Part shown: in pieces, positions 1-64,000 of the stretch | Layout of the letters: each line of letters begins with the position of its first letter | Numbering within the stretch: the stretch's first letter is position 1 | Assembly (NCBI RefSeq): GCF_021531695.1 | Contig: NZ_JADYUI010000006.1 | Location: forward strand, 62,001 to 126,000 | Reading direction: 5' to 3' | DNA length: 64,000 bases | Source of the DNA: Roseburia hominis | GTDB taxonomy: Bacteria > Bacillota > Clostridia > Lachnospirales > Lachnospiraceae | Translations under genes and position numbers: made by a program | Notes under the pieces: model-generated | Databases searched by the model: none | The model's input: only the letters and a program-made list of their open reading frames with translations | Told to the model about the DNA's origin: nothing

Positions 1-2318
1 TCTCCGACAATGTCCGCCTCTCCATAATCCACATCATATTTATGCAACTTTTCAATATAACGCACAAAATGAAACAAACCTTTATAACTGGTATTTTCAT
101 AGGAAATTGCCCGCTCAATCAACATATTGACATTCGCGCGTTTCTGCTCCCCTGCCGGAAGTGCCGTAATATAATCCAGATATCCGGTTCTTTCCAATAC
201 AGTCATAAGTAATTCATGCACCGGTGTATACGGCACTAATGCACGAAATTCCTCTAATTGCTCCAAAAACTGTTCCAGGTGCTTCACAAGAGCTTTCTCG
301 GCATGTTCATTCTCCTTAGAAACATACCAGAGGATACTGTCATAAAACTCTTTTTTATCCGATGCCACTTTGATTTTTGCCAGATCTTCACCAGAAAAAC
401 CACCAATTACAGAATGTAACACTGCCGCAAGCGGAATATCCTGCCTGGGATTATCTATGATACGAAGCATATTTAACACCGTCTGAATCTCAATTGTCGA
501 AAAATATCCGGTCTTTGAAGGTGTTATTGCAGGAATTCCCTGCTGCATCAACACTTTTACAAATGTATCCGCATAATTACTGACACTACGAAGTAAAATG
601 ACAATATCTCCATAAGTGGCCGGTCGTAATTTCCCGGTCTCTTTCTCTGTTACCAGCTGCGTTTTCAGCAACTTTTTTATCCGCGTTGCAACAAGATTGG
701 CTTCCAGCTCCTTTTTATCCCAATCTGGTTCTGTCAGATTCTCATTTTCTTCCTTTTCCTCTGCAACAAGAACTTCCATACAAAAATCATCTTTTTGGTC
801 TGTCCTGGGATAATCCGCTCCCACATACAACGCTGCCTCTTTGTCATATACAATGTTGCCAAGATCCTTTTTCATAATCTGATAAAAAATATCATTGACA
901 CCATCAAGCACTTCCTTACGGCTTCTAAAGTTTTTCTGTAAATCAATGCGCTGTTTTTCTCCATCATCAGTCGTATAAGTATCAAACTTTTCCATAAACA
1001 ACTCCGGTCTCGCCAGACGAAAACGATAAATGCTCTGTTTTACATCGCCAACCATAAAAAGATTGTTCTGCCCGAACCGTTCTCTTGAAATTGCTTTTAA
1101 AAGTGTCTCCTGCACAAAATTGCTGTCCTGATATTCATCAATCATGATTTCATCAAACAATTTTGCAAACTCATCTGCTGTCTCCGTTGGTTCTTTCGTT
1201 TCTTCGTTGATTAAAATCTTTAATGCAAAGTGTTCCATATCAGAAAAATCGACCAGATTTTTATTTCGTTTTTCTAATGCAAATGCTTCTTCATAACTTT
1301 TTGTCAGCGTAATCAGCATTTTTGCCATCGGTGCAGTCTTTTCCAAATCACCAAGAATATCTTCCGGTGCTTTAAAAAAGTATTTGTCACGAAGGTCCTT
1401 TACCGTCTTTTTCATTTCATCACGCATTGCCTGCACTCGTTCTTTTTTTTCTAAATCTCCTGCAAATTTTCTTGCCGCTGCAAGTTTTGGGAACGCTATA
1501 GCATACGCATTTATTCCTGCACTTAACTCTTCGTACTTCTCTAATTGTACAAGGTCTGTAAGACATTCTACATCTTCCTTTAATGCATCCTCATACATAT
1601 AAGGGCCATCGGATTCCTGACAAATACCAAGAGCTTCTCTTATCATCACAAGGCAGTCAGCAAGCGTTTCTTTCACAGAATCTACCAGTGTAACTAACCA
1701 TACACTGTTTTCTGCTTCTTCTGCTGTAAAGCCCGACTCACAGGAAGTAAGCCACTCCATTGGCCACGGATAGCTCAAAGAATAATCATGCAGCTTCAAA
1801 ATCATGTCACGGATTGCCTGATCATTTTTTGCATTACCGTAGCTTTCCACAAAAGTCAGAAATTCATCAGAACCAGCTTCATAATACGACTCAAGTACCT
1901 GATCTAAAACATCAGAACTAAGAAGGGCAAGCTCTCCGTCCTCTGCCACACGAAAATTCGGCTCCAGATCGATTTTATGAAAATAATTCCGAATCACATA
2001 AAGGCAAAAACTGTCAATTGTGGTAATCTGTGCATGATGCACCAAAGTTGCCTGTTTTGCCAGATGCGTATCCGTCGGATTCTGCTCTAATCTTTCTTCA
2101 ATGGCATCTCTGATACGCTCCCGCATCTCAGCTGCAGCCGCATTTGTGAATGTTACAATAAGCAATCTGTCAATATCCACTTTATCTTCGATAATCTTCG
2201 TTAAAATACGTTCTACCAAAACTGCTGTCTTACCCGAGCCTGCAGCAGCAGATACTAAAATATTCCGGTCTCTTAACTCAATGACTTTCTTTTGGTCACA
2301 GGTCCACGTCATCCCCAT
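1..2318 (-). CDS. addA: ATP-dependent helicase/nuclease subunit AddA (partial, C-terminus outside window)
   Basis: AddA is the UvrD-like helicase and nuclease subunit of AddAB, which processes double-strand breaks for RecA loading. The 772 codons in the window stay open to base 3, so the gene continues beyond the left edge. The N-terminus reads MGMTWTCDQKKVIEL, followed by a Walker A (SAAAGSGKTAVLVERI, near residues 21-36) and an AAAAEMRERI segment. Later parts contain GDVKQSIYRFR and LQKNFRSRKEVL, typical UvrD-family motifs. The start at 2318 is chosen because AGGAGG lies 6 nt upstream; it falls inside the last codons of addB (overlap about 23 nt), so translation is probably coupled. The catalytic nuclease domain is not visible here. 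Confidence 0.95.
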   Translation of the reverse strand, partial: MGMTWTCDQKKVIELRDRNILVSAAAGSGKTAVLVERILTKIIEDKVDIDRLLIVTFTNAAAAEMRERIRDAIEERLEQNPTDTHLAKQATLVHHAQITTIDSFCLYVIRNYFHKIDLEPNFRVAEDGELALLSSDVLDQVLESYYEAGSDEFLTFVESYGNAKNDQAIRDMILKLHDYSLSYPWPMEWLTSCESGFTAEEAENSVWLVTLVDSVKETLADCLVMIREALGICQESDGPYMYEDALKEDVECLTDLVQLEKYEELSAGINAYAIAFPKLAAARKFAGDLEKKERVQAMRDEMKKTVKDLRDKYFFKAPEDILGDLEKTAPMAKMLITLTKSYEEAFALEKRNKNLVDFSDMEHFALKILINEETKEPTETADEFAKLFDEIMIDEYQDSNFVQETLLKAISRERFGQNNLFMVGDVKQSIYRFRLARPELFMEKFDTYTTDDGEKQRIDLQKNFRSRKEVLDGVNDIFYQIMKKDLGNIVYDKEAALYVGADYPRTDQKDDFCMEVLVAEEKEENENLTEPDWDKKELEANLVATRIKKLLKTQLVTEKETGKLRPATYGDIVILLRSVSNYADTFVKVLMQQGIPAITPSKTGYFSTIEIQTVLNMLRIIDNPRQDIPLAAVLHSVIGGFSGEDLAKIKVASDKKEFYDSILWYVSKENEHAEKALVKHLEQFLEQLEEFRALVPYTPVHELLMTVLERTGYLDYITALPAGEQKRANVNMLIERAISYENTSYKGLFHFVRYIEKLHKYDVDYGEADIVG

Positions 2319-5300
2319 GGGCTGCCTCCTTTCTCATTTCTGCTATAATATCCGTATCAGAATCAAACCGTTTTAATTTACGATAAGAAAATCCCTCCAT
2401 CCGCTCATCAAAGCCACATACACCATGATACGGACAATAAGAACATGCCTCTCTTTTCTCTGTTTTGTACGGAGATACCTCAATATCTCCTTTTAATATT
2501 TCTGTTCCAAGTTTCTGAATCTTCTGGTTTACATAATTCGAAATCGTCTGAAATTCTTCTTCATTTACCGCATGGGAACCGCTTCGTAAAGAACCATCTT
2601 TTTTACGCCCAACCGGAAGAATCACTGAATTTCCCTCTAAATCATGCTCCATCGCATCAATCACTTCCGGCGCAGCATTAACAAGACCATCCAGTTTCAA
2701 CTTACTTAAGATCTCTTCAAAAATCTGTTCTTCTGATTTTTCTTCTGTCATATCAACAAATGGATCATCCATATGATAATAAAATATTCCACCCGGATGC
2801 ACTTCTTTTTCCGGATGCTTTTTTTTCATAAGTTCTAATCCGGCATTCAAGTAAACGACCAGCTGTAACTGAAGTCCATGATAAATAGACAAAAGTTCGA
2901 ACTGTGTACTTCCTCCGGACTTATAATCCATAATCTTCACATAGATATCATCCTCATTCTGCCAGACATCCATCCGGTCAATTCTACCGCGCAAACGCAT
3001 TTTTTCTTCTTCGTTTAAGACAAAATTCGTCGCATCAAGTTCTTCCGTAAAGGAAAAATTGACCTCATAATTTTCCGGTAAAAAACTGCCTCTTCGAATC
3101 TGTTCCGTGAGCGTTATAATTGTCCTTTTTAACAAATAATGCATTCTTTCTACCATATAGGCATCCTTTGCCGTATCATAAAGCGCCGTATTGCGCATGG
3201 ATGCAACCGCATCGCTTAATGCGTCCTTTAAAAGCGTTTGCATCATTTCATCCGGCACGGTAAACCAGTTATATTTCGTTTTTTCTAATGCTTTGGAATA
3301 ATCCTCAATTGCCTGATGCAAAATATTTCCAAGGTCTACCGGAGCAAATTCACTGATTTGCCGCTCATTTAGCCCAAGTCCATAAGTTAAGAAATGGGAA
3401 AACGCACACGAAGCAAAACGCTCCAGTCTCGTTACGCTGTTCTCTAACACGCTTCCATACAAGGCACGTGCAACGAAAGGAGATAATTGTTCTTTTGTAT
3501 GACTATAAAATGCCGCATCAAGAAGTGATTCTATTTTTCCTGCCCATGCTTCGTTTTTTTGATACCATGCATAAAGTGCCCGCCATGTTTCATTTATCTT
3601 TCCCTCTTTGGCATCCTTAAGCCCCTCTAAAAATATCGGAAGACTGCTTTTTGGCGTAACGAGCCTTAGGTCTTTTTCATTTTCCATTTCTTCTAACAAT
3701 GGAAAAATCTTTTTTACAACACCAATCAAATAAGACTTTCTAAGTGCCGTTCCATCCGTTCCCACTCTGGCATAGGTAAGATACAAACGCTCGGATGGTT
3801 TTGTCATATTAAGATAAAGATAGAATTTCTGCATAAAGGCACGCTCTCTTTCCGTTGGGGAAAGCGTAATATCTTCCTGTAACAATTTTTCCCGCTCTAA
3901 CTGCGAAATAATACCGCCTTTTCCATCTGCTTTTGGAATAATTCCATCATTTAAGCCAAGGAAAAATAATACCTTAATATGCTCTAATCGTGTTCGTTCG
4001 ATATCTCCAATGACCACCCTGTCGTATCCCGGCGGAATCACAGCGACATTGGCTGCTTCAAAACCGGCATCCAAAATTTCCCGGTATTCCTTTAAAGAAA
4101 GTACTTCATCTCCCAGTAAATCAACCATTTTCTGAAACAAATCCATGATAATCTCATAAATCTGTTCATATTCTTTTGCCATCTCAAGCTCACCGGCCTG
4201 CTCAAACTCTTTCGCATGTTGTTTCAATTGTTCCTGCATCTCATGCTTTACAATAAATTGATACAATTCCACGGTTTTATCCAAAAGTGTTGCATCTTTT
4301 CTTTGAAAAGTTTCTCTAAGCGGTGTAAAAAGAGAAACAAACCTTTCTCTTATTGCATTTAATGGTTCTAGCGCTTCTTCCTTTAAACCTTTTGGAATAC
4401 GCACCCATTTTTTAGACCAGCGGGAATATCCACGGATTCCGGTTGCAAGCACATAGTTTTCCACTTGATCAATCGCATCCTCGCTTTCTGCCGTAAGTCC
4501 GGTTCTATAATAACGAAACACACTTTCATAGGAAAAATCCTGTTCTATGATTTCTAATGCTGCTCTTATCAGCTCTGTGAATGGATGAAATAAAACCCCT
4601 TTCGTCTGATCCATAAAAATTGGAATCTCATAGGTATCAAAAATTTCTTTTGCGTAATTGGCATAAGTCTCCTCTGCTCCGGAAACAATCGCAAAATCTC
4701 TGTAACGATAACCTTCCTCACGTACCAAGCGTCTGATTTCACCTGCTGCAAAAAGAAGTTCTTCTTTTGGATTTTTTAATGTTAAAATCCTGATACTGTC
4801 CTGTTCTTTTCTATAGCGTTTATAAGTATTCCGAAACAGATTCTGCTCTAAGTGATATAACGCTTCCGCATGTAAAAAACGCTTTTTATTCCCCTCTCTT
4901 TGCACAATCGGCTCGTTTATTTCTGTATCACACTCTTCGGCAATCGTAAGAAGTTCCCGAATCATTTTTTTACTCATAAAAAACAGATCCTGAATCTGTG
5001 GATTTTCATAGAAATTTTCCCTGTCATCAATCGTTACCGTCACATAGATATCTTTTACAAGCGGAAATAAAACACGCAATAATTTATTCTGTATCGGTGT
5101 AAATCCGGTAAATCCATCAAACACTAAGGTGCTATCTTTTAATAACGCAGACTCGCCCGCAAGGTCTGCCAACAAATCCAAAATTTCTTCTGTCGTAATA
5201 TAAGTATCACTAAGATAATCTAAAAAGCCCTGATACATCGTGACAACATCTTGCATTTTATAGGAAAAAGAACTTGTTTCCTTTTCGCTCACCGTTTCTA

Positions 5301-5715
5301 TCATCTCCGGTGTCACGTTATACTGCATAAATTCGGAAATCAAAGATTTCAGTTCCCCGATATATCCCATCTTTTTTAAATTTCCGCCTAATACTTTAAG
5401 TTCTTTTTGTTTTTCTCCGGCTACTTTCCGTAAAACCAGATTTTTTCCGGTTTCCTCAAGTACGACAAAATCCGTCTTGCCGAGTTCATCAAAAACTCGA
5501 AATGCAAGACGGTTAAAACTCAAAACATCAATATTCATAATTGCATGCTTCGGATGCAGACTGATTAATTCCTTCTGTGTCTGCATCGTAAATTGCTCCG
5601 GAACCAGAATCAGATAATTCTGCCTCGGATTCTTCATGGATTCCTCCACTACTTTCTGATACAAATAAGTGGACTTTCCACTGCCGGAACCTCCTAAAAT
5701 AAACTGTAATGCCAT
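2296..5715 (-). CDS. addB: Helicase-exonuclease subunit AddB
   Basis: AddB is the second subunit of the AddAB helicase-nuclease of Firmicutes, acting in recombinational repair and Chi recognition. At 1139 aa it is of normal length. The N-terminus has a Walker A loop GGSGSGKSTYLYQK (residues 8-21). The C-terminal third carries the RecB-type nuclease motif around GRIDRMDVW and IMDYKSG. Four cysteines likely bind an Fe-S cluster: one in ERFASCAFSHF and three in CSYCPYHGVC near the C-terminus. The gene starts 5 nt after the phoR stop and overlaps addA, so it sits at the end of the Pho transcription unit unless an internal promoter exists. Confidence 0.96.
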   Translation of the reverse strand: MALQFILGGSGSGKSTYLYQKVVEESMKNPRQNYLILVPEQFTMQTQKELISLHPKHAIMNIDVLSFNRLAFRVFDELGKTDFVVLEETGKNLVLRKVAGEKQKELKVLGGNLKKMGYIGELKSLISEFMQYNVTPEMIETVSEKETSSFSYKMQDVVTMYQGFLDYLSDTYITTEEILDLLADLAGESALLKDSTLVFDGFTGFTPIQNKLLRVLFPLVKDIYVTVTIDDRENFYENPQIQDLFFMSKKMIRELLTIAEECDTEINEPIVQREGNKKRFLHAEALYHLEQNLFRNTYKRYRKEQDSIRILTLKNPKEELLFAAGEIRRLVREEGYRYRDFAIVSGAEETYANYAKEIFDTYEIPIFMDQTKGVLFHPFTELIRAALEIIEQDFSYESVFRYYRTGLTAESEDAIDQVENYVLATGIRGYSRWSKKWVRIPKGLKEEALEPLNAIRERFVSLFTPLRETFQRKDATLLDKTVELYQFIVKHEMQEQLKQHAKEFEQAGELEMAKEYEQIYEIIMDLFQKMVDLLGDEVLSLKEYREILDAGFEAANVAVIPPGYDRVVIGDIERTRLEHIKVLFFLGLNDGIIPKADGKGGIISQLEREKLLQEDITLSPTERERAFMQKFYLYLNMTKPSERLYLTYARVGTDGTALRKSYLIGVVKKIFPLLEEMENEKDLRLVTPKSSLPIFLEGLKDAKEGKINETWRALYAWYQKNEAWAGKIESLLDAAFYSHTKEQLSPFVARALYGSVLENSVTRLERFASCAFSHFLTYGLGLNERQISEFAPVDLGNILHQAIEDYSKALEKTKYNWFTVPDEMMQTLLKDALSDAVASMRNTALYDTAKDAYMVERMHYLLKRTIITLTEQIRRGSFLPENYEVNFSFTEELDATNFVLNEEEKMRLRGRIDRMDVWQNEDDIYVKIMDYKSGGSTQFELLSIYHGLQLQLVVYLNAGLELMKKKHPEKEVHPGGIFYYHMDDPFVDMTEEKSEEQIFEEILSKLKLDGLVNAAPEVIDAMEHDLEGNSVILPVGRKKDGSLRSGSHAVNEEEFQTISNYVNQKIQKLGTEILKGDIEVSPYKTEKREACSYCPYHGVCGFDERMEGFSYRKLKRFDSDTDIIAEMRKEAAHGDDVDL

Positions 5716-5720
5716 AGCAT

Positions 5721-7052
5721 TTATCCTTCCTTCTTTTTCGGAAACAGAACGGAGATTTTTGTTCCAACGCCAATCTCACTGTTAAGCTCTAATTTTGCAT
5801 GATGCTGTGCTACAATATGCTTTACAATTGCAAGCCCAAGTCCTGTTCCGCCGGTCTGCTTTGAGCGACTCTTGTCCACACGATAAAAACGTTCAAAGAC
5901 CCGGTTCTTATGCTCATCCGGGATACCGATTCCGGTATCTTCTACCGAAAGAATCACATTGTCATTTGTTTCTCCCACAGATACCGTTACACTTCCACCC
6001 TTTTTATTATAACGAATGGCATTGTCACACAAATTATATAAAAGCTCATTCATCATTTCTTTATTCGCATTAAGATGGGTACTTTTTCCCACTAATTTTA
6101 AGGTAACATCGTGTTTTCCCGCATTCATTTCCAGCATACTCACACACTTGACTGCCATCTCATACAAGTCAAGATTCTCATACAAAATTACTTCTGTAGA
6201 CACATCCAGTTCAGACAATCGAATAATATCATTAATAAGAGTCAGCAACCGATTCGCACTCTGGTGGATTTCACCCGCAAAACGAACCACATCCTCATCA
6301 TTTGCCATTCCATTTTCAATCAGTTCCGAATAACCTGAAATGGATGTTAATGGTGTTTTTAACTCATGTGATACATTTGCCGTGAATTCCTGCCGCATAT
6401 CTGCATTTTTCTTAATATCATCATGCTGTTCCTGTATCGTTGTAATAAAAGGCTTTAATTCCTTATAAGTACAGATGGATTCTAAATGATCCATATCATT
6501 TGCCATCTGCTCAATCGGCGTAACAATACTTTTGGTAAGATAATGTGCAAGCACTGCCCCAAGCACTGCAAGAAACATGGCAAGTACTATGGCAATTGGA
6601 AAAGACGGTGCCAAAATACTAAAAAGATTTCCCGTTTCCTTCGCTACACGAAATACTCTGCCATCGCTAAGGCGCACTGCATAATAAAACATACTCTGGC
6701 CCACTGTCTCAGAAGTACGGATTGACTCGCCTTCTCCATCCTTTACCGCCTGTTCGATTTCCGGACGATTCTCATGATTCTCCATACCGGCAATATCCAC
6801 ATCACTGTCATATTCTACTTTTCCGTCTTCCCCGATTAAGGTAATACGAAGATTATCCTTTGATGCATTATATTCCATATGTTCCATGTCATCAAAAACA
6901 CCTGTGCCCATCAGTATATGGGTACAGGTTTTCAAATTCTGCATAATCTCTTTTTTAAGAACATTATAACTCACTGCCACTGAAATTCCAAGTGTCAGCA
7001 AAATCGCTGTAAGCGACATAATAAGAAATTGCATATTAATCTTTTTTTTCAT
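5721..7052 (-). CDS. phoR: Phosphate regulon sensor histidine kinase PhoR
   Basis: This is a membrane sensor kinase of 443 aa. A first membrane segment (about residues 8-28) is followed by a roughly 100-residue extracytoplasmic region and a second segment near 128-152. A HAMP-like linker follows, then HisKA with NVSHELKTPLTSISG, which holds the phosphorylated histidine, and an HATPase_c domain with DTGIGIP and GTGLGLAIVKH. It is assigned PhoR rather than a generic kinase because it follows phoP by 3 nt in a pst-phoU cluster and two Pho boxes lie in the same cluster. Presumably it phosphorylates PhoP when phosphate is scarce, under negative control by Pst/PhoU. Confidence 0.9.
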   Translation of the reverse strand: MKKKINMQFLIMSLTAILLTLGISVAVSYNVLKKEIMQNLKTCTHILMGTGVFDDMEHMEYNASKDNLRITLIGEDGKVEYDSDVDIAGMENHENRPEIEQAVKDGEGESIRTSETVGQSMFYYAVRLSDGRVFRVAKETGNLFSILAPSFPIAIVLAMFLAVLGAVLAHYLTKSIVTPIEQMANDMDHLESICTYKELKPFITTIQEQHDDIKKNADMRQEFTANVSHELKTPLTSISGYSELIENGMANDEDVVRFAGEIHQSANRLLTLINDIIRLSELDVSTEVILYENLDLYEMAVKCVSMLEMNAGKHDVTLKLVGKSTHLNANKEMMNELLYNLCDNAIRYNKKGGSVTVSVGETNDNVILSVEDTGIGIPDEHKNRVFERFYRVDKSRSKQTGGTGLGLAIVKHIVAQHHAKLELNSEIGVGTKISVLFPKKKEG

Positions 7053-7055
7053 ATA

Positions 7056-7727
7056 TTACTCCATTCGATATCCTACGTTTCGAACTGTTTTAATCCGGCT
7101 GCCGGATTCTCCAAGTTTTTGCCGCAAAGTCTTGATATGCATATCTAAAGTCCTTGACTCTCCTTCATAATCCATGCCCCACACACGAACCATAATTTCC
7201 TCTCTTGGAATTACAATTCCTGCATTCTGTAATAACATCTTTAAAAGTTCAAATTCTTTATAAGTCAGATCGCATGGTTTCTCATTGATGCAGACCATAC
7301 GTTTCTCATCGTCTAACACAATATCGCCAAGCGTCAGGAATTTTTCCTCTGACATATTCTGGCTACGCCTTAATAATGCTTTGGTTCTTGAAATCAGCTC
7401 CATCACTCCAAACGGCTTGGTAAGATAATCATCTGCCCCAATATCAAGCCCTTTGACTTTGTCCATTTCAGATGTCTTCGCTGTGACAAGAATAATCGGA
7501 ACCCTCCTTGTTTCTGCTTTTTTACGAAGCTTTTTTACAATTTCAAGCCCATCCTCATCCGGAAGCATGATATCCAGAAGGACTAAATCCGGCACACGTT
7601 CCCGCACTTTTAAATAAAAATCCTTTGCACATTCAAAATCTTCAATCGTATAACCTGAATTTTTTAATGCGAAACATTCAATTTCCCTGATATTTACATC
7701 ATCTTCCACAACATAAATCAGTGCCAT
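7056..7727 (-). CDS. phoP: Phosphate response regulator PhoP (OmpR family)
   Basis: A 223-aa OmpR/PhoB-type response regulator. The receiver domain has the acidic pair (VVEDD), the phospho-acceptor aspartate in LVLLDIMLPDEDG (near residue 54), and the conserved lysine in DYLTKPFG. The C-terminal winged helix contains LTYKEFELLKMLL and the conserved RTLDMHIKTLRQKLG. It lies 3 nt before phoR and 11 nt after the Na/Pi transporter gene. Its likely targets in this window are the TTTACA direct-repeat boxes upstream of pstS and nptA. The family and neighbours make the PhoP call strong; DNA binding itself is inferred. Confidence 0.92.
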   Translation of the reverse strand: MALIYVVEDDVNIREIECFALKNSGYTIEDFECAKDFYLKVRERVPDLVLLDIMLPDEDGLEIVKKLRKKAETRRVPIILVTAKTSEMDKVKGLDIGADDYLTKPFGVMELISRTKALLRRSQNMSEEKFLTLGDIVLDDEKRMVCINEKPCDLTYKEFELLKMLLQNAGIVIPREEIMVRVWGMDYEGESRTLDMHIKTLRQKLGESGSRIKTVRNVGYRME

Positions 7728-7738
7728 ATTTTCCCCCC

Positions 7739-9499
7739 CTATTCCGGCAGAGCATATTTCTTATTGTATTCGTGATACATCTTCTCAAAATTCTCATTTT
7801 CTTCCTGTTTTACTGCATCCAGATACTCATGTGTTTCCAATGCATCTTCCTGAATCTGAATCATATAAACTGCAATATTCGAACAGTGGTCTGCCACACG
7901 CTCTAAATTCATTGCGATATCCGATAATAAAAATCCAAGTTCCAGTGTACATTTCTGCTTACGAAGACGTTTCATATGACGCTTCTTTTCTTCTTTATCA
8001 AGATTATCAATAACTTCTTCTAACGGCTCTACCTGATTGGCTTTTTTAATATCTTCATTTTCAAATGCCTCACAGGTCATCTCTACAATATTTTTTACTG
8101 CGGCAAAATAAACCGAAAGCTCTGCCTTTGCCTTGTCTGAAAAGGACTCCTTGCTCTTACTCAGTTTTTTTGCAATCTCAGAGAGATTCGTCGCATGATC
8201 TGAAATACGCTCAAAATCAATAATGCAATGCTGTAACATCGTTACTGTCTGCAAATCTTCTTTTGAAATTGGTTTTGCACTAATCTGCAACAAGTAGGTA
8301 CCAATTCCATCTTCATAATGATCTACCTTCTCCTCTAATTGTGCCACTTTTTCTGCCATATTGCTATCATATTTTTCTAATAACTGAAAAGCATAAAACA
8401 AAGATTCCTTTGCCGTTTTTGCCATATCTTCTGCTGCATGTTTTGCCTGCTGAACAGCAAATGCCGGTTTTTCCAGAAAACGGGCATCAAGAACAGTACC
8501 GGAAGCACTTTCTGCCACCGCTTCCTGTTCCGGAATCGTAAGCTTTGCTAATTTGACCAGACCGTTTCTAAACGGAAGCAATGCAAAGGTTGCCAGAACA
8601 TTAAATACACTGTGTACTACCGCAATCCCGGCTGCATTTGCGCTTTCTTCCAAAAAAGCAAATGGTGAAAACGCATTGATTGTATAAAATACAATCATAA
8701 ACAGAACCGTACCAATAATATTAAAATACAAATGCACCAGTGCAGCACGCTTTGCATTCTTATTTGCACCAACAGAAGAAATCATTGCCGTCACACAAGT
8801 TCCGATATTCTGCCCCATAATAATTGGAATTGCAGCACCATAACTTACGGAACCGGTCACACAAAGTGCCTGTAAAATACCAACCGATGCTGAAGAACTC
8901 TGAATGACTGCTGTTAAGACCGCTCCTACAATCATACCAAGAACCGGATTTTTAAACATCGTAAAAAGACTTGTAAATTGTGGTACATCAGCCAGTGGCT
9001 TTACTGCCGCACTCATCATATCCATACCGAACATGAGAATGGCAAACCCCATCATAATTGTTCCCACATCTTTTTTCTTTTCATTTTTGGTAAAGAGTAA
9101 CAAAATCACACCGATAAATGCAAAAATCGGTGAAAATGATGTCGGTTTTAACAGATTAAGGAAGAAATTGTCACTTTCAATTCCAACCAGACTTAAAATC
9201 CATGACGTTACTGTTGTTCCTACATTGGCACCCATGATGATACCGACTGTCTGCTCTAACTTCATGATTCCGGAATTGACAAATCCAACCACCATAACCG
9301 TGGTTGCCGACGATGACTGTATGACTGCCGTAACACCACAGCCAAGTAACACCGCTTTTATCGGAGTATTTGTCATCTTTTCCAGAATACGCTCCAGCTT
9401 TCCGCCGGAAGTTTTGGCAAGTCCGTCTCCCATGATATTCATACCATACAAAAACAGTGCCAATCCACCAAGTAGTGCCAAAAGATTAAAGAAATCCAT
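7739..9499 (-). CDS. Na+/phosphate symporter with C-terminal PhoU domain (NptA/YjbB type)
   Basis: A 586-aa inner membrane Na/Pi cotransporter. Two Na_Pi_cotrans repeats are visible, each with the QSSSA signature (AVIQSSSATTVMVVGF and AVIQSSSASVGILQAL), in about eight membrane segments. A PhoU-like helical domain spans roughly residues 340-560. The start at 9499 (MDFFNLLALLGG) is preferred over an upstream in-frame ATG at 9529 because AAGGAG sits 7 nt before it. The gene lies between phoU and phoP and has its own Pho box and -10 element, so a second, low-affinity phosphate transporter seems to be induced together with the Pst system. Confidence 0.92.
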   Translation of the reverse strand: MDFFNLLALLGGLALFLYGMNIMGDGLAKTSGGKLERILEKMTNTPIKAVLLGCGVTAVIQSSSATTVMVVGFVNSGIMKLEQTVGIIMGANVGTTVTSWILSLVGIESDNFFLNLLKPTSFSPIFAFIGVILLLFTKNEKKKDVGTIMMGFAILMFGMDMMSAAVKPLADVPQFTSLFTMFKNPVLGMIVGAVLTAVIQSSSASVGILQALCVTGSVSYGAAIPIIMGQNIGTCVTAMISSVGANKNAKRAALVHLYFNIIGTVLFMIVFYTINAFSPFAFLEESANAAGIAVVHSVFNVLATFALLPFRNGLVKLAKLTIPEQEAVAESASGTVLDARFLEKPAFAVQQAKHAAEDMAKTAKESLFYAFQLLEKYDSNMAEKVAQLEEKVDHYEDGIGTYLLQISAKPISKEDLQTVTMLQHCIIDFERISDHATNLSEIAKKLSKSKESFSDKAKAELSVYFAAVKNIVEMTCEAFENEDIKKANQVEPLEEVIDNLDKEEKKRHMKRLRKQKCTLELGFLLSDIAMNLERVADHCSNIAVYMIQIQEDALETHEYLDAVKQEENENFEKMYHEYNKKYALPE

Positions 9500-9534
9500 A
9501 ATATTCTCCTTGTATTCGACTTTTTCCAACGTAA

Positions 9535-9588
9535 AGTATAATTTAACTATGTAAAATACAGGAGTTTTTTATGTAAAATCTATGTAAA
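9535..9588 (-). promoter_or_regulatory. PhoP box and -10 element upstream of the Na/Pi symporter
   Basis: On the minus strand TTTACA occurs at 9583-9588, 9572-9577 and 9550-9555, spaced 11 and 22 bp. This matches the 11-bp direct-repeat pattern of Bacillus PhoP boxes with one degenerate repeat. A TATACT -10 element lies at 9535-9540, 9 bp past the last repeat, the same distance as at pstS. The element gives nptA-phoP-phoR (and perhaps addBA) a separate phosphate-starvation promoter. Confidence 0.8.
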
Positions 9589-9591
9589 ATT

Positions 9592-10242
9592 TTATTTCTC
9601 TGACTTATGCTCCCCGGTAATGGAAAAAATAACCCACTCAGAAATATTGGTCGCATGATCCCCAATTCGCTCTAAATACTTTGCAATCATAAGAAAATCT
9701 GTTGCCTGTTCCCCATTGTCTGTATTTTGGGAAATTAATTCAATCAGTTCACTCTTCACTTTCATAAAGAGGTCATCTACAACATCATCTTTTCCAATAA
9801 CTTCACCTGCCAGTACCACATCCTTATTCACAAATGCTTCAATACTTTTTACCAGCATAACGGATGCTTCTTTTGCCATATTCTGTATGGTTTCCAGCTC
9901 TTTTATGTATTTCTGGTCTGCCAGCTGAATTGTAATCTCTGAAATATCAGATGCCTGATCCCCGATTCGTTCCATATCCGTAATCATTTTTAAAGCAGAA
10001 GAAATCACTCGTAAATCCTTTGCTACCGGTTGCTGCTGCAATAACAATTTGAGGCAGAGATGTTCAATTTCTCTCTCTTTGTCATCAATCTCCTCATCCA
10101 TCTCAATCGTATCCTGTGCAAGCTTAACATCCTTATTTACCAGTGCGGAAATGGCTTTCTCAATTGCCTTTTCGATCAGACTTCCCATTTCTATCAATTC
10201 ATCATTTAAATGTATCAACTCACGGTCAAAGCGATTTCGCAT
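9592..10242 (-). CDS. phoU: Phosphate signalling protein PhoU
   Basis: A 216-aa all-helical protein made of two PhoU repeats of about 100 residues. Each repeat has the metal-binding ExxxD-type helix (DMERIGDQASDISE near residues 90-103 and YLERIGDHATNISEW near 190-204). PhoU links the Pst transporter to PhoR and dampens phosphate uptake and signalling. It starts 17 nt after pstB with a GGGAGA ribosome site, as the last gene of the pstSCAB-phoU unit. The next gene downstream carries its own Pho box. Confidence 0.96.
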   Translation of the reverse strand: MRNRFDRELIHLNDELIEMGSLIEKAIEKAISALVNKDVKLAQDTIEMDEEIDDKEREIEHLCLKLLLQQQPVAKDLRVISSALKMITDMERIGDQASDISEITIQLADQKYIKELETIQNMAKEASVMLVKSIEAFVNKDVVLAGEVIGKDDVVDDLFMKVKSELIELISQNTDNGEQATDFLMIAKYLERIGDHATNISEWVIFSITGEHKSEK

Positions 10243-10259
10243 ATCTTTTTCTCCCTTCC

Positions 10260-11012
10260 TTAACCAAAACGTCCTGTAATATAATCTTCTGTTCTTTTAT
10301 CTTTCGGCATGGAAAATAACTGCTCTGTCTGACCATGCTCTACCAATTCTCCCAACAGGAAAAATGCTGTTTCATCTGAAACACGCGTTGCCTGCTGCAT
10401 ATTATGTGTCACCATGACGATTGTATATTTTTCTTTTAATTCCAACACCAGATCTTCGATTTTAGAAGTAGAAATCGGATCAAGTGCAGATGTCGGCTCA
10501 TCCATTAAAATTACTTCCGGTTCTACGGCAAGTGCTCTTGCAATACATAAACGCTGCTGCTGTCCACCGGAAAGACCTAAGGCACTCTTTTTTAAACGAT
10601 CCTTTAATTCATCCCAGATTGCTGCCTGCTTTAATGATTTTTCCACAATAGCATCCAGTTTTGCCTTGGAGCGGATTCCATGAGTTCTCGGACCATAAGC
10701 AATATTATCATAAATACTCATCGGAAATGGATTCGGGCTCTGGAATACCATGCCAACACGCTTTCTTAAATGATTTACATCCATGTTTCCATAAATTTCT
10801 TCACCGTCCAATAAGATTTCGCCGGTAATTTTACATCCTTCCACCAAATCATTCATTCGGTTTAAAGATTTTAAAAAAGTAGATTTACCACAACCACTTG
10901 GTCCGATAAATGCTGTGATTTCATTTTTATGAATATCCAGATTAACGTCTTTTAATGCATGAAAATTGCCATAATATAAATTCATATTACGAATAGTAAA
11001 TTTATTCTCCAT
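10260..11012 (-). CDS. pstB: Phosphate ABC transporter ATP-binding protein PstB
   Basis: The cytoplasmic ATPase of the high-affinity phosphate importer, 250 aa. Visible motifs are Walker [17 protein letters not shown] (near residues 37-52), the signature [16 protein letters not shown], Walker [14 protein letters not shown] and the switch histidine in MVTHNM. The SLNRMNDL segment after Walker A and the [16 protein letters not shown]-loop are typical of PstB. It lies 12 nt after pstA and has an AGGAGA ribosome site. It works with PstA and PstC at the membrane. Confidence 0.97.
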
Positions 11013-11024
11013 AAGATTCTCCTA

Positions 11025-11864
11025 TCAGTGTTTTTCTAATTTCTTTGCAATACCGGATGAGAGCATATTGATAAAGATTACAAGTACCAAAAGCACAACC
11101 GCTGTTGCATATGCCTCATTGGTATTTAGTCCTTCCTTGGAAAGATTATACATATGTACCGATAAGGTTCTTGTAGAATCAAAAATACTTTTTGGCACTT
11201 TTGCTACCGTACCCGCGGTATAAATAAGTGCTGCCGTCTCACCGACAATACGTCCGATTGATAAGATAATACCGGAAAGAATTCCCGGAACTGCTGCCGG
11301 TAATACAATACGAAAAACCGTACGAAGCTTGCCTGCTCCAAGTCCAAAACTTGCCTCCCTGTAGGAATCCGGCACCGCAAGTAACGCTTCTTCTGTTGTT
11401 CGCATGATAACCGGAAGTACCATGATTGCAAGCGTAAATGCACCGGATAAAAGAGAATAACTCCAATTACAGGTACCGACAAAAAATAACATTCCAAACA
11501 ATCCGTATACAATGGATGGAATCCCGGTCAGAGTCTCTGCCGTAATCCGAACCAGTCCTACTACTTTATTTCCTTTTTTTGCATATTCCGTCAGATACAC
11601 TGCCGCAAAAATACCAAGCGGTGCTGCAATAAGAAGTGTAAGAACTGTCATAAGAAGCGTATTTATAATACTTGGAAGCATCGAAACATTTTCTGAATTA
11701 TACTCCCACTCAAATAAAGACAGCTTCAAATGCGGAACACCTTTTACTAAAATATAAAGCACCAGAAAGCCAAGCACACTTACCGTAAAAGCTGCTGCCA
11801 GATAGGTGAAAATACGAAGGATCAGGGAACCCGGATGATTTTTATATACTTTTAATTTTTCCAT
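11025..11864 (-). CDS. pstA: Phosphate ABC transporter permease PstA
   Basis: A 279-aa integral membrane permease with about six membrane segments. The binding-protein-dependent transport motif is visible in the EASFGLGAGKLRTVFRIVLPAAVPG region near residues 170-194, the loop that contacts PstB. PstA pairs with PstC to form the phosphate channel. Its ATG directly follows the pstC stop (TAA ATG), so the two are probably translated in a coupled way. Confidence 0.95.
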   Translation of the reverse strand: MEKLKVYKNHPGSLILRIFTYLAAAFTVSVLGFLVLYILVKGVPHLKLSLFEWEYNSENVSMLPSIINTLLMTVLTLLIAAPLGIFAAVYLTEYAKKGNKVVGLVRITAETLTGIPSIVYGLFGMLFFVGTCNWSYSLLSGAFTLAIMVLPVIMRTTEEALLAVPDSYREASFGLGAGKLRTVFRIVLPAAVPGILSGIILSIGRIVGETAALIYTAGTVAKVPKSIFDSTRTLSVHMYNLSKEGLNTNEAYATAVVLLVLVIFINMLSSGIAKKLEKH

Positions 11865-12716
11865 TTATTCCACCGTCCTTCTTTTTAAAATTGAAAACAA
11901 AAGGTTTATAATAAGAATAAACACAAACAATACAACACCTGTTGCGATTAATGCTTCTCTGTGTAAATCAGCCGCATATCCCATTTCAATTACGATATTG
12001 GCTGTCAAAGTACGTATCCCTTTAAAAATTCCTTTCGGCATTCTTGCCTGATTTCCAGCCACCATAATAACTGCCATGGTCTCTCCTATCGCTCTTCCGA
12101 CTCCCAGAATTACTCCTGCCAGAATTCCGGATTTTGCAGCAGGAACCACAGTCAAAAATACACTTCTCTCATGTGTCGCGCCAAGTGCGAGTGCTCCTTC
12201 ATAATATTTGTTTGGCACTGCACGGATTGCCGATTCTGCCACTCCTATGATACTTGGCAAAATCATGATTCCAAGCAGAATGGATGCCGTAAATATGCTA
12301 TTTCCGTTTCCTTTAAAATGTTCTCTCGTCCAAGGTACCAATACACAAAGACCAAAAAATCCATAAACAACGGATGGAATCCCTGCAAGCAAATCTACAC
12401 CAGGTTTTAAAATCCGATATAATTTTTGCGGACAAAATCTTGCCAGAAATACCGCCGTTAAAATTCCAACCGGAACTCCGATAAGAAGTGCTCCTGCTGT
12501 CACATAAATACTCCCCAGTATCATTGGCAGAATACCAAATTTATTATTTCCCGGTTTCCACAGTTTCCCCCCGACAAACTCGAACAATCCGATTTCTTTT
12601 ATTGCCGGCACACCATTCATAAACAAAAAGATACAAATCAGTGCAACCGCAAGAATACTGACACACGCTGCCAGAAGAAACAGCAGTTCCATTCCTTTTT
12701 CTTTTACTTTTCTCAT
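11865..12716 (-). CDS. pstC: Phosphate ABC transporter permease PstC
   Basis: A 283-aa permease. The N-terminal membrane segment LLFLLAACVSILAVALICIFLFM is followed by a periplasm-facing loop with LWKPGNNKFGILPMILGS, a hallmark of PstC. The cytoplasmic coupling loop is EGALALGATHERSVFLTVVPAAKSG. It lies 115 nt downstream of pstS, separated by a hairpin, so pstCAB-phoU may be transcribed at lower level than pstS. The ribosome site before the ATG is only moderate (AGGGA). Confidence 0.95.
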   Translation of the reverse strand: MRKVKEKGMELLFLLAACVSILAVALICIFLFMNGVPAIKEIGLFEFVGGKLWKPGNNKFGILPMILGSIYVTAGALLIGVPVGILTAVFLARFCPQKLYRILKPGVDLLAGIPSVVYGFFGLCVLVPWTREHFKGNGNSIFTASILLGIMILPSIIGVAESAIRAVPNKYYEGALALGATHERSVFLTVVPAAKSGILAGVILGVGRAIGETMAVIMVAGNQARMPKGIFKGIRTLTANIVIEMGYAADLHREALIATGVVLFVFILIINLLFSILKRRTVE

Positions 12717-12780
12717 ACTATTTAATCCCTTATCCCGTTTTTCCTATGTAGAAACGATATACTCGCATACATAAACCGGA

Positions 12781-12807
12781 AAAAGAGCTGTATTTTTAAC
12801 AGCCCTT
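12781..12807 (-). terminator. Hairpin between pstS and pstC (partial terminator or processing site)
   Basis: On the minus strand AAGGGCTGT pairs with ACAGCTCTT around an ATTTTTA-type loop, followed by a short T run. It lies just after the pstS stop. Partial termination here would allow more PstS than permease, the usual ratio for binding-protein operons. Confidence 0.65.
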
Positions 12808-12831
12808 CTTTTCCGTCATTTTTTAACGATT

Positions 12832-13812
12832 TTATTCTTCTACTTCTTCCCAAGTAGTAACATCGCCTCTAAAGATACTGTTTACCTGATCTTTGGTAAG
12901 TTCTTCGATTGGATTGTTCTTATTTACGATAACTGCAATACCATCTTTTGCGATAACTGTTGGAGTAAGTCCTCCGTCAAGTTCTGTATCCTTTAACTCT
13001 CTGGACGCCATTCCGATATCACAAGTTCCGTCCATAGCTGCTGTCATACCTGTAGTAGAATCACTTTCCTGGATTTCAATCTCTGCACCGGTATTTACTT
13101 TCTGATATGCTTCCTGTAATTTTTCCATAACCGGTGTTACGGAAGAAGAACCAGCGATTACAATTTTTCCTGTTGCGCCATTTGATTCAAACGCAGCTGC
13201 ATCAGAAGCTTTAATGTAACCATTGTCTTCAATAATTGCCTGTCCATCTGCGCTCAAAATGTAATTAATAAAATCCTGTGTTATTTCGCTTACATCACCT
13301 TTTGTTGCAATGTTAAATGGTCTTGCAATTGTATAACTTCCATTATTGATATTCTCTGCGGTTGGTTCTGCTCCGTCAATCCATACTGCCTTTACCGTAT
13401 CGTTCAAAGAACCAAGAGAAGAGTATCCGATTGCATAATCATCACCTGCAACTGTTGTCATCACGATTTCTGTGCTGTTTGCAATGATCGCTTCTTCTGT
13501 TGTATAGTCTATTTTCTCGCCATTTGCATCTTTTTCTTCTACTCCGAATAATTCGATAAATGCTCCTCTTGTACCAGAACCATCTTCTCTGGATACTACG
13601 GAAATATCAGAACTTTTATCAAAGTCTGTACCTTCTTCGTCAGCTTCGCTTTCTTTTTCTTCTTCTTCTGCTGCATCTGTATCCTCAGAAGTTTCTGCAC
13701 TGTCAGTTGTCGCAGCACTTGAATCTGCCGTTGTATCACTTGTACTTCCGCATCCTGCCAATGCTCCAACTGTTAACAAGCCACATACCAATAAACACAT
13801 TTTTCTTTTCAT
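12832..13812 (-). CDS. pstS: Phosphate-binding lipoprotein PstS with circularly permuted domain order
   Basis: A 326-aa surface lipoprotein that captures phosphate for PstCAB. The signal peptide ends in a lipobox (LAGC, Cys21), followed by an acidic Ser/Thr/Glu-rich linker to about residue 67. The order of conserved blocks is unusual. REDGSGTRGAF, normally in the middle of PstS, comes first (residues 75-85), with the DFINYILS and NGYI blocks after it. The block that normally opens mature PstS (IAGSSSVTP, about 219-227) comes later, followed by SDSTTGM and the NSIFRGDVTTWEEV block at the very C-terminus. This is what a circular permutation of the two-lobed fold would give. The start has GGAGG 8 nt upstream, and a Pho box precedes it. 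Confidence 0.93.
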   Translation of the reverse strand: MKRKMCLLVCGLLTVGALAGCGSTSDTTADSSAATTDSAETSEDTDAAEEEEKESEADEEGTDFDKSSDISVVSREDGSGTRGAFIELFGVEEKDANGEKIDYTTEEAIIANSTEIVMTTVAGDDYAIGYSSLGSLNDTVKAVWIDGAEPTAENINNGSYTIARPFNIATKGDVSEITQDFINYILSADGQAIIEDNGYIKASDAAAFESNGATGKIVIAGSSSVTPVMEKLQEAYQKVNTGAEIEIQESDSTTGMTAAMDGTCDIGMASRELKDTELDGGLTPTVIAKDGIAVIVNKNNPIEELTKDQVNSIFRGDVTTWEEVEE

Positions 13813-13844
13813 AAAGTTTTTCCTCCATTTCGTTTTACAGACTT

Positions 13845-13910
13845 ATTCTACGGGCAGTATGTAAAATGCAAAACCAGCTTTCTGTAAATTATTTGTAAAA
13901 CTTATGTAAG
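13845..13910 (-). promoter_or_regulatory. PhoP box and promoter upstream of pstS
   Basis: Minus-strand repeats CTTACA (13905-13910), TTTACA (13894-13899) and TTTACA (13883-13888) are spaced exactly 11 bp. A further TTTACA lies at 13860-13865, 23 bp on. A plausible -10 (TAGAAT) lies at 13845-13850, 9 bp past the last repeat. This is the B. subtilis-type PhoP box layout in front of the first gene of the pst operon. Confidence 0.82.
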
Positions 13911-13969
13911 GACTGCACAAAAGTGTGCAAAGCACACTCCTGTGTTTCAATAAACATTTCCTATACAAC

Positions 13970-14006
13970 AAAAAATGCACCTCTATCATTTCTGATAAAG
14001 ATGCAT
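13970..14006 (-). terminator. Rho-independent terminator of the chemoreceptor gene
   Basis: Minus strand: a 14-bp stem (ATGCATCTTTATCA against TGATAGAGGTGCAT, with G-T pairs), loop GAAA, then a run of six T. It is followed by the TTGTTGTATAGG motif seen after two other terminators in this window. Confidence 0.88.
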
Positions 14007-14048
14007 CTTTTCATTTATTATTTTATTTTTATATCATTGCGCTTGTAC

Positions 14049-15827
14049 TTATACAATAAACCGTGCCACATTTTTCTGCATACCTTCTGCCGAGCTTCCT
14101 GCTGTCTTTGCCTTTTCCAAGACATTGGACGATCCATTTACAATACTTACTGTCTTTTCTGCGATATTTGTCGTTCCCTGTGCCCCATCATTTGCTGCTG
14201 CGCTGATTCCTTTGATTGCTTCTAAAACACCATCAATGCTTGCCAACAATTCTTCTGATGTTGCACTGAAATCTGCGACCAGATCGTTTACATTGGCAGC
14301 ATCGTTATTATAAGCATCTGCCATCTGTTCAAACATATCAAAACTTCCCACTACTTCTGTATCAACAAAAGATAAAAGTTTGTTTGCATCGACACTTAAG
14401 TTCGTCATTGCTTTACTTACACTGTCTGTTACACTCTGAATATTAGCAACTGCATCCTGTGACTGCTCTGCCAGGTTTCTGATTTCATCTGCAACAACTG
14501 CAAATCCCTTTCCTGCTTCTCCTGCTCTTGCCGCCTCAATGGATGCATTTAATGCAAGCAGATTCGTCTGACCGGTAATATTTAAAATGGATTCTGCTAA
14601 AACCCCGATCTGATCTACTACCTTAGCTTCCTCTAAAGCAGTCTCAAGACCTCCTCTGATCTCCTGTAGCATATTTGTCACTTTCTGGCGATTTTCACCT
14701 GCAGCATCTTTCGTTTCACTGGCTCTCCTATGTATTTCTTCTGCCTCCTCTGCTCCATCCTGTGCACGTGTCGCAATTCCTTTTGCTGCAATTTCTATTT
14801 CCTGAGACATCATATTAATCTGGTCTGCAGATGCTGCTGTCTCTTCCATGCTTGCTGCCAGTTCTTCTGTTGTTGCAGAAACATCTTCAATCTCAGAGTT
14901 GAGTGATGAGATATTTGCATTGATATCCTGCACAACCAGATCAATATTTCCGGAATCCGTTTTTACCTCACCGATCAACTGCTGCATTGTTGTCCTCATT
15001 GTCTTAAGTGCATTTGCCAGTTCTCCAAAATCATCTTTTCTGGAAAGACAACTTTGTTTCATCTCTTTTGTAAAATCACCGCCCGCTATAATCTCAATCT
15101 GATCCATTACCAGTCTTAATGTCTTTGTAATATCAACTGCGATTCCACCTGCTAATATTACTACTGCAATTAAAGCCACAAGACAACTTCCAATCAGGGT
15201 ATACGATTTTTTCATCGCATAGCTTACAAAAGCCTCATCCTGCTCGGCAATGGCATCATCAATATAATCAGTATAATTTCCGGTACCTACCACCCAGTCA
15301 AATGGCTCAAAATATGCACTGTAAGAACGTTTTGGTGACGATTCGGTTTCTCCTTCTTTCGGAAATACATAATCTACATAACCGCCCCCATCTTCTACTG
15401 CAACACGGATAATTTCTTTTACCATCTGATAACCGTCCGCATCTTTCGTCTCCATGCGGTTTGTTCCCTCGGTGTCACTTCCTAAAAGCACAACGTTTGT
15501 TCCGTCTGATTCATCAATCCAGAAATAACCTGCCTCCCCATAACGCATCTCACGCACTTCATCCGCCGCTAATTTTTTTGCCTCTTCTAACGTATACTTG
15601 CCGGCTTCATACTCTGCGTTTATTTCCTGCAATAATGAAATTACCCCATCTACCTGTTCTTTAATACTCTGGTCATAACTTGCTCTTGTGGATGCTTCCA
15701 TGCTTTCGATGGCTTTATCCTTCACATCCATCATGTTTTTTACCGATAGGGTACTTCCTGTAATTACCAAAACTGCGACCAGCAAAATAATAATACTTAA
15801 TTTTGTCTTTACTTTTAAATTCTTCAT
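14049..15827 (-). CDS. Methyl-accepting chemotaxis protein with single Cache domain
   Basis: A 592-aa transmembrane chemoreceptor. After the N-terminal membrane anchor (about residues 6-27) comes a periplasmic single-Cache (sCache_2-like) domain with the GYFWID and [10 protein letters not shown] blocks. A second membrane segment lies near 195-220, then a HAMP region and a long signalling domain. Its tip has the invariant hairpin ([27 protein letters not shown]). It would relay ligand binding to CheA/CheW; no che genes lie nearby. The start at 15827 is preferred over 15875 because AGGGGG lies 9 nt upstream of [10 protein letters not shown]. The pst operon lies downstream in the same direction, separated by a terminator. 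Confidence 0.93.
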
Positions 15828-15975
15828 AATATAAGTCCCCCTTCTGTGCATTATAGGCCTTGTGTTTTTGTGCATTTTTCATTGCATTTTATCAATTTCT
15901 TTTTATATTTTATCATTTTTTAACAAATATATCAAGGGGCTAACTCATACTTTACCTATCTTTTACATAACTAAA

Positions 15976-16569
15976 TCATTGAATCCCAACTGCCTCTTTC
16001 GCCAGACGGTCTGCTTCTTCATTTCCCTCCACGCCGGAATGTCCTTTTACCTTTACAAAATGAATTTTCAGCTTATCATGAATGGAACTGACATAGTCGT
16101 AATAAGCAATCGTTCCTTTTTTATTCCGCTTCCATGCCCCTGTTGCCCACATTTCAATTCCCATATAATCATAATAAATAATCAGTTCTTTCACTCCAAG
16201 ATCAACTGCCTTTTGCATGGCAGCCATGCTTCCAAGGACTTCACCTGCCACATTTCGCATGGATGCCATTTCTTCTTCCGTACCGGAGCCCTGCAAAATC
16301 TCTCTTCTCCCATCATGCTCTAAAAAGCCGCCATATCCATAGGTCTTCGTTACCGGATTAAAAGAACCATCCACAAATGCATAAGGCAAATTTTCCTGTA
16401 CTGCATTCGAATCCTTTCCATTCCCCATAAATGCTTCTGCCTCTTCTCTGGTTGAAAAGCTTTTATACTGTGCGTTTTTAAATCCATGTACCATTTCCTT
16501 ACAGATATCCCAATTATCATAAATTCCAGGTGTCTTTCCCACACGGACTGCATAAAATTTCTTTGCCAT
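15976..16569 (-). CDS. rnhA: Ribonuclease H with viroplasmin-like N-terminal domain
   Basis: A 197-aa RNase HI. The N-terminal 50 residues (KKFYAVRVGKTPGIYDNW...FMGNG) form the viroplasmin/caulimovirus VI domain that binds RNA-DNA hybrids in many Firmicutes enzymes. The catalytic domain shows the acidic residues in AFVDGSFN, AGEVLG, IYYDYMG and EEADRLA, and the VKGHSGVEGNEEAD block. It degrades RNA in RNA-DNA hybrids in the cytoplasm. GAGAGGAA lies before the ATG. It appears to be a single-gene unit. Confidence 0.94.
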   Translation of the reverse strand: MAKKFYAVRVGKTPGIYDNWDICKEMVHGFKNAQYKSFSTREEAEAFMGNGKDSNAVQENLPYAFVDGSFNPVTKTYGYGGFLEHDGRREILQGSGTEEEMASMRNVAGEVLGSMAAMQKAVDLGVKELIIYYDYMGIEMWATGAWKRNKKGTIAYYDYVSSIHDKLKIHFVKVKGHSGVEGNEEADRLAKEAVGIQ

Positions 16570-16679
16570 AACTGTTTTTCCTCTCTGCGCAATCTTTTTA
16601 TGATATTATCACACATCCATGTACATTTTACCATAGCCTGCAAAACGTTTTTGATTCTATTGGAAATTTTCATGAACTT

Positions 16680-17315
16680 ATGAATATCCTAATTAATGAA
16701 AATATAAGAAATGAGATTTTTATGGATTATTTAAGTACTCCTTCTAATGACCCCCCTGTCACAGAAACCAGAATTGAAATTCGAAATGCAATCATACAGA
16801 TTATTACGTATAACCGTAACAATGCAAATGTTCTAATTGCCTATAATGAACCTGAAAGTGATTGTCCCTGTGAAGAAAAAATGCTGAATCTGATTGTAAA
16901 CAGACGCACCAAAATCCTTGACGAAAACGGAGATTATTTGTCCGTCAGCGAATTAGGGCGCGGCATGATTGTGAATGTCACTGCTTCCGCAGAAATGACA
17001 AAAAGTATTCCTCCACAAAGCGTTGCCTACCGGATTCAGATACAGAATCGCCCAATGACAGAAAATGTAATTATTACTCGTATCTTAAATGTAGATGCAA
17101 AACGCCAGTATATCCTTACCATGAGCAATCATAACCCTTCTTCCATCATCCAGTTTATGGTATCACCAAACACCATTATTTTAGATGCCTCCGGAAATCA
17201 GATTGGTTTAGAGCAGCTGGCTGTCGGCATGCGGGTAAGTATTGCCCATGCTGCCTTTATGACGGCAAGTATTCCACCACAGACTACTGCCTTTGTAATA
17301 CAAGTCTTAAGGTAA
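16680..17315 (+). CDS. Two-repeat protein of unknown function
   Basis: I do not recognise a family. The 211-aa protein is two homologous repeats of about 80-90 residues. The first ends GRGMIVNVTASAEMTKSIPPQSVAYRIQI (near 94-122) and the second AVGMRVSIAHAAFMTASIPPQTTAFVIQV (near 181-209). Each repeat is strand-rich and contains a TxILD segment (TKILDENGDYL, TIILDASGNQI), suggesting two small beta-barrels. No signal peptide or membrane segment is seen. A start at 16722 (MDYLSTPSNDPP) is equally likely, as neither ATG has a strong ribosome site. It is a single gene followed by a bidirectional terminator. Confidence 0.75.
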   Translation: MNILINENIRNEIFMDYLSTPSNDPPVTETRIEIRNAIIQIITYNRNNANVLIAYNEPESDCPCEEKMLNLIVNRRTKILDENGDYLSVSELGRGMIVNVTASAEMTKSIPPQSVAYRIQIQNRPMTENVIITRILNVDAKRQYILTMSNHNPSSIIQFMVSPNTIILDASGNQIGLEQLAVGMRVSIAHAAFMTASIPPQTTAFVIQVLR

Positions 17316-17329
17316 CCTATACAACAAAA
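17316..17329. repeat. CCTATACAACAAAA motif, copy beside a terminator
   Basis: The same 14-mer occurs at 13960-13973 and, with one change, at 19547-19560, with an inverted partial copy at 19516-19530. On the minus strand it reads TTTTGTTGTATAGG and each copy lies directly after a terminator hairpin. Confidence 0.6.
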
Positions 17330-17388
17330 GAAAGACAATAAACACTGCCCATCCCTCGACTAAGGATACGCTGTATTTATTGTCTTTT
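17330..17388. terminator. Bidirectional terminator between converging genes
   Basis: AAAGACAATAAA pairs perfectly with TTTATTGTCTTT around a GC-richer loop of about 33 nt. T runs on the plus strand end the two-repeat protein gene; the minus strand (CTTTTGTTG) serves the cupin gene. Confidence 0.85.
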
Positions 17389-17495
17389 TATAAAAAGCTA
17401 TTCCCCATAACTCTCCCGCTTGAATATCGCTCAAATTTATAATACTATACTGTCCCAAAAGCGTCAACCATTTTTTGAATATTGTTCAATTTTTT

Positions 17496-17981
17496 TCAAT
17501 TTCTAGTTAATTTTTCTATTACATCCTTATATTTTGGATACTTATGCAGTAATTCCTGTCTCTCATACAAATAAAACTCTTCATAGCGAAACCCCGGTGC
17601 CACCATGCATCCCACAAGACTGTATCCCTCCTCTTCTTTTGCAGAACCAAAGATATATCCTTTCGGAACTAAAATCTGTGGCACTTCTCCTTTTTCTAAG
17701 TTAAGTCCCAGTTTTGGTGCCAGAAGTTCTCCCTCCGGCGAAATCATATAAATCGTTAATGCACTTCCATCATGAAAATACCATACCTCATCCGATTCCA
17801 ATCTGTGAAAATGAGATACCTCATCTTTTTGCAACAAAAAATAGATGCTACTCCACAAATTTCTCTTTGCATCTCCTCTTACGGCTATCGTATCCTCTCC
17901 CAGAAGACATTCCTTAAAATAGCCCCCTTCCACATGTGGCTCCATTTCCAATTTATCAATATAATACTGTGCTGTTTTCAT
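17496..17981 (-). CDS. Cupin domain protein (DUF985 family)
   Basis: A 161-aa single-domain cupin. The family pattern is clear: HVEGGYFKE near the start, SSIYFLLQKDEVSHFHRLESDEVWYFHDG in the core, and GCMVAPGFRYEEFYL near the end. The HFHR and later residues are likely metal or ligand contacts. The family is related to RmlC-like epimerases, but its substrate is not established, so no function is assigned. Two in-frame upstream starts exist (GTG at 18002, ATG at 17993). The ATG at 17981 fits the GGAAGG site and the usual family N-terminus best. Confidence 0.88.
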   Translation of the reverse strand: MKTAQYYIDKLEMEPHVEGGYFKECLLGEDTIAVRGDAKRNLWSSIYFLLQKDEVSHFHRLESDEVWYFHDGSALTIYMISPEGELLAPKLGLNLEKGEVPQILVPKGYIFGSAKEEEGYSLVGCMVAPGFRYEEFYLYERQELLHKYPKYKDVIEKLTRN

Positions 17982-18064
17982 TCTTATCGTCATTCCTTCC
18001 ACCGAAATTAATGCCTTTATTATATCGCATTTTTACAAAAATGTCTCCTAAACATCTGCTACTT

Positions 18065-19372
18065 TTATTTGCACTCCTTCTTTAATAATTCCTCTACCTT
18101 GAAGAAGCGAAGAAGAATTACCGTAAGCACAAGACAAATCACCGGAATTCCAATAAAGCCAATATTAATAAAGAACTTTTCCAAATCCGTCTGCTGCTGA
18201 TTCGGAACATAGCCGCCAAGTCCCATTAAACCGGTAAACAACGTAACATTCAAGCCAAATGTTAATTTTGCGACAAAACTATCCAATGAGGAAAGGATAC
18301 CTGCTGCCTGAATACCGGACTTCATTTCACAATAATCCACCACATCTGCCAAAAGTGAAAAACGCATTCCCATAAGAAATCCCAGTGCATACCATACCAA
18401 AGCAGTTCCAAGAATTAACATCACGACATTATTGTTCGAGAAAATGAAAAGAATATTGCCTACAAATGCTATGAAACACATCAAATACATGGATTTCTTC
18501 TTACCGATTTTTTTTGCAAAAAAAGCCAGACAGGATTGACCAAGAATCATACAAACAGATGTCACAGCTGCCTGAATCGGAATCATACTTTCATTTTCAA
18601 CAACATACTTGTAATAATAAACAACACCTGCCTGCTTTACTGCAAAACCGAGCATAAAAACAAACATAATGAAAATAAATAAAATATATTGACCATTGAC
18701 CGCCTTTATTCCCTGGCGAAACGTAACTTTTTCAGATTTTACGGATTCTACCGATTCTCTTGTATTTGCAAACGCAAAGAAGAAAAGCAATACTGCAATT
18801 ACAGAGAAAATACCAATCGTATAGGTATAACTATGTGGATTATCATTCCCACCGAAACGATTAATTAACGGCGTAGCAAATGTAGTAACACAAAAACTAC
18901 CGATCGCTGCCATAATCATACGGAACGTTACTAATATGTTACGCTCATTTGCATCATCCGTCAGACTCGGTAAAATGGCGGATAACGGCGTATTTACAAG
19001 TGTATATCCTGTACTTACCAGATTAAACGTAATAAAAGCGTAGATAACCATCTTTACATCACTGTCAAAATTTGGCATATAAAAAGTTAAAATGGCAAAA
19101 ACAGCAAGTGGCACTGCACCAAAAAGGAAATATGGTCTGCATTTTCCCCACTTTGTTCGGGTACGGTCTACAATTACTCCCATCAGGACATCGGTACAAG
19201 CATCCACAAACTTCGATATCAGCATAATCGCAATTACCGTTGCACCATTCATTTTTACAACATCTGTATAAAATACAGCAAGATAAGTTGTAATCATTGG
19301 CCACACAAAATTACTGGCCATGTCTGCTGCACCAAAACCCAAACGCTGGCGCATTACAAATTTCTTATTCAT
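18065..19372 (-). CDS. Sugar:cation symporter, GPH family (MelB/XynB-like)
   Basis: A 435-aa major facilitator protein with about 12 membrane segments. The N-terminus (RQRLGFGAADMASNFVWPMITTYLAVFYTDV) and the VDRTRTKWGKCRPYFLFGAVP loop are diagnostic of the glycoside-pentoside-hexuronide:cation symporters. The likely substrate is a glycoside or uronide taken up with Na+ or H+; the sequence alone does not say which. It is a single gene. A perfect 14-bp LacI-type palindrome lies about 90 bp upstream of its start, so it is probably repressed by a LacI regulator encoded elsewhere. Confidence 0.9.
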   Translation of the reverse strand: MNKKFVMRQRLGFGAADMASNFVWPMITTYLAVFYTDVVKMNGATVIAIMLISKFVDACTDVLMGVIVDRTRTKWGKCRPYFLFGAVPLAVFAILTFYMPNFDSDVKMVIYAFITFNLVSTGYTLVNTPLSAILPSLTDDANERNILVTFRMIMAAIGSFCVTTFATPLINRFGGNDNPHSYTYTIGIFSVIAVLLFFFAFANTRESVESVKSEKVTFRQGIKAVNGQYILFIFIMFVFMLGFAVKQAGVVYYYKYVVENESMIPIQAAVTSVCMILGQSCLAFFAKKIGKKKSMYLMCFIAFVGNILFIFSNNNVVMLILGTALVWYALGFLMGMRFSLLADVVDYCEMKSGIQAAGILSSLDSFVAKLTFGLNVTLFTGLMGLGGYVPNQQQTDLEKFFINIGFIGIPVICLVLTVILLRFFKVEELLKKECK

Positions 19373-19460
19373 TCTAATTCCTCTCTCTAACTTTCTTTTA
19401 TCTCCATTGCTTTTTACAGCAACGTTTACAATTATAGCAGGAATTATACAAAATGTATAC

Positions 19461-19474
19461 TGGTAACGTTACCA
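19461..19474. promoter_or_regulatory. LacI-family operator upstream of the GPH symporter
   Basis: TGGTAACGTTACCA is a perfect 14-bp palindrome with the central CG typical of LacI/GalR operators. Minus-strand TATAAT elements follow toward the symporter gene. Confidence 0.7.
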
Positions 19475-19515
19475 TTTCAAGAAAAAAATACAATTTTTGT
19501 GCGATTTTACCATTT

Positions 19516-19560
19516 TTCTTGTTGTATAGGAAATTCCTCGAAATTTTCTATACAACAAAA
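19516..19560. repeat. Inverted pair of TTGTTGTATAG motifs
   Basis: TTGTTGTATAGG at 19519-19530 and its inverse CTATACAACAA at 19548-19558 form a hairpin around GAAATTCCTCGAAATTTT. The motif recurs next to the terminators at 13960 and 17316. Confidence 0.65.
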
Positions 19561-19583
19561 GCCGTGAAAAAATCTTTCACGGC
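19557..19583 (-). terminator. Terminator of the radical SAM gene
   Basis: GCCGTGAAA pairs with TTTCACGGC, followed on the minus strand by TTTTG. It lies 27 nt past the stop codon. Confidence 0.85.
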
Positions 19584-19609
19584 TTCCACGAATCATTTTA
19601 TTCTCAATT

Positions 19610-20968
19610 TTATGCTTTCTTTTTTGCTTTTCTTTCCTGACTTTCTTTCCATAGTTCTTCTGCTACCGGTGCCCAGTGTTCGGCATATTTATCACATTTT
19701 GCACACAAATGATCTGCTGTTTCCGGAGACTGTAAGTCGGTAGAATGCGCATCCGTTCCTGCCACCATTTTTCTTAATTTGTCCGGATTTTCAAGCATTG
19801 GACATGGCTGGAACATATTTTTATTAAATGGCTGATTATCATGGTATGCCATCATCATCGGAGAACGTAATGCCTCCAAGAGAGTTTTCTCTCTAATATT
19901 AGAATCGGAATAGTGAATAAATACACATGGATCAACATCACCATTTGCATTAATATGTAAATATCTTCGTCCACCGGCGATACAACCACCTACATATTCT
20001 GCATCATTCTGGAAATCCATCGCAAATAATGGTTTTGTTGAACGGTACTCCCTGATTCTGCGGTAAGTCTCTTTTCTCTGTTCCGGTGTCGGCAATAATT
20101 CCGGTGAAGCATCATTTCCAACCGGCATATAATGGAAATACCAGATAAAGTATGCACCCATTTCAATCAGTTTGTTAAAGAATTCTTCTGACGTAATGGA
20201 TTCAAAATTTGCACTGGTATAGCAGGCTGAAATTCCGTAGAACAGTTTCTTTTTACGCAACAGTTCCATTGCCTTTGTTGCCTTGGCATACACTCCGTTT
20301 CCACGGCGTCCGTCTGTCGCTTCTTCAAATCCTTCCAAAGAAATAGCCGGTACAAAATTCCCTACTCTAAGCATTTCATCTGCGAATTCTTCATCTATCA
20401 ATGTACCATTGGTAAAGCATAAAAATATACAATCCGAATGTTTTTCACAAAGACGAATAATATCCTTCTTTCTGACTAATGGTTCGCCTCCCGTATAAAT
20501 ATACATATAGATACCCATTGCCTTACCCTGTTCTATAATACCATCTATTTCTTCAAACGTAAGGTTTAATTTATTTCCATATTCTGCTGCCCAGCATCCG
20601 GTACAATGAAGATTGCAGGCACTGGTAGGGTCAAGCAAAATTGCCCATGGAACGTTACAGCCATATTTCTGTCTCGTTTCTTCCTGTTTTGACCAACCGA
20701 TTAATGACGCATTCAAGAAAAAATTAATTGCTGTAGTTTTCATGACATGTGGATCAATCTCATGAAATAGCCGTCTGATATATCCATAATACGGATGCTC
20801 TGGATCTGACATTGCCTCACGCATTACCTTTCGCTGTGATGGAAACTGATCACCGGCAAATTTATCTGCCAAATCCATCATTTTTAAAAGATTTTTCTCC
20901 GGATTTCTGTACAAAAAGTTTATTCCCTGTTTCAAAGCAAATTTTTTTATCCCATTTGATGTCTTCAT
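19610..20968 (-). CDS. Radical SAM protein with SPASM-like C-terminus
   Basis: A 452-aa radical SAM protein. The 4Fe-4S/SAM motif CNLHCTGC (Cys118, Cys122, Cys125) is preceded by ILLDPTSA, and YTGGEPL follows near residue 158. Extra cysteines near the C-terminus (GGCIAGG, DPCVFIHY, FQPCPML, CAKCDKY) resemble a SPASM or twitch region that holds an auxiliary cluster. Such proteins modify peptides or other substrates. No precursor peptide gene is evident next to it, so the substrate is unknown. AGGAGG lies 9 nt before the ATG. It looks like a single-gene unit with its own terminator. Confidence 0.88.
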   Translation of the reverse strand: MKTSNGIKKFALKQGINFLYRNPEKNLLKMMDLADKFAGDQFPSQRKVMREAMSDPEHPYYGYIRRLFHEIDPHVMKTTAINFFLNASLIGWSKQEETRQKYGCNVPWAILLDPTSACNLHCTGCWAAEYGNKLNLTFEEIDGIIEQGKAMGIYMYIYTGGEPLVRKKDIIRLCEKHSDCIFLCFTNGTLIDEEFADEMLRVGNFVPAISLEGFEEATDGRRGNGVYAKATKAMELLRKKKLFYGISACYTSANFESITSEEFFNKLIEMGAYFIWYFHYMPVGNDASPELLPTPEQRKETYRRIREYRSTKPLFAMDFQNDAEYVGGCIAGGRRYLHINANGDVDPCVFIHYSDSNIREKTLLEALRSPMMMAYHDNQPFNKNMFQPCPMLENPDKLRKMVAGTDAHSTDLQSPETADHLCAKCDKYAEHWAPVAEELWKESQERKAKKKA

Positions 20969-21115
20969 GTCTAATTCCTCCTAATTTAAAAATATATTAA
21001 GATTTAAAAATTTTTATCTCAATATACATTTATACTTCATTGTCTGATTTTTAGACATTTTTTTTAAATTGTCTATGAAACTTTTGGTTTTCTTTGCTAT
21101 CACAGGATTTTTTAT

Positions 21116-21927
21116 TTAACGATACACCAAATCAAATTCTTCTAATACACACAGACCTTTCTCATCAAAGGGCTGTCCTGCCTCCGCATAATCCGGTGTA
21201 AATGATTCACGGTGAACCTTTCTCCAGTACGCAAGACTTCTGTCTCCCTCTCCTTCTAAATAAGCATGACGTTCTGAAACTTCATCGAATGGTACCATTG
21301 ACACTTTGTTCCTTCTAATACCAAACGTGCAAGTTCATCACCGATTTCACCGCCACCGCAAAAAGCCCACGCCTCATAGGTATCATTAATTCCTTTTTCT
21401 TTTGCAAATTGCTTCCACATTTCTTCTGCAGTCATTTTATGCCTCCTTAAATTCAGTTTCATATAAATTGATGTATCCATCGGACTGTTGTTATAGCTTT
21501 GAATTTCGTAAAAACCATACTTTTTATACATACAGATAGCGGCTTTCAAAAAAGGCAATGTATCTAATAACATATATTCATAACCAATTTCCTTTGCCTC
21601 TGCAATAATATGTTTTATTAAAAAATCTCCAATATGTTTTCCGCGAAATTGTGGGCGAACATATAATCGTTTCATTTCACAATTTAAATCATCAATTTTT
21701 CTTATGCCAATGCATCCTGCTAATTCCCTATTATAATAAACTAAATATAATCTGCCAAACGGCCTGCCGTATTTATCTTCTAAATGCTCCAATTCCGAAT
21801 CATAATTTTGAATTTCAAGATACTTCTTAAAATTGCTGTCTTTCTCGATCAACATGTCTGTATACTCAGAAAACAAAAGTCCAACTTCTTTTTTATGCTT
21901 ATAAGCTTCAACCAGTTCAATACTCAT
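21116..21927 (-). pseudogene. GNAT acetyltransferase fused to a deleted ASCH-domain gene
   Basis: Residues 1 to about 155 are a normal GNAT acetyltransferase (GCIGIRKIDD, VRPQFRGKHIGDFLIKHII). With no stop, the frame then runs through AAGGAGGCATAAAATG, which is a ribosome site and ATG for a second gene, into MTAEEMWKQFAKEKG. This is the start of an ASCH (YhfF-like) protein. After GDELARLVLEGTK that frame ends quickly (stop at 21256). The rest of ASCH resumes in another frame at VPFDEVSERHAYLEGEGDRSLAYWRKVHRE and ends at 21116. About 40-45 residues appear deleted between the parts. The acetyltransferase may still work; the ASCH part is almost certainly dead. Confidence 0.8.
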
Positions 21928-21978
21928 TAAAAATACCTCTTAAAAATTTAGATTTAACAGTATAAATTTTTTGACACT

Positions 21979-22240
21979 CACCGCCGGAATGATTTTTTAT
22001 CAGAGTTCATTCTGCAAAAATTCCTAAGCTGCAAGAGAACTTTTTTCGATGATTTTTGTTTTTTTAAACTTCGACATCCTTTGTCAAAATGTTCGTCAGA
22101 GAAAAGACAACTTCGTCTTTTCCTGCCGGACATTTCTCCTTGGATGTCTTCGTGGCAAAAACAAAAAATGAAAAGTTCTCTTTCTACAGCATAAGGAATT
22201 TTAAGCATCATGAAATTCAAAAAAATCATTTCCGGCGGTA
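21979..22240. repeat. Long palindromic element 1 (about 260 bp, near self-complementary)
   Basis: CCGCCGGAATGATTTTTT at 21981-21998 is matched in inverse at 22219-22238. Inward, AATTCCTAAGCTGC...GAGAACTTTT matches the inverse of AAAAGTTCTC...AAGGAATT at 22171-22200. Further in, TTTTTGTTTTTTT...CATCC matches GGATG...AAAAACAAAAA, and the core AAATGTTCGTCAGAGAAAAGAC matches GTCTTTTCCTGCCGGACATTT around an AACTTC loop. The arms are about 125 nt and the symmetry centre is near 22111. Short reading frames inside have no family resemblance. It may be a MITE-like element or a gene for a giant hairpin RNA. Confidence 0.7.
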
Positions 22241-22279
22241 GAGCTTCCGAAACGTTTTCTCTATTCCAAAACGTAATTT

Positions 22280-22295
22280 GTAAAGCGGACATTCG
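22280..22295. repeat. GTAAAGCGGACATTC repeat, copy 1
   Basis: The same 15-mer occurs at 40226-40240 and 52255-52269. Here it continues with GCAATCCACTTTTCTCCTTGCTC, close to the text after copy 3. Confidence 0.6.
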
Positions 22296-22341
22296 CAATC
22301 CACTTTTCTCCTTGCTCATGAACCACTCCCACTTCGTGACT

Positions 22342-22371
22342 TATCAGTAGGAACTTTCACGCCTACTGATA
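22342..22371. repeat. Perfect 10-bp hairpin between palindromic elements 1 and 2
   Basis: TATCAGTAGG pairs with CCTACTGATA around a 10-nt loop. No T run follows on either strand, so it is not an obvious terminator. Confidence 0.6.
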
Positions 22372-22384
22372 CAAAATTGTTCAT

Positions 22385-22753
22385 TTTTTACATACAGCAT
22401 ATTTGTTTTGGCGTAAAAGTATATCCCTGCTTCTTTTACGCACATGTCTTGCCAAAACAGCAGGTAAAAAAATGCGCCTGTGAAAAAGACCTTCTAGTCT
22501 TTCGCTGTTTTTCTTAGAGTGAAAGCCGGGAAAGCAATCATGCTGCGGACACATGTTTGAGCATAAGAACGTACAAAAATCCACTGCCTGCAAGGCGAGT
22601 TGTGGGAGTAGCACTGTAATCGAAGCTTTTCCGGCGGACTCTTAGAAAAACAAGGAAGACGGTTCAGATCTTTTTTGCAGACGACATTTTTTCCTGGTGT
22701 TTATATAAGGGCCTTCCTGCCAAAGAAGCAGTACATAATTTTAATTCTATAAA
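22385..22753. repeat. Long palindromic element 2 with repeat ends shared with element 3
   Basis: Arms at roughly 22466-22535 and 22624-22692 are inverted copies: AGTCTTTCGCTGTTTTTCTTAGAG against the inverse of CTCTTAGAAAAACAAGGAAGAC, and AAAAAAATG on the outer edges. CTGCTTCTTTTACGC at 22428-22442 and CCAAAGAAGCAG at 22720-22731 form outer ends. Segment 22687-22753 is an inverted copy, about 65 bp, of 26739-26803, and 22420-22445 is an inverted copy of 26803-26831. Reading frames inside resemble no protein family. Confidence 0.68.
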
Positions 22754-22833
22754 TCAGAATTGACCGAGCTTTTTAGAGCGAGGGATGCTTCTTGTCCAAA
22801 GGGCAAGAAGATGGAGATAAAGGGATAGATAAA

Positions 22834-23463
22834 TTAAAATTCAATACGCTTTATAGCTTCCAACAATTCTTCATTCGTTCCACAACGAAGAATATACTCG
22901 GTCACATTCTTCCGCTGTAATGCCTTTTTAAGTAAATCCCTATCCAGTCTGTCTGCCAATTCCACCATACTTATTTTGGACAACGAATTAATTTCCTTTA
23001 AAACAGCAGTATCTCTTTGCTTTCTTTTTGCATCTTTCCTTGGATAACCGGTACCAAACGGTTCTGAAAATAAAGCATCTAAAGTATAGGCTAAATTCAA
23101 TTCACCTGCCCAGCCATAATTCAACCCTAACGGAAATGATACTACATTCCCATCATTAATTCTACCAAAAAGATACGCATCCTGTGGATTTTCCAGATAA
23201 CCGCAAAGTACACCCGGCATACTATTACAGGCTAACATCATTCCCTGACCGGATGAACATCCCGTTACCATAAAATCTATCGCACCACTTGAAATCAACA
23301 AGCCAATCTCAAGTGCAATATCAATATAGGAATATTCCTCACGTTCCTCTATAAAACAACCAAAATTAATCACTTCACTCGTTTTCGCTGCCTTGCAAAC
23401 AGCATCATACAATATTACATTTTTTTCTTTTTGAGAACTTGCCTGTATCACTCCTATTTTCAT
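22834..23463 (-). CDS. RpiB/LacA/LacB family sugar-phosphate isomerase
   Basis: A 209-aa protein whose first about 145 residues match the RpiB/LacAB fold (MKIGVIQASSQKEKN, DFMVTGCSSGQGMMLACNSMPGV, GLNYGWAGELNLAYTLDALF). The catalytic cysteine position is probably in VTGCSSGQG. The C-terminal about 60 residues (LKEINSLSKISMVELADRLDRDLLKKALQRKNVTEYILRCG) are an extra helical extension. It presumably interconverts aldose and ketose phosphates, but the substrate is uncertain. It lies 93 nt downstream of the GH13 gene in the same direction, so the two may share a transcript. Confidence 0.86.
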   Translation of the reverse strand: MKIGVIQASSQKEKNVILYDAVCKAAKTSEVINFGCFIEEREEYSYIDIALEIGLLISSGAIDFMVTGCSSGQGMMLACNSMPGVLCGYLENPQDAYLFGRINDGNVVSFPLGLNYGWAGELNLAYTLDALFSEPFGTGYPRKDAKRKQRDTAVLKEINSLSKISMVELADRLDRDLLKKALQRKNVTEYILRCGTNEELLEAIKRIEF

Positions 23464-23556
23464 AATCTTCTCTTTCTTCCTATTTTACAGGTTTGTACTA
23501 CAATATTTTCTGCTGATTTCATGTCAGCATATCCGACAGAAAATTTCTTTCGCGAT

Positions 23557-25278
23557 TTATTCCACAAACACCAAGGTCTGATATGCCTTTAACTTTCCAT
23601 CAAACACCTGCCCACTCACTTCTTCCAACTGGCCTATTCTCTCCGGCATGCTTTCTTCTTTTTCACTATTATGAAAAATAACACACACTTTCTCTCCATC
23701 TTCTTTAGCTTTTTCATAAATCACAAGCCCCTGATTATCCACAGCCTGCTTGCATGTCGTTTTTCCTTCTGTAAGTGCCGGTATTCTTTTCCTTAAGGCA
23801 ATCAGTTTTTGATACCATTCATAAATATCCAAATCCTGATACTGTTTCTTCCAGACCATTCCCCTTCTGCAGTCGGAACCATCTCCTCCGGTCATGCCAT
23901 ATTCATCACCATAATAAATCATTGGCATTCCGGTGGTCAAAAGCTGCATTGCCACTGCCAGCTTAAATTTTTCTTTATTCTCCCCACAAATATGTAAAAA
24001 CCTTGCTGTATCATGGCTGTCTATCAAGTTCCAAAGCAACGGATAAACACTACTGTGAACCGTACCACGCATGAAATCCATCCTCTCAATGAATTTCGTA
24101 GCACTAATCGTCCCATCTGCCACAAAATCTTTGACCGTCAGGAAAAAGTGATAATTCATAACTGTATCCCACTCATCTCCCTCTAAATAGTCATAAGCCG
24201 GATGCCAGACCTCACCAATAATCAGTGCATCTTCTTTTACCATTTTTATTTTTTCCCGGAAACGTTTCCAGAACCGGTGACCGACTTCATCTCCGACATC
24301 CAAACGCCATCCGTCAATTCCACACTTTTCTATCCAGTATACTGCCACATCAAAAATATATTCTTCCACTTTCGGATTGCGCAAATTTAATTTCGGCATA
24401 CCACCATAATAACCAAAAGTTTTAAAATTTGCTTTTTTCCCCTGTTGCTCGAAAAGAGGAAATTTTTCAATAAAATACCAGTCTAAATACTGCGACTTTT
24501 CTTGGTTTTTCTCAATATCCGCAAACGCAAAGAATTTCGGTGAAGTATGGTTAAACACACCATCTAAAATTACCTTCATGCCCATCTGATGTGCCTGCTC
24601 GACCAGTTGTTTTAAATCATCCTCCGTACCAAAAGACGGATCAATAATTTTGTAATCAATCGTATCATATTTATGACTGGAGTCTGAGTAGAAGATAGGA
24701 TTTAAATATAAAACATCCACCCCAAGTTCCTTCATATGCGGCAAATGTGCAATAATCCCCTGCAAGTCTCCGTGTAAATCCTCCCAGTGTCCCATTGGCA
24801 CTTTATACCACAAAGAATCATCCTGTTCTTTACTGCTTGCAAACCGGGATGGAAAAATCTGATAGACTACGGCATTTTCTGCCCATTTCGGTACCTGAAA
24901 CTGTTCTTCTTCCCGCATATTCTGCGGACAGTCAAACATCTTGTCAATGCTTTCTATCACAGTATCACCATATTCATAATTCCCATAATAAACTGTTTTT
25001 CCATTATAATCTGTCAGTTCAAAAAAATAGCGCAGACAGATCACAGAAAAACTAATCTCTACCTCATAATAATCACGGTACTCATCACTCGCCACTTTTT
25101 CCATCCGGTAATCTGCCCTTGTATCCTTATAAGATAACGGAATATATTTATCCTGCGTGTGCAGCACTATCTTTTGCATATCTCCTTTTTTGGTTGTGAT
25201 ACGAAACAAAAATCTATTCTTTCCCACAGTATAACAATAACGTTTGTCCATATAATGACAAATTGATGCATACTCCAT
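23557..25278 (-). CDS. Glycoside hydrolase family 13 enzyme (neopullulanase/cyclomaltodextrinase-like)
   Basis: A 573-aa intracellular alpha-amylase family enzyme without a signal peptide. The N-terminal about 120 residues form a CBM34-like beta-domain (HYMDKRYCYTVGKNRFLFRI). The catalytic barrel follows with VYQIFPSRFA, DVLYLNPIF, DGVFNHTSPKFFAF, the nucleophile in GWRLDVGDE, the acid in IIGEVWHP and the third carboxylate in LIDSHDTARFL. The pattern fits the GH13_20-type enzymes that degrade maltodextrins, pullulan or cyclodextrins in the cytoplasm. AGGAGG precedes the ATG. It shares its direction with the RpiB-like gene. Confidence 0.92.
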   Translation of the reverse strand: MEYASICHYMDKRYCYTVGKNRFLFRITTKKGDMQKIVLHTQDKYIPLSYKDTRADYRMEKVASDEYRDYYEVEISFSVICLRYFFELTDYNGKTVYYGNYEYGDTVIESIDKMFDCPQNMREEEQFQVPKWAENAVVYQIFPSRFASSKEQDDSLWYKVPMGHWEDLHGDLQGIIAHLPHMKELGVDVLYLNPIFYSDSSHKYDTIDYKIIDPSFGTEDDLKQLVEQAHQMGMKVILDGVFNHTSPKFFAFADIEKNQEKSQYLDWYFIEKFPLFEQQGKKANFKTFGYYGGMPKLNLRNPKVEEYIFDVAVYWIEKCGIDGWRLDVGDEVGHRFWKRFREKIKMVKEDALIIGEVWHPAYDYLEGDEWDTVMNYHFFLTVKDFVADGTISATKFIERMDFMRGTVHSSVYPLLWNLIDSHDTARFLHICGENKEKFKLAVAMQLLTTGMPMIYYGDEYGMTGGDGSDCRRGMVWKKQYQDLDIYEWYQKLIALRKRIPALTEGKTTCKQAVDNQGLVIYEKAKEDGEKVCVIFHNSEKEESMPERIGQLEEVSGQVFDGKLKAYQTLVFVE

Positions 25279-25357
25279 TTTCTTCTCCTCCTATATCATC
25301 TAATAACGCTAATTATAGGATAATCCCCCATCAAACGCAACCTCTCTCACCGTTTGT

Positions 25358-25386
25358 TTGACATCAACCAAACATCGCATTATACT
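25358..25386 (+). promoter_or_regulatory. Sigma-A type promoter of the TrmH/SpoU gene
   Basis: TTGACA at 25358-25363 and TATACT at 25381-25386 are separated by 17 bp, 45 bp upstream of the ATG. Confidence 0.8.
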
Positions 25387-25431
25387 ATCTCTCATAATGA
25401 GTATTTTACGTTTTATGATAAGGAGACAACC

Positions 25432-26259
25432 ATGCCAAACATTATAGAAATCCATGATTTCAACGCACCGGAACTTGACATCTATGCAAGGCTTACTGAA
25501 AATCAATTGTTAAATCGCCACGAGCCGGAAAAAGGACTTTTTATCGCAGAAAGCCCTAAAGTAATCGAGCGCGCACTGAATGCAGGATGTGTTCCTGTTT
25601 CCCTATTAATCGAAAAAAAGCATATTGATAGACATGCAAAAGATATCATTCTCCGATGTGGTGATATTCCTGTCTACACTGCGGAATTTGATATTCTGAC
25701 CAACCTTACCGGATTTCCGTTGACCCGCGGTGCACTTTGTGCAATGTATCGCCCTAAATTACCATCCGTAGAACATATTTGTAAAAATGCAAGACGAATT
25801 GCCATTTTAGAAAATGTTATGAACCCAACAAATGTTGGAGCAATCTTTCGCAGTGCTGCAGCCTTAAACATGGATGCAGTATTACTCACTCCTGCTTGCA
25901 GCAACCCATTATATCGTCGTTCCATTCGTGTCAGCATGGGAACCGTATTCCAGATTCCCTGGACATTTATCGGTGATAAATCCGAAAACTGGGCAACACA
26001 GGGTATGGAACTGCTTCATAATATGGGATTCAAAACTGCTGCAATGGCACTATGCGAAGATTCCGTCAATATTGATGACAAAAATCTTATGTCGGAAGAC
26101 AAACTCGCTATTATTTTGGGAACAGAAGGTGACGGACTGGCAACCTCTACCATTGCAGATTGCGATTATACCGTCTGCATTCCCATGTCCCATGGTGTAG
26201 ACTCATTAAATGTTGCTGCTGCAAGTGCAGTTGCATTCTGGCAGTTGGGAAACCGGTGA
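25432..26259 (+). CDS. TrmH/SpoU family RNA methyltransferase
   Basis: A 275-aa SPOUT methyltransferase expected to 2'-O-methylate rRNA or tRNA. The N-terminal about 110 residues form the RNA-binding domain (GLFIAESPKVIERALNAGC). The knot motifs are ENVMNPTNVGAIFRSAAALNMDAV (motif 1), ILGTEGDGL (motif 2) and CIPMSHGVDSLNVAAASAVAFW (motif 3). The start at 25432 is preferred over 25354 because AAGGAG lies 7 nt upstream and the upstream stretch overlaps the promoter. The gene converges on a small membrane protein gene, with 5 nt between the stops. Confidence 0.9.
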   Translation: MPNIIEIHDFNAPELDIYARLTENQLLNRHEPEKGLFIAESPKVIERALNAGCVPVSLLIEKKHIDRHAKDIILRCGDIPVYTAEFDILTNLTGFPLTRGALCAMYRPKLPSVEHICKNARRIAILENVMNPTNVGAIFRSAAALNMDAVLLTPACSNPLYRRSIRVSMGTVFQIPWTFIGDKSENWATQGMELLHNMGFKTAAMALCEDSVNIDDKNLMSEDKLAIILGTEGDGLATSTIADCDYTVCIPMSHGVDSLNVAAASAVAFWQLGNR

Positions 26260-26264
26260 TTTTA

Positions 26265-26714
26265 TCAAACAATGTAATTAACTATTCCATATATCAAATG
26301 ACATATTGTAAAAACTATAGTTGGCACAACTGCTATCACATTTTTTCTGTCAAGGGAATAAAACAAGAAAGCCATACATGGTGGAATTGTGAGTCCAAGT
26401 ATAACGAATGCATTTGTTATTCCTCCATAATAAAACATCCAGCTTATAAAATATAAAATACAACTACTGAGCGTTATAATAATTAATGGCGTAATATGAA
26501 TTTTACTTTGATTTCTATTTTTCAATATACACAGACAAATAATCATTATAACTTGAAATACCGAAGCTACCGCATCAATAGTTTCTGTAATTGAATGGTT
26601 CCTTAATATATCATTTGGTGCCGGAACCGCAAACCAAATAAAGTTAGGGATCATTATGATCAAAAACAAGAGCAATCCCCCAATATCAAAACCAAATCTG
26701 TATTTTTTTAACAT
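26265..26714 (-). CDS. Small integral membrane protein of unknown function
   Basis: I do not recognise this 149-aa protein. It has about five hydrophobic segments: GLLLFLIIMIPNFIWFAV near 13-30, VASVFQVIMIICLCIL near 49-64, PLIIITLSSCILYFISWMF near 75-93, NAFVILGLTIPPCMAFLFY near 100-118, and VIAVVPTIVFTICHLIYGIV. The IPNFIWFAVPAPND motif is reminiscent of small Firmicutes membrane proteins of unknown role. AGGAG precedes the ATG. Palindromic element 3 lies directly upstream. Confidence 0.75.
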   Translation of the reverse strand: MLKKYRFGFDIGGLLLFLIIMIPNFIWFAVPAPNDILRNHSITETIDAVASVFQVIMIICLCILKNRNQSKIHITPLIIITLSSCILYFISWMFYYGGITNAFVILGLTIPPCMAFLFYSLDRKNVIAVVPTIVFTICHLIYGIVNYIV

Positions 26715-26738
26715 CTAAATCTCCTCCATGAGTTCTAA

Positions 26739-27110
26739 TTTATCGAATTAAAATTATGTACTGCTTCTTTTGCAGTAAGGCTCTTATATAAACACCAGAA
26801 AAATATGTACGCAAAAGAAGCAGGGATATACTTTTCCAGACGTTGCTTGTCATCTTGCACAAAATCATTTCAATCTTTGTGACTGGTGGAGGACATTAGA
26901 TTTCGTTAATGTTCTGTTGATAGCGAACAATCCGGCAGCACGGATGCTGACGGAAGGCTGAATTGAGCCCGGACGGCGAATTTCAGCTGGTTGCGGTCGA
27001 TTTAATATATGTTCTCTCAGAACATTTACAAAATCTTATGTCCGTAACCTCGGAACAAAGAATAAAATGCATTTTGTGCAAGATGACATTCGTAAACGTT
27101 GAAAATTACA
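26739..27110. repeat. Long palindromic element 3
   Basis: The left part, 26739-26831, is an uninterrupted version of the ends of element 2 and itself forms a hairpin (CTGCTTCTTTTGC 26761-26773 with GCAAAAGAAGCAG 26811-26823). The right part is a second long inverted repeat. GTCATCTTGCACAAAAT (26849-26865) is inverted at about 27071-27088, CTTTGTGACTGG...GGACATTAGATTT...AATGTTCTG is inverted at about 27012-27060, and the symmetry centre is near 26970 in GC-rich sequence. No credible reading frame is present. Confidence 0.68.
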
Positions 27111-27251
27111 TTTGTACTATTTCTACAAATCAGACTTTATCAAAACAGCAAGTCTTTGCCTTCCTGTCAAAAACACAACCACATTATAACAAAAATCTTC
27201 CACCTCTCATAGTGACACTTTCCAACTTTTTTATTTTTTACGCAAAAAGCA

Positions 27252-27307
27252 TTGACATGGTAGTGTTTTACTACTATAATCATTTGTAAACAGTAGCAAT
27301 TTGCTAC
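27252..27307 (+). promoter_or_regulatory. Promoter and two NrtR-type operators of the NAD salvage operon
   Basis: TTGACA (27252-27257) and TATAAT (27275-27280) are 17 bp apart. The spacer holds the dyad GTAGTGTTTTACTAC (27260-27274). A second dyad, GTAGCAATTTGCTAC (27293-27307), lies in the early transcribed region. Both have GTAG/CTAC arms of equal length, as expected for one dimeric repressor, most simply the NrtR encoded next. Confidence 0.8.
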
Positions 27308-27331
27308 CATGAAGCAGAAATGGAGACTGAT

Positions 27332-28156
27332 ATGGAAAAACGAAATGCCAAGGGATTGACCGAAGCTGAATTTTTAGCTCAATATCATCCCGGTAATTAT
27401 GACAGACCATCTGTCACGGTAGATATTATGGTTCTTAAAATGCAGGAGAAATTACAGAACCTCAAAATATTACTGATACAGCGAAAAGACCATCCATACA
27501 TTGGTCAGTGGGCACTTGCAGGTGGATTTGTAAACATTGATGAATCAGCATATGAAGCTGCCTGTAGAGAACTGAAAGAAGAAACCAATTTAACAGGCGT
27601 TTACTTAGAACAGCTTTATACGATGAGCCAGCCTGACAGGGATCCTCGCATGAGGGTAATTGATATTGCTTATATAGCACTGCTGCCCTATGGAAAATCA
27701 TCCATTGTAAAAGCCGGTGACGACGCAAAGAAAGCACTATGGTTTGATGTAATATTTACAGATTCTGATTTGATATTATTTAATTCGGAACATAATATTA
27801 AGATTGAATATATCTTAGAAGAAAAGACATTTTTAAACGGCATTATTAAAACAACAAATTATGTTCCAAAGTTAAGAAGCAAAGAAGCTTTAGCTTTTGA
27901 TCATGCGGAAATTATTCTGGAAGGTCTAAATCGTCTTAAAAACAAAGTCCTATATTCAGACATTGCGTTTAATCTTGTACCAAAAGAATTTACACTTCCG
28001 GATTTACAAAAAGTTTATGAAGTGATTTTAGGAAAAGAACTTTACAAAGCGAATTTTAGGAATAAAATCAGTGATAAAGTTACAATGCTTGATAAATTTG
28101 ATAAACCAATATCAGGCAACAGAACATCCGCACTATACCAATACAAAAATATGTGA
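27332..28156 (+). CDS. nrtR: NrtR-type Nudix-related transcriptional regulator of NAD metabolism
   Basis: A 274-aa regulator. The N-terminal Nudix domain has a well preserved box, GGFVNIDESAYEAACRELKEE (glycine, glutamate, REL and EE positions). The C-terminal winged helix begins near FNLVPKEFTLPDLQKVYEVILG and ends GNRTSALYQY, as in NrtR repressors that respond to ADP-ribose or related NAD breakdown products. Whether the Nudix site is still catalytic is open; the box looks intact. The start at 27332 has TGGAG 7 nt upstream. It overlaps or abuts pncA, and the dyads at its promoter suggest autoregulation. Confidence 0.92.
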   Translation: MEKRNAKGLTEAEFLAQYHPGNYDRPSVTVDIMVLKMQEKLQNLKILLIQRKDHPYIGQWALAGGFVNIDESAYEAACRELKEETNLTGVYLEQLYTMSQPDRDPRMRVIDIAYIALLPYGKSSIVKAGDDAKKALWFDVIFTDSDLILFNSEHNIKIEYILEEKTFLNGIIKTTNYVPKLRSKEALAFDHAEIILEGLNRLKNKVLYSDIAFNLVPKEFTLPDLQKVYEVILGKELYKANFRNKISDKVTMLDKFDKPISGNRTSALYQYKNM

Positions 28157-28173
28157 TAAAAGGAGCAACTGAT

Positions 28174-28722
28174 ATGAAAAAAGTTTTAGTAATCATAGAT
28201 ATGCAAAACGACTTTACAAAAGGTGTTTTGGGAAATAAAGAATGTGAGGCTGCAATTGCCTCTGTTGTGCATGTTTTGAAATCAGATAATTGGGATAAAA
28301 TATTCTTAACAAGAGATACACATGGAGATAATTATCTTGACACACAGGAAGGAAAACGTCTGCCGGTAAAACATTGCATAAAGAATACAGATGGCTGGGA
28401 AATTGTACCTGAAATTATGGATCTATGCCGTAACAAATATTCACAGCAAATAAGCATCATTGACAAACCAACGTTTGGCAGCTTAGAACTTTCGCAGGAA
28501 CTAAAGAAGTATCAAGATCTTGACGTAAATGACAGCGAAATGGAAATCTATTTCTGCGGAGTATGTACAGGTATTTGCGTCATAAACAACGTTATGCTTG
28601 CGAAAGCAACTCTTCCGGAAGCAAGAATTTGTGTATTCGAAAATGCATGCGCCTGCGTGACACAAAAATCGCACAAAACTGCAATCGAAGCAATGAGAAA
28701 CTGTCAAATTGACATTATCTAA
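28174..28722 (+). CDS. pncA: Nicotinamidase
   Basis: A 182-aa cysteine hydrolase of the isochorismatase-like fold that converts nicotinamide to nicotinate. The catalytic aspartate lies in IIDMQNDFTKGVLG and the cysteine in YFCGVCTGICVINN (CGVCTGICV). The metal-binding region is around FLTRDTHGDNYLDTQEGKRLPVKHC. The ATG at 28174 is chosen over 28153 because AAAGGAG lies 8 nt before it. It sits between nrtR and pncB in one operon and supplies nicotinate to PncB in the cytoplasm. Confidence 0.93.
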   Translation: MKKVLVIIDMQNDFTKGVLGNKECEAAIASVVHVLKSDNWDKIFLTRDTHGDNYLDTQEGKRLPVKHCIKNTDGWEIVPEIMDLCRNKYSQQISIIDKPTFGSLELSQELKKYQDLDVNDSEMEIYFCGVCTGICVINNVMLAKATLPEARICVFENACACVTQKSHKTAIEAMRNCQIDII

Positions 28723-28738
28723 AAAGGAAGGAAAAATC

Positions 28739-29947
28739 ATGGTATTAAATCAGATCATTACAAGTTTATTAGAAACAGATATGTATAAATTCAGTATGGG
28801 GCAGGCAATTTATCATCAGTTCAGCACTTACAAGACAACCTGGACTTTCAAGTGTCGTAACAAAGATATTTGTTTCACAAAAGAAATGGTGGAAGAAATC
28901 AAAGAACAGATTAAAGCGTACTGCTCTCTTCGATTCACAGAAGATGAGCTTAATTATCTTAACGACATTACCTGGATTAAGGGCTCTTATGTAGATTTCT
29001 TAAGATTATGGCAGCCTCGTTTTGAAGATTTTGAAATTACAAGCAACGCCAAATGTGGTCTTTCCATCGAGACAAAAGGCACATGGCTCAATACATCCAT
29101 GTATGAAATTCCGACACTTGCCATTGTAAACGAAGTTTATTTTAAAATGGCATATGATTATACGGAATTATTTGCAAGTTTTCAATCCAGATTATCAGCA
29201 AAAATAAATAAGCTTGTGACCGGTGAATATCAGCTTGGTGCTTTCAGTGAGTTTGGTTTAAGACGCAGATTGTCCGGTGAAGCACAGGAGCTTGCAATTA
29301 AAACACTGAAAGAAAATAGCTACGCCAACTCATCATTTGTCGGTACTTCCAACGTATATCTGGCAAAAAAATACGGTATTACTCCGGTCGGAACCATGGC
29401 ACACGAATGGATCATGTGTGTAGGCCAGGGAAATCATAAACACAATCCGGCTTACTCCAACTGGTATGCGATGGATGCATGGATCAGAGAATATGGTATT
29501 TTAAATGGTATCGCGCTCACTGACGCTATTACCACTGACTGCTTTTTAAGAGATTTCCAGCTTACATATGCTACTCTCTTTTCCGGTGTAAGACATGACA
29601 GTGGAGACCCCATCGAATGGGGCGAAAAGATGATTGCGCATTACAAAAAACTTGGAATTGATCCAGCAACCAAAACATTATTATTTTCTGACAGCCTTGA
29701 TTTCAAAAAAGCTGACTCTTTATTCCGTCACTTTAATGGCAAAGCAAACGTCGCTTTTGGCATTGGTACCTATATTGCAAACGATACCAATGTCCCGGCA
29801 CTCAATATCGTTATGAAAACAACGGCATGCAATGGTATGGATGTTGCAAAGATTTCAGATTCTGTCGGAAAAGGCATGTGCAAAAACCAGGAATATATTG
29901 ATTATCTGCAAAGATGCATCGACTGGAGAATGAAAAACGATAAATAA
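28739..29947 (+). CDS. pncB: Nicotinate phosphoribosyltransferase
   Basis: A 402-aa PncB enzyme that makes nicotinate mononucleotide from nicotinate and PRPP. The N-terminus (TSLLETDMYKFSMGQAIYHQF) is conserved. Other family blocks are EFGLRRRLSGEAQ, FVGTSNVYLAKKYGITPVGTMAHEW (which includes the phosphorylated-histidine region), GVRHDSGDPIEWGEK and FGIGTYIANDT. The ATG at 28739 has AAAGGAAGG upstream, 16 nt after the pncA stop. It is the last gene of the NAD salvage operon, with a hairpin after the stop. Confidence 0.95.
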   Translation: MVLNQIITSLLETDMYKFSMGQAIYHQFSTYKTTWTFKCRNKDICFTKEMVEEIKEQIKAYCSLRFTEDELNYLNDITWIKGSYVDFLRLWQPRFEDFEITSNAKCGLSIETKGTWLNTSMYEIPTLAIVNEVYFKMAYDYTELFASFQSRLSAKINKLVTGEYQLGAFSEFGLRRRLSGEAQELAIKTLKENSYANSSFVGTSNVYLAKKYGITPVGTMAHEWIMCVGQGNHKHNPAYSNWYAMDAWIREYGILNGIALTDAITTDCFLRDFQLTYATLFSGVRHDSGDPIEWGEKMIAHYKKLGIDPATKTLLFSDSLDFKKADSLFRHFNGKANVAFGIGTYIANDTNVPALNIVMKTTACNGMDVAKISDSVGKGMCKNQEYIDYLQRCIDWRMKNDK

Positions 29948-29963
29948 AACATGCAGGCTTTAT

Positions 29964-29997
29964 AAAGGCAGAACCAAGCAAAATCGGCTCTGCCCTT
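29964..29997. terminator. Hairpin after pncB
   Basis: AAGGCAGAACC pairs with GGCTCTGCCCTT with one mismatch. The plus-strand T content afterwards is modest, so it may act weakly or in both directions. Confidence 0.6.
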
Positions 29998-30037
29998 CAA
30001 TAACTATTTATTTCCTTTGGTGATTGTCATACAGTTC

Positions 30038-30817
30038 TTACTGGCTGATAACCATATCATGAACAGCACGTGAAATCTCCTGAACAGTTGCTTCAATCGT
30101 TCTGTTCAATTCTTTACTGGTCTTGGCAAGATTTCCCACTTCACCTGCAACCACCGCAAATCCCTTACCTGCCTCACCGGCTCTTGCTGCCTCAATACTG
30201 GCATTTAATGCAAGAATATTCTGGCGTTGCTGAATAGAATCCAGTTCGGAAGCATTCTTTTGAATCTCCTTTACCAGTTTCTCACATTCTGCTGCACCTT
30301 TCTGCATACGCTCCAGCATCTTATCGCTATTGTATTTCACACTATACTCTGCATTAATAAAATAGTTCAAGGTATCTCCCAACAACCTGGCAGACGCATG
30401 AATTGCCTCTTCACTCCTGACATTAACCTTACTCAAGGCTTCCAGATATTTTTCCTCATCCACATTAATCTCTCTTGCAACCTTGCGGAATTTCTCCGGA
30501 TCCGGGTGTTCCGGCAAAACCTGTCCACCGATTACAGAACCCAGCTTCTCACCGTTAACTACCAGATCAATTCCAAAATCAATCAGTCCTGTATGGCAAC
30601 GATATACACCATTTCCCTCTCGATCGCATCGTTCACAACGCCTCTTACCCTCTGCACTTCCTCTGGTTAATCCTACACAAAACTCTGTAAAATTATAACA
30701 ATCTGATATATATTCCCCATCTATTCCCACAGCAACAGTAGCCAATCCGGTAGCTGAAGCCCAGTTCGCCATAATCTCCTCAAATTTTGTCATATTCGCA
30801 AAATCCTGAATTTTCAT
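30038..30817 (-). CDS. Soluble PocR-domain chemoreceptor-like protein
   Basis: A 259-aa cytoplasmic protein with no membrane segment. Residues about 5-160 form a PocR sensory domain, with the conserved cysteines in [33 protein letters not shown] very short MCP signalling tip follows ([35 protein letters not shown], near 203-237). PocR domains sense small molecules such as diols in known regulators; the ligand here is unknown. It could join CheA/CheW arrays from the cytoplasm. GGATGG-type ribosome site; single gene. Confidence 0.9.
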
Positions 30818-31042
30818 ATCCTATTCCATCCTTTCTGGCATATGTATTTCTGATAACTATGAAGCTCACTAACTCCAGGCAAAAATTGGTTAAAATAGTC
30901 AAAATACATTCGTCTTATGTGTCAATATTACCATATTTTACCCAAAATCTCAATATTTTTTGCACAACTATCGACACTTTTACTCCCCATTCTCATTCGC
31001 ATTGTGAATATGACCAGCATCTCGCAGTAAAACATGATATTT

Positions 31043-31873
31043 TTACATCCATTCCATGAGCCAGCGAATCGGGCTTAAAACGCTTAAATATTGCACAATC
31101 TCAGGCATTTTGTCTATTGCCACAAAAGTACCTCCCAAAATCGAGCAGACAGCTGCCACAGAAGAACCCAGTATTCCTGCCATCATTTCCGATTTGCTTA
31201 TCATACTTATAAGAATCCCATACAGATTCGATATCATAAGCGTAAAGAGAAATAATTGAACGATCTCTACTGTAGAGAACGTGAAATTATGATCAAAAAG
31301 ACTCCAACCTGGTAAAATAATCACTAATTGAATTCCCGTAACTATGGTAGATGACAGGAAACATCCCATAAGGTAGCTGCATCTCGTACCGCCCGAAAAC
31401 ATAACTCTCTCTACTACTCCCTCTCTTTTATCCTGCAGAAATTTCATTCCATATAGTGTTGCCACTATCATATAGATTGTCAACAGCATGGATGCCATAC
31501 GCTGCCTTGCCGAAAGCAGCACCATTTCTTTGTTCGTTCCCTGCTTTGATACCTTCTCAAGCTTTGTGAGCCCAGAATCTCCCTTGTTTTCATCCAGAAT
31601 AATATGATACTTTCCCATGATTTGGTCTGTATTTATCGTCTTTTCATCGGCAACCTCATACTGAACATTTTCCATGCCCTCCAATTGTTCTGCCATTGAA
31701 ATAACATAAGCATTGCTCCCCAAAATGCCTACTCTGAACTGCTTATCCTCCATTCTTACGCTAAGTGACCCTGTAAAAATCAGTACCACAGGAATCAAAA
31801 CCATCAACAAATAAGTACTTTTCTTCTGAAATAAACGCTTTATATTATTTTTCATAACCAGGTAACTGACCAT
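31043..31873 (-). CDS. ABC-2 type exporter permease, C-terminally short
   Basis: A 276-aa permease with an N-terminal membrane segment (YLLMVLIPVVLIFTGSL), a large extracytoplasmic domain and four or five later segments (MLLTIYMIVATLYGM, VTGIQLVIILPGW, LFLFTLMISNLYGIL, GILGSSVAAVCSILGG). It ends at LSPIRWLMEWM, where its partner permease has about 40 more residues with a last membrane segment. That suggests C-terminal truncation, or a naturally short version. The ATG at 31873 has GGGAGG upstream; 31879 is an alternative. It overlaps the previous gene by about 29 nt. Confidence 0.82.
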   Translation of the reverse strand: MVSYLVMKNNIKRLFQKKSTYLLMVLIPVVLIFTGSLSVRMEDKQFRVGILGSNAYVISMAEQLEGMENVQYEVADEKTINTDQIMGKYHIILDENKGDSGLTKLEKVSKQGTNKEMVLLSARQRMASMLLTIYMIVATLYGMKFLQDKREGVVERVMFSGGTRCSYLMGCFLSSTIVTGIQLVIILPGWSLFDHNFTFSTVEIVQLFLFTLMISNLYGILISMISKSEMMAGILGSSVAAVCSILGGTFVAIDKMPEIVQYLSVLSPIRWLMEWM

Positions 31874-32615
31874 TTCCATATTCCTCCCTTTTAAAACAAG
31901 TAATTGCAAGCAGCATAAAAATGCCTCCGATTCCGATTAGAACAAAATTCAATCTATAGAAAGATATACAATTCTTATCATAGATTAACAAAAATATGCT
32001 TCTGTTCACCCAGCGAAGCGGTGATAAATTCAGAACAAACTGTAACGGCTTATTTAAAGTTCCAAACTGATAAAAACAGCCGCCCAATATGGCAAATATC
32101 ATAACCGGAATGTTCAATATATTTTTCATTTTCATGAAATCCTTCATTCCAAGTCCCAGAAAAGTTCCAATACATGCTGTCACAAAGGAAAGTGAAAGAT
32201 AACACAGACCTATTGCTCCCAATTCTTTATAGCTGCCTATGTTCGAAAACACATTTACCACAAGCAACACCAGTAAAGAACACCCTGCAAAAACAATCAT
32301 TTCCGCAAGAATTTTTGCACATACAATTTCTGCATCCGATACCGGTGCAAGCAAAATTCTGTCTGCTGTATTAGCAAAAGCATCATCTTTTCCTGCATAA
32401 GCCGCCGTTATGATTGACATGATAATGCAAAATGGTATCGTCACAACCCCATAATACTGATAACTTGTCAGCAATTCATCCTGATACATATTTTTGCACA
32501 ACAATCCCAAAAGCCATATCATCAGAAGTGGGGACAAAATGTTATAGCCCACAGAAAATCCATCCATAATTCTTCTCTTCAAATTCGAAATGAATAATAC
32601 TTTAAATCTTGTCAT
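31845..32615 (-). CDS. ABC-2 type exporter permease
   Basis: A 256-aa permease with about six membrane segments (NILSPLLMIWLLGLL, IPFCIIMSIITAAYAG, IVFAGCSLLVLLVVNVF, LCYLSLSFVTACIGTFLGLG, ILNIPVMIFAILGG, FVLIGIGGIFMLLAI). The conserved LSPLRWVNR motif sits near residue 207. It lies 1 nt after the ATPase gene, with GGAGGAG before ATG 32615 (an earlier ATG at 32630 is less favoured). Together with the second permease and the ATPase it should form an exporter for a lipophilic or toxic compound; the substrate is unknown. Confidence 0.87.
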   Translation of the reverse strand: MTRFKVLFISNLKRRIMDGFSVGYNILSPLLMIWLLGLLCKNMYQDELLTSYQYYGVVTIPFCIIMSIITAAYAGKDDAFANTADRILLAPVSDAEIVCAKILAEMIVFAGCSLLVLLVVNVFSNIGSYKELGAIGLCYLSLSFVTACIGTFLGLGMKDFMKMKNILNIPVMIFAILGGCFYQFGTLNKPLQFVLNLSPLRWVNRSIFLLIYDKNCISFYRLNFVLIGIGGIFMLLAITCFKREEYGNGQLPGYEK

Positions 32616-32616
32616 G

Positions 32617-33375
32617 TTACTCCTCCTCATCTCTTAACGCTGTTCCTGTAATTTTTAAGAAAATGTCTTCCAGGGTCTGGCAGCCTTCTTCTTTGTATCT
32701 TTCCTTCAGTGCATCTTTGTCTTCCTCTACCTTTAACTGCCCCTGATCCATAATCAGAATTCGATTGCACAATGCTTCGATTTCTTCCATATAATGTGAG
32801 ACGTAAATGACAGCAGTGCCTCTTCTATTCAATGTTTTGATAGCTTCCAAAATATAATTACGTGACTGCGGGTCAATGCCAACGGTAGGTTCATCCATAA
32901 TCAGAAGCTTCGGACTATGTGCTATGGAGCATGCAATATTCAACCGTCTTTTCATTCCACCTGAGAATTTTCCCGGCTTATCTTTTCTTCGATCCCATAA
33001 GGCAACAAATTCCAATGCTTCCTGTACTCTTCGTTCTAATTCTTTTCCCCGAAATCCATATAAAGAACAGAAAAATTTCACATTATCGTAAGCACTCATG
33101 TCGCCATAAACAGCAATGTCCTGCGGAACAAGCCCAATTTGCATTTTTATAGATTTTCTATCTTTCTTTACAGTCATGCCATCAAAAAACAGCTCCCCTG
33201 CATCACATGCTTCAATTCCTGTCAGCATCCGAATTGTGGTACTTTTGCCTGCGCCATTCGGTCCAAGCATTCCGACAATCTCACCATCTGCAACTGTAAA
33301 GTTAAGTTTATCCACTACCTTTCTCTCGCCATAGCTTTTTTCAAAATTTCTAACTTCTACTAAGTTGTTTACCAT
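32617..33375 (-). CDS. ABC exporter ATP-binding protein
   Basis: A 252-aa ATPase of the CcmA/drug-export type. Walker A is GPNGAGKSTTIRMLTG (near residues 37-52). Other motifs are the Q-loop LVPQDIAVYGDMSAYDN, the signature FSGGMKRRLNIACSIAH, Walker B LLIMDEPTVGIDPQSR and the switch histidine in VIYVSHYMEE. The start at 33375 has AAAGGA 9 nt upstream. A PadR palindrome lies about 32 bp upstream of this start, between padR and the ATPase gene, so the exporter genes are likely repressed by the neighbouring regulator. Confidence 0.93.
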   Translation of the reverse strand: MVNNLVEVRNFEKSYGERKVVDKLNFTVADGEIVGMLGPNGAGKSTTIRMLTGIEACDAGELFFDGMTVKKDRKSIKMQIGLVPQDIAVYGDMSAYDNVKFFCSLYGFRGKELERRVQEALEFVALWDRRKDKPGKFSGGMKRRLNIACSIAHSPKLLIMDEPTVGIDPQSRNYILEAIKTLNRRGTAVIYVSHYMEEIEALCNRILIMDQGQLKVEEDKDALKERYKEEGCQTLEDIFLKITGTALRDEEE

Positions 33376-33406
33376 AATTATCATCCTTTCATTATACAAT
33401 ATTGTT

Positions 33407-33422
33407 TATCCAACGTTGGATA
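33407..33422. promoter_or_regulatory. PadR-type operator before the exporter genes
   Basis: TATCCAACGTTGGATA is a perfect 16-bp palindrome. Two close variants precede the padR gene at 34245 and 34268. Confidence 0.78.
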
Positions 33423-33458
33423 TTATTTGAAAAAGAAAAGCGGCTTTATCCGCGTTTT

Positions 33459-34190
33459 CTATGTTTGCTTCTTCATCGCTTCCATAATCTCGTTCAATTG
33501 TTCCAGTGCCTTCTTCGGGTCTGTTTCCACAGATTCTTTTATTTTCTCCAGCAAAGCAATTTTATCCTGTGTCTCATTGGGCTTACTGTTCTCATCTCTT
33601 TCATCGGAAATGCTATCGGGTTCAAATGATTGAATCATGTGCATGACCTCTTCTGCTTCTTTCCTATAATCACCAAGGCAATTCATCAATTCTTCATGCC
33701 AGGCTATCTGGTCTTCTAAAGAATGAATTGTCATGTCAAAAGATAAGCGCATGATCTTGCTTGCATCTGCTCCACACTTGACATCCCGCCAGGTTTCCCA
33801 ATACTTCTTCGTTTCCGATAAATCCGCAATGTGTTTCTCAATAATCGACTTAGTCTCCCCCGGACTCAGTACGCTTATCATAGGATATACAATGTACTTC
33901 AAAGAACCTGTTTCTATAATAGGGGTCGCCAGTTCTTTGCGCATTTCTCTCTCCAGCTCTTCTCTCCCCAAATCTGTAATTTCATAGATTTTACGGACTC
34001 TTGAACCGGTTCTTTCTTCTCTTAATACCTGAATACACTTCTCCTTTTCCAGCTTATTTAAAGCATAATAGATGGAACCTGACTGAACCTTCGCCCACTG
34101 ATCCATGCCCGAAACCTTGATAAATAATTGTATCTCATAGCCATGAGTCGGTTTAATATTCAGATAATAAAGAATCAGACCTCTTATCAT
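33459..34190 (-). CDS. PadR family transcriptional regulator
   Basis: A 243-aa regulator. The N-terminal winged helix is a standard PadR domain (MIRGLILYYLNIKPTHGYEIQLFIK...SGSIYYALNKLEKEKCI...YEITDLGREELERE). The long C-terminal domain (about residues 90-200) is the Vir_act_alpha_C-like helical region. The last about 40 residues are charged and lysine/glutamate rich. It lies upstream of the exporter genes, with palindromic operators on both sides. It probably represses itself and the exporter until a ligand, perhaps the exported drug, binds. Confidence 0.9.
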   Translation of the reverse strand: MIRGLILYYLNIKPTHGYEIQLFIKVSGMDQWAKVQSGSIYYALNKLEKEKCIQVLREERTGSRVRKIYEITDLGREELEREMRKELATPIIETGSLKYIVYPMISVLSPGETKSIIEKHIADLSETKKYWETWRDVKCGADASKIMRLSFDMTIHSLEDQIAWHEELMNCLGDYRKEAEEVMHMIQSFEPDSISDERDENSKPNETQDKIALLEKIKESVETDPKKALEQLNEIMEAMKKQT

Positions 34191-34244
34191 TGCAGTCTCC
34201 TTTCAAGTAAGTTACAAAATCCATACAGATAATTCCATATAGGT

Positions 34245-34283
34245 TATCCAACGTTGAATACATTATATATCCAACATTGGATA
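34245..34283. promoter_or_regulatory. Two PadR-type operators upstream of padR
   Basis: TATCCAACGTTGAATA (34245-34260) and TATCCAACATTGGATA (34268-34283) are 23 bp apart centre to centre. Each differs by one base from the perfect palindrome at 33407. Confidence 0.78.
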
Positions 34284-34328
34284 ATGTCAATGGTTTTCAT
34301 CAATAAATCATATATCTGTCACATACAA

Positions 34329-34412
34329 CTATTTTGTTGCCACAATCAGATATCTATGTATCGTCCCTTGAACAAATCCATTTTTGTCAATTTCTTCCTG
34401 CTTCATCCTCAA
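34329..34412 (-). pseudogene. Duplicated 3' end of the class I methyltransferase gene
   Basis: About 80 bp on the minus strand encode QEEIDKNGFVQGTIHRYLIVATK followed by TAG. The same stretch with few differences is the C-terminal region of the intact methyltransferase at 39276-40067 (QEEVDKNGFVQGTIHRYLIVATK). The rest of the gene is absent. The fragment starts directly at the tail of the terminator of the GH4 operon, so the operon is bracketed by the intact gene and this piece. Confidence 0.85.
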
Positions 34413-34444
34413 AAAGCGTGCAACAAATTTTGCTGCACGCTTTT
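34411..34444 (-). terminator. Terminator of the alpha-glucoside operon
   Basis: Minus strand: AAAAGCGTGCA pairs with TGCACGCTTTTT around an 11-nt loop, followed by a T run. It lies 19 nt past the GH4 stop. Confidence 0.85.
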
Positions 34445-34462
34445 CTTTAGAGAAAATATCAT

Positions 34463-35827
34463 CTATTTCAATTCTGGCCAATATTCCTTATTTGCTTCAA
34501 TCATATCATCTAAGATTTCTTTGGCAACCTTCATGCTAGGAACTGTCTTATTCAAGGTAAATGCTTCCAGAACTTTCTGATAGGAACCTTCTATACATCC
34601 TTCCACTAACAACTTTTCGCAATTCAGTTGTTGCATAATAAGTCCCTGCTGGAACAGTGGAATATTATTCTGAGTAATAACCTCCGGACCGTTCTTTCCA
34701 ACATAAGCCGGCACTTCCACCATTGCATCATATGGTAAATTCGGTATTGCACCACGATTCTCTGTAATAACAAGGAAACGTCTCTTTGTGTCATTCTTAA
34801 GAGCAATTGCCAAATCAGCAATCCAGTCACCATGACTTCCAGCATAGAATACTTTCTCGTCAATTTCACCTGTCTTTAAATATTTATCAATTCCGTCAAA
34901 CAAATTCTTTTCACGACTATCCATTACCTCATTTGCTCTGGTGTAATCCGGGTTAGAATGTTCCACGAATTCTTTCTGCTGTAAATAATAATTCAAATAT
35001 GTATTTGGCAATGTATCCGGGAAGTTTTCCATAATCTCATAGATACCTTTCCAAACATAGTACCAACTTCCTTTTGCATGACGATCCTTACCGTTTTCAG
35101 CCGTAACATTAAGCGCTGCCTTGTCTTTTAAATAAGCATCAGGCAATAAAATCTCATGCTCCTTAATATATTTACGAAGAGGATCCATGATATCCTTACC
35201 TTTGTACTCAATTGATGTGAACCAGCCAAAATGATTGAGACCATAGTAATCGTACACAATATTTTCTTTATCTTTAATTTCCATAGCAGCTGCAACTACA
35301 TCAATAATCGCAATTGGCATATCACAGATATTGATAATTCTTGCATCTGGTCTAAGTCTTCTGCATGCTTCGGATACGATAGATGCAGGGTTTGAATAAT
35401 TCAAAATCCAGCAGGTTGGTTTTGCATATTTTTCAGTATCATCAATAACTTTCATCATTGGGAAAATTGTACGCATACCATACGCAAGCCCACCACAACC
35501 ACAGGTTTCCTGTCCTACACAGCCATGACGAAGCGGTATCTTTTCATCCTGCTCACGCATTGCATATTTGCCGACACGCATCTGAGCAAAAACAAAATCC
35601 GCATCCTTATATGCTGTTTCTACATCAGTTGTAACTGTAAGCTTAATTCCACTCTTCAAATCTTCGTCAAGAATCCATTTTACCACAACAGCCACCTTTT
35701 CCTGACGCTCTTTGTCAAGATCAAACAAGCGAATTTCGTCTACTTCAAGTTCTTCCCTTCTAAGTGCGATTGATTTTACGATTCCCGGTGTAAATGTACT
35801 TCCACCACCAACAATTGTTATTATCAT
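34463..35827 (-). CDS. 6-phospho-alpha-glucosidase (GH4)
   Basis: A 454-aa family 4 glycosidase that uses NAD+ and Mn2+ to cleave phosphorylated disaccharides such as maltose 6-phosphate. The Rossmann motif is at the start (ITIVGGGSTFTPGIV). Other motifs are VGQETCGCGGLAYGMRTI, LNYSNPASIVSEACRRL and NICDMPIAI. The CDMP sequence is the signature of alpha-specific enzymes such as GlvA/MalH, whereas beta-specific ones carry CNVP. It is the last gene of the licT-EIIA-EIICB operon and handles the sugar phosphate delivered by the PTS. AAGGAGG precedes the ATG. Confidence 0.92.
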   Translation of the reverse strand: MIITIVGGGSTFTPGIVKSIALRREELEVDEIRLFDLDKERQEKVAVVVKWILDEDLKSGIKLTVTTDVETAYKDADFVFAQMRVGKYAMREQDEKIPLRHGCVGQETCGCGGLAYGMRTIFPMMKVIDDTEKYAKPTCWILNYSNPASIVSEACRRLRPDARIINICDMPIAIIDVVAAAMEIKDKENIVYDYYGLNHFGWFTSIEYKGKDIMDPLRKYIKEHEILLPDAYLKDKAALNVTAENGKDRHAKGSWYYVWKGIYEIMENFPDTLPNTYLNYYLQQKEFVEHSNPDYTRANEVMDSREKNLFDGIDKYLKTGEIDEKVFYAGSHGDWIADLAIALKNDTKRRFLVITENRGAIPNLPYDAMVEVPAYVGKNGPEVITQNNIPLFQQGLIMQQLNCEKLLVEGCIEGSYQKVLEAFTLNKTVPSMKVAKEILDDMIEANKEYWPELK

Positions 35828-35851
35828 AGTTCTTCCTCCTTATTTCTTTCA

Positions 35852-37453
35852 CTAATTTATTTTTTCCAGATAATCTTCCAAATCTTTGCGAACATCCGCC
35901 ACCGTAAGACCGATGATAATCTGAATATCATTATCTTTTTTTACAATTCCACTATTTGGAACAACATTGATTAATTTTTCATCCAATAATTCAGGATTAT
36001 TAACATTCACGCGAAGTCTTGTGAAGCAATTTTCAACAGTATTAATATTCTCTTTTCCACCAAGACCGGCAACGAGGCTTTCCATTTTTCCACCCTCTGC
36101 TTTTGTCTCTATCTTTTCTGTTGCACTTGATATTCCTGTATTTGCTTTGCTTTCTTCTTTCTTATCTTCGCTTGTTCCTTCTGCTACATCTTCACGTCCC
36201 GGTGTCTTGTAATTGAATTTCTTGATAATGAACGAGAATACAACAAAGTATACAATAATCTCAATAGCTCCAAGTACAAACATCATTGGCCAATGAGTCT
36301 TCTCCACACCTGCAGACAGATTCAACAATACAGATGCCAATAAGTTTCCGCCACAGAATGCTGTCACATCACAAATCTTTAATAAAGCAATAAACAAACC
36401 GGCAATTACAGAATGCACGAGATAAAGTACAGGAGCACAGAAAATGAACATAAAGTCAAGTGGCTCTGTAATTGCAGCTAAGCATGCTGTTACTACATTT
36501 GGAATCACGAGAGCTTTTACACGTTTTTTATTCTCTTTATAAGCAGTATGAATAAATGCTGCACCGATTCCAATGTATCCAAACATTTTTGTAAAACCAG
36601 TTGCCATATAGTAAATACTATCTGAGAAACGTTCTACCGGCATCTGAAACTCAGCCATTACAATTGCGTATGCACCGGCAACTGTTGTATCTCCTACCTG
36701 AAGTACTCCTCCCAAATCCGAGAACTGGAATGGTGTATAAATTAAATGATGAAGACCTGTTGGAACTAACAAACGCTCAAGAAATCCATACAAGAAAAGT
36801 CCAAAGGTTCCGGCACCCTTAATCAGTTCAGCAAGAGCTGCGATTCCCTGCTGTGCAAATGGCCAGAGGAAGTTGCTTGCTACACCGAAAACAATACTTA
36901 CAGCAAACATTATTACATATGAAAAACGTGTACCGGAATAAATCTGAAATGCACCCTTAAAATTCTTCTGAAATGTTCGATTGAACACATATCCTGTGAT
37001 ACATCCTAAAATAATTCCACCAAACACACCCATATCCACGCACTGAATACCCAGAATTTCTGCCTGCCCTGTACCGATTAACCCAAGCATTTCTGATGGT
37101 TCTGCAAGTTTTCCCATATGATCAAGCAATACATTAGATGTTTTCAGATAGGTTATGTATGACAAAAATCCGACCAGCGCAGCCTGATGCTTGTCCTTCT
37201 TAGCCAATGCAGCCGGTATTCCGATTGCAAATATAACATGTAAATTGTTAATAAAAAGCATAACCCCCTGATAAAGTATGTCACCGAAAATCTGTATCGG
37301 TTCCCACTTTAAAAATGGCAGCAATCCAGTAACTGTACTATTTGTCAGTAACACCCCAAGCACCATAATCATTCCTGCCACTGCTAAATAGCTTAGTGGC
37401 TGCACCATAGCTTTTGCGAATACCTCAAGGGCATTCATAACTCGTTTTTTCAT
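35852..37453 (-). CDS. PTS alpha-glucoside transporter subunit IICB
   Basis: A 533-aa PTS permease. The IIC domain (about residues 1-430) has around ten membrane segments and the GFLERLLVPTGLHHLIYTPFQF and FPMITEPLDFMF-type (CLAAITEPLDFMFIF) blocks of the glucose/glucoside superfamily. A charged linker follows, then a IIB domain with the phosphorylated cysteine in VENCFTRLRVNV near residue 470. It imports and phosphorylates an alpha-glucoside, with phosphate from the EIIA encoded just upstream. ATG 37453 has AGGAG at good spacing; 37459 is an alternative. Confidence 0.92.
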   Translation of the reverse strand: MKKRVMNALEVFAKAMVQPLSYLAVAGMIMVLGVLLTNSTVTGLLPFLKWEPIQIFGDILYQGVMLFINNLHVIFAIGIPAALAKKDKHQAALVGFLSYITYLKTSNVLLDHMGKLAEPSEMLGLIGTGQAEILGIQCVDMGVFGGIILGCITGYVFNRTFQKNFKGAFQIYSGTRFSYVIMFAVSIVFGVASNFLWPFAQQGIAALAELIKGAGTFGLFLYGFLERLLVPTGLHHLIYTPFQFSDLGGVLQVGDTTVAGAYAIVMAEFQMPVERFSDSIYYMATGFTKMFGYIGIGAAFIHTAYKENKKRVKALVIPNVVTACLAAITEPLDFMFIFCAPVLYLVHSVIAGLFIALLKICDVTAFCGGNLLASVLLNLSAGVEKTHWPMMFVLGAIEIIVYFVVFSFIIKKFNYKTPGREDVAEGTSEDKKEESKANTGISSATEKIETKAEGGKMESLVAGLGGKENINTVENCFTRLRVNVNNPELLDEKLINVVPNSGIVKKDNDIQIIIGLTVADVRKDLEDYLEKIN

Positions 37454-37492
37454 TTTCATCCTCTCCTTTGAATTTATTTTACACGTCTATTT

Positions 37493-37981
37493 CTAGACCT
37501 TTGTACGATATTTAATCACCGCGTCTGTTCCACTTTGAACATGAGCATCCTGCTGCATCTCAACAACCTCATAATCTTCCTGATTTAAAAGAATTAACAT
37601 GGTTGTCATATCGATTCCACGCTCTTTCATCATCTGTTCATCATAAGAAATAACCGGTTCTCCTTTTTTTAGAGATGCACCCGCCTCTGCGTGCACAGTA
37701 AATCCCTCCCCCTGAAGCGCAACTGTATCAATGCCAATATGAACCATTATTTCCAACCCATCTTCCCTTGTCATTCCAAAGGCATGTCTGGTTGTTGCCA
37801 CCATCGTAAGTACACCATCACACGGTGCAACAATTACATTTTTTTCCGGAATAATTGCAATTCCATCTCCCATAGTTTTCCCTGCAAATGCAGGATCATT
37901 TACCTGTTCAAGAGGAATGCATTTTCCATCCGTTACGGCTGCAAGTTCCTTTCCGGAACGTTTTTTAAAAATTTCAAACAT
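37493..37981 (-). CDS. PTS glucose-type subunit IIA
   Basis: A 162-aa EIIA of the Crr type that passes phosphate from HPr to the IIB domain. The active-site histidine lies in IMVHIGIDTVAL (near residue 76), with the upstream partner histidine in TRHAFGM. The family N-terminus is visible in KCIPLEQVNDPAFAGKTMGDGIAI. The ATG at 37981 is chosen for AAGGAGG 9 nt upstream; it is 1 nt from the licT stop. It serves the adjacent EIICB, which lacks a IIA domain. Confidence 0.94.
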   Translation of the reverse strand: MFEIFKKRSGKELAAVTDGKCIPLEQVNDPAFAGKTMGDGIAIIPEKNVIVAPCDGVLTMVATTRHAFGMTREDGLEIMVHIGIDTVALQGEGFTVHAEAGASLKKGEPVISYDEQMMKERGIDMTTMLILLNQEDYEVVEMQQDAHVQSGTDAVIKYRTKV

Positions 37982-37982
37982 T

Positions 37983-38858
37983 CTATTTATCCTCCTTTTT
38001 ATTTGTATTCTCACAATCATCTTCATTATCTTTTTTGAATATTCTTCGAATATGAATTGCCAAATACATTATTTCCTCACGGCTCACATTTACACCATGT
38101 TTCTCGCTGATAAATGCAGCAATCTTTTGACTGCATGCATATTCTTTTGGATACTTACTCTCTATTACATCCGCAAGTTCCGTTTCATCATCTCTCCACT
38201 GTTCTTTCCGATAAACACGTCTTGCAAAAAATTTCAGATGCGTAATGAACCGCTCATAATACATACTGTCCTCATTAATTGGAGTTCCAAATTCTTCGCT
38301 AATCATCTGAAGACTCTTTTGGATAATTGATGTAATTGCATAAGTATCATCTGCGCTTAAATCATACTGTGCATTCACAAAATGCAATGCAATAAATCCC
38401 GCTTCATCCGATGCAAATTTTACACCCAAACGCTCTTGTAAAATTTGCAAAGCATACTCACCTACCGCATATTCTCTACGGTAAAATTCCTTAATTTCAT
38501 TGAGTAGCGCATTCGGAAGCTGTATCCCATTCCGATAACGCTCAATTGCAAAATTAATATGATCCGTCAATGCAACATAGATACTCTGATTTAATTTCAT
38601 TTCGTAGGTACGTTTGGCATATGCTATGATGTCAGTAGATATCTCCATATGTTCAAGTGGCATATCCGCTATCATCTCTTGAAACTGTTTGGAAAGCGAA
38701 CTGCTCTCAATGTAAAAAACTTTTTCTATTTTATTCTCATCAATGACATCGCCTGCCTTTGCCTTAAACCCAATACCGCGTCCCATAATTACGACTTCCC
38801 GGTTTTTATCATCAAAAGCGGAAAGTACGTTGTTGTTAATAACCTTGTGTATATTCAT
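37983..38858 (-). CDS. licT: BglG/LicT family transcriptional antiterminator
   Basis: A 291-aa RNA-binding antiterminator. The N-terminal co-antiterminator domain reads MNIHKVINNNVLSAFDDKNREVVIMGRGIGFKAKAGD (residues 1-60). Two PRD domains follow, each with conserved histidines (NFAIERY..., AGFIALHFVNAQYDL, ARRVYRKEQW, YLAIHIRRIF), which PTS phosphorylation would control. An RNA target and terminator lie upstream in its own leader, so it should autoregulate the operon. LicT proteins are best known for beta-glucosides; here the hydrolase is of the alpha type. Its ATG overlaps the stop of a 40-codon reading frame. Confidence 0.93.
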   Translation of the reverse strand: MNIHKVINNNVLSAFDDKNREVVIMGRGIGFKAKAGDVIDENKIEKVFYIESSSLSKQFQEMIADMPLEHMEISTDIIAYAKRTYEMKLNQSIYVALTDHINFAIERYRNGIQLPNALLNEIKEFYRREYAVGEYALQILQERLGVKFASDEAGFIALHFVNAQYDLSADDTYAITSIIQKSLQMISEEFGTPINEDSMYYERFITHLKFFARRVYRKEQWRDDETELADVIESKYPKEYACSQKIAAFISEKHGVNVSREEIMYLAIHIRRIFKKDNEDDCENTNKKEDK

Positions 38859-38977
38859 TCTGCTTTCCCTTTCACGATTTTATCAAACGTTTCTAAGTTA
38901 TTTTCAAAAAAGCTTTTCATTCCAGCACATGCGATTTCTTCATCTTCATTTCCTCCCTTATTTTTTGCTTCTGCCAC
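38855..38977 (-). CDS. Possible small protein upstream of licT
   Basis: A 40-codon frame beginning with GTG (VAEAKNKGGNEDEEIACAG...), with AGGA 8 nt upstream, ends in TGA that overlaps the licT ATG (ATGA). The product would be acidic at first, then FFENNLETFDKIVKGKAE. It lies after the leader terminator, so it would be made only on antiterminated transcripts. It may serve translational coupling of licT. I recognise no family, and the frame could be fortuitous. Confidence 0.35.
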   Translation of the reverse strand: MAEAKNKGGNEDEEIACAGMKSFFENNLETFDKIVKGKAE

Positions 38978-39006
38978 TCGATTTTCCTCGCTACTCGCTT
39001 AAATAA

Positions 39007-39056
39007 AAAAACCAGAAAACAAACACATCTGCATAAATGTGCTATATTTTCTGGTT
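39007..39056 (-). terminator. Leader terminator of the licT operon
   Basis: Minus strand: AACCAGAAAA (39047-39056) pairs with TTTTCTGGTT (39010-39019), followed by seven T. The 5' arm overlaps the 3' part of the RAT, as needed for antitermination. Confidence 0.87.
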
Positions 39057-39083
39057 TAGTGCATTATACAATGCGAACTATCC
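39053..39083 (-). promoter_or_regulatory. Ribonucleic antiterminator (RAT) target of LicT
   Basis: The minus strand has GGATAGTT, then the stem GCATT-GTAT-AATGC, then ACTAAACC. This matches the layout of known LicT/BglG RATs (GGATTGTT, short stem, AAACC), and it overlaps the terminator arm by a few bases. Confidence 0.82.
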
Positions 39084-39097
39084 TTCAACTTGTATTA

Positions 39098-39126
39098 AGT
39101 ATAAGTCTTTTTCACAAATCTGTCAA
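39098..39126 (-). promoter_or_regulatory. Promoter of the licT operon
   Basis: Minus strand TTGACA (39121-39126) and TATACT (39098-39103) are spaced 17 bp, about 15 bp upstream of the RAT. Confidence 0.85.
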
Positions 39127-39275
39127 TATTTTATTGGTATTATACATTTTTTTATGCAATATATACAATATCAAAGTTTCCTTTTTGTGGGTTCTGCTAT
39201 CATCATTGAGCCATAAAATATTTCTCTGCTTTAGATATATTCCGGTATATACTCGCAGGTAGCAAATCTAAATAA

Positions 39276-40067
39276 TCAATTCCTTGTTCCGTCTGCATCC
39301 AGAAGCGTGGTTTTTGTTGCCACAATCAGATATCTATGTATTGTTCCCTGAACAAATCCATTTTTGTCAACTTCTTCCTGCATCCTCAATAATTGTTTCA
39401 AGCACTTATCCACAGAAAAATTTGGAAACTCCCATTCTATAATGTGAGCAAACCATACAAATGCACCCACATCGTAAAAATAAATAGGTCTATATGCTTC
39501 TTCGGCTCTTAAGATTTTAAATCCTGCTTTTTCAAATTTTCTCTGTTGTGTTTTAAGATTCAAATCCGGAAATGGTTTTTTTGTGCCTTCCAGCACCATT
39601 TCGACTAAATCTCTTTCATTGTCTCCTCCAACCTGTTCCGTAATAAACACTCCATTTTTTCGCAACAACCTAAATATTTCTGTTGGTGCAAACTCTCCAT
39701 GTCTATTAATCATAATATCAAAGGAATCATCTTCAAATGGTATATCATTCGGGTTTTGGCATTCTCTAAAATCAATACCAAGCGGTAATAATTTATCTTT
39801 ACATATTTCAACATTGGGAGCATATCCCTCTGTTGCAGAAGTTTTATCATATGGATGTTTCAATGATAATAAGAACTCTCCACCACCAGTATCATAATCC
39901 ATCATTTTCATATCAGGAGATAGATACCCTCTGACTATCTTCTCATAATCCCACGGCAAATCTTTTTCTTCTTCATATCTTCCGTAAATATGTGAAAAAT
40001 CCCATCCTTGAATATGTGCTATTTCCTCTTCCTGTTTCCATATCTTTTTTAAATATTCTTCCTTCAT
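39276..40067 (-). CDS. Class I SAM-dependent methyltransferase
   Basis: A 263-aa methyltransferase. The SAM-binding region is MMDYDTGGGEFLLSL (motif I, near residues 60-74), with TSATEGYAPNVEIC (motif II) and PFEDDSFDIMINRHGEF (motif IV). Residues 190-263 are a substrate domain. The target, small molecule or RNA, is unknown. ATG 40067 has AAAGGAAG upstream; 40085 is less favoured. A short leader frame and a hairpin lie upstream (40107-40207). Its 3' end is duplicated 5 kb away at 34329. Confidence 0.83.
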   Translation of the reverse strand: MKEEYLKKIWKQEEEIAHIQGWDFSHIYGRYEEEKDLPWDYEKIVRGYLSPDMKMMDYDTGGGEFLLSLKHPYDKTSATEGYAPNVEICKDKLLPLGIDFRECQNPNDIPFEDDSFDIMINRHGEFAPTEIFRLLRKNGVFITEQVGGDNERDLVEMVLEGTKKPFPDLNLKTQQRKFEKAGFKILRAEEAYRPIYFYDVGAFVWFAHIIEWEFPNFSVDKCLKQLLRMQEEVDKNGFVQGTIHRYLIVATKTTLLDADGTRN

Positions 40068-40106
40068 AAAACTGCTTCCTTTCAAATAAAATAGTCTATT
40101 TTATAA

Positions 40107-40186
40107 TCGGTGCAGTCTCTGACAACATAAGCAATTTGCCTGAATTAACCTCGATACAATCTGCTGTCAGTTTAAAACTGCACCGA
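40107..40186 (-). promoter_or_regulatory. Hairpin in the methyltransferase 5' leader
   Basis: TCGGTGCAGT (40107-40116) pairs perfectly with ACTGCACCGA (40177-40186); inside it CTGACA (40119-40124) pairs with TGTCAG (40165-40170). On the minus strand the first arm overlaps the last codons of the leader frame. Confidence 0.6.
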
Positions 40187-40207
40187 GTATTTAATTCGTT
40201 TTCTCAC
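40172..40207 (-). CDS. Putative 11-residue leader peptide before the methyltransferase
   Basis: A GTG start with a perfect AAGGAGG 7 nt upstream (40215-40221) encodes a basic peptide, (M)RKRIKYSVQF, ending in TAA. Its last four codons form the 5' arm of the hairpin. The layout resembles leader-peptide attenuators, in which ribosome position controls folding of the RNA before a resistance methyltransferase. Function is inferred only. Confidence 0.4.
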   Translation of the reverse strand: MRKRIKYSVQF

Positions 40208-40225
40208 CTTAAAACCTCCTTAAAA

Positions 40226-40240
40226 GTAAAGCGGACATTC
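40226..40240. repeat. GTAAAGCGGACATTC repeat, copy 2
   Basis: Identical to copies at 22280 and 52255; here it lies 16 bp from the stop of the truncated antitoxin. Confidence 0.6.
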
Positions 40241-40255
40241 ATTTATTTGATTTTT

Positions 40256-40354
40256 TCACTGCATAATATCAGAAAATTCTACTTTTGTAGCATGGCAGGC
40301 ATCTGATATATCATTTGTATTTCTTAAATCTGTGATTGGTCTAATCTGTGACAT
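40256..40354 (-). pseudogene. Truncated Phd/YefM-type antitoxin
   Basis: A 32-residue frame starts MSQIRPITDLRNTNDISDAC, after AGAGGTG. It matches the first part of the intact antitoxin at 41099-41359 (MPQIIPIKDLKNTSEISDMC). After HATK the sequence departs into VEFSDIMQ and stops, where the intact protein continues with EEPIYITKNGYGDM. No toxin follows it. Confidence 0.8.
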
Positions 40355-40449
40355 AACACACCTCTTTCTTTGTACGTTATTCTAACATAATTATATACAT
40401 TTTATAATTATTATATCTAAAAGCGCCCGTAATGTAAATTTTCAAACAA

Positions 40450-40494
40450 AAAGAGCATTGCTTATCCAAATACATTTGGAACGCAATACTCTTT
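40450..40494. terminator. Bidirectional hairpin terminator
   Basis: AAAGAGCATTGC pairs with GCAATACTCTTT (one C/A mismatch), with an inner AAATACATTT segment. T and A runs lie on the two sides. Confidence 0.65.
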
Positions 40495-40555
40495 CTGCTT
40501 TTATTTTCGCATATTTTATGCTACAACTTCACACCTTATTCGCGCATATTCCCGC

Positions 40556-40607
40556 TCGGCTACGTTCGTGCTATTCGTTCATGTTAGCTAATTTTTTTGC
40601 CTGATCG
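40556..40607. repeat. Duplicated prfA 3' end (copy away from the gene)
   Basis: These 52 bp are identical but for one base to 41437-41488, which covers the last 11 codons of prfA and about 20 bp after its stop. The toxin-antitoxin genes lie between the two direct copies. Confidence 0.9.
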
Positions 40608-40797
40608 CGGTCACGAAACAATGGTCTCTAAATTTATAGGCTCAGAGCATATACCTCTACCAAAACAGACACAAAACAAAAGCATCCATTACTACCCCGC
40701 CCAATGCTATCAATACAAAATCTACCAGTTACATTCCATTTCTCCAATAGAACTTCACATTATAAAAAGCAGCTTGCGATAATATTACATTGTCCTA

Positions 40798-41109
40798 TTA
40801 TAACTTACTCTGATAATTTTCCAATTGATGAAAAACACCGACAACATTTACAACCTCTGCTCTTACATCAAAAATAACAACATAGTCCATCTGTGGAACA
40901 ACTGCTTCATGGTATCCCTTATTTGTTAAATAGCTATCTCTACTAGGCGGAAATTGAAGAGGATTCGTTTCTAGCCTGTCATAAATACTATCAATACCAT
41001 CAAGCAGATGTTTTGCAGCTTGCTCGCTTTTTAAACGATAAATCAGATAATATATCAGATTATTAAGCAATTCATCTGCATATTCTGAAATAACCAATTT
41101 ATAACCCAT
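40798..41109 (-). CDS. RelE/ParE-type toxin
   Basis: A 103-aa toxin of the RelE/ParE superfamily (YKLVISEYADELLNNLIYYLIYRLKSEQAAKHLLDGIDSIYDRLETNPLQFP...VVIFDVRAEVVNVVGVFHQLENY). The VVNVVGVFH strand and the preceding helix pair are typical. Whether it acts on ribosome-bound mRNA or on gyrase cannot be told from sequence. The ATG at 41109 overlaps the end of the antitoxin gene by 11 nt (an earlier frame extension to 41145 is not needed). Confidence 0.88.
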   Translation of the reverse strand: MGYKLVISEYADELLNNLIYYLIYRLKSEQAAKHLLDGIDSIYDRLETNPLQFPPSRDSYLTNKGYHEAVVPQMDYVVIFDVRAEVVNVVGVFHQLENYQSKL

Positions 41110-41359
41110 ACTTTGCTCTCGTTTCTCTAAGTGCTGTTCTGGCATCTTTTACCTGACCTGCCTCAATCTGCTTTTCAGAAATTTCAATATCTCTATACAT
41201 TGTGAGTTGCTTCAGTGTAGACTCATAAGTTTCCATACTCATAATGACCATATCGCCATAACCATTTTTCGTAATGTAAATAGGTTCTTCTGCTTTGTGA
41301 CACATATCAGAAATCTCTGATGTATTTTTTAAATCCTTAATTGGAATAATCTGTGGCAT
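41099..41359 (-). CDS. Phd/YefM family antitoxin
   Basis: An 86-aa antitoxin. The N-terminal DNA-binding fold shows MPQIIPIKDLKNTSEISDMCHKAEEPIYITKNGYGDMVIMSMETYES, and the C-terminal tail (DIEISEKQIEAGQVKDARTALRETRAKYG) should wrap the toxin. AGGAGG lies 9 nt before the ATG. It represses its own promoter in known systems, alone and with the toxin. The pair lies between two copies of the prfA 3' end and so looks like an acquired module. Confidence 0.92.
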   Translation of the reverse strand: MPQIIPIKDLKNTSEISDMCHKAEEPIYITKNGYGDMVIMSMETYESTLKQLTMYRDIEISEKQIEAGQVKDARTALRETRAKYGL

Positions 41360-41436
41360 AAGTAGCACCTCCTAACTATGGGTTAATTATACCATAATTA
41401 TATCCTTTTTCAACACTTATATTCGTATATTTCCAA

Positions 41437-41488
41437 TCGGCTACGTTCGTGCTATTCGTTCATGTTAGCTAATTTTTTTGCCTGGTCG
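41437..41488. repeat. prfA 3' end, genic copy of the 52-bp direct repeat
   Basis: Pairs with 40556-40607 (one mismatch); about 880 bp apart. Confidence 0.9.
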
Positions 41489-42522
41489 GCAGCAATGCAG
41501 GCATCTATAATCTCCTGAATATCACCATTCATAATTTTATCTAATTTATATAAGGTCAGATTGATGCGGTGATCCGTCACACGCCCCTGCGGGAAGTTAT
41601 AGGTTCTGATTTTTTCAGAACGATCTCCGGTTCCAATCTGGCTTCTTCTTGCCTCGGCTTCGGCATCATGTGCTTTCTGGCACTCCATATCATAAAGTTT
41701 TGCACGAAGTAAAGCAAATGCCTTTGCCTTATTCTGTAACTGTGACTTTTCCGTCTGACTGTAAATGACAATTCCGGTCGGATAATGCGTTAGACGAACG
41801 GCAGAATCCGTCGTATTGACACACTGTCCACCATTTCCGGATGCACGCATGACATCGATACGAACATCTTTTTCATCAATTTGAACATCTACTTCCTCAG
41901 CTTCCGGCATAACGGCAACACTAATCGTAGATGTATGAATACGTCCACCGGACTCTGTCTCCGGCACACGCTGTACACGATGTACACCGGATTCATACTT
42001 CATAACAGAATAAGCCCCCTGACCGGTAATCATAAAGTTGACGCTCTTCATTCCGCCAATTCCAATCTCTTCACACTCAAGAGTCTCGACTTTCCAGTGT
42101 CTACTCTCTGCATAATGTACATACATACGATAGATTTCTGCTGCAAAAAGTGCTGCTTCATCTCCACCGGCACCGGCACGGATTTCCACAATAACGTTTT
42201 TATCATCATTCGGGTCCTTCGGAAGCAGGAGAATCTTAAGCTTTCCTTCCAATTCCTCGACCTTTGCCTTGGATTCATTTAATTCCTCCTTGGCAAGTTC
42301 ACGCATCTCCTCGTCACTTTCCTCTTCTAACATTGCAAGTGATTCTTCTATATTCTGCTTATTCTGCTTATATTCCTTATAAGTCTCGACAACCGGTGTC
42401 AGGTCGCTTTGCTCTTTCATTAGTTTGCGAAAACGATTTGGATCATTTGCAACATCCGGCTCACTTAATTCACTCATTAATTCTTCATAGCGAACCAACG
42501 TATCTTCTAATTTATCAAACAT
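41452..42522 (-). CDS. prfA: Peptide chain release factor 1
   Basis: A 356-aa class I release factor that ends translation at UAA and UAG. The peptidyl-transferase motif GGQ is in [21 protein letters not shown] (near residue 229), preceded by the [16 protein letters not shown] block. The stop-recognition region lies around [18 protein letters not shown]. The N-terminal coiled region begins [16 protein letters not shown]. PrmC, which methylates the GGQ glutamine, is encoded 2 nt upstream in the same operon. Confidence 0.97.
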
Positions 42523-42524
42523 AA

Positions 42525-43352
42525 CTATTTCCTTCCTTTTACTACACGATCCAGCCCTGCCAGATCCTTTATCACAACAACATCAGAGAAACCTCTTTGC
42601 TTCATCAAATCCGAAACAGCCTTTCCCTGATCATACCCGATTTCCAAACATAACTGTCCATCCGGATTTAAGTAATCCACACTTTTTTCTATAATAATAC
42701 GGTAAAAATACAACCCATCTTCTTTTCCATCTAACGCTTCTACCGGCTCAAAATCCCTGACTTCCGGCATCAGTGTCGCAATCTCCGCCGTCGCAATATA
42801 GGGTGGATTTGATACAATAACATCAAATTTTCCGGTGATATGATCGAATAAATCACTTCGTTCCAACTCTACTTCCACATCATTTCTCCTGGCATTTTCT
42901 TTTGCCACCAAAAGTGCCTGTTTTGAGATATCGCTGCCATAACAGATAATATCCGGCACATTTTTGGCAATGCTTATGATAATGCATCCGGAGCCTGTAC
43001 ATAAGTCTAATACTTTCATTCCGGGTTTAATAGATTTAAGTGCTTCCTCTACTAATGTTTCTGTATCCTGCCTTGGAATCAGCACATTGGAATTGACTTT
43101 AAACTTCAATCCCATAAACTCCTGCTCTCCAATAATATATTGTAAAGGAACATGCTCTGCGCGCTTTCTTAACGCAATCTGAAACGTACCGAACTGTTCT
43201 TCCGTCATCTCCTCGTTTTCATGAAGATAATAATAATTTCGGTCAATATCACAGGCCATCTGCAATAAATACCACGCATCGAGCTTCGCATCTGTGATTT
43301 CTTCTTTTTCTAATTCTTTTGTACCAGTCTCTAATGCCTCACGATATGTCAT
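42525..43352 (-). CDS. prmC: Release factor glutamine methyltransferase PrmC
   Basis: A 275-aa N5-glutamine methyltransferase acting on the GGQ motif of RF1 and RF2. The SAM site is [22 protein letters not shown] and the catalytic NPPY is in [14 protein letters not shown]. The N-terminal helical domain ([29 protein letters not shown]) binds the factor. The ATG at 43352 is chosen because the earlier frame runs into DUF1385; it overlaps that gene's end by 14 nt. Confidence 0.95.
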
Positions 43353-44265
43353 GGATTTTTTCTTCCTCCTGATATGCCTTCCAGTCAAAAACCGCCTCAA
43401 CCGAAGCAATTCCCACTTCAATCATCGCATCATCGGGTTCCCTTGTTGTGAGATTCTGAAGCCACAATCCCGGTTTACTCAAGAAATTTACAATTACATT
43501 GTCACTTCTTCCGGCAAGCCTTATAAATTCATACGAAACACCTGCAATAACCGGAATCAGTGCCAGGCGTAAAAGAAGGCGTAATACTCCTGAATCAACC
43601 TTTATAAATGCAAAAAAGATAATACTCACAATCATAACAAACAATAAGAAACTGGTTCCGCAGCGTTTATGCTGTCTGGAACTTTTCCGTACATTTTCTA
43701 CCGTAAGTTCCATTCCATGCTCAATACAGTTAATGCACTTATGCTCTGCACCATGATACATAAATACGCGCTTAATGTCTTCCATCAGTGAAATGACCAC
43801 TACATATCCAACAAATATAGCCAGACGAATCACACCTTCTATTACTGCAAGCACTGTCTTTGATGCAATAAATCTCTGGAAAAGTAAAGAAATGTAATAA
43901 GGTAATACCATAAAAATACCAACCGCTAAAATAATAGAGAAAACAACGGTAAGGCCCATTCCCTCATTTTCCTTTTTCCCACTATCCTCTGATTCACTTT
44001 TCTTCTGATTCTCTTCCTCATCTTCAAAAAAAGAAGCAGAATACATTAAAGAACGCATACCAAGGACAAGCGAATCTATAAAATTAAGTACACCTCGTAT
44101 AATCGGTGCCTTTTTTAATGTCTCATTTTTTATAATTCCTTTATAATCAAAAGATTCTACGGAAATCTCCTGATCGGGCTTTCGGACTGCCACAGCATAA
44201 CGGTCACCGTTTTTCATCATAACGCCTTCCATTACTGCCTGACCACCAATTCCTGAATATCGCAT
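43339..44265 (-). CDS. DUF1385 membrane protein
   Basis: A 308-aa conserved Firmicutes protein. The start is typical (MRYSGIGGQAVMEGVMMKNGDRYAVAVRKPD). A central block YHGAEHKCINCIEHGMELTVENVRKSSRQHKRCGTSFLLFVMI contains histidines and cysteines that could bind metal. About four membrane segments flank it. Its biochemical role is not known. It sits in the conserved rpmE-DUF1385-prmC-prfA order of clostridia. ATG 44265 has AAAGAGG upstream. Confidence 0.92.
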   Translation of the reverse strand: MRYSGIGGQAVMEGVMMKNGDRYAVAVRKPDQEISVESFDYKGIIKNETLKKAPIIRGVLNFIDSLVLGMRSLMYSASFFEDEEENQKKSESEDSGKKENEGMGLTVVFSIILAVGIFMVLPYYISLLFQRFIASKTVLAVIEGVIRLAIFVGYVVVISLMEDIKRVFMYHGAEHKCINCIEHGMELTVENVRKSSRQHKRCGTSFLLFVMIVSIIFFAFIKVDSGVLRLLLRLALIPVIAGVSYEFIRLAGRSDNVIVNFLSKPGLWLQNLTTREPDDAMIEVGIASVEAVFDWKAYQEEEKIHDIS

Positions 44266-44320
44266 GAATAACCTCTTTCCATCCAACGACTTATTCTAAA
44301 AATGTATCTTTTGTTTTCTT

Positions 44321-44353
44321 AAAAAAAGGTTGAGATTTCACAACCTCAACCTT
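44321..44353 (-). terminator. Terminator or attenuator after rpmE
   Basis: Minus strand AAGGTTGAG pairs with CTCAACCTT around a 10-nt loop, followed by a seven-T run. Confidence 0.85.
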
Positions 44354-44374
44354 ATCGTCATAACAATCTGTTAC

Positions 44375-44575
44375 TTATTTCATGCCGTATTTCTTATTAA
44401 ACTGTTCAATACGTCCACGTGCCTGATTTGCTTTCTGCTGTCCTGTATAGAAAGGATGGCATTTAGAACAAATTTCTACGTGAAGTTCCGGTTTTGTAGA
44501 ACCTGTAACGAATGTATTTCCACAGTTACATGTAACAGTTGCCTGATAATACTCTGGATGTATTCCTTCTCTCAT
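44375..44575 (-). CDS. rpmE: 50S ribosomal protein L31
   Basis: A 66-aa L31 of the zinc-binding (C+) type, with cysteines in TCNCGN and [12 protein letters not shown]. The start [14 protein letters not shown] at 44575 is the family's usual N-terminus and has AGAGGTG upstream. It lies directly downstream of rho, a common arrangement, and ends at a strong terminator. Confidence 0.97.
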
Positions 44576-44653
44576 GATTTTCACCTCTTCATTTTTCTTT
44601 CCGATAAACAGCTTTATTATTGTAGCACACAAAGCCCTAAGATGCAAGCTTTT

Positions 44654-46021
44654 TTATAGGATTTTCTTTTTCTTTACGGTCTGCACATATTCCTTATTAT
44701 TTTTCGTGCGGACAAACATATTTAAAATGCTCTCCACCGCTTCATCGGTACGCATTCCATTAATTGCCTTACGCATAATATAAACAGCTTCCTGTTCTTC
44801 CTTATCTAAGAGTAAATCCTCTCTTCTGGTACCGGACTTTGTAATATCAAGTGCAGGGAATACTCTTTTTTCCGAAAGCTTTCTGTCTAACACAAGCTCC
44901 ATATTACCGGTTCCTTTGAATTCTTCGTATACCACATCATCCATCTTGCTTCCGGTATCTACCAGTGCTGTTGCAAGCACGGTAAGACTTCCGCCTTCCC
45001 GCATATTTCTGGCTGCACCAAAGAAACGTTTTGGCATATGAAGTGCCGCCGGGTCAAGACCACCAGATAAAGTACGACCACTTGGCGGAACTGTAAGATT
45101 ATATGCTCTTGCAAGTCTTGTGATGCTGTCAAGTAAAATCACCACATCCTTTTTATGCTCTACCAGACGCTTTGCACGCTCGATTACCATTTCTGATACA
45201 CGCTTATGATGCTCCGGCAATTCATCAAAGGTCGAATAAATAACTTCCACATTCTTTCCCTCGATTGCCTCTTTGATGTCTGTAACTTCCTCCGGTCTCT
45301 CATCAATCAGAAGGATGATCACATGCATCTCAGGATTGTTCTTCACGATTGATTTTGCTATCTGCTTTAACAGAGTGGTTTTACCGGCTTTTGGCGGAGA
45401 CACGATCATTCCTCTCTGTCCTTTTCCAATTGGAGAAACCAGATCCACAATACGCATTGCGACACTTCCTCCCGGTGTCTCTAAACGCAGCCGCTCATTT
45501 GGAAAAATTGGTGTTAAATCCTCAAAATTCTTTCTTTTCATTGCTTCCGACGGATGACAGCCATTGATGGATGTAATGTAAAGCAATGCACTGAATTTCT
45601 CTGACTGTGATTTTATTCTTGTATTTCCGGAAATAATATCACCCGTTTTTAAATTGAATTTACGAATCTGCGAAGGAGAAACATAAACATCATTTTCTCC
45701 CGGAAGATAATTTTCACAACGAATAAATCCGTACCCGTCCGGCATAACCTCTAAAATTCCATGCGCACGAATACCACTGTCTAATTCTTTTGCATCATCT
45801 CTTGCAGTTTCTTCTTTCTTTGCCGGCGCCTGTTTTTCCTCTTTTGGCTTTACCGGTTCCTGCTTTTCTTCTTTGGGCTTTGACGCCTCCTGTTTTTCAT
45901 CTTCTGCCACCATAACATCAATTAATTCTGCCTTTTTTAATCCGGACAGATTTTTCAGTCCTCTTGACTTTGCAAGATCACGTAAAACAGCGGCAGACAG
46001 GCTTTCATACTTTTCTCTCAT
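44654..46021 (-). CDS. rho: Transcription termination factor Rho
   Basis: A 455-aa hexameric RNA helicase that ends untranslated transcription. Domains: N-terminal SAP-like helices ([31 protein letters not shown]), a charged insertion rich in KPKEEKQ repeats (about residues 45-75), the cold-shock RNA-binding domain ([37 protein letters not shown]), then the ATPase with Walker [15 protein letters not shown], Walker [16 protein letters not shown] and the Q-loop [26 protein letters not shown] precedes the ATG. It faces the divergent malic enzyme gene. Confidence 0.97.
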
Positions 46022-46215
46022 ATATATTTTATATCTCCTTACCTATTATCTTTTCATATGTGGGAATCAAAAATAAGAATTTCAATCAGACTCGATTATT
46101 GCTATTATACCTCTTTCTTTCCAAAATAGAAAGTCTTATTTTTCTTGATTTGTGATTTTTATAATGTTATGATTATTTCGTTATAAATGAGTCTTACATA
46201 AAAGGAGTCTTACAT

Positions 46216-47367
46216 ATGGATAATAAGGAAAAAGCATTACAGCTTCATGAAAAATGGAACGGAAAATTAGAAACAGTGTCAAAAACTCCGGTAAAAACCA
46301 GAGAAGATTTAGCACTTTGCTATACACCGGGTGTCGCAGAACCGTGTAAGGTGATTGCAAAAGACCCTTCTGCCGCTTACACCTATACTATGAAAGCCAA
46401 CACCGTTGCTGTCATATCAGACGGAAGTGCCGTTCTCGGTCTTGGAAATATCGGACCATACGCAGCCATGCCTGTTATGGAGGGAAAATGCGTTTTATTC
46501 AAAGAATTCGGCAACGTAAATGCTGTTCCAATCTGCTTAGATACACAGGACACAGAAGAAATTATTAAAACCGTAAAAAATATTGCTCCTGCTTTCGGTG
46601 GGATTAACTTAGAGGATATTTCTGCCCCACGTTGTTTCGAAATCGAAACCCGTCTAAATGAAATGCTTGATATTCCGGTATTTCATGATGACCAGCATGG
46701 TACCGCCATCGTCGTTCTTGCAGGTATCATCAATGGGCTTCGTGTCACCGGAAAGAAAAAAGAAGACTGCAGGGTCGTAGTAAATGGTGCCGGATCTGCC
46801 GGAATTGCCATCACAAAACTTTTACTCACTTATGGATTTAAGTATGTGACCATGTGTGATCGTCTCGGTATCATTGGCCCGGATTATCCAGATCTTAACT
46901 GGATGCAAAAGGAAATGACCAAGGTTACGAACTTAGACCGTGCTACCGGAACTTTGGCTGATGCCTTAAAAGGCGCTGATATTTTTGTTGGTGTTTCCGC
47001 TCCTAATATCGTAAGTTCCGAAATGGTTGCTTCCATGAACAAAGACTCCATTCTTTTTGCCATGGCAAACCCGGTTCCTGAAATCATGCCGGACGTTGCA
47101 AGAGCCGCAGGTGCCCGCGTTGTCGGAACTGGTCGCAGTGACTTCCCTAATCAGGTCAACAATGTAGTTGCATTTCCTGGTATTTTTAAGGGGGCTTTGG
47201 AAGGACATGCAACAAAGATTACCGAAGAAATGAAGCTCGCTGCTGCTGAAGCCATCGCCGGTCTTGTTTCCGATGAAGAATTAAATGACGAGTTCATTAT
47301 GCCGGAGGCATTCGATCCTCGTGTTGCTGATGTCGTAAGTCAGGCGGTAAAATCACATATTCACTAG
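46216..47367 (+). CDS. NAD(P)-dependent malic enzyme
   Basis: A 383-aa short-form malic enzyme that decarboxylates malate to pyruvate. The N-terminal region has VSKTPVKTREDLALCYTPGVAEPC. The catalytic lysine lies in MKANTVAVISDGSAVLGLGNIG or nearby, metal ligands in EDISAPRCFEIE and FHDDQHGTAIV, and the dinucleotide fold in VVVNGAGSAGIAITKLLL. It would feed pyruvate to the nifJ products. AAAGGAG precedes the ATG. A direct repeat GAGTCTTACAT occurs at 46190 and 46206. Confidence 0.94.
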   Translation: MDNKEKALQLHEKWNGKLETVSKTPVKTREDLALCYTPGVAEPCKVIAKDPSAAYTYTMKANTVAVISDGSAVLGLGNIGPYAAMPVMEGKCVLFKEFGNVNAVPICLDTQDTEEIIKTVKNIAPAFGGINLEDISAPRCFEIETRLNEMLDIPVFHDDQHGTAIVVLAGIINGLRVTGKKKEDCRVVVNGAGSAGIAITKLLLTYGFKYVTMCDRLGIIGPDYPDLNWMQKEMTKVTNLDRATGTLADALKGADIFVGVSAPNIVSSEMVASMNKDSILFAMANPVPEIMPDVARAAGARVVGTGRSDFPNQVNNVVAFPGIFKGALEGHATKITEEMKLAAAEAIAGLVSDEELNDEFIMPEAFDPRVADVVSQAVKSHIH

Positions 47368-47378
47368 GATAAACCTTT

Positions 47379-48368
47379 ATGTTTTTTGAATATTCAGATA
47401 ATAGAGAGAAGATTCCCGATATCGTTTCCCATACAAAATTACCGGATTTCTGGAATGGGAAACGGTATTATTCTTTGGACGCATACTTAAAACACACTTA
47501 TGGTGAAAAGATGTACAAACTTTCCCTAAATGGCGGTATGACCTGTCCGAATCGTGACGGAACACTCGGGAAACGCGGTTGTATTTTTTGCAGTGCCGGC
47601 GGGAGCGGTGATTTCGCTGCTCCTGCTTCTCTTAGTATTTCAGATCAAATTGAGACAGCAAAGCGAAACATCAGTTCCAAGGTTTCCTGTAATAAATATA
47701 TTGCTTATTTTCAGGCATTTACCAATACTTATGCACCGGTTTCTTACCTTAGGAAAATTTTTATGGAAGCAATCACTAATCCGGATATTGCGATTTTATC
47801 TATTGCCACCCGACCGGACTGTCTGGATTCAGATGTAATTTCCTTACTTTCTGAATTAAATGAAATAAAACCTGTCTGGATAGAACTTGGTCTTCAGACC
47901 ATTCATCCAAAGACATCAAATTTTATTCGAAGCGGATTTTCTCTGTCAGACTTTGAATCTTCTGTCTTTGCACTGCATAATTCAGGTATTAAGGTAATTG
48001 CCCATGTAATCCTTGGTTTGCCGAATGAAACCCCTGATATGATGCTTGACTCAGTATCTTATCTCGGAAAACTTTCCATTTTTGGTATAAAGCTCCAGCT
48101 TTTGCATATTTTAAAAGGGACAGACCTCTGTACATATTACGAGAAGCATCCCTTTCCTGTCTTCACCCTTACGGAATACTGCGATATCATTGCTGCCTGC
48201 TTAGAATTATTACCACCACAAATGGTCATTCACCGCATCACCGGAGACGGACCTAAAAATTTACTTGTTGCACCGCTTTGGAGTGGAAACAAAAAACAGG
48301 TATTAAATCAGATTCAAAAAAATTTGAAAGAGAAAAACACCTGGCAAGGTCGATTATTCAATAATTAA
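47379..48368 (+). CDS. TIGR01212-type radical SAM protein (YtqA/YhcC-like)
   Basis: A 329-aa radical SAM protein. The cluster motif is unusual for the class but standard for this family: LNGGMTCPNRDGTLGKRGCIFCSAGGSGDF. Further blocks are YFQAFTNTYAPVSYLR, SIATRPDCLD and WIELGLQTIHPKTSNFI, then VIAHVILGLPNET. The family is broadly conserved and its substrate is thought to be tRNA or another small target, but this is not settled. It lies 11 nt after the malic enzyme gene. Confidence 0.92.
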   Translation: MFFEYSDNREKIPDIVSHTKLPDFWNGKRYYSLDAYLKHTYGEKMYKLSLNGGMTCPNRDGTLGKRGCIFCSAGGSGDFAAPASLSISDQIETAKRNISSKVSCNKYIAYFQAFTNTYAPVSYLRKIFMEAITNPDIAILSIATRPDCLDSDVISLLSELNEIKPVWIELGLQTIHPKTSNFIRSGFSLSDFESSVFALHNSGIKVIAHVILGLPNETPDMMLDSVSYLGKLSIFGIKLQLLHILKGTDLCTYYEKHPFPVFTLTEYCDIIAACLELLPPQMVIHRITGDGPKNLLVAPLWSGNKKQVLNQIQKNLKEKNTWQGRLFNN

Positions 48369-48383
48369 AAAGGAGTTGTTACA

Positions 48384-48899
48384 ATGGCTGAACCTTTCAC
48401 CTTATATAAATTAATCGTTTTATATATGTTGGATAAAGTAGATTTTCCTTTAAGTAACACACAGATTTCCGATTTCTTTTTGGAAAAAGAGTACACAAAT
48501 TATTTTACATTACAGCAGGTCATGCATGACCTGATAGATACAAATTTAATCCGCACAGAGTCCACACACAGTAATACCCAGTATTCTATTACTCCTGCCG
48601 GAACGGAAACCTTAGCGTTTTTTCATGACAAGATTTCTCCTGCCATTCAAAATGACGTCTTACATTATTTTGATGAAAACAAAATGGAATTAAAAAACGA
48701 AAACTCTGTTCTTTCTGATTTTTATAAGACAACCAACAACGAATATGCCGTACGCTGTCAGTTAAAAGAAAAAGGAATCTCCCGCATCGATCTGACTCTT
48801 ACCGTTCACACAAAAGAGCAGGCAGAAGCCATCTGCAACAACTGGAAAGATCAAACTGCAGAAGTCTATGCCTACCTTATGGAACTTCTTTTAAAATAA
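48384..48899 (+). CDS. DUF4364 family protein
   Basis: A 171-aa protein of a clostridial family of unknown function. The N-terminal half looks like a winged helix (TLYKLIVLYMLDKVDFPLSNTQISDFFLEKEYTNYFTLQQVMHDLIDTNLI), then a beta-hairpin (HSNTQYSITPAGTETLAFF) and an alpha/beta domain. It may be a transcription factor, an inference from the fold. AAGGAG precedes the ATG, 15 nt after the radical SAM gene. It converges on the flavin reductase gene. Confidence 0.88.
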   Translation: MAEPFTLYKLIVLYMLDKVDFPLSNTQISDFFLEKEYTNYFTLQQVMHDLIDTNLIRTESTHSNTQYSITPAGTETLAFFHDKISPAIQNDVLHYFDENKMELKNENSVLSDFYKTTNNEYAVRCQLKEKGISRIDLTLTVHTKEQAEAICNNWKDQTAEVYAYLMELLLK

Positions 48900-48907
48900 C
48901 AAACGTA

Positions 48908-49498
48908 TTATTTTTTTCGTTTCTTTTTTCCTGTTTTTTTCTTTTCTATGCTGTAGCCAAATTTTCCAAGTTTCTCGCCAAGCAGAAAATATTCACCGTG
49001 GGAATAGGTAATAAGGTCTGCAGCATTTAAATCAAACTTTCCATTCTCTTTCATATATGCTTCATCCACATGAACTGCCAGTACATCCGCCAAAAACATA
49101 TGGTGAGAACCCAGTTCCTTACACTCTCTCACCTGACACTCAATATTTACCGGGCTTTCTTTAATGAGTGGCACCTTTACCTTTTCTGCCTGTTCTTTCG
49201 TCAAATGCATTTCTTTAAACTTATCTACCTCCCTGCCTGATTTTACTCCGCAGTAGTCCGTTGCAAATGCAAGTTTTTTATTTGTTAAATTTATCACAAA
49301 TTCACCGGTCTCTTTTATCATATGGTAAGAATAACGCTCCGGTCGAACAGAAATCGACACCATCGGTGGATTTGTACATACGGTTCCTGCCCATGCAACT
49401 GTGATGATATTGTCGTTTCCTTCCCGATCCGAAACACTTACCATGACCGCCGGCAGGGGATAAAGCATATTCCCCGGTTTCCATGTTTGTTTTCCCAT
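48908..49498 (-). CDS. Flavin reductase family protein
   Basis: A 196-aa FMN-binding split-barrel protein. The flavin site is around NIITVAWAGTVCTNPPMVSISVRPERYSYHMI and EFVINLTNKKLAFATDYCGVKSGREVDKF, as in clostridial flavoredoxin-like proteins. The C-terminus ends in a lysine run (EKKKTGKKKRKK). It probably passes electrons with FMN; the partner is unknown. AAGGAG precedes the ATG. Confidence 0.9.
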   Translation of the reverse strand: MGKQTWKPGNMLYPLPAVMVSVSDREGNDNIITVAWAGTVCTNPPMVSISVRPERYSYHMIKETGEFVINLTNKKLAFATDYCGVKSGREVDKFKEMHLTKEQAEKVKVPLIKESPVNIECQVRECKELGSHHMFLADVLAVHVDEAYMKENGKFDLNAADLITYSHGEYFLLGEKLGKFGYSIEKKKTGKKKRKK

Positions 49499-49518
49499 AA
49501 AATCTCCTTTTCAATAAG

Positions 49519-50457
49519 CTAATCCACGCAGCTTTTGTTCCGCTTTCTTTCTTTTCGGGTTCTAAGTGGAACCTGAGCTAAAATAATTGCCAAAAACATA
49601 ACAATACAACCCCATATTTCCCGTTTTGACAACCTCTGGTTCAAAATAAGCCAGCCTGATATTGCTGATACGACAGACTCCAAGCTCATGATTAAAGATG
49701 CAATCACAGGATTTAAATCCTTTTGTCCTACCACCTGTAAGGTATATGCAAGTCCACTGGATATCACTCCGGCATACAGAATCGGCCGATAAGCTGCCAT
49801 GATCTCTGCCATGCTCGGCTGTTCCGTAAGAATCATCCCAATTAATGCTAAAAATCCACACACAAAAAACTGGATACAGGAAAGCTTGACGCTGTCTACC
49901 AATGGTGAAAAATGATCGACGCACAAAATATGTAACGCAAATGTAAAGGCACATAACAATAGCACCACATCATAACCATTGAAAAAGAATTGATTTTCTT
50001 TCATGCATAAAAGATACAATCCAATCAGTGCAACTACCACACTCACCCACAATTGTACTCCCGCCTTTCTCTTGAAAAAAATTCCCAAAAGCGGAACCAA
50101 TACGATATAGAGTGCCGTAATAAAGGCTGCTTTTCCAACACTGGTGCCTGTCACTCCAAACTGTTGAAACGTAGATGCAACCATGAGTAAAATTCCACAG
50201 CAGATGCCCCCTGACATAAGCTGCGTTTTTCCCTCTTTGGTACGATTTTCTATTACAATCTCTTTCTTCTTTTTCTTTTTTTGCTCTAAAAAAACAATCA
50301 CAGGCAATAAGACAACTCCACCAATGGTAAAACGAATCCCATTAAACGTAAAGGGCTTAATATAGTCCATCGCAACACTTTGCGCGACAAAAGATGTTCC
50401 CCAAATGATTGCTGTCAAAAATAGCAATAATGAATTACGGATCTGATGCGGTTTCAT
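49519..50457 (-). CDS. EamA/DMT family transporter
   Basis: A 312-aa membrane protein with ten predicted segments in two EamA repeats (NSLLLFLTAIIWGTSFVAQSVAM... and CAFTFALHILCVDHF...SSGLAYTLQVVGQKDLNPVIASLIMSLESVVSAISGWLILNQ). The family exports or imports metabolites such as amino acids; the substrate is unknown. A lysine-rich loop (EQKKKKKKEIVIE) lies after the second segment. AGAAGGAGAG precedes the ATG. Confidence 0.93.
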   Translation of the reverse strand: MKPHQIRNSLLLFLTAIIWGTSFVAQSVAMDYIKPFTFNGIRFTIGGVVLLPVIVFLEQKKKKKKEIVIENRTKEGKTQLMSGGICCGILLMVASTFQQFGVTGTSVGKAAFITALYIVLVPLLGIFFKRKAGVQLWVSVVVALIGLYLLCMKENQFFFNGYDVVLLLCAFTFALHILCVDHFSPLVDSVKLSCIQFFVCGFLALIGMILTEQPSMAEIMAAYRPILYAGVISSGLAYTLQVVGQKDLNPVIASLIMSLESVVSAISGWLILNQRLSKREIWGCIVMFLAIILAQVPLRTRKERKRNKSCVD

Positions 50458-50540
50458 AAATTCTCTCCTTCTAATACAAACTATGCGCCTTATCTCACGA
50501 AGTACTTTTTATTGTATCGAAAATTTCCTCACTACTCGTG

Positions 50541-50571
50541 AAAAAAAAAGAGTGCCCTTCAGGCACTCTTT
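50541..50571 (-). terminator. Terminator of the pyrophosphatase gene
   Basis: AAAGAGTGCC pairs with GGCACTCTTT around a five-nt loop; nine T follow on the minus strand. It lies 8 nt past the stop codon. Confidence 0.9.
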
Positions 50572-50578
50572 GGATTTT

Positions 50579-52222
50579 CTACTGAATTGCTGTCATAAAT
50601 ACCGGTATTACCTGTTTCTTTCTGGAAACAACACCCTTTAAGGTATAGGAATCATTTGTCTTCTTCTCATGATATCCTGCTTCCATCACCTGATCTGCTC
50701 CTTCACCGGCACAAACCATATATGTTGTCTCCTCTAAAATGTCCGTCAACATCATAAATACCATATTAAGCTTTTTCTCTTCCAATACCGTATCCATATA
50801 TGCGATGATGTCTCCTTTAATGGAGTCTAACTCTTCTGCACCCATGGCACTGATCTGTCCAACACCAAAATCTTTTCCTGCTGCATTGAACTTTTTGAAA
50901 TCCTGGAAGAAAATTTCTTCTGTCGTCTTAGACGCAAAATCACTTCCCGCACGGAACATATTTTTTGCATGTGTCTCAATATCTACATTTGCAATTTTAG
51001 CAAGCTCTTCTGCTGCCGCTTTATCAACCGGGGTACATGTCGGAGAACGGAACATCAACGTATCTGATAAAATTGCAGATAACATTAAACCTGCCTCTTT
51101 CTTTGTGATTTCTTCTCCCTGCTCCCTGTACATCTGGTATACAATCGTTCCGGTACAACCAAGTGGCTGATTTCTAAAATAGATTGGACCTGAAGTTTCT
51201 AAATCTGCAATTCTATGATGATCAATAATCTCTACTACATCTGCTCCGTCGATTCCATCTACTGTCTGACCCTTTTCGTTATGATCAACCAAAATAAGCT
51301 GCTTCTTCTTCATATTAAGCAGACTGCTTCTTGAAATCATGCCAACATAAAATCCCTTCTCATCCAAAACCGGGAAATTTCTATGGCGAACCTTAGCCAT
51401 CTCCTCCTTAACATCTTCCACATAATCCTCTAAACGGAACGTAATCAGATTTTCTTTTTTCATGAAGCATGCAATTGGCATACTCTGATTAATTAAGCGT
51501 GCTGCCGTAAATGTATCAAACGGAGTGCTGATGATAACGCAATTCTTTTCCTTTGCAAGTGCCAGTACTTCATCGGAAACCTCTGTTCCTGCACAAATCA
51601 ACATACAACCGGCATTTAATTCCAATGCATACTTCTGTGCTTCGGTACGATTTGCCAGAATAACAAAATCTCCTGCACTGATATATTCTTTCATGACTTC
51701 TACATCACCGGATGCAACTGTTACCTTACCGGTTTCAAAGCAGGCATCTACATCGCCATTTAAAAGCTTTCCTTCCATAATCTCAACAATATTCTTATAT
51801 GGTGTTTTGGCTTTTGCCAACATATGATTATCATAAACATCCATATAAGAGGTTGCAATATCACTCGTCACAATAAGACCTTCCAATTTATTTTCATCAG
51901 TTACAATCGGAAGTGTTGCAACATTCAGATTCTTCATCAGCTCCCATGCATGTTTCATGGAAATACTGTGGTCCACGCCCTCGGTCTTTCGGATTTCGAT
52001 ATCCTTCACCTGTGCTCCTGCATCTGTTACAAGTTCCGGTGCCTGCACTCCAAAATAGTCAAGCGCATACTGTGTTTCGCTGCTTACTGCACCGGCACGT
52101 TTTGCCACATATTTTCCGGCTTCTTTACGATTCTTCAATTCTGCATATGCAAGGGCTGAACAAATAGAATCCGTATCCGGATTTTTGTGTCCCACTACCC
52201 ATACTTTTGTCTGTTCACTCAT
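50579..52222 (-). CDS. ppaC: CBS-domain manganese-dependent inorganic pyrophosphatase
   Basis: A 547-aa family II pyrophosphatase with a regulatory insert. The DHH catalytic parts are GHKNPDTDSICSALAYAELKN at the start and VEIIDHHRIADLET further on; the DHHA2 domain ends the protein. Between them are a CBS domain (VATLPIVTDENKLEGLIVTSDIATSYMD), a DRTGG domain (about 125-240) and a second CBS motif (RHRNFPVLDEKGFYVGMISRSSLLNM). In characterised homologues adenine nucleotides tune activity through these inserts. AGAGGTAAG precedes the ATG. Confidence 0.95.
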   Translation of the reverse strand: MSEQTKVWVVGHKNPDTDSICSALAYAELKNRKEAGKYVAKRAGAVSSETQYALDYFGVQAPELVTDAGAQVKDIEIRKTEGVDHSISMKHAWELMKNLNVATLPIVTDENKLEGLIVTSDIATSYMDVYDNHMLAKAKTPYKNIVEIMEGKLLNGDVDACFETGKVTVASGDVEVMKEYISAGDFVILANRTEAQKYALELNAGCMLICAGTEVSDEVLALAKEKNCVIISTPFDTFTAARLINQSMPIACFMKKENLITFRLEDYVEDVKEEMAKVRHRNFPVLDEKGFYVGMISRSSLLNMKKKQLILVDHNEKGQTVDGIDGADVVEIIDHHRIADLETSGPIYFRNQPLGCTGTIVYQMYREQGEEITKKEAGLMLSAILSDTLMFRSPTCTPVDKAAAEELAKIANVDIETHAKNMFRAGSDFASKTTEEIFFQDFKKFNAAGKDFGVGQISAMGAEELDSIKGDIIAYMDTVLEEKKLNMVFMMLTDILEETTYMVCAGEGADQVMEAGYHEKKTNDSYTLKGVVSRKKQVIPVFMTAIQ

Positions 52223-52254
52223 TTTACTTACCTCTTACTTATCTATTATTTTAT

Positions 52255-52287
52255 GTAAAGCGGACATTCACAATCCGCTTCGCTACT
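52255..52287 (-). repeat. GTAAAGCGGACATTC repeat, copy 3, forming a hairpin
   Basis: AAGCGGA (52258-52264) pairs with TCCGCTT (52274-52280). The hairpin lies between the coiled-coil gene and ppaC and could act as a terminator, although only TTTAC follows. It shares its 15-mer with 22280 and 40226. Confidence 0.6.
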
Positions 52288-52315
52288 TGCTTTTTACTCT
52301 TCCATGCTCTAAAGA

Positions 52316-52978
52316 TTAAAAGAATACTCCAAGCTGATATAAAATAAACCCTATTAATACGATGAAATTAATAATCGAAAACCATGCCAGGCATTTTACA
52401 TAAGACTTTATGTTTCCCATGCTTTGAATGGTTTCTTCTGTCTTATCCAGCTGCTCCTTCATCTCGTCAAATAAAGTCTGGATATTCCGATAACAAGTCA
52501 CATTCTCTTCATGCACCTTTTCCGCGATTTCTGTCTTAGTCCCGGAAAACTCTTCCTGCATATTTGTCACAATGGTCTTCATCTCAGAAACCTTCTGGTC
52601 ATTCAAAGAGACACTGGTATCCATGGTTTCCTTTAACGTATCACCAAGCTTGTCCATCTTATCTTCAACCTGTAAAACCAGGTCATGAATCTGACCTTCT
52701 ACCGTCTGCTGTAATTTATCCGCTTCCTGCTGTTTTTCATCCAGGATATTCTGCAGGCGCTCTGCCTTTCCTTCGCGCTCATCGACCAGATTCTGCAATT
52801 CTCTTACCTTGCTCTCTCTGGCGGTCACTAATGCTTGAAGCTGCTTTGCTTTTTCTCTGAATTCATCAATCTGACTTAATAAAAAATCTTCTTTTTCCAC
52901 CTGCGTTCGTATCCTCTCTTTCTTTGATTTATCCTGATGGTAACGGTTCTCTTTCAAATTCTTTAAGAAACGCATCAT
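52316..52978 (-). CDS. Tail-anchored coiled-coil protein
   Basis: A 220-aa protein I cannot assign. Residues about 28-185 are one long coiled coil, with repeated phrases ARESKVRELQNLVDEREGKAERLQNILDEKQQEADKLQQTV and LDKTEETIQSM. A single C-terminal membrane segment follows (CLAWFSIINFIVLIGFILYQLGVFF), so the coil would face the cytoplasm. The N-terminus is basic. It may be a membrane-linked structural or scaffold protein; no partner is evident. GGGGAGG precedes the start. Confidence 0.8.
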   Translation of the reverse strand: MMRFLKNLKENRYHQDKSKKERIRTQVEKEDFLLSQIDEFREKAKQLQALVTARESKVRELQNLVDEREGKAERLQNILDEKQQEADKLQQTVEGQIHDLVLQVEDKMDKLGDTLKETMDTSVSLNDQKVSEMKTIVTNMQEEFSGTKTEIAEKVHEENVTCYRNIQTLFDEMKEQLDKTEETIQSMGNIKSYVKCLAWFSIINFIVLIGFILYQLGVFF

Positions 52979-53060
52979 AAGCGATTCCTCCCCATTTACC
53001 TACTACTTCACACTGTCTTTTCATTCTATCATTAACCACCTTTTTTGTAAATATCTCCAC

Positions 53061-56000
53061 TTAATTTTCGTTTTCATTCACCAGTTTTTCTATCAGTTTC
53101 AATTTTTCATAACGCTGTTTTGCCTTCTTATCTGCTTCTGCAAATAACTCTTCTGCACGTTCTTTTTGGAATTTAAGAAGTGATGCATATCGATTTTCTC
53201 CTGCCAGAAATTCCTGATAGGATTCCTTGTTTTGCTTCGAATCCACAACCAAAAACGCTTTTCTTTCTTCTCCATCTTTTGGATGATATCGGAAATTTAC
53301 CCAATACCCTGACGCTACTGCCCTTTTTTCTTCCTCCTGAGTAATACGCATCCCTTTTTTAATTCCATGATTGATACATGGTGCATATGCAATAATAAGA
53401 GACGGTCCTTTATATGCCTCTGCCTCTGCAATTGCCTTAATACACTGATTCTTGTCCGCCCCCATTGCAATTTGTGCCACATAGACAGATCCGTAACTCA
53501 TCGCCATCATTGCCAGCTCCTTTTTCGATGTCCTTTTTCCACCTGCACAAAAACGTGCGGATGCCCCAAGCGGAGTTGCTTTTGATGCCTGTCCTCCCGT
53601 GTTAGAATAAACTTCCGTATCAAATACCAGAACATTGATATCCTCTCCCGATGCCAGAACATGATCCAGTCCGCCAAAACCGATATCATATGCCCAGCCA
53701 TCTCCGCCAAAAATCCATTGTGATTTTTTATTTAAAAAATCTTTTTTCTCTAAAATGCTGTTAAGGCACTCTCTCTGGTTACTATCTGACTCCTTTGTCT
53801 GCTCTAAAATCTGAAGCAATGTATCTGTTGCTTTTCCATTTTCTTTCCGGTTCCCATAAGTAGAAAGCCAGTTTGTAAATGCTGTCTTTATCTTTTCATT
53901 CATTGTCTTATCTTTTAAAATTGTTTCCTGTTTCAGCAATTCTTTTATTCGTCTTTTTAACTCTTTTCTCATATACTCTTGTGCAAATAACATTCCGTAC
54001 CCAAATTCAGCGGCATCTTCAAACAACGAATTTGCCCATGCCGGTCCCTTTCCACACGCATTGACGGTATATGGGGTAGAAGGGAAAGAATTTCCCCAGA
54101 TAGAGGAACACCCGGTCGCGTTTGCAATATACAGACTCTCGCCAAACAACTGTGTAACAAGTTTCGCATAAGGAGTTTCGCCACAACCACCGCACGCACC
54201 GGAAAATTCAAGCAATGGCCGTTTGAACTGGGAACCTTTCACGCTTTCTTCCGGAAATTTCTGCAAAACCTCTTCTTTTTCCGGTAATGAGATAGCATAA
54301 TCATACTGTTTTTGTTGCTTTGCATAACTCGAAAAATCTTTCATTAGAATTGCTTTCTTAGGTGCCGGACAGACTTCCACACAATTTCCACATCCGGTAC
54401 AATCCAGTGCTGAAACTGTAATGGCAAATTTATACTCACTGCATCCTTTCATATCCGCATATTCTACCGGAAACCCTGCCGTAATGATTTCTTCTGAAGT
54501 TAAAACAGCCGGTCTTATCACGGCATGCGGGCATACGTAAGAACATTGATTACACTGAATACAACGCTCCTTGAGCCAGACAGGAATCTCTGTTGCTACT
54601 CCTCTTTTTTCATAAGCTGCCGTACCGGACGGTGTTCTTCCGTTTGCATAAGCTGTCATGGCAGAAACCGGTATCTCATTCCCTTTTTGTACGTTCACCG
54701 GATTCTGAATTTGTTCTACAAACGAAATGACTTCTCTATCATGTTCTTTTGATTTTATATTTTTATTTAAAACATATGATCTTCGCTCTGCTTTTTCCCG
54801 ACATTCTATCCACTCCACAGGTATCTTTACTTCTTCATAAGCCTCCATTCCGGCATCTATTGCCTTATGATTCATGGCAATGATTTCTTCTCCTTTCTTT
54901 GCGTACGTTTTACTTACTGCATCTTTTAAATATCCATGCACCTCTTCTTTCGGCAAGAGACCTGCCAGGGCAAAAAATGCCGCCTGTAAAATCGTATTTA
55001 TCCTGCTTCCCAATCCGATTTCTCTTGCAATCTTTCCGGCATCTATCGTATAAAAATGAATCCTTTTTTCTGCAAGATGATATTTTACATTTTCCGGAAG
55101 TTTTTCTTCTAATTCTTCTTTTTTCCACGGACAGTTCAATAAAAATATACCGTTTTCCACTAAATCTTCCACCATCGGATATTGGTACAGATACGCCGTG
55201 CAATGGCATGCCACAAAATCTGCCTTAGAAACCAGATATGCTGCCCGAATCGGTTCTGTTCCAAAGCGCAGATGCGAAATGGTAAGACCACCGGACTTTT
55301 TGGAATCATATTCAAAATATGCCTGCACTTTGAGATTCGTATAGTCTCCTATAATTTTTATTGAATTCTTATTTGCACCTACCGTTCCGTCAGCGCCCAA
55401 TCCCCAGAATTTACAACTCTTGGTTCCCTCTTTGGTCGTAATCGGCTCCTTCGTTACCTTTAAGGATAATTTCGTGACATCATCTGTAATTCCTATCGTA
55501 AATGCTTCTTTTTCTTCATTCAAAAATGCTTCCAGGATCTGTCCCGGTGTCGTATCTTTCGAACCGAGTCCATATCTGCCATGAAATACCCTGCATCTGT
55601 CAAAACGGCTCTCCTTTAATGCCGTTACCACATCCAGATACAACGGTTCTCCTATAGCACCCGGTTCTTTGGTACGGTCTAATACAATCAATTTTTCCAC
55701 AAATTCCGGCAACTCCTGTAAAAATGCTTCCTTTACAAATGGTCGATATAAATGTACCTCTACCAGACCCACTTCCTTTCCCATTTCTTTTAAGTAATCC
55801 ACCACTTCTTTTATCGTTTCACAGACAGAACCCATTGCAACCATAACAAGTGTTGCCTCTCTGCTTCCATAATAATTAAAAAGCCGGTAATCCGTTCCAA
55901 TCCTCTCGTTAATCCTCTGCATCTGCCCAAGCACGATTTCCGGCAATCTGTCATAAAGCACATTTGCCGCTTCTCTCGTCTGGAAAAACAAATCCGGATT

Positions 56001-56660
56001 CTGTGCACTTCCCATCTCATAGGGATGATTCGGATTTAATGCATGCCGCCTGAATTCCGCAATGGATGTAAAATCTGCAAGTTCCTTTAGTTCCTCATAA
56101 TCCCAGGTTTCCACCTTTTGTATCTCATGAGAAGTACGAAATCCATCAAAAAAATTGAGAAATGGAATCTTTCCCTGAATTGCCGCAAGATGTGCAACCG
56201 GACTTAAATCCATCACCTCCTGTACCGATGATTCACAAAGCATTGCCACCCCGGTCTGCCTGCAGGCGTAAATATCCGAATGGTCTCCAAAAATACTGAG
56301 TGCATGGCTTGCCACTGCCCTCGCAGAGACCTGTATCACGCCGGGAAGCTGTTCCCCTGCCATTTTATACAAATTCGGAATCATGAGAAGCAATCCTTGC
56401 GATGCCGTATAGGTTGTAGAAAGTGCTCCTGCCAGTAAACTTCCATGCATTGCTCCTGCAACCCCTGCCTCTGACTGCATCTGTTTTACTTCTACCACAT
56501 TTCCAAAGATATTTTTTCTTCCATTTAATGCCCATTCATCTGTAATTTCCGCCATAACAGAAGATGGAGTAATTGGATAAATTGCTGCTACCTCCGTATA
56601 AGCATATGACACATGCGCTGCTGCATGATTTCCGTCCATCGTGATTTTTTTTCGTTCCAT
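53061..56660 (-). CDS. nifJ: Pyruvate:ferredoxin (flavodoxin) oxidoreductase
   Basis: A 1199-aa homodimeric enzyme oxidising pyruvate to acetyl-CoA and reducing ferredoxin. The N-terminal domain has TMDGNHAAAHVSYAYTEVAAIYPITPSS. Two ferredoxin clusters are CIQCNQCSYVCPHAVIRP and CTGCGNCVEVCPAPKKAIL. The TPP domain near the C-terminus has SGACGGCGETPYAKLVTQLFG, WIFGGDGWAYDIGFGGLDHVLASGEDINVLVFDTEVYSNTGGQ and CINHGIKKGM. ATG 56660 is preferred to 56690 because AAAGGA lies upstream at better spacing. A second, apparently closer-to-canonical copy begins at the window's right edge. Confidence 0.96.
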   Translation of the reverse strand: MERKKITMDGNHAAAHVSYAYTEVAAIYPITPSSVMAEITDEWALNGRKNIFGNVVEVKQMQSEAGVAGAMHGSLLAGALSTTYTASQGLLLMIPNLYKMAGEQLPGVIQVSARAVASHALSIFGDHSDIYACRQTGVAMLCESSVQEVMDLSPVAHLAAIQGKIPFLNFFDGFRTSHEIQKVETWDYEELKELADFTSIAEFRRHALNPNHPYEMGSAQNPDLFFQTREAANVLYDRLPEIVLGQMQRINERIGTDYRLFNYYGSREATLVMVAMGSVCETIKEVVDYLKEMGKEVGLVEVHLYRPFVKEAFLQELPEFVEKLIVLDRTKEPGAIGEPLYLDVVTALKESRFDRCRVFHGRYGLGSKDTTPGQILEAFLNEEKEAFTIGITDDVTKLSLKVTKEPITTKEGTKSCKFWGLGADGTVGANKNSIKIIGDYTNLKVQAYFEYDSKKSGGLTISHLRFGTEPIRAAYLVSKADFVACHCTAYLYQYPMVEDLVENGIFLLNCPWKKEELEEKLPENVKYHLAEKRIHFYTIDAGKIAREIGLGSRINTILQAAFFALAGLLPKEEVHGYLKDAVSKTYAKKGEEIIAMNHKAIDAGMEAYEEVKIPVEWIECREKAERRSYVLNKNIKSKEHDREVISFVEQIQNPVNVQKGNEIPVSAMTAYANGRTPSGTAAYEKRGVATEIPVWLKERCIQCNQCSYVCPHAVIRPAVLTSEEIITAGFPVEYADMKGCSEYKFAITVSALDCTGCGNCVEVCPAPKKAILMKDFSSYAKQQKQYDYAISLPEKEEVLQKFPEESVKGSQFKRPLLEFSGACGGCGETPYAKLVTQLFGESLYIANATGCSSIWGNSFPSTPYTVNACGKGPAWANSLFEDAAEFGYGMLFAQEYMRKELKRRIKELLKQETILKDKTMNEKIKTAFTNWLSTYGNRKENGKATDTLLQILEQTKESDSNQRECLNSILEKKDFLNKKSQWIFGGDGWAYDIGFGGLDHVLASGEDINVLVFDTEVYSNTGGQASKATPLGASARFCAGGKRTSKKELAMMAMSYGSVYVAQIAMGADKNQCIKAIAEAEAYKGPSLIIAYAPCINHGIKKGMRITQEEEKRAVASGYWVNFRYHPKDGEERKAFLVVDSKQNKESYQEFLAGENRYASLLKFQKERAEELFAEADKKAKQRYEKLKLIEKLVNENEN

Positions 56661-56720
56661 TGCACTTAAATTCCTTTCCTGTTTTACCATTACGTTTTCC
56701 TGTTTCTGGTATTTTTATAC

Positions 56721-56765
56721 AAAAAAAGCACCACACTTTCATAATAAATACAAAAATGTGATGCT
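56721..56765 (-). terminator. Terminator of the SdpI-like gene
   Basis: Minus strand AGCATCACATTTT pairs with AAAGTGTGGTGCT (two mismatches) and is followed by seven T, just past the stop at 56770. Confidence 0.78.
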
Positions 56766-56769
56766 GCTA

Positions 56770-57156
56770 TTATTTTATTCTATTTCCATCTTTATCGAAA
56801 TTTTTCTTTAATGCATGCTCTACCGGAAAAATCGCTATAATCAAAACAAGTGTCTGTATTGCAATCAAGATACCTCCCCATAATCCAATCGTATCGCTAT
56901 CCTTATCTTTTAAAAACAACATAAGTATCATTGAAATCGGAAACATCAACCCACCGATTTTAGACCACAATTTTCCGCAATATGCATGAGCAAAATTCCA
57001 GGTATCCATATTTTTCATGGAACGCGCGGTACGATATCCATAAATACCGTTAATTTGCTTCGGTGGCTTTTTCAATAACACCCATCCAAAAACCAGCATA
57101 AGAAGTGGAATTAGCAAATCCACTATAAACATAAAAATCCAAAATCCATACTTCAT
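56770..57156 (-). CDS. SdpI-like membrane protein
   Basis: A 128-aa membrane protein with three membrane segments and the family phrase NGIYGYRTARSMKNMDTWNFAHAYCGKLWSKIGG. SdpI-type proteins confer immunity to the SDP toxin in Bacillus, but most homologues outside that system have no known role. Here it follows a remnant DUF3887 gene in the same direction, a pairing that suggests a small operon of envelope proteins. GGGAGAG precedes the ATG. Confidence 0.86.
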   Translation of the reverse strand: MKYGFWIFMFIVDLLIPLLMLVFGWVLLKKPPKQINGIYGYRTARSMKNMDTWNFAHAYCGKLWSKIGGLMFPISMILMLFLKDKDSDTIGLWGGILIAIQTLVLIIAIFPVEHALKKNFDKDGNRIK

Positions 57157-57170
57157 AATTTTTCTCTCCC

Positions 57171-57371
57171 TTACTTCATATATAAACCTGCCAATTTCAT
57201 ATTTTCATCAAAAGTAATGGTATAGGTAACCTCTACATTTTCATACATTACCGCAACCTGCACAACCGCATATCGCTGCCCCCTTTGTCTTATCTCAGAC
57301 ATATAAAAATCCCCAAAAGACTGAATTTCTCCCCAGTCACTGCCAACCTGTCTTCTGGCATCTTCTATCAC
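57171..57371 (-). pseudogene. DUF3887 protein, 5'-truncated
   Basis: The 66-codon frame starts with GTG and reads IEDARRQVGSDWGEIQSFGDFYMSEI...YAVVQVAVMYENVEVTYTITFDENMKLAGLYMK. This is the C-terminal part of the DUF3887 domain; the signal peptide and first half are missing. The break lies 6-10 nt from the stop of the HD-Hsp90 gene, the downstream edge of the defence island. It looks cut by insertion of the island or by a deletion there. No ribosome site precedes the GTG. Confidence 0.72.
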
Positions 57372-57377
57372 TTCTAT

Positions 57378-60300
57378 TTAAATAGTCTCATTTTTTCTTG
57401 ACCAATTATCAATAGAATACAAAGTGTAATTTTGTGTGAGTATTTTATTTACAAATTCTTGTGTATCTATCTTTGCCCACATTTTCTCAATCAATTCATT
57501 ACTAACCCTTATAAATCTTTCTTCTAGTAACTGTTTAAACATACTAGTTGTATTTACATCTTGTTTATATGCTACTTCCAACACTCTACTATCAAACACA
57601 TATGCAAAAAATACTTCTAACAAAATTTTATTTTCCTCAGTATTTTCTTTCTGAAAAGCCTCAATCACCCTAATCAAATAATTGCATAATTCCGTATTAC
57701 TTTGTATATATATTCCACCAAAAGTTTTTACTCCTATTTCTTCTTCTAATCCTGAAATTGATACATTCTTTTTAGGAATATATAATGACTTAGCCATCAC
57801 CCCCCTATTTCTCAAATCAAATTCATACCACAAATCACTTTTAGAAGAATAAGTAAAATGAATTCTTCTTTGTTTATGTGCCACATCAATCTTGCTAACT
57901 TCCTTATTTCTAAGCGCATATTGATGTAACAAATTACTCATATCTATATTACATATGATATTTTTAACATCCTTTAAAAAATTATCCTCACACACAACGC
58001 TTATAAGACTACTTAAAGTCGCATTACTTCTGACCTCTTTCAGAAGATATTCACCCGCTCTAGTCATTTCGCATTCAAAAATATTTATCTCTTCTAACTC
58101 GGCAACTTCTTCAGCAGAAACCACTCGTCTTACACCTTCATTTTCTAATGCTAAACATTTCAAATGTGCCAACCTGTGAATCAACACATCTTCATCTATT
58201 GGTTCTACTCGATTATTGCTATACTCGTCATAAATCAAAGGTCGCATCAAATATCTTCCTTCTGACATTGCCCATGATTGTGCATAATCTTGTGCCTCTA
58301 ATCTATCCATCTGTTCTTGTACATACTCTTTATATACGTCATATATATCGGATAAAATCTCATTATTTGCATCTAATTCAATCGCAGATCTCGCCACATT
58401 TGTCTGATACTTACTATTCTTTATATTTGCAATCGCCAATATTGATGTGTTTTTATATCCGGGTGTAGAGAATTCAACTCTTATGCCTTCAACACAAGTT
58501 CCAATAGGTAACATTGTTTTTCTTTGAACCCGCCTAGTATCAGCACTCATCAAACACCAATCTGACATATATTTCAAATGTCTCACCGCATAAGCCACAG
58601 TCACATTCCCATGTTCTTTTTCATACACATCATATTTTTCTCCATCAACATCATGTCCTGTTTCATTTAAATATTTTACTAATATTTCTTTTAATGAATC
58701 ATAACCAATTCTAATACTTTCGCCATTATCAATGGATAAATATACTGGGATTTCTGGAATTACAATCCACTTTCGTAAGTCATTTTCTATTTTTGTCATA
58801 TCGACATCGCTCCTGACATACAACCTCACCATTGTTCCATGTTGTTTTATTCGTTTATCCAAATCATTTTTATTCAACTTTCGTAACAAATAACTACCAT
58901 TTACTTTACGCAAATTAATACTATTCGCTTCCTCTTGTTCAACCGAACTTGTCTCTATATCAATATCATTTGCCACCATAAAACAAGTTAAAATCCCAAT
59001 ACCAAAGTGACTTATGGATGTAAAATCAGGAAACTGTTTCTTTACTGTCTCATCTCTATACTTTGATGCACCAACTTTTAATAGATAATTTTCAACATCT
59101 TGTATAGACATACCAGTTCCATTATCCCAAAAACTCAATTGTCGTTTTTGACTATCCCATTCAACCCAAACCTGTCCCCGATCATAACTCTTGCCATTCT
59201 TTTTTTCATATTCTGCCTGTAATCTAACCGCATCTATTCCATTTTGAACCAATTCTCTAACTACTACAGAAGAATCATTATATAAAGTATGCCCAACTAA
59301 TAATTGTAAAATATTATCTTGCGCAATAGTAAATTGTAGTTTTTTCTTTTCAAATCCATTAACCTCTATTTGAGATTCATCAATTTCTCTCCAAGGAAAT
59401 TCATATCCTACTGCGCCTTCTCTTTTTTGAGCCTTTTCAACTATTCCACAACATTTTGCCAATTCTTTACGTGTATATTGTAAATACGATGATAATCCAA
59501 AATAAGCATCCGCAGTCTCTGCTCCATCAAAATAGGCAGTTATTTCTATAGTGTCTTTCTGCTTACTATCATCTACAGCACCATCTTCATTTCTTTGGTC
59601 TTTTGGTCCAACTGCTCTAACTGCCATTTGTTTTTCCCATTCAAGAACACTTATTGGATTACTTACATTAATAAGTCTTCTTGCAACAGACGGAGTTCTA
59701 TCCCTAGTTATGTGCAACAAATCTGCAATGCGTAAAATAATAGCGATATAATTAAGATTTACTCTTTCATTCTCTGTATTTCCATACATCTTTTTTACTT
59801 TATACTTCGCAAAATCCTCAATGTCATCTTTATGATGACTTTCACATATCATAGCTAAATCTGCTTTAAACATACTATCTAAGTTTTTTAATATATCATC
59901 AATTTCCTCACATACTGTTCCGGCTTCGCCTAAATTCTTACTACTTTTTCCTTCAATCCATTGACGAATCCGCGCAGCATGATTTTCACGTACAAATTCC
60001 TGATATAAAAAAGAATCCCCCCGTTCTTTAGCATACTCTCCATATTCCGATTCCTGTGTATCTTTCAATACTTTTTCTTTGTATTCCCTAAATGTGGTCT
60101 CATATCTATGTTCAAATTCATCTTTTGTAACCACCATACCCAAATCATGAAAATAAATAGCAAGAGTAAGCATTAGCCATTCTGCATATGTCATTTTTTC
60201 TTTCGTAGTATTCGGAATTAGCCACTCCACAATTTTTAACATTTCATCAACATGAGCTATACTATGCACTGTATATTCTTCAAATATTCCACCTTTCCCA

Positions 60301-60419
60301 ATGAATCCCAGCATAACTTCTACTCTATCCCTAATGTGTAATAACTTTATACCTCTACAAAATGACAGTTTTTCTGCTTTTTCAGCTTGTACTTCTGCAT
60401 AATTAGCAAACTCATCCAT
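57378..60419 (-). CDS. HD-domain / Hsp90-type (GHKL) ATPase defence protein
   Basis: A 1013-aa protein. Residues about 50-240 carry an HD-type phosphohydrolase pattern: His52/His56 in TVHSIAHVDEML, HD at 91-92 in AIYFHDLGMV, histidines in ICESHHKDD (195-196) and Asp233 in ILRIADLLHI. Residues about 360-700 form an Hsp90/GHKL ATPase: N-box ELVQNGIDA (389-397), DNGTGM (432-437) and HFGIGILTCF (471-480). The C-terminal 300 residues are unassigned. ATG 60419 has AGGAGAA 7 nt upstream, 37 nt after the endonuclease stop. It belongs to a restriction-modification operon and probably uses ATP and nucleotide hydrolysis to regulate or execute defence. Confidence 0.85.
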   Translation of the reverse strand: MDEFANYAEVQAEKAEKLSFCRGIKLLHIRDRVEVMLGFIGKGGIFEEYTVHSIAHVDEMLKIVEWLIPNTTKEKMTYAEWLMLTLAIYFHDLGMVVTKDEFEHRYETTFREYKEKVLKDTQESEYGEYAKERGDSFLYQEFVRENHAARIRQWIEGKSSKNLGEAGTVCEEIDDILKNLDSMFKADLAMICESHHKDDIEDFAKYKVKKMYGNTENERVNLNYIAIILRIADLLHITRDRTPSVARRLINVSNPISVLEWEKQMAVRAVGPKDQRNEDGAVDDSKQKDTIEITAYFDGAETADAYFGLSSYLQYTRKELAKCCGIVEKAQKREGAVGYEFPWREIDESQIEVNGFEKKKLQFTIAQDNILQLLVGHTLYNDSSVVVRELVQNGIDAVRLQAEYEKKNGKSYDRGQVWVEWDSQKRQLSFWDNGTGMSIQDVENYLLKVGASKYRDETVKKQFPDFTSISHFGIGILTCFMVANDIDIETSSVEQEEANSINLRKVNGSYLLRKLNKNDLDKRIKQHGTMVRLYVRSDVDMTKIENDLRKWIVIPEIPVYLSIDNGESIRIGYDSLKEILVKYLNETGHDVDGEKYDVYEKEHGNVTVAYAVRHLKYMSDWCLMSADTRRVQRKTMLPIGTCVEGIRVEFSTPGYKNTSILAIANIKNSKYQTNVARSAIELDANNEILSDIYDVYKEYVQEQMDRLEAQDYAQSWAMSEGRYLMRPLIYDEYSNNRVEPIDEDVLIHRLAHLKCLALENEGVRRVVSAEEVAELEEINIFECEMTRAGEYLLKEVRSNATLSSLISVVCEDNFLKDVKNIICNIDMSNLLHQYALRNKEVSKIDVAHKQRRIHFTYSSKSDLWYEFDLRNRGVMAKSLYIPKKNVSISGLEEEIGVKTFGGIYIQSNTELCNYLIRVIEAFQKENTEENKILLEVFFAYVFDSRVLEVAYKQDVNTTSMFKQLLEERFIRVSNELIEKMWAKIDTQEFVNKILTQNYTLYSIDNWSRKNETI

Positions 60420-60456
60420 ATAATTCTCCTCTTTCTGTATACTACTATATTTATAG

Positions 60457-61197
60457 TTAATCTCCCGAATTAAATTCCACCAGTTTTTCCCAGTCAATAC
60501 CTCCATCTTCTCGACAGAAGCTATTAGAAAATTCTCTAACCAATCTATTTGCTGCCCTATTATAGCTTTCCTTATAATCAGCAACATATTTTTCCGGCAT
60601 AATTCCCATATACCCAATAATCTTTATATAGAATTCCTCATCTCCCGTTAATTCTGCCCAAAACCGTTTTCCAGCCAATTCTTGATACATTTTCGGTTTT
60701 CCTCTACCGGAATCTTTTTTTTTGCCATAACAATAACCTATGTATGCTTCATATCTTGCCTTTGCCTGCTGAGCCAATTTAGAAGCAGCAATAAAGTTCT
60801 GTTCCTGGCGTTTCTTACTGTCCGCATTAAACACTGATGGCCCACTTTTTACCGCTATAGCGGAAATCGTGTTCGCCTCTTTGTTTTGAATCATAATATC
60901 AATACCTTCAGCAAGAGCTTTATTTCCACCGCTAGCAGCTATGGCTATAGGCTCAAAAAAACAGTTTCCAAAAATTGTCTCTTCACTCGAACTTACAAAA
61001 GCGGTAAGAACAGAATCTACAATTTCTGCCGCACTCTGCATAGCTTTTGCACGGTATAAATATGGATTTTTTCGTTTCATTATTTTCTGTATATTTAATC
61101 CATCTATTTTCTCAATTAATGTCCCATAAAAAGTTTCCAAAGCTGATGCGATTGCCTCAGTCACCGCTTGCTCATCATATGAATTATTTAATGGCAT
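60457..61197 (-). CDS. PmeII-family type II restriction endonuclease
   Basis: A 246-aa endonuclease. It follows the PmeII family pattern: RKNPYLYRAKAMQSAAEIVDSVLTAFVSSSEETIFG early, then EGIDIMIQNKEANTISAIAVKSGPSVFNADS (D...AVKSG, a PD-(D/E)XK-like core), YIGYCYGKK, RFWAELTGDEEFYIKII and FCREDGGIDWEKLVEFNSGD at the end. It should cut DNA lacking the partner's C5 methylation; the site is unknown. ATG 61197 has AGGAGG 8 nt upstream and overlaps the methyltransferase end by 14 nt. Confidence 0.88.
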   Translation of the reverse strand: MPLNNSYDEQAVTEAIASALETFYGTLIEKIDGLNIQKIMKRKNPYLYRAKAMQSAAEIVDSVLTAFVSSSEETIFGNCFFEPIAIAASGGNKALAEGIDIMIQNKEANTISAIAVKSGPSVFNADSKKRQEQNFIAASKLAQQAKARYEAYIGYCYGKKKDSGRGKPKMYQELAGKRFWAELTGDEEFYIKIIGYMGIMPEKYVADYKESYNRAANRLVREFSNSFCREDGGIDWEKLVEFNSGD

Positions 61198-62392
61198 ATA
61201 CATTTCCTCCTAACTCTATTGCACTTCGTATCTTGTTATGCACATTCGTCCCTCTAAAACGTTTTGTTTGAACCAAAGCAGTATCATCTGCCACCGAAAG
61301 AACCGCATTTCCAATAGCCTTTGCCAAACCAACAGGAACCGCATTTCCAATCTGTCTATATTTTGCAGCGGTAGTACCTGTAAAAATCCAATCATCCGGA
61401 AATTGCTGAATTCTCGCATATTCCTTTACGCTCAATGGTCTATTTTGAGTTGGATGGCACATCATTGTTGCTTTCTGAACAGGAGATGTAACTACAGTAG
61501 GAGAAGGTTGATCGTATGATAATCTCCTGTAAAAACCGGCTTTTCCGCCTCCTGACTTATAAGCTCCTCCCATTGCTATAGGAATAATATCTTCGGGCAA
61601 GTCTCTCCAATTGCCTCCTTCAGGAACCATTTTTAAAAATTTCAAGCGTTCCACACTTAAATTTGCGCACTCTCCCTCATCAAATTCCAAATCTTCAATT
61701 ACACTCCGCACAGTTTGCCACTGATATTCTTTATTCTGATGCATCTGAAAATGCGTAGGGATTGGTAAAAAAACATCTTCATTATCACGGCTTCCAATCA
61801 ATACAAATCTTTCTCTAAACTGTGGAACACCATAGTTCACAGCATCCAACACTCCATAAACCGTCTTGTATCCTAATTTGTCGAATTCAGTTAGAATTAC
61901 ATCTAAAACTGTTCCTAATCTCTGACTAGGATCATTTTCATTTCTTTCCGATAAAGGCACATGTTTTAAAGGTGCTGACATTATTCCCTTCACATTTTCC
62001 ATAACAAAGAATCTAGGACGTATGTAATCTATCATCCGAATAAAATCCATAAACAAGCTACCTCGTGGGTCATTGATTCCTAATCGTTTTCCCGCCGTAG
62101 AAAAAGGCTGACATGGCGGTCCCCCACAAATTAAAAACGGCTCGCCTACTGATAATCCTGTTAATTCTAATAAATTCTGCGGCTCTATTTCCCTAATATC
62201 CCCACCTAATACTTTATGCCCATTCGCCCTCATAGTTTTAACGCAAGAGGCATCAAAATCCTGTCCAATTACTACATTCAAACCTGCTTTTCCTAATCCT
62301 ATATCTAATCCCATAGCCCCCGAAAACAAAGAAATAACATCTCTATTATCCGCATATTTGCTATAACCATTCTGTTTAATATTAATGCTCAT
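61184..62392 (-). CDS. DNA (cytosine-5-)-methyltransferase
   Basis: A 402-aa Dcm-type enzyme. Motif I is VISLFSGAMGLDIGLGKAGLNVV, motif IV GGPPCQPFSTAGKRLG (with the catalytic cysteine), motif VI FVMENVKGI, motif VIII QFRERFVLIGSRD, and IX-X include PSPTVVTSP and KYRQIGNAVPVGLAKAIG. The target-recognition region is about 235-320. Its ATG overlaps the TGA of the HTH gene (TGATG), so the two are co-translated. It protects host DNA from the PmeII-like enzyme. Confidence 0.95.
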   Translation of the reverse strand: MSINIKQNGYSKYADNRDVISLFSGAMGLDIGLGKAGLNVVIGQDFDASCVKTMRANGHKVLGGDIREIEPQNLLELTGLSVGEPFLICGGPPCQPFSTAGKRLGINDPRGSLFMDFIRMIDYIRPRFFVMENVKGIMSAPLKHVPLSERNENDPSQRLGTVLDVILTEFDKLGYKTVYGVLDAVNYGVPQFRERFVLIGSRDNEDVFLPIPTHFQMHQNKEYQWQTVRSVIEDLEFDEGECANLSVERLKFLKMVPEGGNWRDLPEDIIPIAMGGAYKSGGGKAGFYRRLSYDQPSPTVVTSPVQKATMMCHPTQNRPLSVKEYARIQQFPDDWIFTGTTAAKYRQIGNAVPVGLAKAIGNAVLSVADDTALVQTKRFRGTNVHNKIRSAIELGGNVYAIK

Positions 62393-62601
62393 CAAATTTT
62401 CTCTCCGTTTTCTAATACAAATTTTCTTTCGAAAGAACAATTCACAGCCTCTGCAATATCTTCTAACTCAGCTATGGTAAAACTTTCTCTTTTCATTTTT
62501 CCACCTAAATTCTGCGGTGTTGTACCTATTCGTCGTGCCAATTCTGCAACACTAATATTGGAACGAACGCATAACACCTTAATTTGCTCGGAAATCGTCA
62601 T
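62392..62601 (-). CDS. HTH controller protein (Cro/CI type)
   Basis: A 69-aa DNA-binding protein: MTISEQIKVLCVRSNISVAELARRIGTTPQNLGGKMKRESFTIAELEDIAEAVNCSFERKFVLENG. The helix-turn-helix is near residues 16-40. Small proteins of this kind ahead of a methyltransferase gene are usually controller (C) proteins timing expression of restriction genes. GAGGTAA precedes the ATG. It is the first gene of the operon. Confidence 0.9.
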   Translation of the reverse strand: MTISEQIKVLCVRSNISVAELARRIGTTPQNLGGKMKRESFTIAELEDIAEAVNCSFERKFVLENGEKI

Positions 62602-62639
62602 TTTGATTACCTCATTTTCAAATAAATTATTATTTTACT

Positions 62640-62668
62640 AGTATAAATCATCAGCTTTATATCGTCAA
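62640..62668 (-). promoter_or_regulatory. Promoter of the restriction-modification operon
   Basis: Minus strand TTGACG (62663-62668) and TATACT (62640-62645) are spaced 17 bp, 39 bp upstream of the HTH start. Confidence 0.78.
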
Positions 62669-62800
62669 TCAAATAATTCATTCACTAACGGTGAGGGGTA
62701 AATAGTAGGATGAATTGCAACACGAGATTCCCTTTTGTAACGCAAGATGCCCGCTTTGTAAATGAAAATCTCCTTTTGTAAACAACTTTCCCATTTCACA

Positions 62801-62831
62801 AAAAGAGACACCCCTTGCGGAGTGTCTCTTT
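62801..62831 (-). terminator. Terminator of the second nifJ
   Basis: AAAGAGACACCCC pairs with GGAGTGTCTCTTT; the minus strand continues TTTTTG. It lies 33 nt past the stop. Confidence 0.9.
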
Positions 62832-62863
62832 CCTATTTAACTTTAACAGTCAAATCATATTGA

Positions 62864-64000
62864 TTATTTGTAAAGCTCAACTAATCTCTCTAAATGCTCA
62901 TAACGTTTCTTAGCTGCTTCTTCAGATTCTTTAAAGAGTTTTTCTGCTCTTTCTGGGAAGGATCTTGCAAGACGGCTGTAACGTGTCTCATTCTTCAAGA
63001 AATCCTGATATGTTCCATCGCCTGGTTTAGAAACCAAAGTAAATGGATTCTTTCCTTCTGCCTTTAATTCCGGATTGAAGGAGAAGAGGTTCCAGTAACC
63101 TGCTGCTACTGCTTTCTTCATTTCATCCTGGCAGTGGTTCATTCCACCCTTAACACCGTGTAATTCACATGGAGCATATCCGATAATTAAGGAAGGTCCG
63201 TTGTAAGCTTCTGCTTCTTTTAATACTTTAACAGCCTGAGCCATATTTGCACCAAGAGCAATCTGTGCTACATATACGTAACCATAGCTCATAGCGATTT
63301 CAGCAAGGCTCTTTTTGCTGATATCTTTACCGGAAGCTGCAAACTGGCAAACTTCACCGATATTAGAAGCTTTGGAAGCCTGACCACCTGTATTAGAGTA
63401 CATTTCTGTATCGAATACCATAACGTTTACATTATTTCCGGAAGCAAGTACATGGTCTAATCCACCGAAACCGATATCATAAGCCCATCCGTCACCACCG
63501 AAGATCCATACGGACTTCTTAGCAAGGTAATCTTTCTTAGCAAGAGCTGCTTTTGCATCCGGGCATCCGGCTGCTGCTGCTTTTTCTAATTCAGCTACCA
63601 ATGCTTCTGTTGCAGGTGTATTTGCTTTTGTATCATTCTTTGTTTCTTCAAATTTAGCGAATGCTGCTTTTAATTCAGCACTTGCTTTATCGGATTCTGC
63701 ACATTTCTTAGCGCTTTCAATTGCCTGATCACGAAGAACCTGCTGTCCGATTTCCATACCTAAACCATGCTCTGCGTTATCCTCGAATAAGGAGTTAGCC
63801 CAAGCCGGTCCTTTCTTGGAATCTTTATTTACAGTGTATGGTGATGTAGCTGCTGGTCCACCCCAGATAGAAGAACATCCGGTAGCGTTAGAGATGTACA
63901 TATGCTCACCAAATAACTGTGTAATCAAACGAGCGTAAGATGTTTCTGCACAACCTGCACAAGAGCCGGAGAACTCTAAGAGTGGCTGGTTGAACTGAGA
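62864..64000 (-). CDS. nifJ: Pyruvate:ferredoxin oxidoreductase, second copy (partial, N-terminus outside window)
   Basis: The 378 residues in the window are the TPP-binding C-terminal part of a NifJ enzyme. They start with SQFNQPLLEFSGSCAGCAETSYARLITQLFGEHMYISNATGCSSIWGG. Further blocks are WIFGGDGWAYDIGFGGLDHVLASGNNVNVMVFDTEMYSNTGGQ and PCELHGVKGGMNHCQDEM. It is close in sequence to the nifJ at 53061-56660 but clearly a separate gene. The frame is open to base 64000. Codon choice and family fit suggest this is the main, highly expressed enzyme. Confidence 0.95.
   Translation of the reverse strand, partial: SQFNQPLLEFSGSCAGCAETSYARLITQLFGEHMYISNATGCSSIWGGPAATSPYTVNKDSKKGPAWANSLFEDNAEHGLGMEIGQQVLRDQAIESAKKCAESDKASAELKAAFAKFEETKNDTKANTPATEALVAELEKAAAAGCPDAKAALAKKDYLAKKSVWIFGGDGWAYDIGFGGLDHVLASGNNVNVMVFDTEMYSNTGGQASKASNIGEVCQFAASGKDISKKSLAEIAMSYGYVYVAQIALGANMAQAVKVLKEAEAYNGPSLIIGYAPCELHGVKGGMNHCQDEMKKAVAAGYWNLFSFNPELKAEGKNPFTLVSKPGDGTYQDFLKNETRYSRLARSFPERAEKLFKESEEAAKKRYEHLERLVELYK

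Follow-up and report, generated by a model that had tools for sequence, protein, structure and literature searches.

In this work, we present a computational analysis of a four-gene cassette in a 64,000-nucleotide stretch of Roseburia hominis DNA (the window), in which a type II restriction-modification operon carries, directly behind its endonuclease gene, a gene for a protein joining an HD-CE domain to an Hsp90-like ATPase (HD-Hsp90). We read this arrangement, with rather more confidence than doubt, as two modules in one operon: a restriction-modification system and an autonomous, single-gene immune protein, acting by the mechanism outlined in the Discussion. The gene order, the module boundaries, the conservation of both catalytic sites, the predicted folds and the mobility were observed; the sensing, the gating, the substrate and the antiviral outcome are what we infer. 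What is new here is an exchangeable slot with a junction-precise boundary, the protein class itself having been predicted earlier.

Methods

Relatives of HD-Hsp90 were collected in two scans, of which the genome_contigs scan, employing ATP-site motifs, supplied the best 80 of at least 492 and the viral-contig scan another 16, giving 96 loci, to which 10 further loci were added. Endonuclease relatives were sought in these loci by tblastn (E 1e-4); in 14 of the 80 genome_contigs loci less than 2 kb of upstream sequence was available. The tree of HD-Hsp90 was built by a quick method from 69 of 81 sequences. For the defence-gene comparison 130 adjacent genes were listed and 129 scanned, the one left out (L051 9998-10648) being the HD protein's own N-terminal part.

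Downstream slots were counted over 28 EcoO109I/PmeII operons, with the 13 plasmid endonuclease matches kept apart, and their contents were taken from ORF listings and Pfam searches on candidate genes, most other neighbours being judged by eye. Rows excluded from the 28 were L135 (a weak match inside another ORF), L184 (a 44-residue fragment), L176-L178 (contigs of L138-L140), L151 (a second match in G091) and the short duplicates L125, L127-L130, L141-L150 and L163-L166. Downstream sequence was short in L180 (359 nt), L126 (1.3 kb), L183 (1.5 kb) and L171 (2.3 kb).

Results

All four genes lie on the minus strand. A 69-aa Cro/C1-type HTH protein, a candidate regulator (62392-62601; Pfam HTH_26, 1.4e-8), is followed by a C5-cytosine DNA methyltransferase of 402 aa (61184-62392; DNA_methylase, 6.4e-70), an EcoO109I/PmeII-family type II restriction endonuclease of 246 aa (60457-61197; RE_EcoO109I, 1.4e-67) and the HD-CE/Hsp90 protein of 1013 aa (57378-60419; HD-CE, E=5.8e-57; HATPase_c_3, 1.6e-10). 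The HTH and methyltransferase genes overlap at TGATG and the methyltransferase and endonuclease genes by 14 nt, while HD-Hsp90 starts 37 nt past the endonuclease stop, its ATG preceded by AGAGGAG; this layout agrees with a preliminary description made from the sequence. The same description placed the four genes under one promoter, which we find plausible: a single promoter-like site, TTGACG-17-TATACT (62640-62668, minus strand; a consensus match alone, at 10/12 positions), stands ahead of them all, both its hexamers and their spacing are kept in L045, the sole four-gene relative among the loci scanned, and no terminator-like site was found on the minus strand, neither of the two detected being on it. 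Since the scan returned 13 promoter-like sites against a mean of 26.2 in shuffled sequence, i.e. fewer than the shuffles, we go no further than plausible on this point.

The first three genes are predicted to form a complete type II restriction-modification system. The endonuclease scores 227.8 bits against the RE_EcoO109I profile (curated cut-off 22.5), and its D100 and K117, presumably catalytic to judge by the motif, are invariant over 14 aligned sequences. It had been called PmeII-like, a fair label given that 'PmeII family' is the annotation on 9 of the 13 plasmid records with a homologue. The best solved relative of the adjacent, overlapping C5 methyltransferase is M.HaeIII (9.3e-37). 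HTH relatives precede the methyltransferase in L045, L167 and L171 as well, and a partial one does so in L132. The HTH gene had been named a controller; it does stand at the operon head and is a candidate for that role. Among PDB sequences the protein matched the phage 434 repressor weakly (E 0.025-0.06), a methyltransferase at 0.34, and no C protein.

Residues 1-345 of HD-Hsp90 (59385-60419, minus strand; model pLDDT 93.1) constitute the HD-CE domain, with 193.8 bits for PF24391 against a curated cut-off of 27, and carry H52, H56, H91-D92, H147, H195 and D233. Of these, H52, H56, H91, D92 and D233, the presumed metal ligands, are present in every covering row (76-80 rows) of the best 80 of at least 492 relatives. 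The HxxxH...HD motif aligns with class I phosphodiesterases (E 0.004), and the folds closest to the domain model are class I phosphodiesterases and exopolyphosphatase (PPX) C-terminal domains, at a Z of 10-12 that is modest for a helical domain; a Foldseek search with this domain gave no match under E 0.1 and one dGTPase at E 0.57. Residues ~359-572 (58704-59345, minus strand) form the Hsp90 N-terminal ATPase domain with E389, N393, D396 and D432, and the predicted structure superposes on the Grp94 N domain with Z 20.0 and rmsd 2.8 over 182 aligned residues. The Hsp90 middle and partial C-terminal region follows (residues 573-1013; 57381-58703, minus strand), modelled with lower confidence and with pLDDT below 50 at residues 628-650 and 672-678, among others.

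Model residues 367-1004 match HSP90B with Z 24.1 and rmsd 7.2 over 400 aligned positions; as modelled, the C-terminal two thirds are Hsp90 throughout the N and middle domains and into the C domain, more than a GHKL pocket, a point that the preliminary description had understated. The architecture that it proposed is borne out by Pfam and by the predicted folds, and it named the catalytic residues that one would expect (H91/D92 and N393). Among the 80 relatives (best 80 of at least 492) the HD and ATP-site residues hardly vary, although for the ATP site this is partly built in, because the relatives were scanned for by ATP-site motifs. The protein stays below the HtpG equivalog cut-off of NCBIfam (88.2 bits against 371, the N domain alone being matched), and a separate HSP90-family gene occurs elsewhere in the same genome (PF00183, 1.9e-57). 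No Pfam match to the DUF4263 nuclease domain (Shedu/paraMORC3, VcSduA type) was found up to E 1, nor did any family of PADLOC 2.0.0 (library of 2023) match HD-Hsp90 up to E 1.

The four-gene order recurs in one of the 96 related loci (80 of them the best of at least 492), namely L045 of Clostridium sp. AT4, in line with the earlier view that the partnership is unusual. The cassette as bounded by similarity to this locus (57388-62681, minus strand) is 84% identical over 5316 columns, and the flanks differ. Its GC content is 34.4% against 38.4% in window positions 1-53000, and its end is abutted by a 66-aa ORF (57171-57371, minus strand) with the C-terminal part of DUF3887 alone (profile 34-91 of 91). 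The genus-mate G519 has the order PFOR-SdpI-PFOR without the cassette, i.e. an empty site, and in L162 the gap from PFOR to SdpI is only ~160 nt. No copy of the whole cassette was found in plasmids or phages by DNA search, and nothing convincing in the way of att-like repeats was seen within 350-base stretches at its ends. Sequence comparison indicates that the joined cassette moved as a unit and that the restriction operon is mobile.

Within the cassette, DNA similarity breaks on both sides of the 37-nt junction (60420-60456, minus strand). Similarity to restriction operons stops at 60457 (L126, L132, L134), 60447 (L133), 60452 (L138) or 60456 (MT838227), that is, at the endonuclease stop or within 10 nt of it, and similarity to the lone HD-Hsp90 gene of L046 covers the ORF alone (60419-57380). 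Between the window and L045, dN is well below dS in all four genes; dS, which is saturated, is 0.84 for HD-Hsp90 and 1.2-2.0 for the restriction genes. That two genera have kept the four genes in this order, at such a low dN, is compatible with functional coupling too.

An endonuclease relative was detected near HD-Hsp90 in 1 of the 80 genome_contigs loci (L045; best 80 of at least 492), in 0 of the 16 viral-contig loci and in 0 of the 10 further ones. By tblastn at E 1e-4 it is absent from the nearest relatives L046-L054 and from the viral-contig L185; L046 offers only 0.4 kb of upstream sequence, yet that flank differs from the endonuclease. A distant C5 methyltransferase relative lies ~2.5 kb upstream in L066. 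A single-protein scan of viral contigs returned no copies, and an alignment scan returned 16, one of them close (L185, 36%). There is no recurrent partner, the widest cluster among 561 proteins within 4 kb spanning 5 loci (loci from the best 80 of at least 492); by eye, this cluster looks ABC-ATPase-like. Two adjacent genes have a GHKL domain: the one in L070 codes for a separate protein, whereas the one in L093 is the latter half of the locus's own HD-Hsp90 gene, which is split.

PADLOC models matched numbered 114 for 129 adjacent genes, 23 for 88 genes 6.5-10 kb away and 3 for 48 window genes, these being counts of redundant models, not genes; since even the far genes exceed the window genes in such matches, local defence enrichment is weak. 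Around the four best plasmid relatives, at distances of up to ~6 kb, there are genes of Shedu, type I restriction, AbiEii or TIR type, in a comparison without a control set. Judged by their sequences, HD-CE/Hsp90 proteins are widespread and keep both catalytic sites, and literature searches for HD-CE and related terms found no experimental study of them. The preliminary description would have given up its reading had homologues been found alone as housekeeping genes: relatives do occur without this restriction system, but they are scattered patchily across phyla, plasmids and viral contigs, some of them with defence neighbours, and so HD-Hsp90 does not resemble a housekeeping gene.

Defence or modification genes were recognisable in the downstream slot of 7 of the 28 operons and not in the other 21. 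They are of five kinds: HD-Hsp90, Wadjet-like, Hachiman-like, methyltransferase with GmrSD, and methyltransferase with GHKL. The L132 slot has JetA and an SMC-like gene, which start 313 nt after the endonuclease, and that of L171 has HamA and a helicase. Behind a second C5 methyltransferase (recognised by Pfam in L126 and by tblastn in L134 and L155) stand GmrSD-type genes in L126 and L134 and a GHKL ATPase with Methyltransf_35 in L155. The GmrSD match of L126 scores under its cut-off and is truncated where the contig stops, and the L155 genes start 343 nt after the endonuclease. The methyltransferase and endonuclease of L126 are 92% and 96% identical to those of the window, and other genes fill its slot. 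In L156, L157 and L170 it is the operon's C5 methyltransferase that lies downstream, on the opposite strand. As some related operons have other defence systems in this position, the pairing of restriction system and HD-Hsp90 looks modular rather than fixed.

Discussion

HD-Hsp90 is a probable anti-phage protein, in which a nucleotide-cleaving effector is probably held in check by the ATPase. The Hsp90-like part would both sense and switch: as a dimer clamp driven by ATP, it would change its state on meeting an infection cue or a client protein and so unleash the N-terminal HD domain, a putative metal-dependent phosphohydrolase. This domain would then cleave a free, cyclic or signalling nucleotide, halting phage replication or cell growth after restriction has failed, and the shared operon would lend the protein the transcription and mobility of the restriction system. 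The earlier suggestion of a second line of immunity stays as a candidate.

The same description had also offered an integral fourth component, a checkpoint or loader, which finds no support in view of the loci in which the endonuclease went undetected (95/96, 80 of them the best of at least 492, and 10/10), the other slot contents and the break at the module boundary. A dedicated partner, working only with the restriction system, e.g. by setting off the HD effector once it meets DNA cut by the endonuclease, unmethylated sites or a loss of the endonuclease, would suit the four-gene order shared by two genera despite different flanks, the one promoter-like site and the low dN; we nevertheless think it unlikely, because L046-L054 and L185 have HD-Hsp90 without the endonuclease and the near-identical restriction module of L126 (92%/96%) has other genes in its slot. 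That HD-Hsp90 assists the endonuclease or methyltransferase as an Hsp90-type chaperone or loader is scarcely credible: the fold and the operon position would fit, but the conserved HD site is left unexplained, HD-Hsp90 is not downstream in 26 of the 28 operons within the sequence at hand (just 359 nt in L180), and the endonuclease is undetected in 105 of 106 relatives' loci (80 being the best of at least 492).

That a mobile gene merely came to lie behind the operon, with no selective link beyond a common integration hotspot, is in our opinion improbable. It draws on there being two cases only, on the 21 of 28 slots without a recognisable defence gene and on the lower dS of HD-Hsp90, which may mean a separate history, saturation notwithstanding; against it, five kinds of defence or modification genes turn up in seven slots, and the cassette, once joined, moved as a unit. 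A non-immune role, as a mobile stress regulator with the Hsp90-like module controlling a cyclic-nucleotide phosphodiesterase, appears very unlikely, even though motif and fold are nearest to class I phosphodiesterases (the fold also to exopolyphosphatase C-terminal domains), given the patchy spread over phyla, plasmids and viral contigs, the missing recurrent neighbour and the defence genes near several relatives.

Beyond the favoured two-module reading, we put forward tentatively, and without expecting it to hold in full, that EcoO109I/PmeII operons may be a mobile chassis, whose cargo slot behind the endonuclease stop would swap second-line immune systems (HD-CE/Hsp90, Hachiman, Wadjet, and methyltransferase with GmrSD or with GHKL) and whose regulator-controlled expression would let a costly abortive effector be made only after the genome is methylated. 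If the slot holds in a larger survey, it would be a precise unit for studying the stacking of restriction with a second defence line, and the cassette itself is a compact case, presumably co-expressed in nature, for asking whether an Hsp90 engine serves as an immune sensor.

Among known systems, the HD-CE/HSP90 conflict systems (PF24391) likewise join HD-CE to an HSP90-like module, which Nicastro et al. reportedly proposed in 2023 to be an effector directed at nucleotides, with a STAND-like switch; the feature of the present case is that the gene closes a type II restriction operon and travels along with that operon. With VcSduA (Shedu), which according to PMC12137116 loses phage defence when either its GHKL or its nuclease site is mutated, both sites being needed, it shares a GHKL ATPase and an effector in one protein, the effector there being a PD-(D/E)xK nuclease and here a predicted HD phosphohydrolase with an Hsp90 fold. 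MORC and paraMORC proteins are described in PMC2292703 and PMC3710099 as GHKL ATPases encoded beside restriction systems, with the paraMORC-HEPN fusion as an analogous effector arrangement; unlike them, HD-Hsp90 resembles Hsp90 most and includes an HD domain. A GHKL ATPase occurs in the L155 slot. CloA of Clover, an HD dGTPase and defence enzyme, is likewise an HD phosphohydrolase serving as a regulated antiviral effector, a role predicted here; according to PMC12265719, nucleotides and a partner enzyme control it, and it has no Hsp90 module. The endonuclease family and an adjacent methyltransferase are common to EcoO109I/PmeII systems and this cassette; several of the 13 plasmid relatives overlap an annotated site-specific or PvuII-type methyltransferase, whereas here the C5 enzyme lies upstream and the downstream slot is filled.

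Organization and boundaries of the cassette

The cassette is encoded on the minus strand and consists of an HTH gene (62392-62601, Pfam HTH_26), a C5 methyltransferase gene (61184-62392, DNA_methylase), an endonuclease gene (60457-61197, RE_EcoO109I) and the gene of a 1013-aa large protein (57378-60419, HD-CE and HATPase_c_3). As the preliminary description stated, the first two genes overlap at TGATG, the second and third overlap by 14 nt, and 37 nt separate the third from the last. A promoter-like site precedes the four genes; neither of the terminator-like sites found lies on the cassette's minus strand. The name 'PmeII-like' for the endonuclease is fair, since NCBI annotates many of its plasmid relatives as 'PmeII family'. 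No PADLOC model was found for the large protein.

The same four genes are present in Clostridium sp. AT4 (locus L045), with identities of 90% (HTH), 90% (methyltransferase), 95% (endonuclease) and 89% (large protein), and within the window's final 20 kb the similarity to this locus is confined to 62681-57388. The L045 copy sits between two ORFs with like beginnings (5044-5949, an rve integrase-type transposase, and 21111-22001). Similarity to restriction operons carrying other cargo stops at 60457 (L126, L132, L134), to the operons L133 and L138 at 60447 and 60452, and to that of MT838227 at 60456, while similarity to a lone HD-Hsp90 gene (L046) spans 60419-57380; the junction therefore joins two modules that also exist separately.

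GC content is 34.4% in the cassette versus 38.4% in the first 53 kb of the window. The cassette and an SdpI-like gene are bracketed by two mutually similar genes (53061-56690 and 62864-64000), both putatively pyruvate:ferredoxin oxidoreductase-like (PFOR). In a genus-mate (G519, site L162) the PFOR end, SdpI-like gene and next PFOR follow consecutively, in the same order, without the cassette. A truncated 66-aa DUF3887 ORF (57171-57371), absent between the corresponding genes of the genus-mate, adjoins the cassette end; it may be a passenger or what is left of a gene that the insertion disrupted.

Domains of the large protein

The HD and ATP sites are both invariant in an alignment of five distant relatives. 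In an alignment of 81 sequences, H52, H56, H91, D92, R144, H147, D233 and R241 are identical in every covering row (76-80 rows) and H195 is kept in 78 of 79; E389 and D432 are kept in 79/79 rows, N393 and D396 in 79/80. The catalytic candidates named earlier from the sequence (H91, D92, N393) are among these positions. As the rows came from a scan using ATP-site motifs, only the HD conservation is free of that bias.

Residues 367-1004 of the full-length model (pLDDT 79.8, pTM 0.55) match Hsp90 chains (Z 24.1, rmsd 7.2, 400 aligned). Residues 1-345 are confidently predicted (pLDDT 93.1), and in a profile of this region the H-x3-H...HD motif lines up with class I cyclic-nucleotide phosphodiesterases (E 0.004). 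Exopolyphosphatase C-terminal domains lead the fold comparison (Z up to 11.8, rmsd 4.0, 180 aligned) and phosphodiesterases are also top-ranked (Z about 10), scores that are modest for a helical domain; the best Foldseek E is 0.11. The large protein is not the housekeeping chaperone, since it scores far under the HtpG cut-off and the host carries another gene of the Hsp90 family (L044).

Association with the restriction genes

Among the best 80 of at least 492 HD-Hsp90 relatives in genome_contigs (at least 2 kb of upstream sequence in 66), tblastn found the endonuclease, and with it the same four-gene order, in L045 and in none of the other 79; the sole further locus with a C5 methyltransferase relative (L066) has a distant one about 2.5 kb upstream. 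The endonuclease was found in 0/16 viral-contig relatives and 0/10 further loci, which argues against the large protein being a 'fourth component' of the restriction system. The preliminary observation was confirmed, its interpretation supported in part. Relatives of the large protein at E 1e-30 occur in 3 of 397 genomes of the host's family, its own included, the other two showing 31% over half the length. In a phylum sample of 398 genomes, HD-CE matches above cut-off occur in 17 and the endonuclease family in 10. Only in the host's own genome were the two seen side by side; G366 also has both, but on different contigs and with an HD-CE protein lacking an ATPase match.

A recurrent partner was sought among 561 proteins coded within 4 kb of the relatives, and no cluster covered more than 5 loci. 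In a tree built from 69 rows, the window's protein is sister to that of L045 (SH-aLRT 100), and L046 branches next (99). The phyla intermingle, with 24 label changes where 12 groups would need no more than 11; yet every one of 200 shuffles gave more (mean 32.9), so the labels are also clustered.

As to surroundings, 129 adjacent genes match 114 PADLOC models, 88 genes 6.5-10 kb away match 23 and 48 window genes match 3; the models being redundant and the sets unequal in size, these counts support a defence-rich setting without showing tight linkage. AAA_13 proteins are adjacent at 3 loci, and the four best plasmid relatives have Shedu, type I restriction, AbiEii and TIR genes within about 6 kb (no control set). 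An IMG/VR viral contig (L185) carries a lone close relative (7968-11081) with opposite-strand flanking genes that look phage-like by eye. The fusion may be split in an Aliarcobacter butzleri plasmid (L172, 5857-8678, annotated as two adjoining genes) and also appears split in L093 (9842-10948 and 10952-13180). At L070, the HD-CE/Hsp90 gene is followed by the gene of a second protein (13046-15670) with a GHKL stretch at residues 379-548 similar to the window's Hsp90 part (E 6e-17), perhaps a tandem paralogue.

Genes downstream of the endonuclease

We inspected 28 endonuclease-family operons (window, L045, L126, L132-L134, L138-L140, L152-L160, L167-L171, L179-L183), and in 7 of them the endonuclease is followed, on its own strand, by genes that can be recognised as serving defence or modification, a raw count from a small sample. 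The slot directly downstream holds HD-Hsp90 in the window and L045 (same strand); a second C5 methyltransferase and a GmrSD-type gene in L126 (10 nt past the endonuclease; GmrSD gene interrupted by the contig end and, at 22.3 bits, below its cut-off of 33.2) and in L134 (28 nt); JetA with an SMC-like gene, interpreted as Wadjet, in L132 (313 nt); a second C5 methyltransferase followed by a GHKL ATPase and a Methyltransf_35 protein, which may form a paraMORC-type system, in L155 (343 nt; 4390-8921 including the EcoO109I-type operon); and HamA with a helicase, taken as Hachiman, in L171 (about 17 nt). The latter, a human-gut phage-labelled contig, encodes Vsr, HTH, C5 methyltransferase, PmeII-type endonuclease, HamA and helicase in series (530-5523), which places a putative restriction operon next to a Hachiman-like pair.

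Same-strand genes without recognised identity start within 40 nt of the endonuclease in L138 and L167. The remaining 19 operons are followed by phage, housekeeping, opposite-strand or unrecognised genes or the contig end. The opposite-strand gene that comes next in L156, L157 and L170 is the operon's own C5 methyltransferase. Upstream flanks of about a dozen closer operons, viewed by eye, contain the Vsr gene in L171 (Pfam) and another C5-methyltransferase-like gene in L180.

Proposed function and comparison with known systems

By analogy, an Hsp90-like clamp would gate the HD phosphohydrolase: GHKL ATPase and nuclease are both required in VcSduA (PMC12137116), and HD dNTPase enzymes act in defence (PMC12265719). 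GHKL proteins adjoining restriction genes have been known for long (PMC2292703).

Our preferred reading, which we hold to be probable, is a type II restriction module and an autonomous HD-CE/Hsp90 immune gene joined in one operon. That the endonuclease operon is a mobile carrier with an exchangeable defence slot is a more tentative proposal, less likely than not. Both are slightly weakened because some slot genes start about 300 nt off and one GmrSD match is below cut-off.

Nicastro et al. 2023 reportedly placed HD-CE among nucleotide-targeting effectors and described the coupling of these to HSP90-related modules. The large protein is therefore a member of that already predicted HD-CE/HSP90 class, and what is added here is the cassette with its possibly exchangeable slot.
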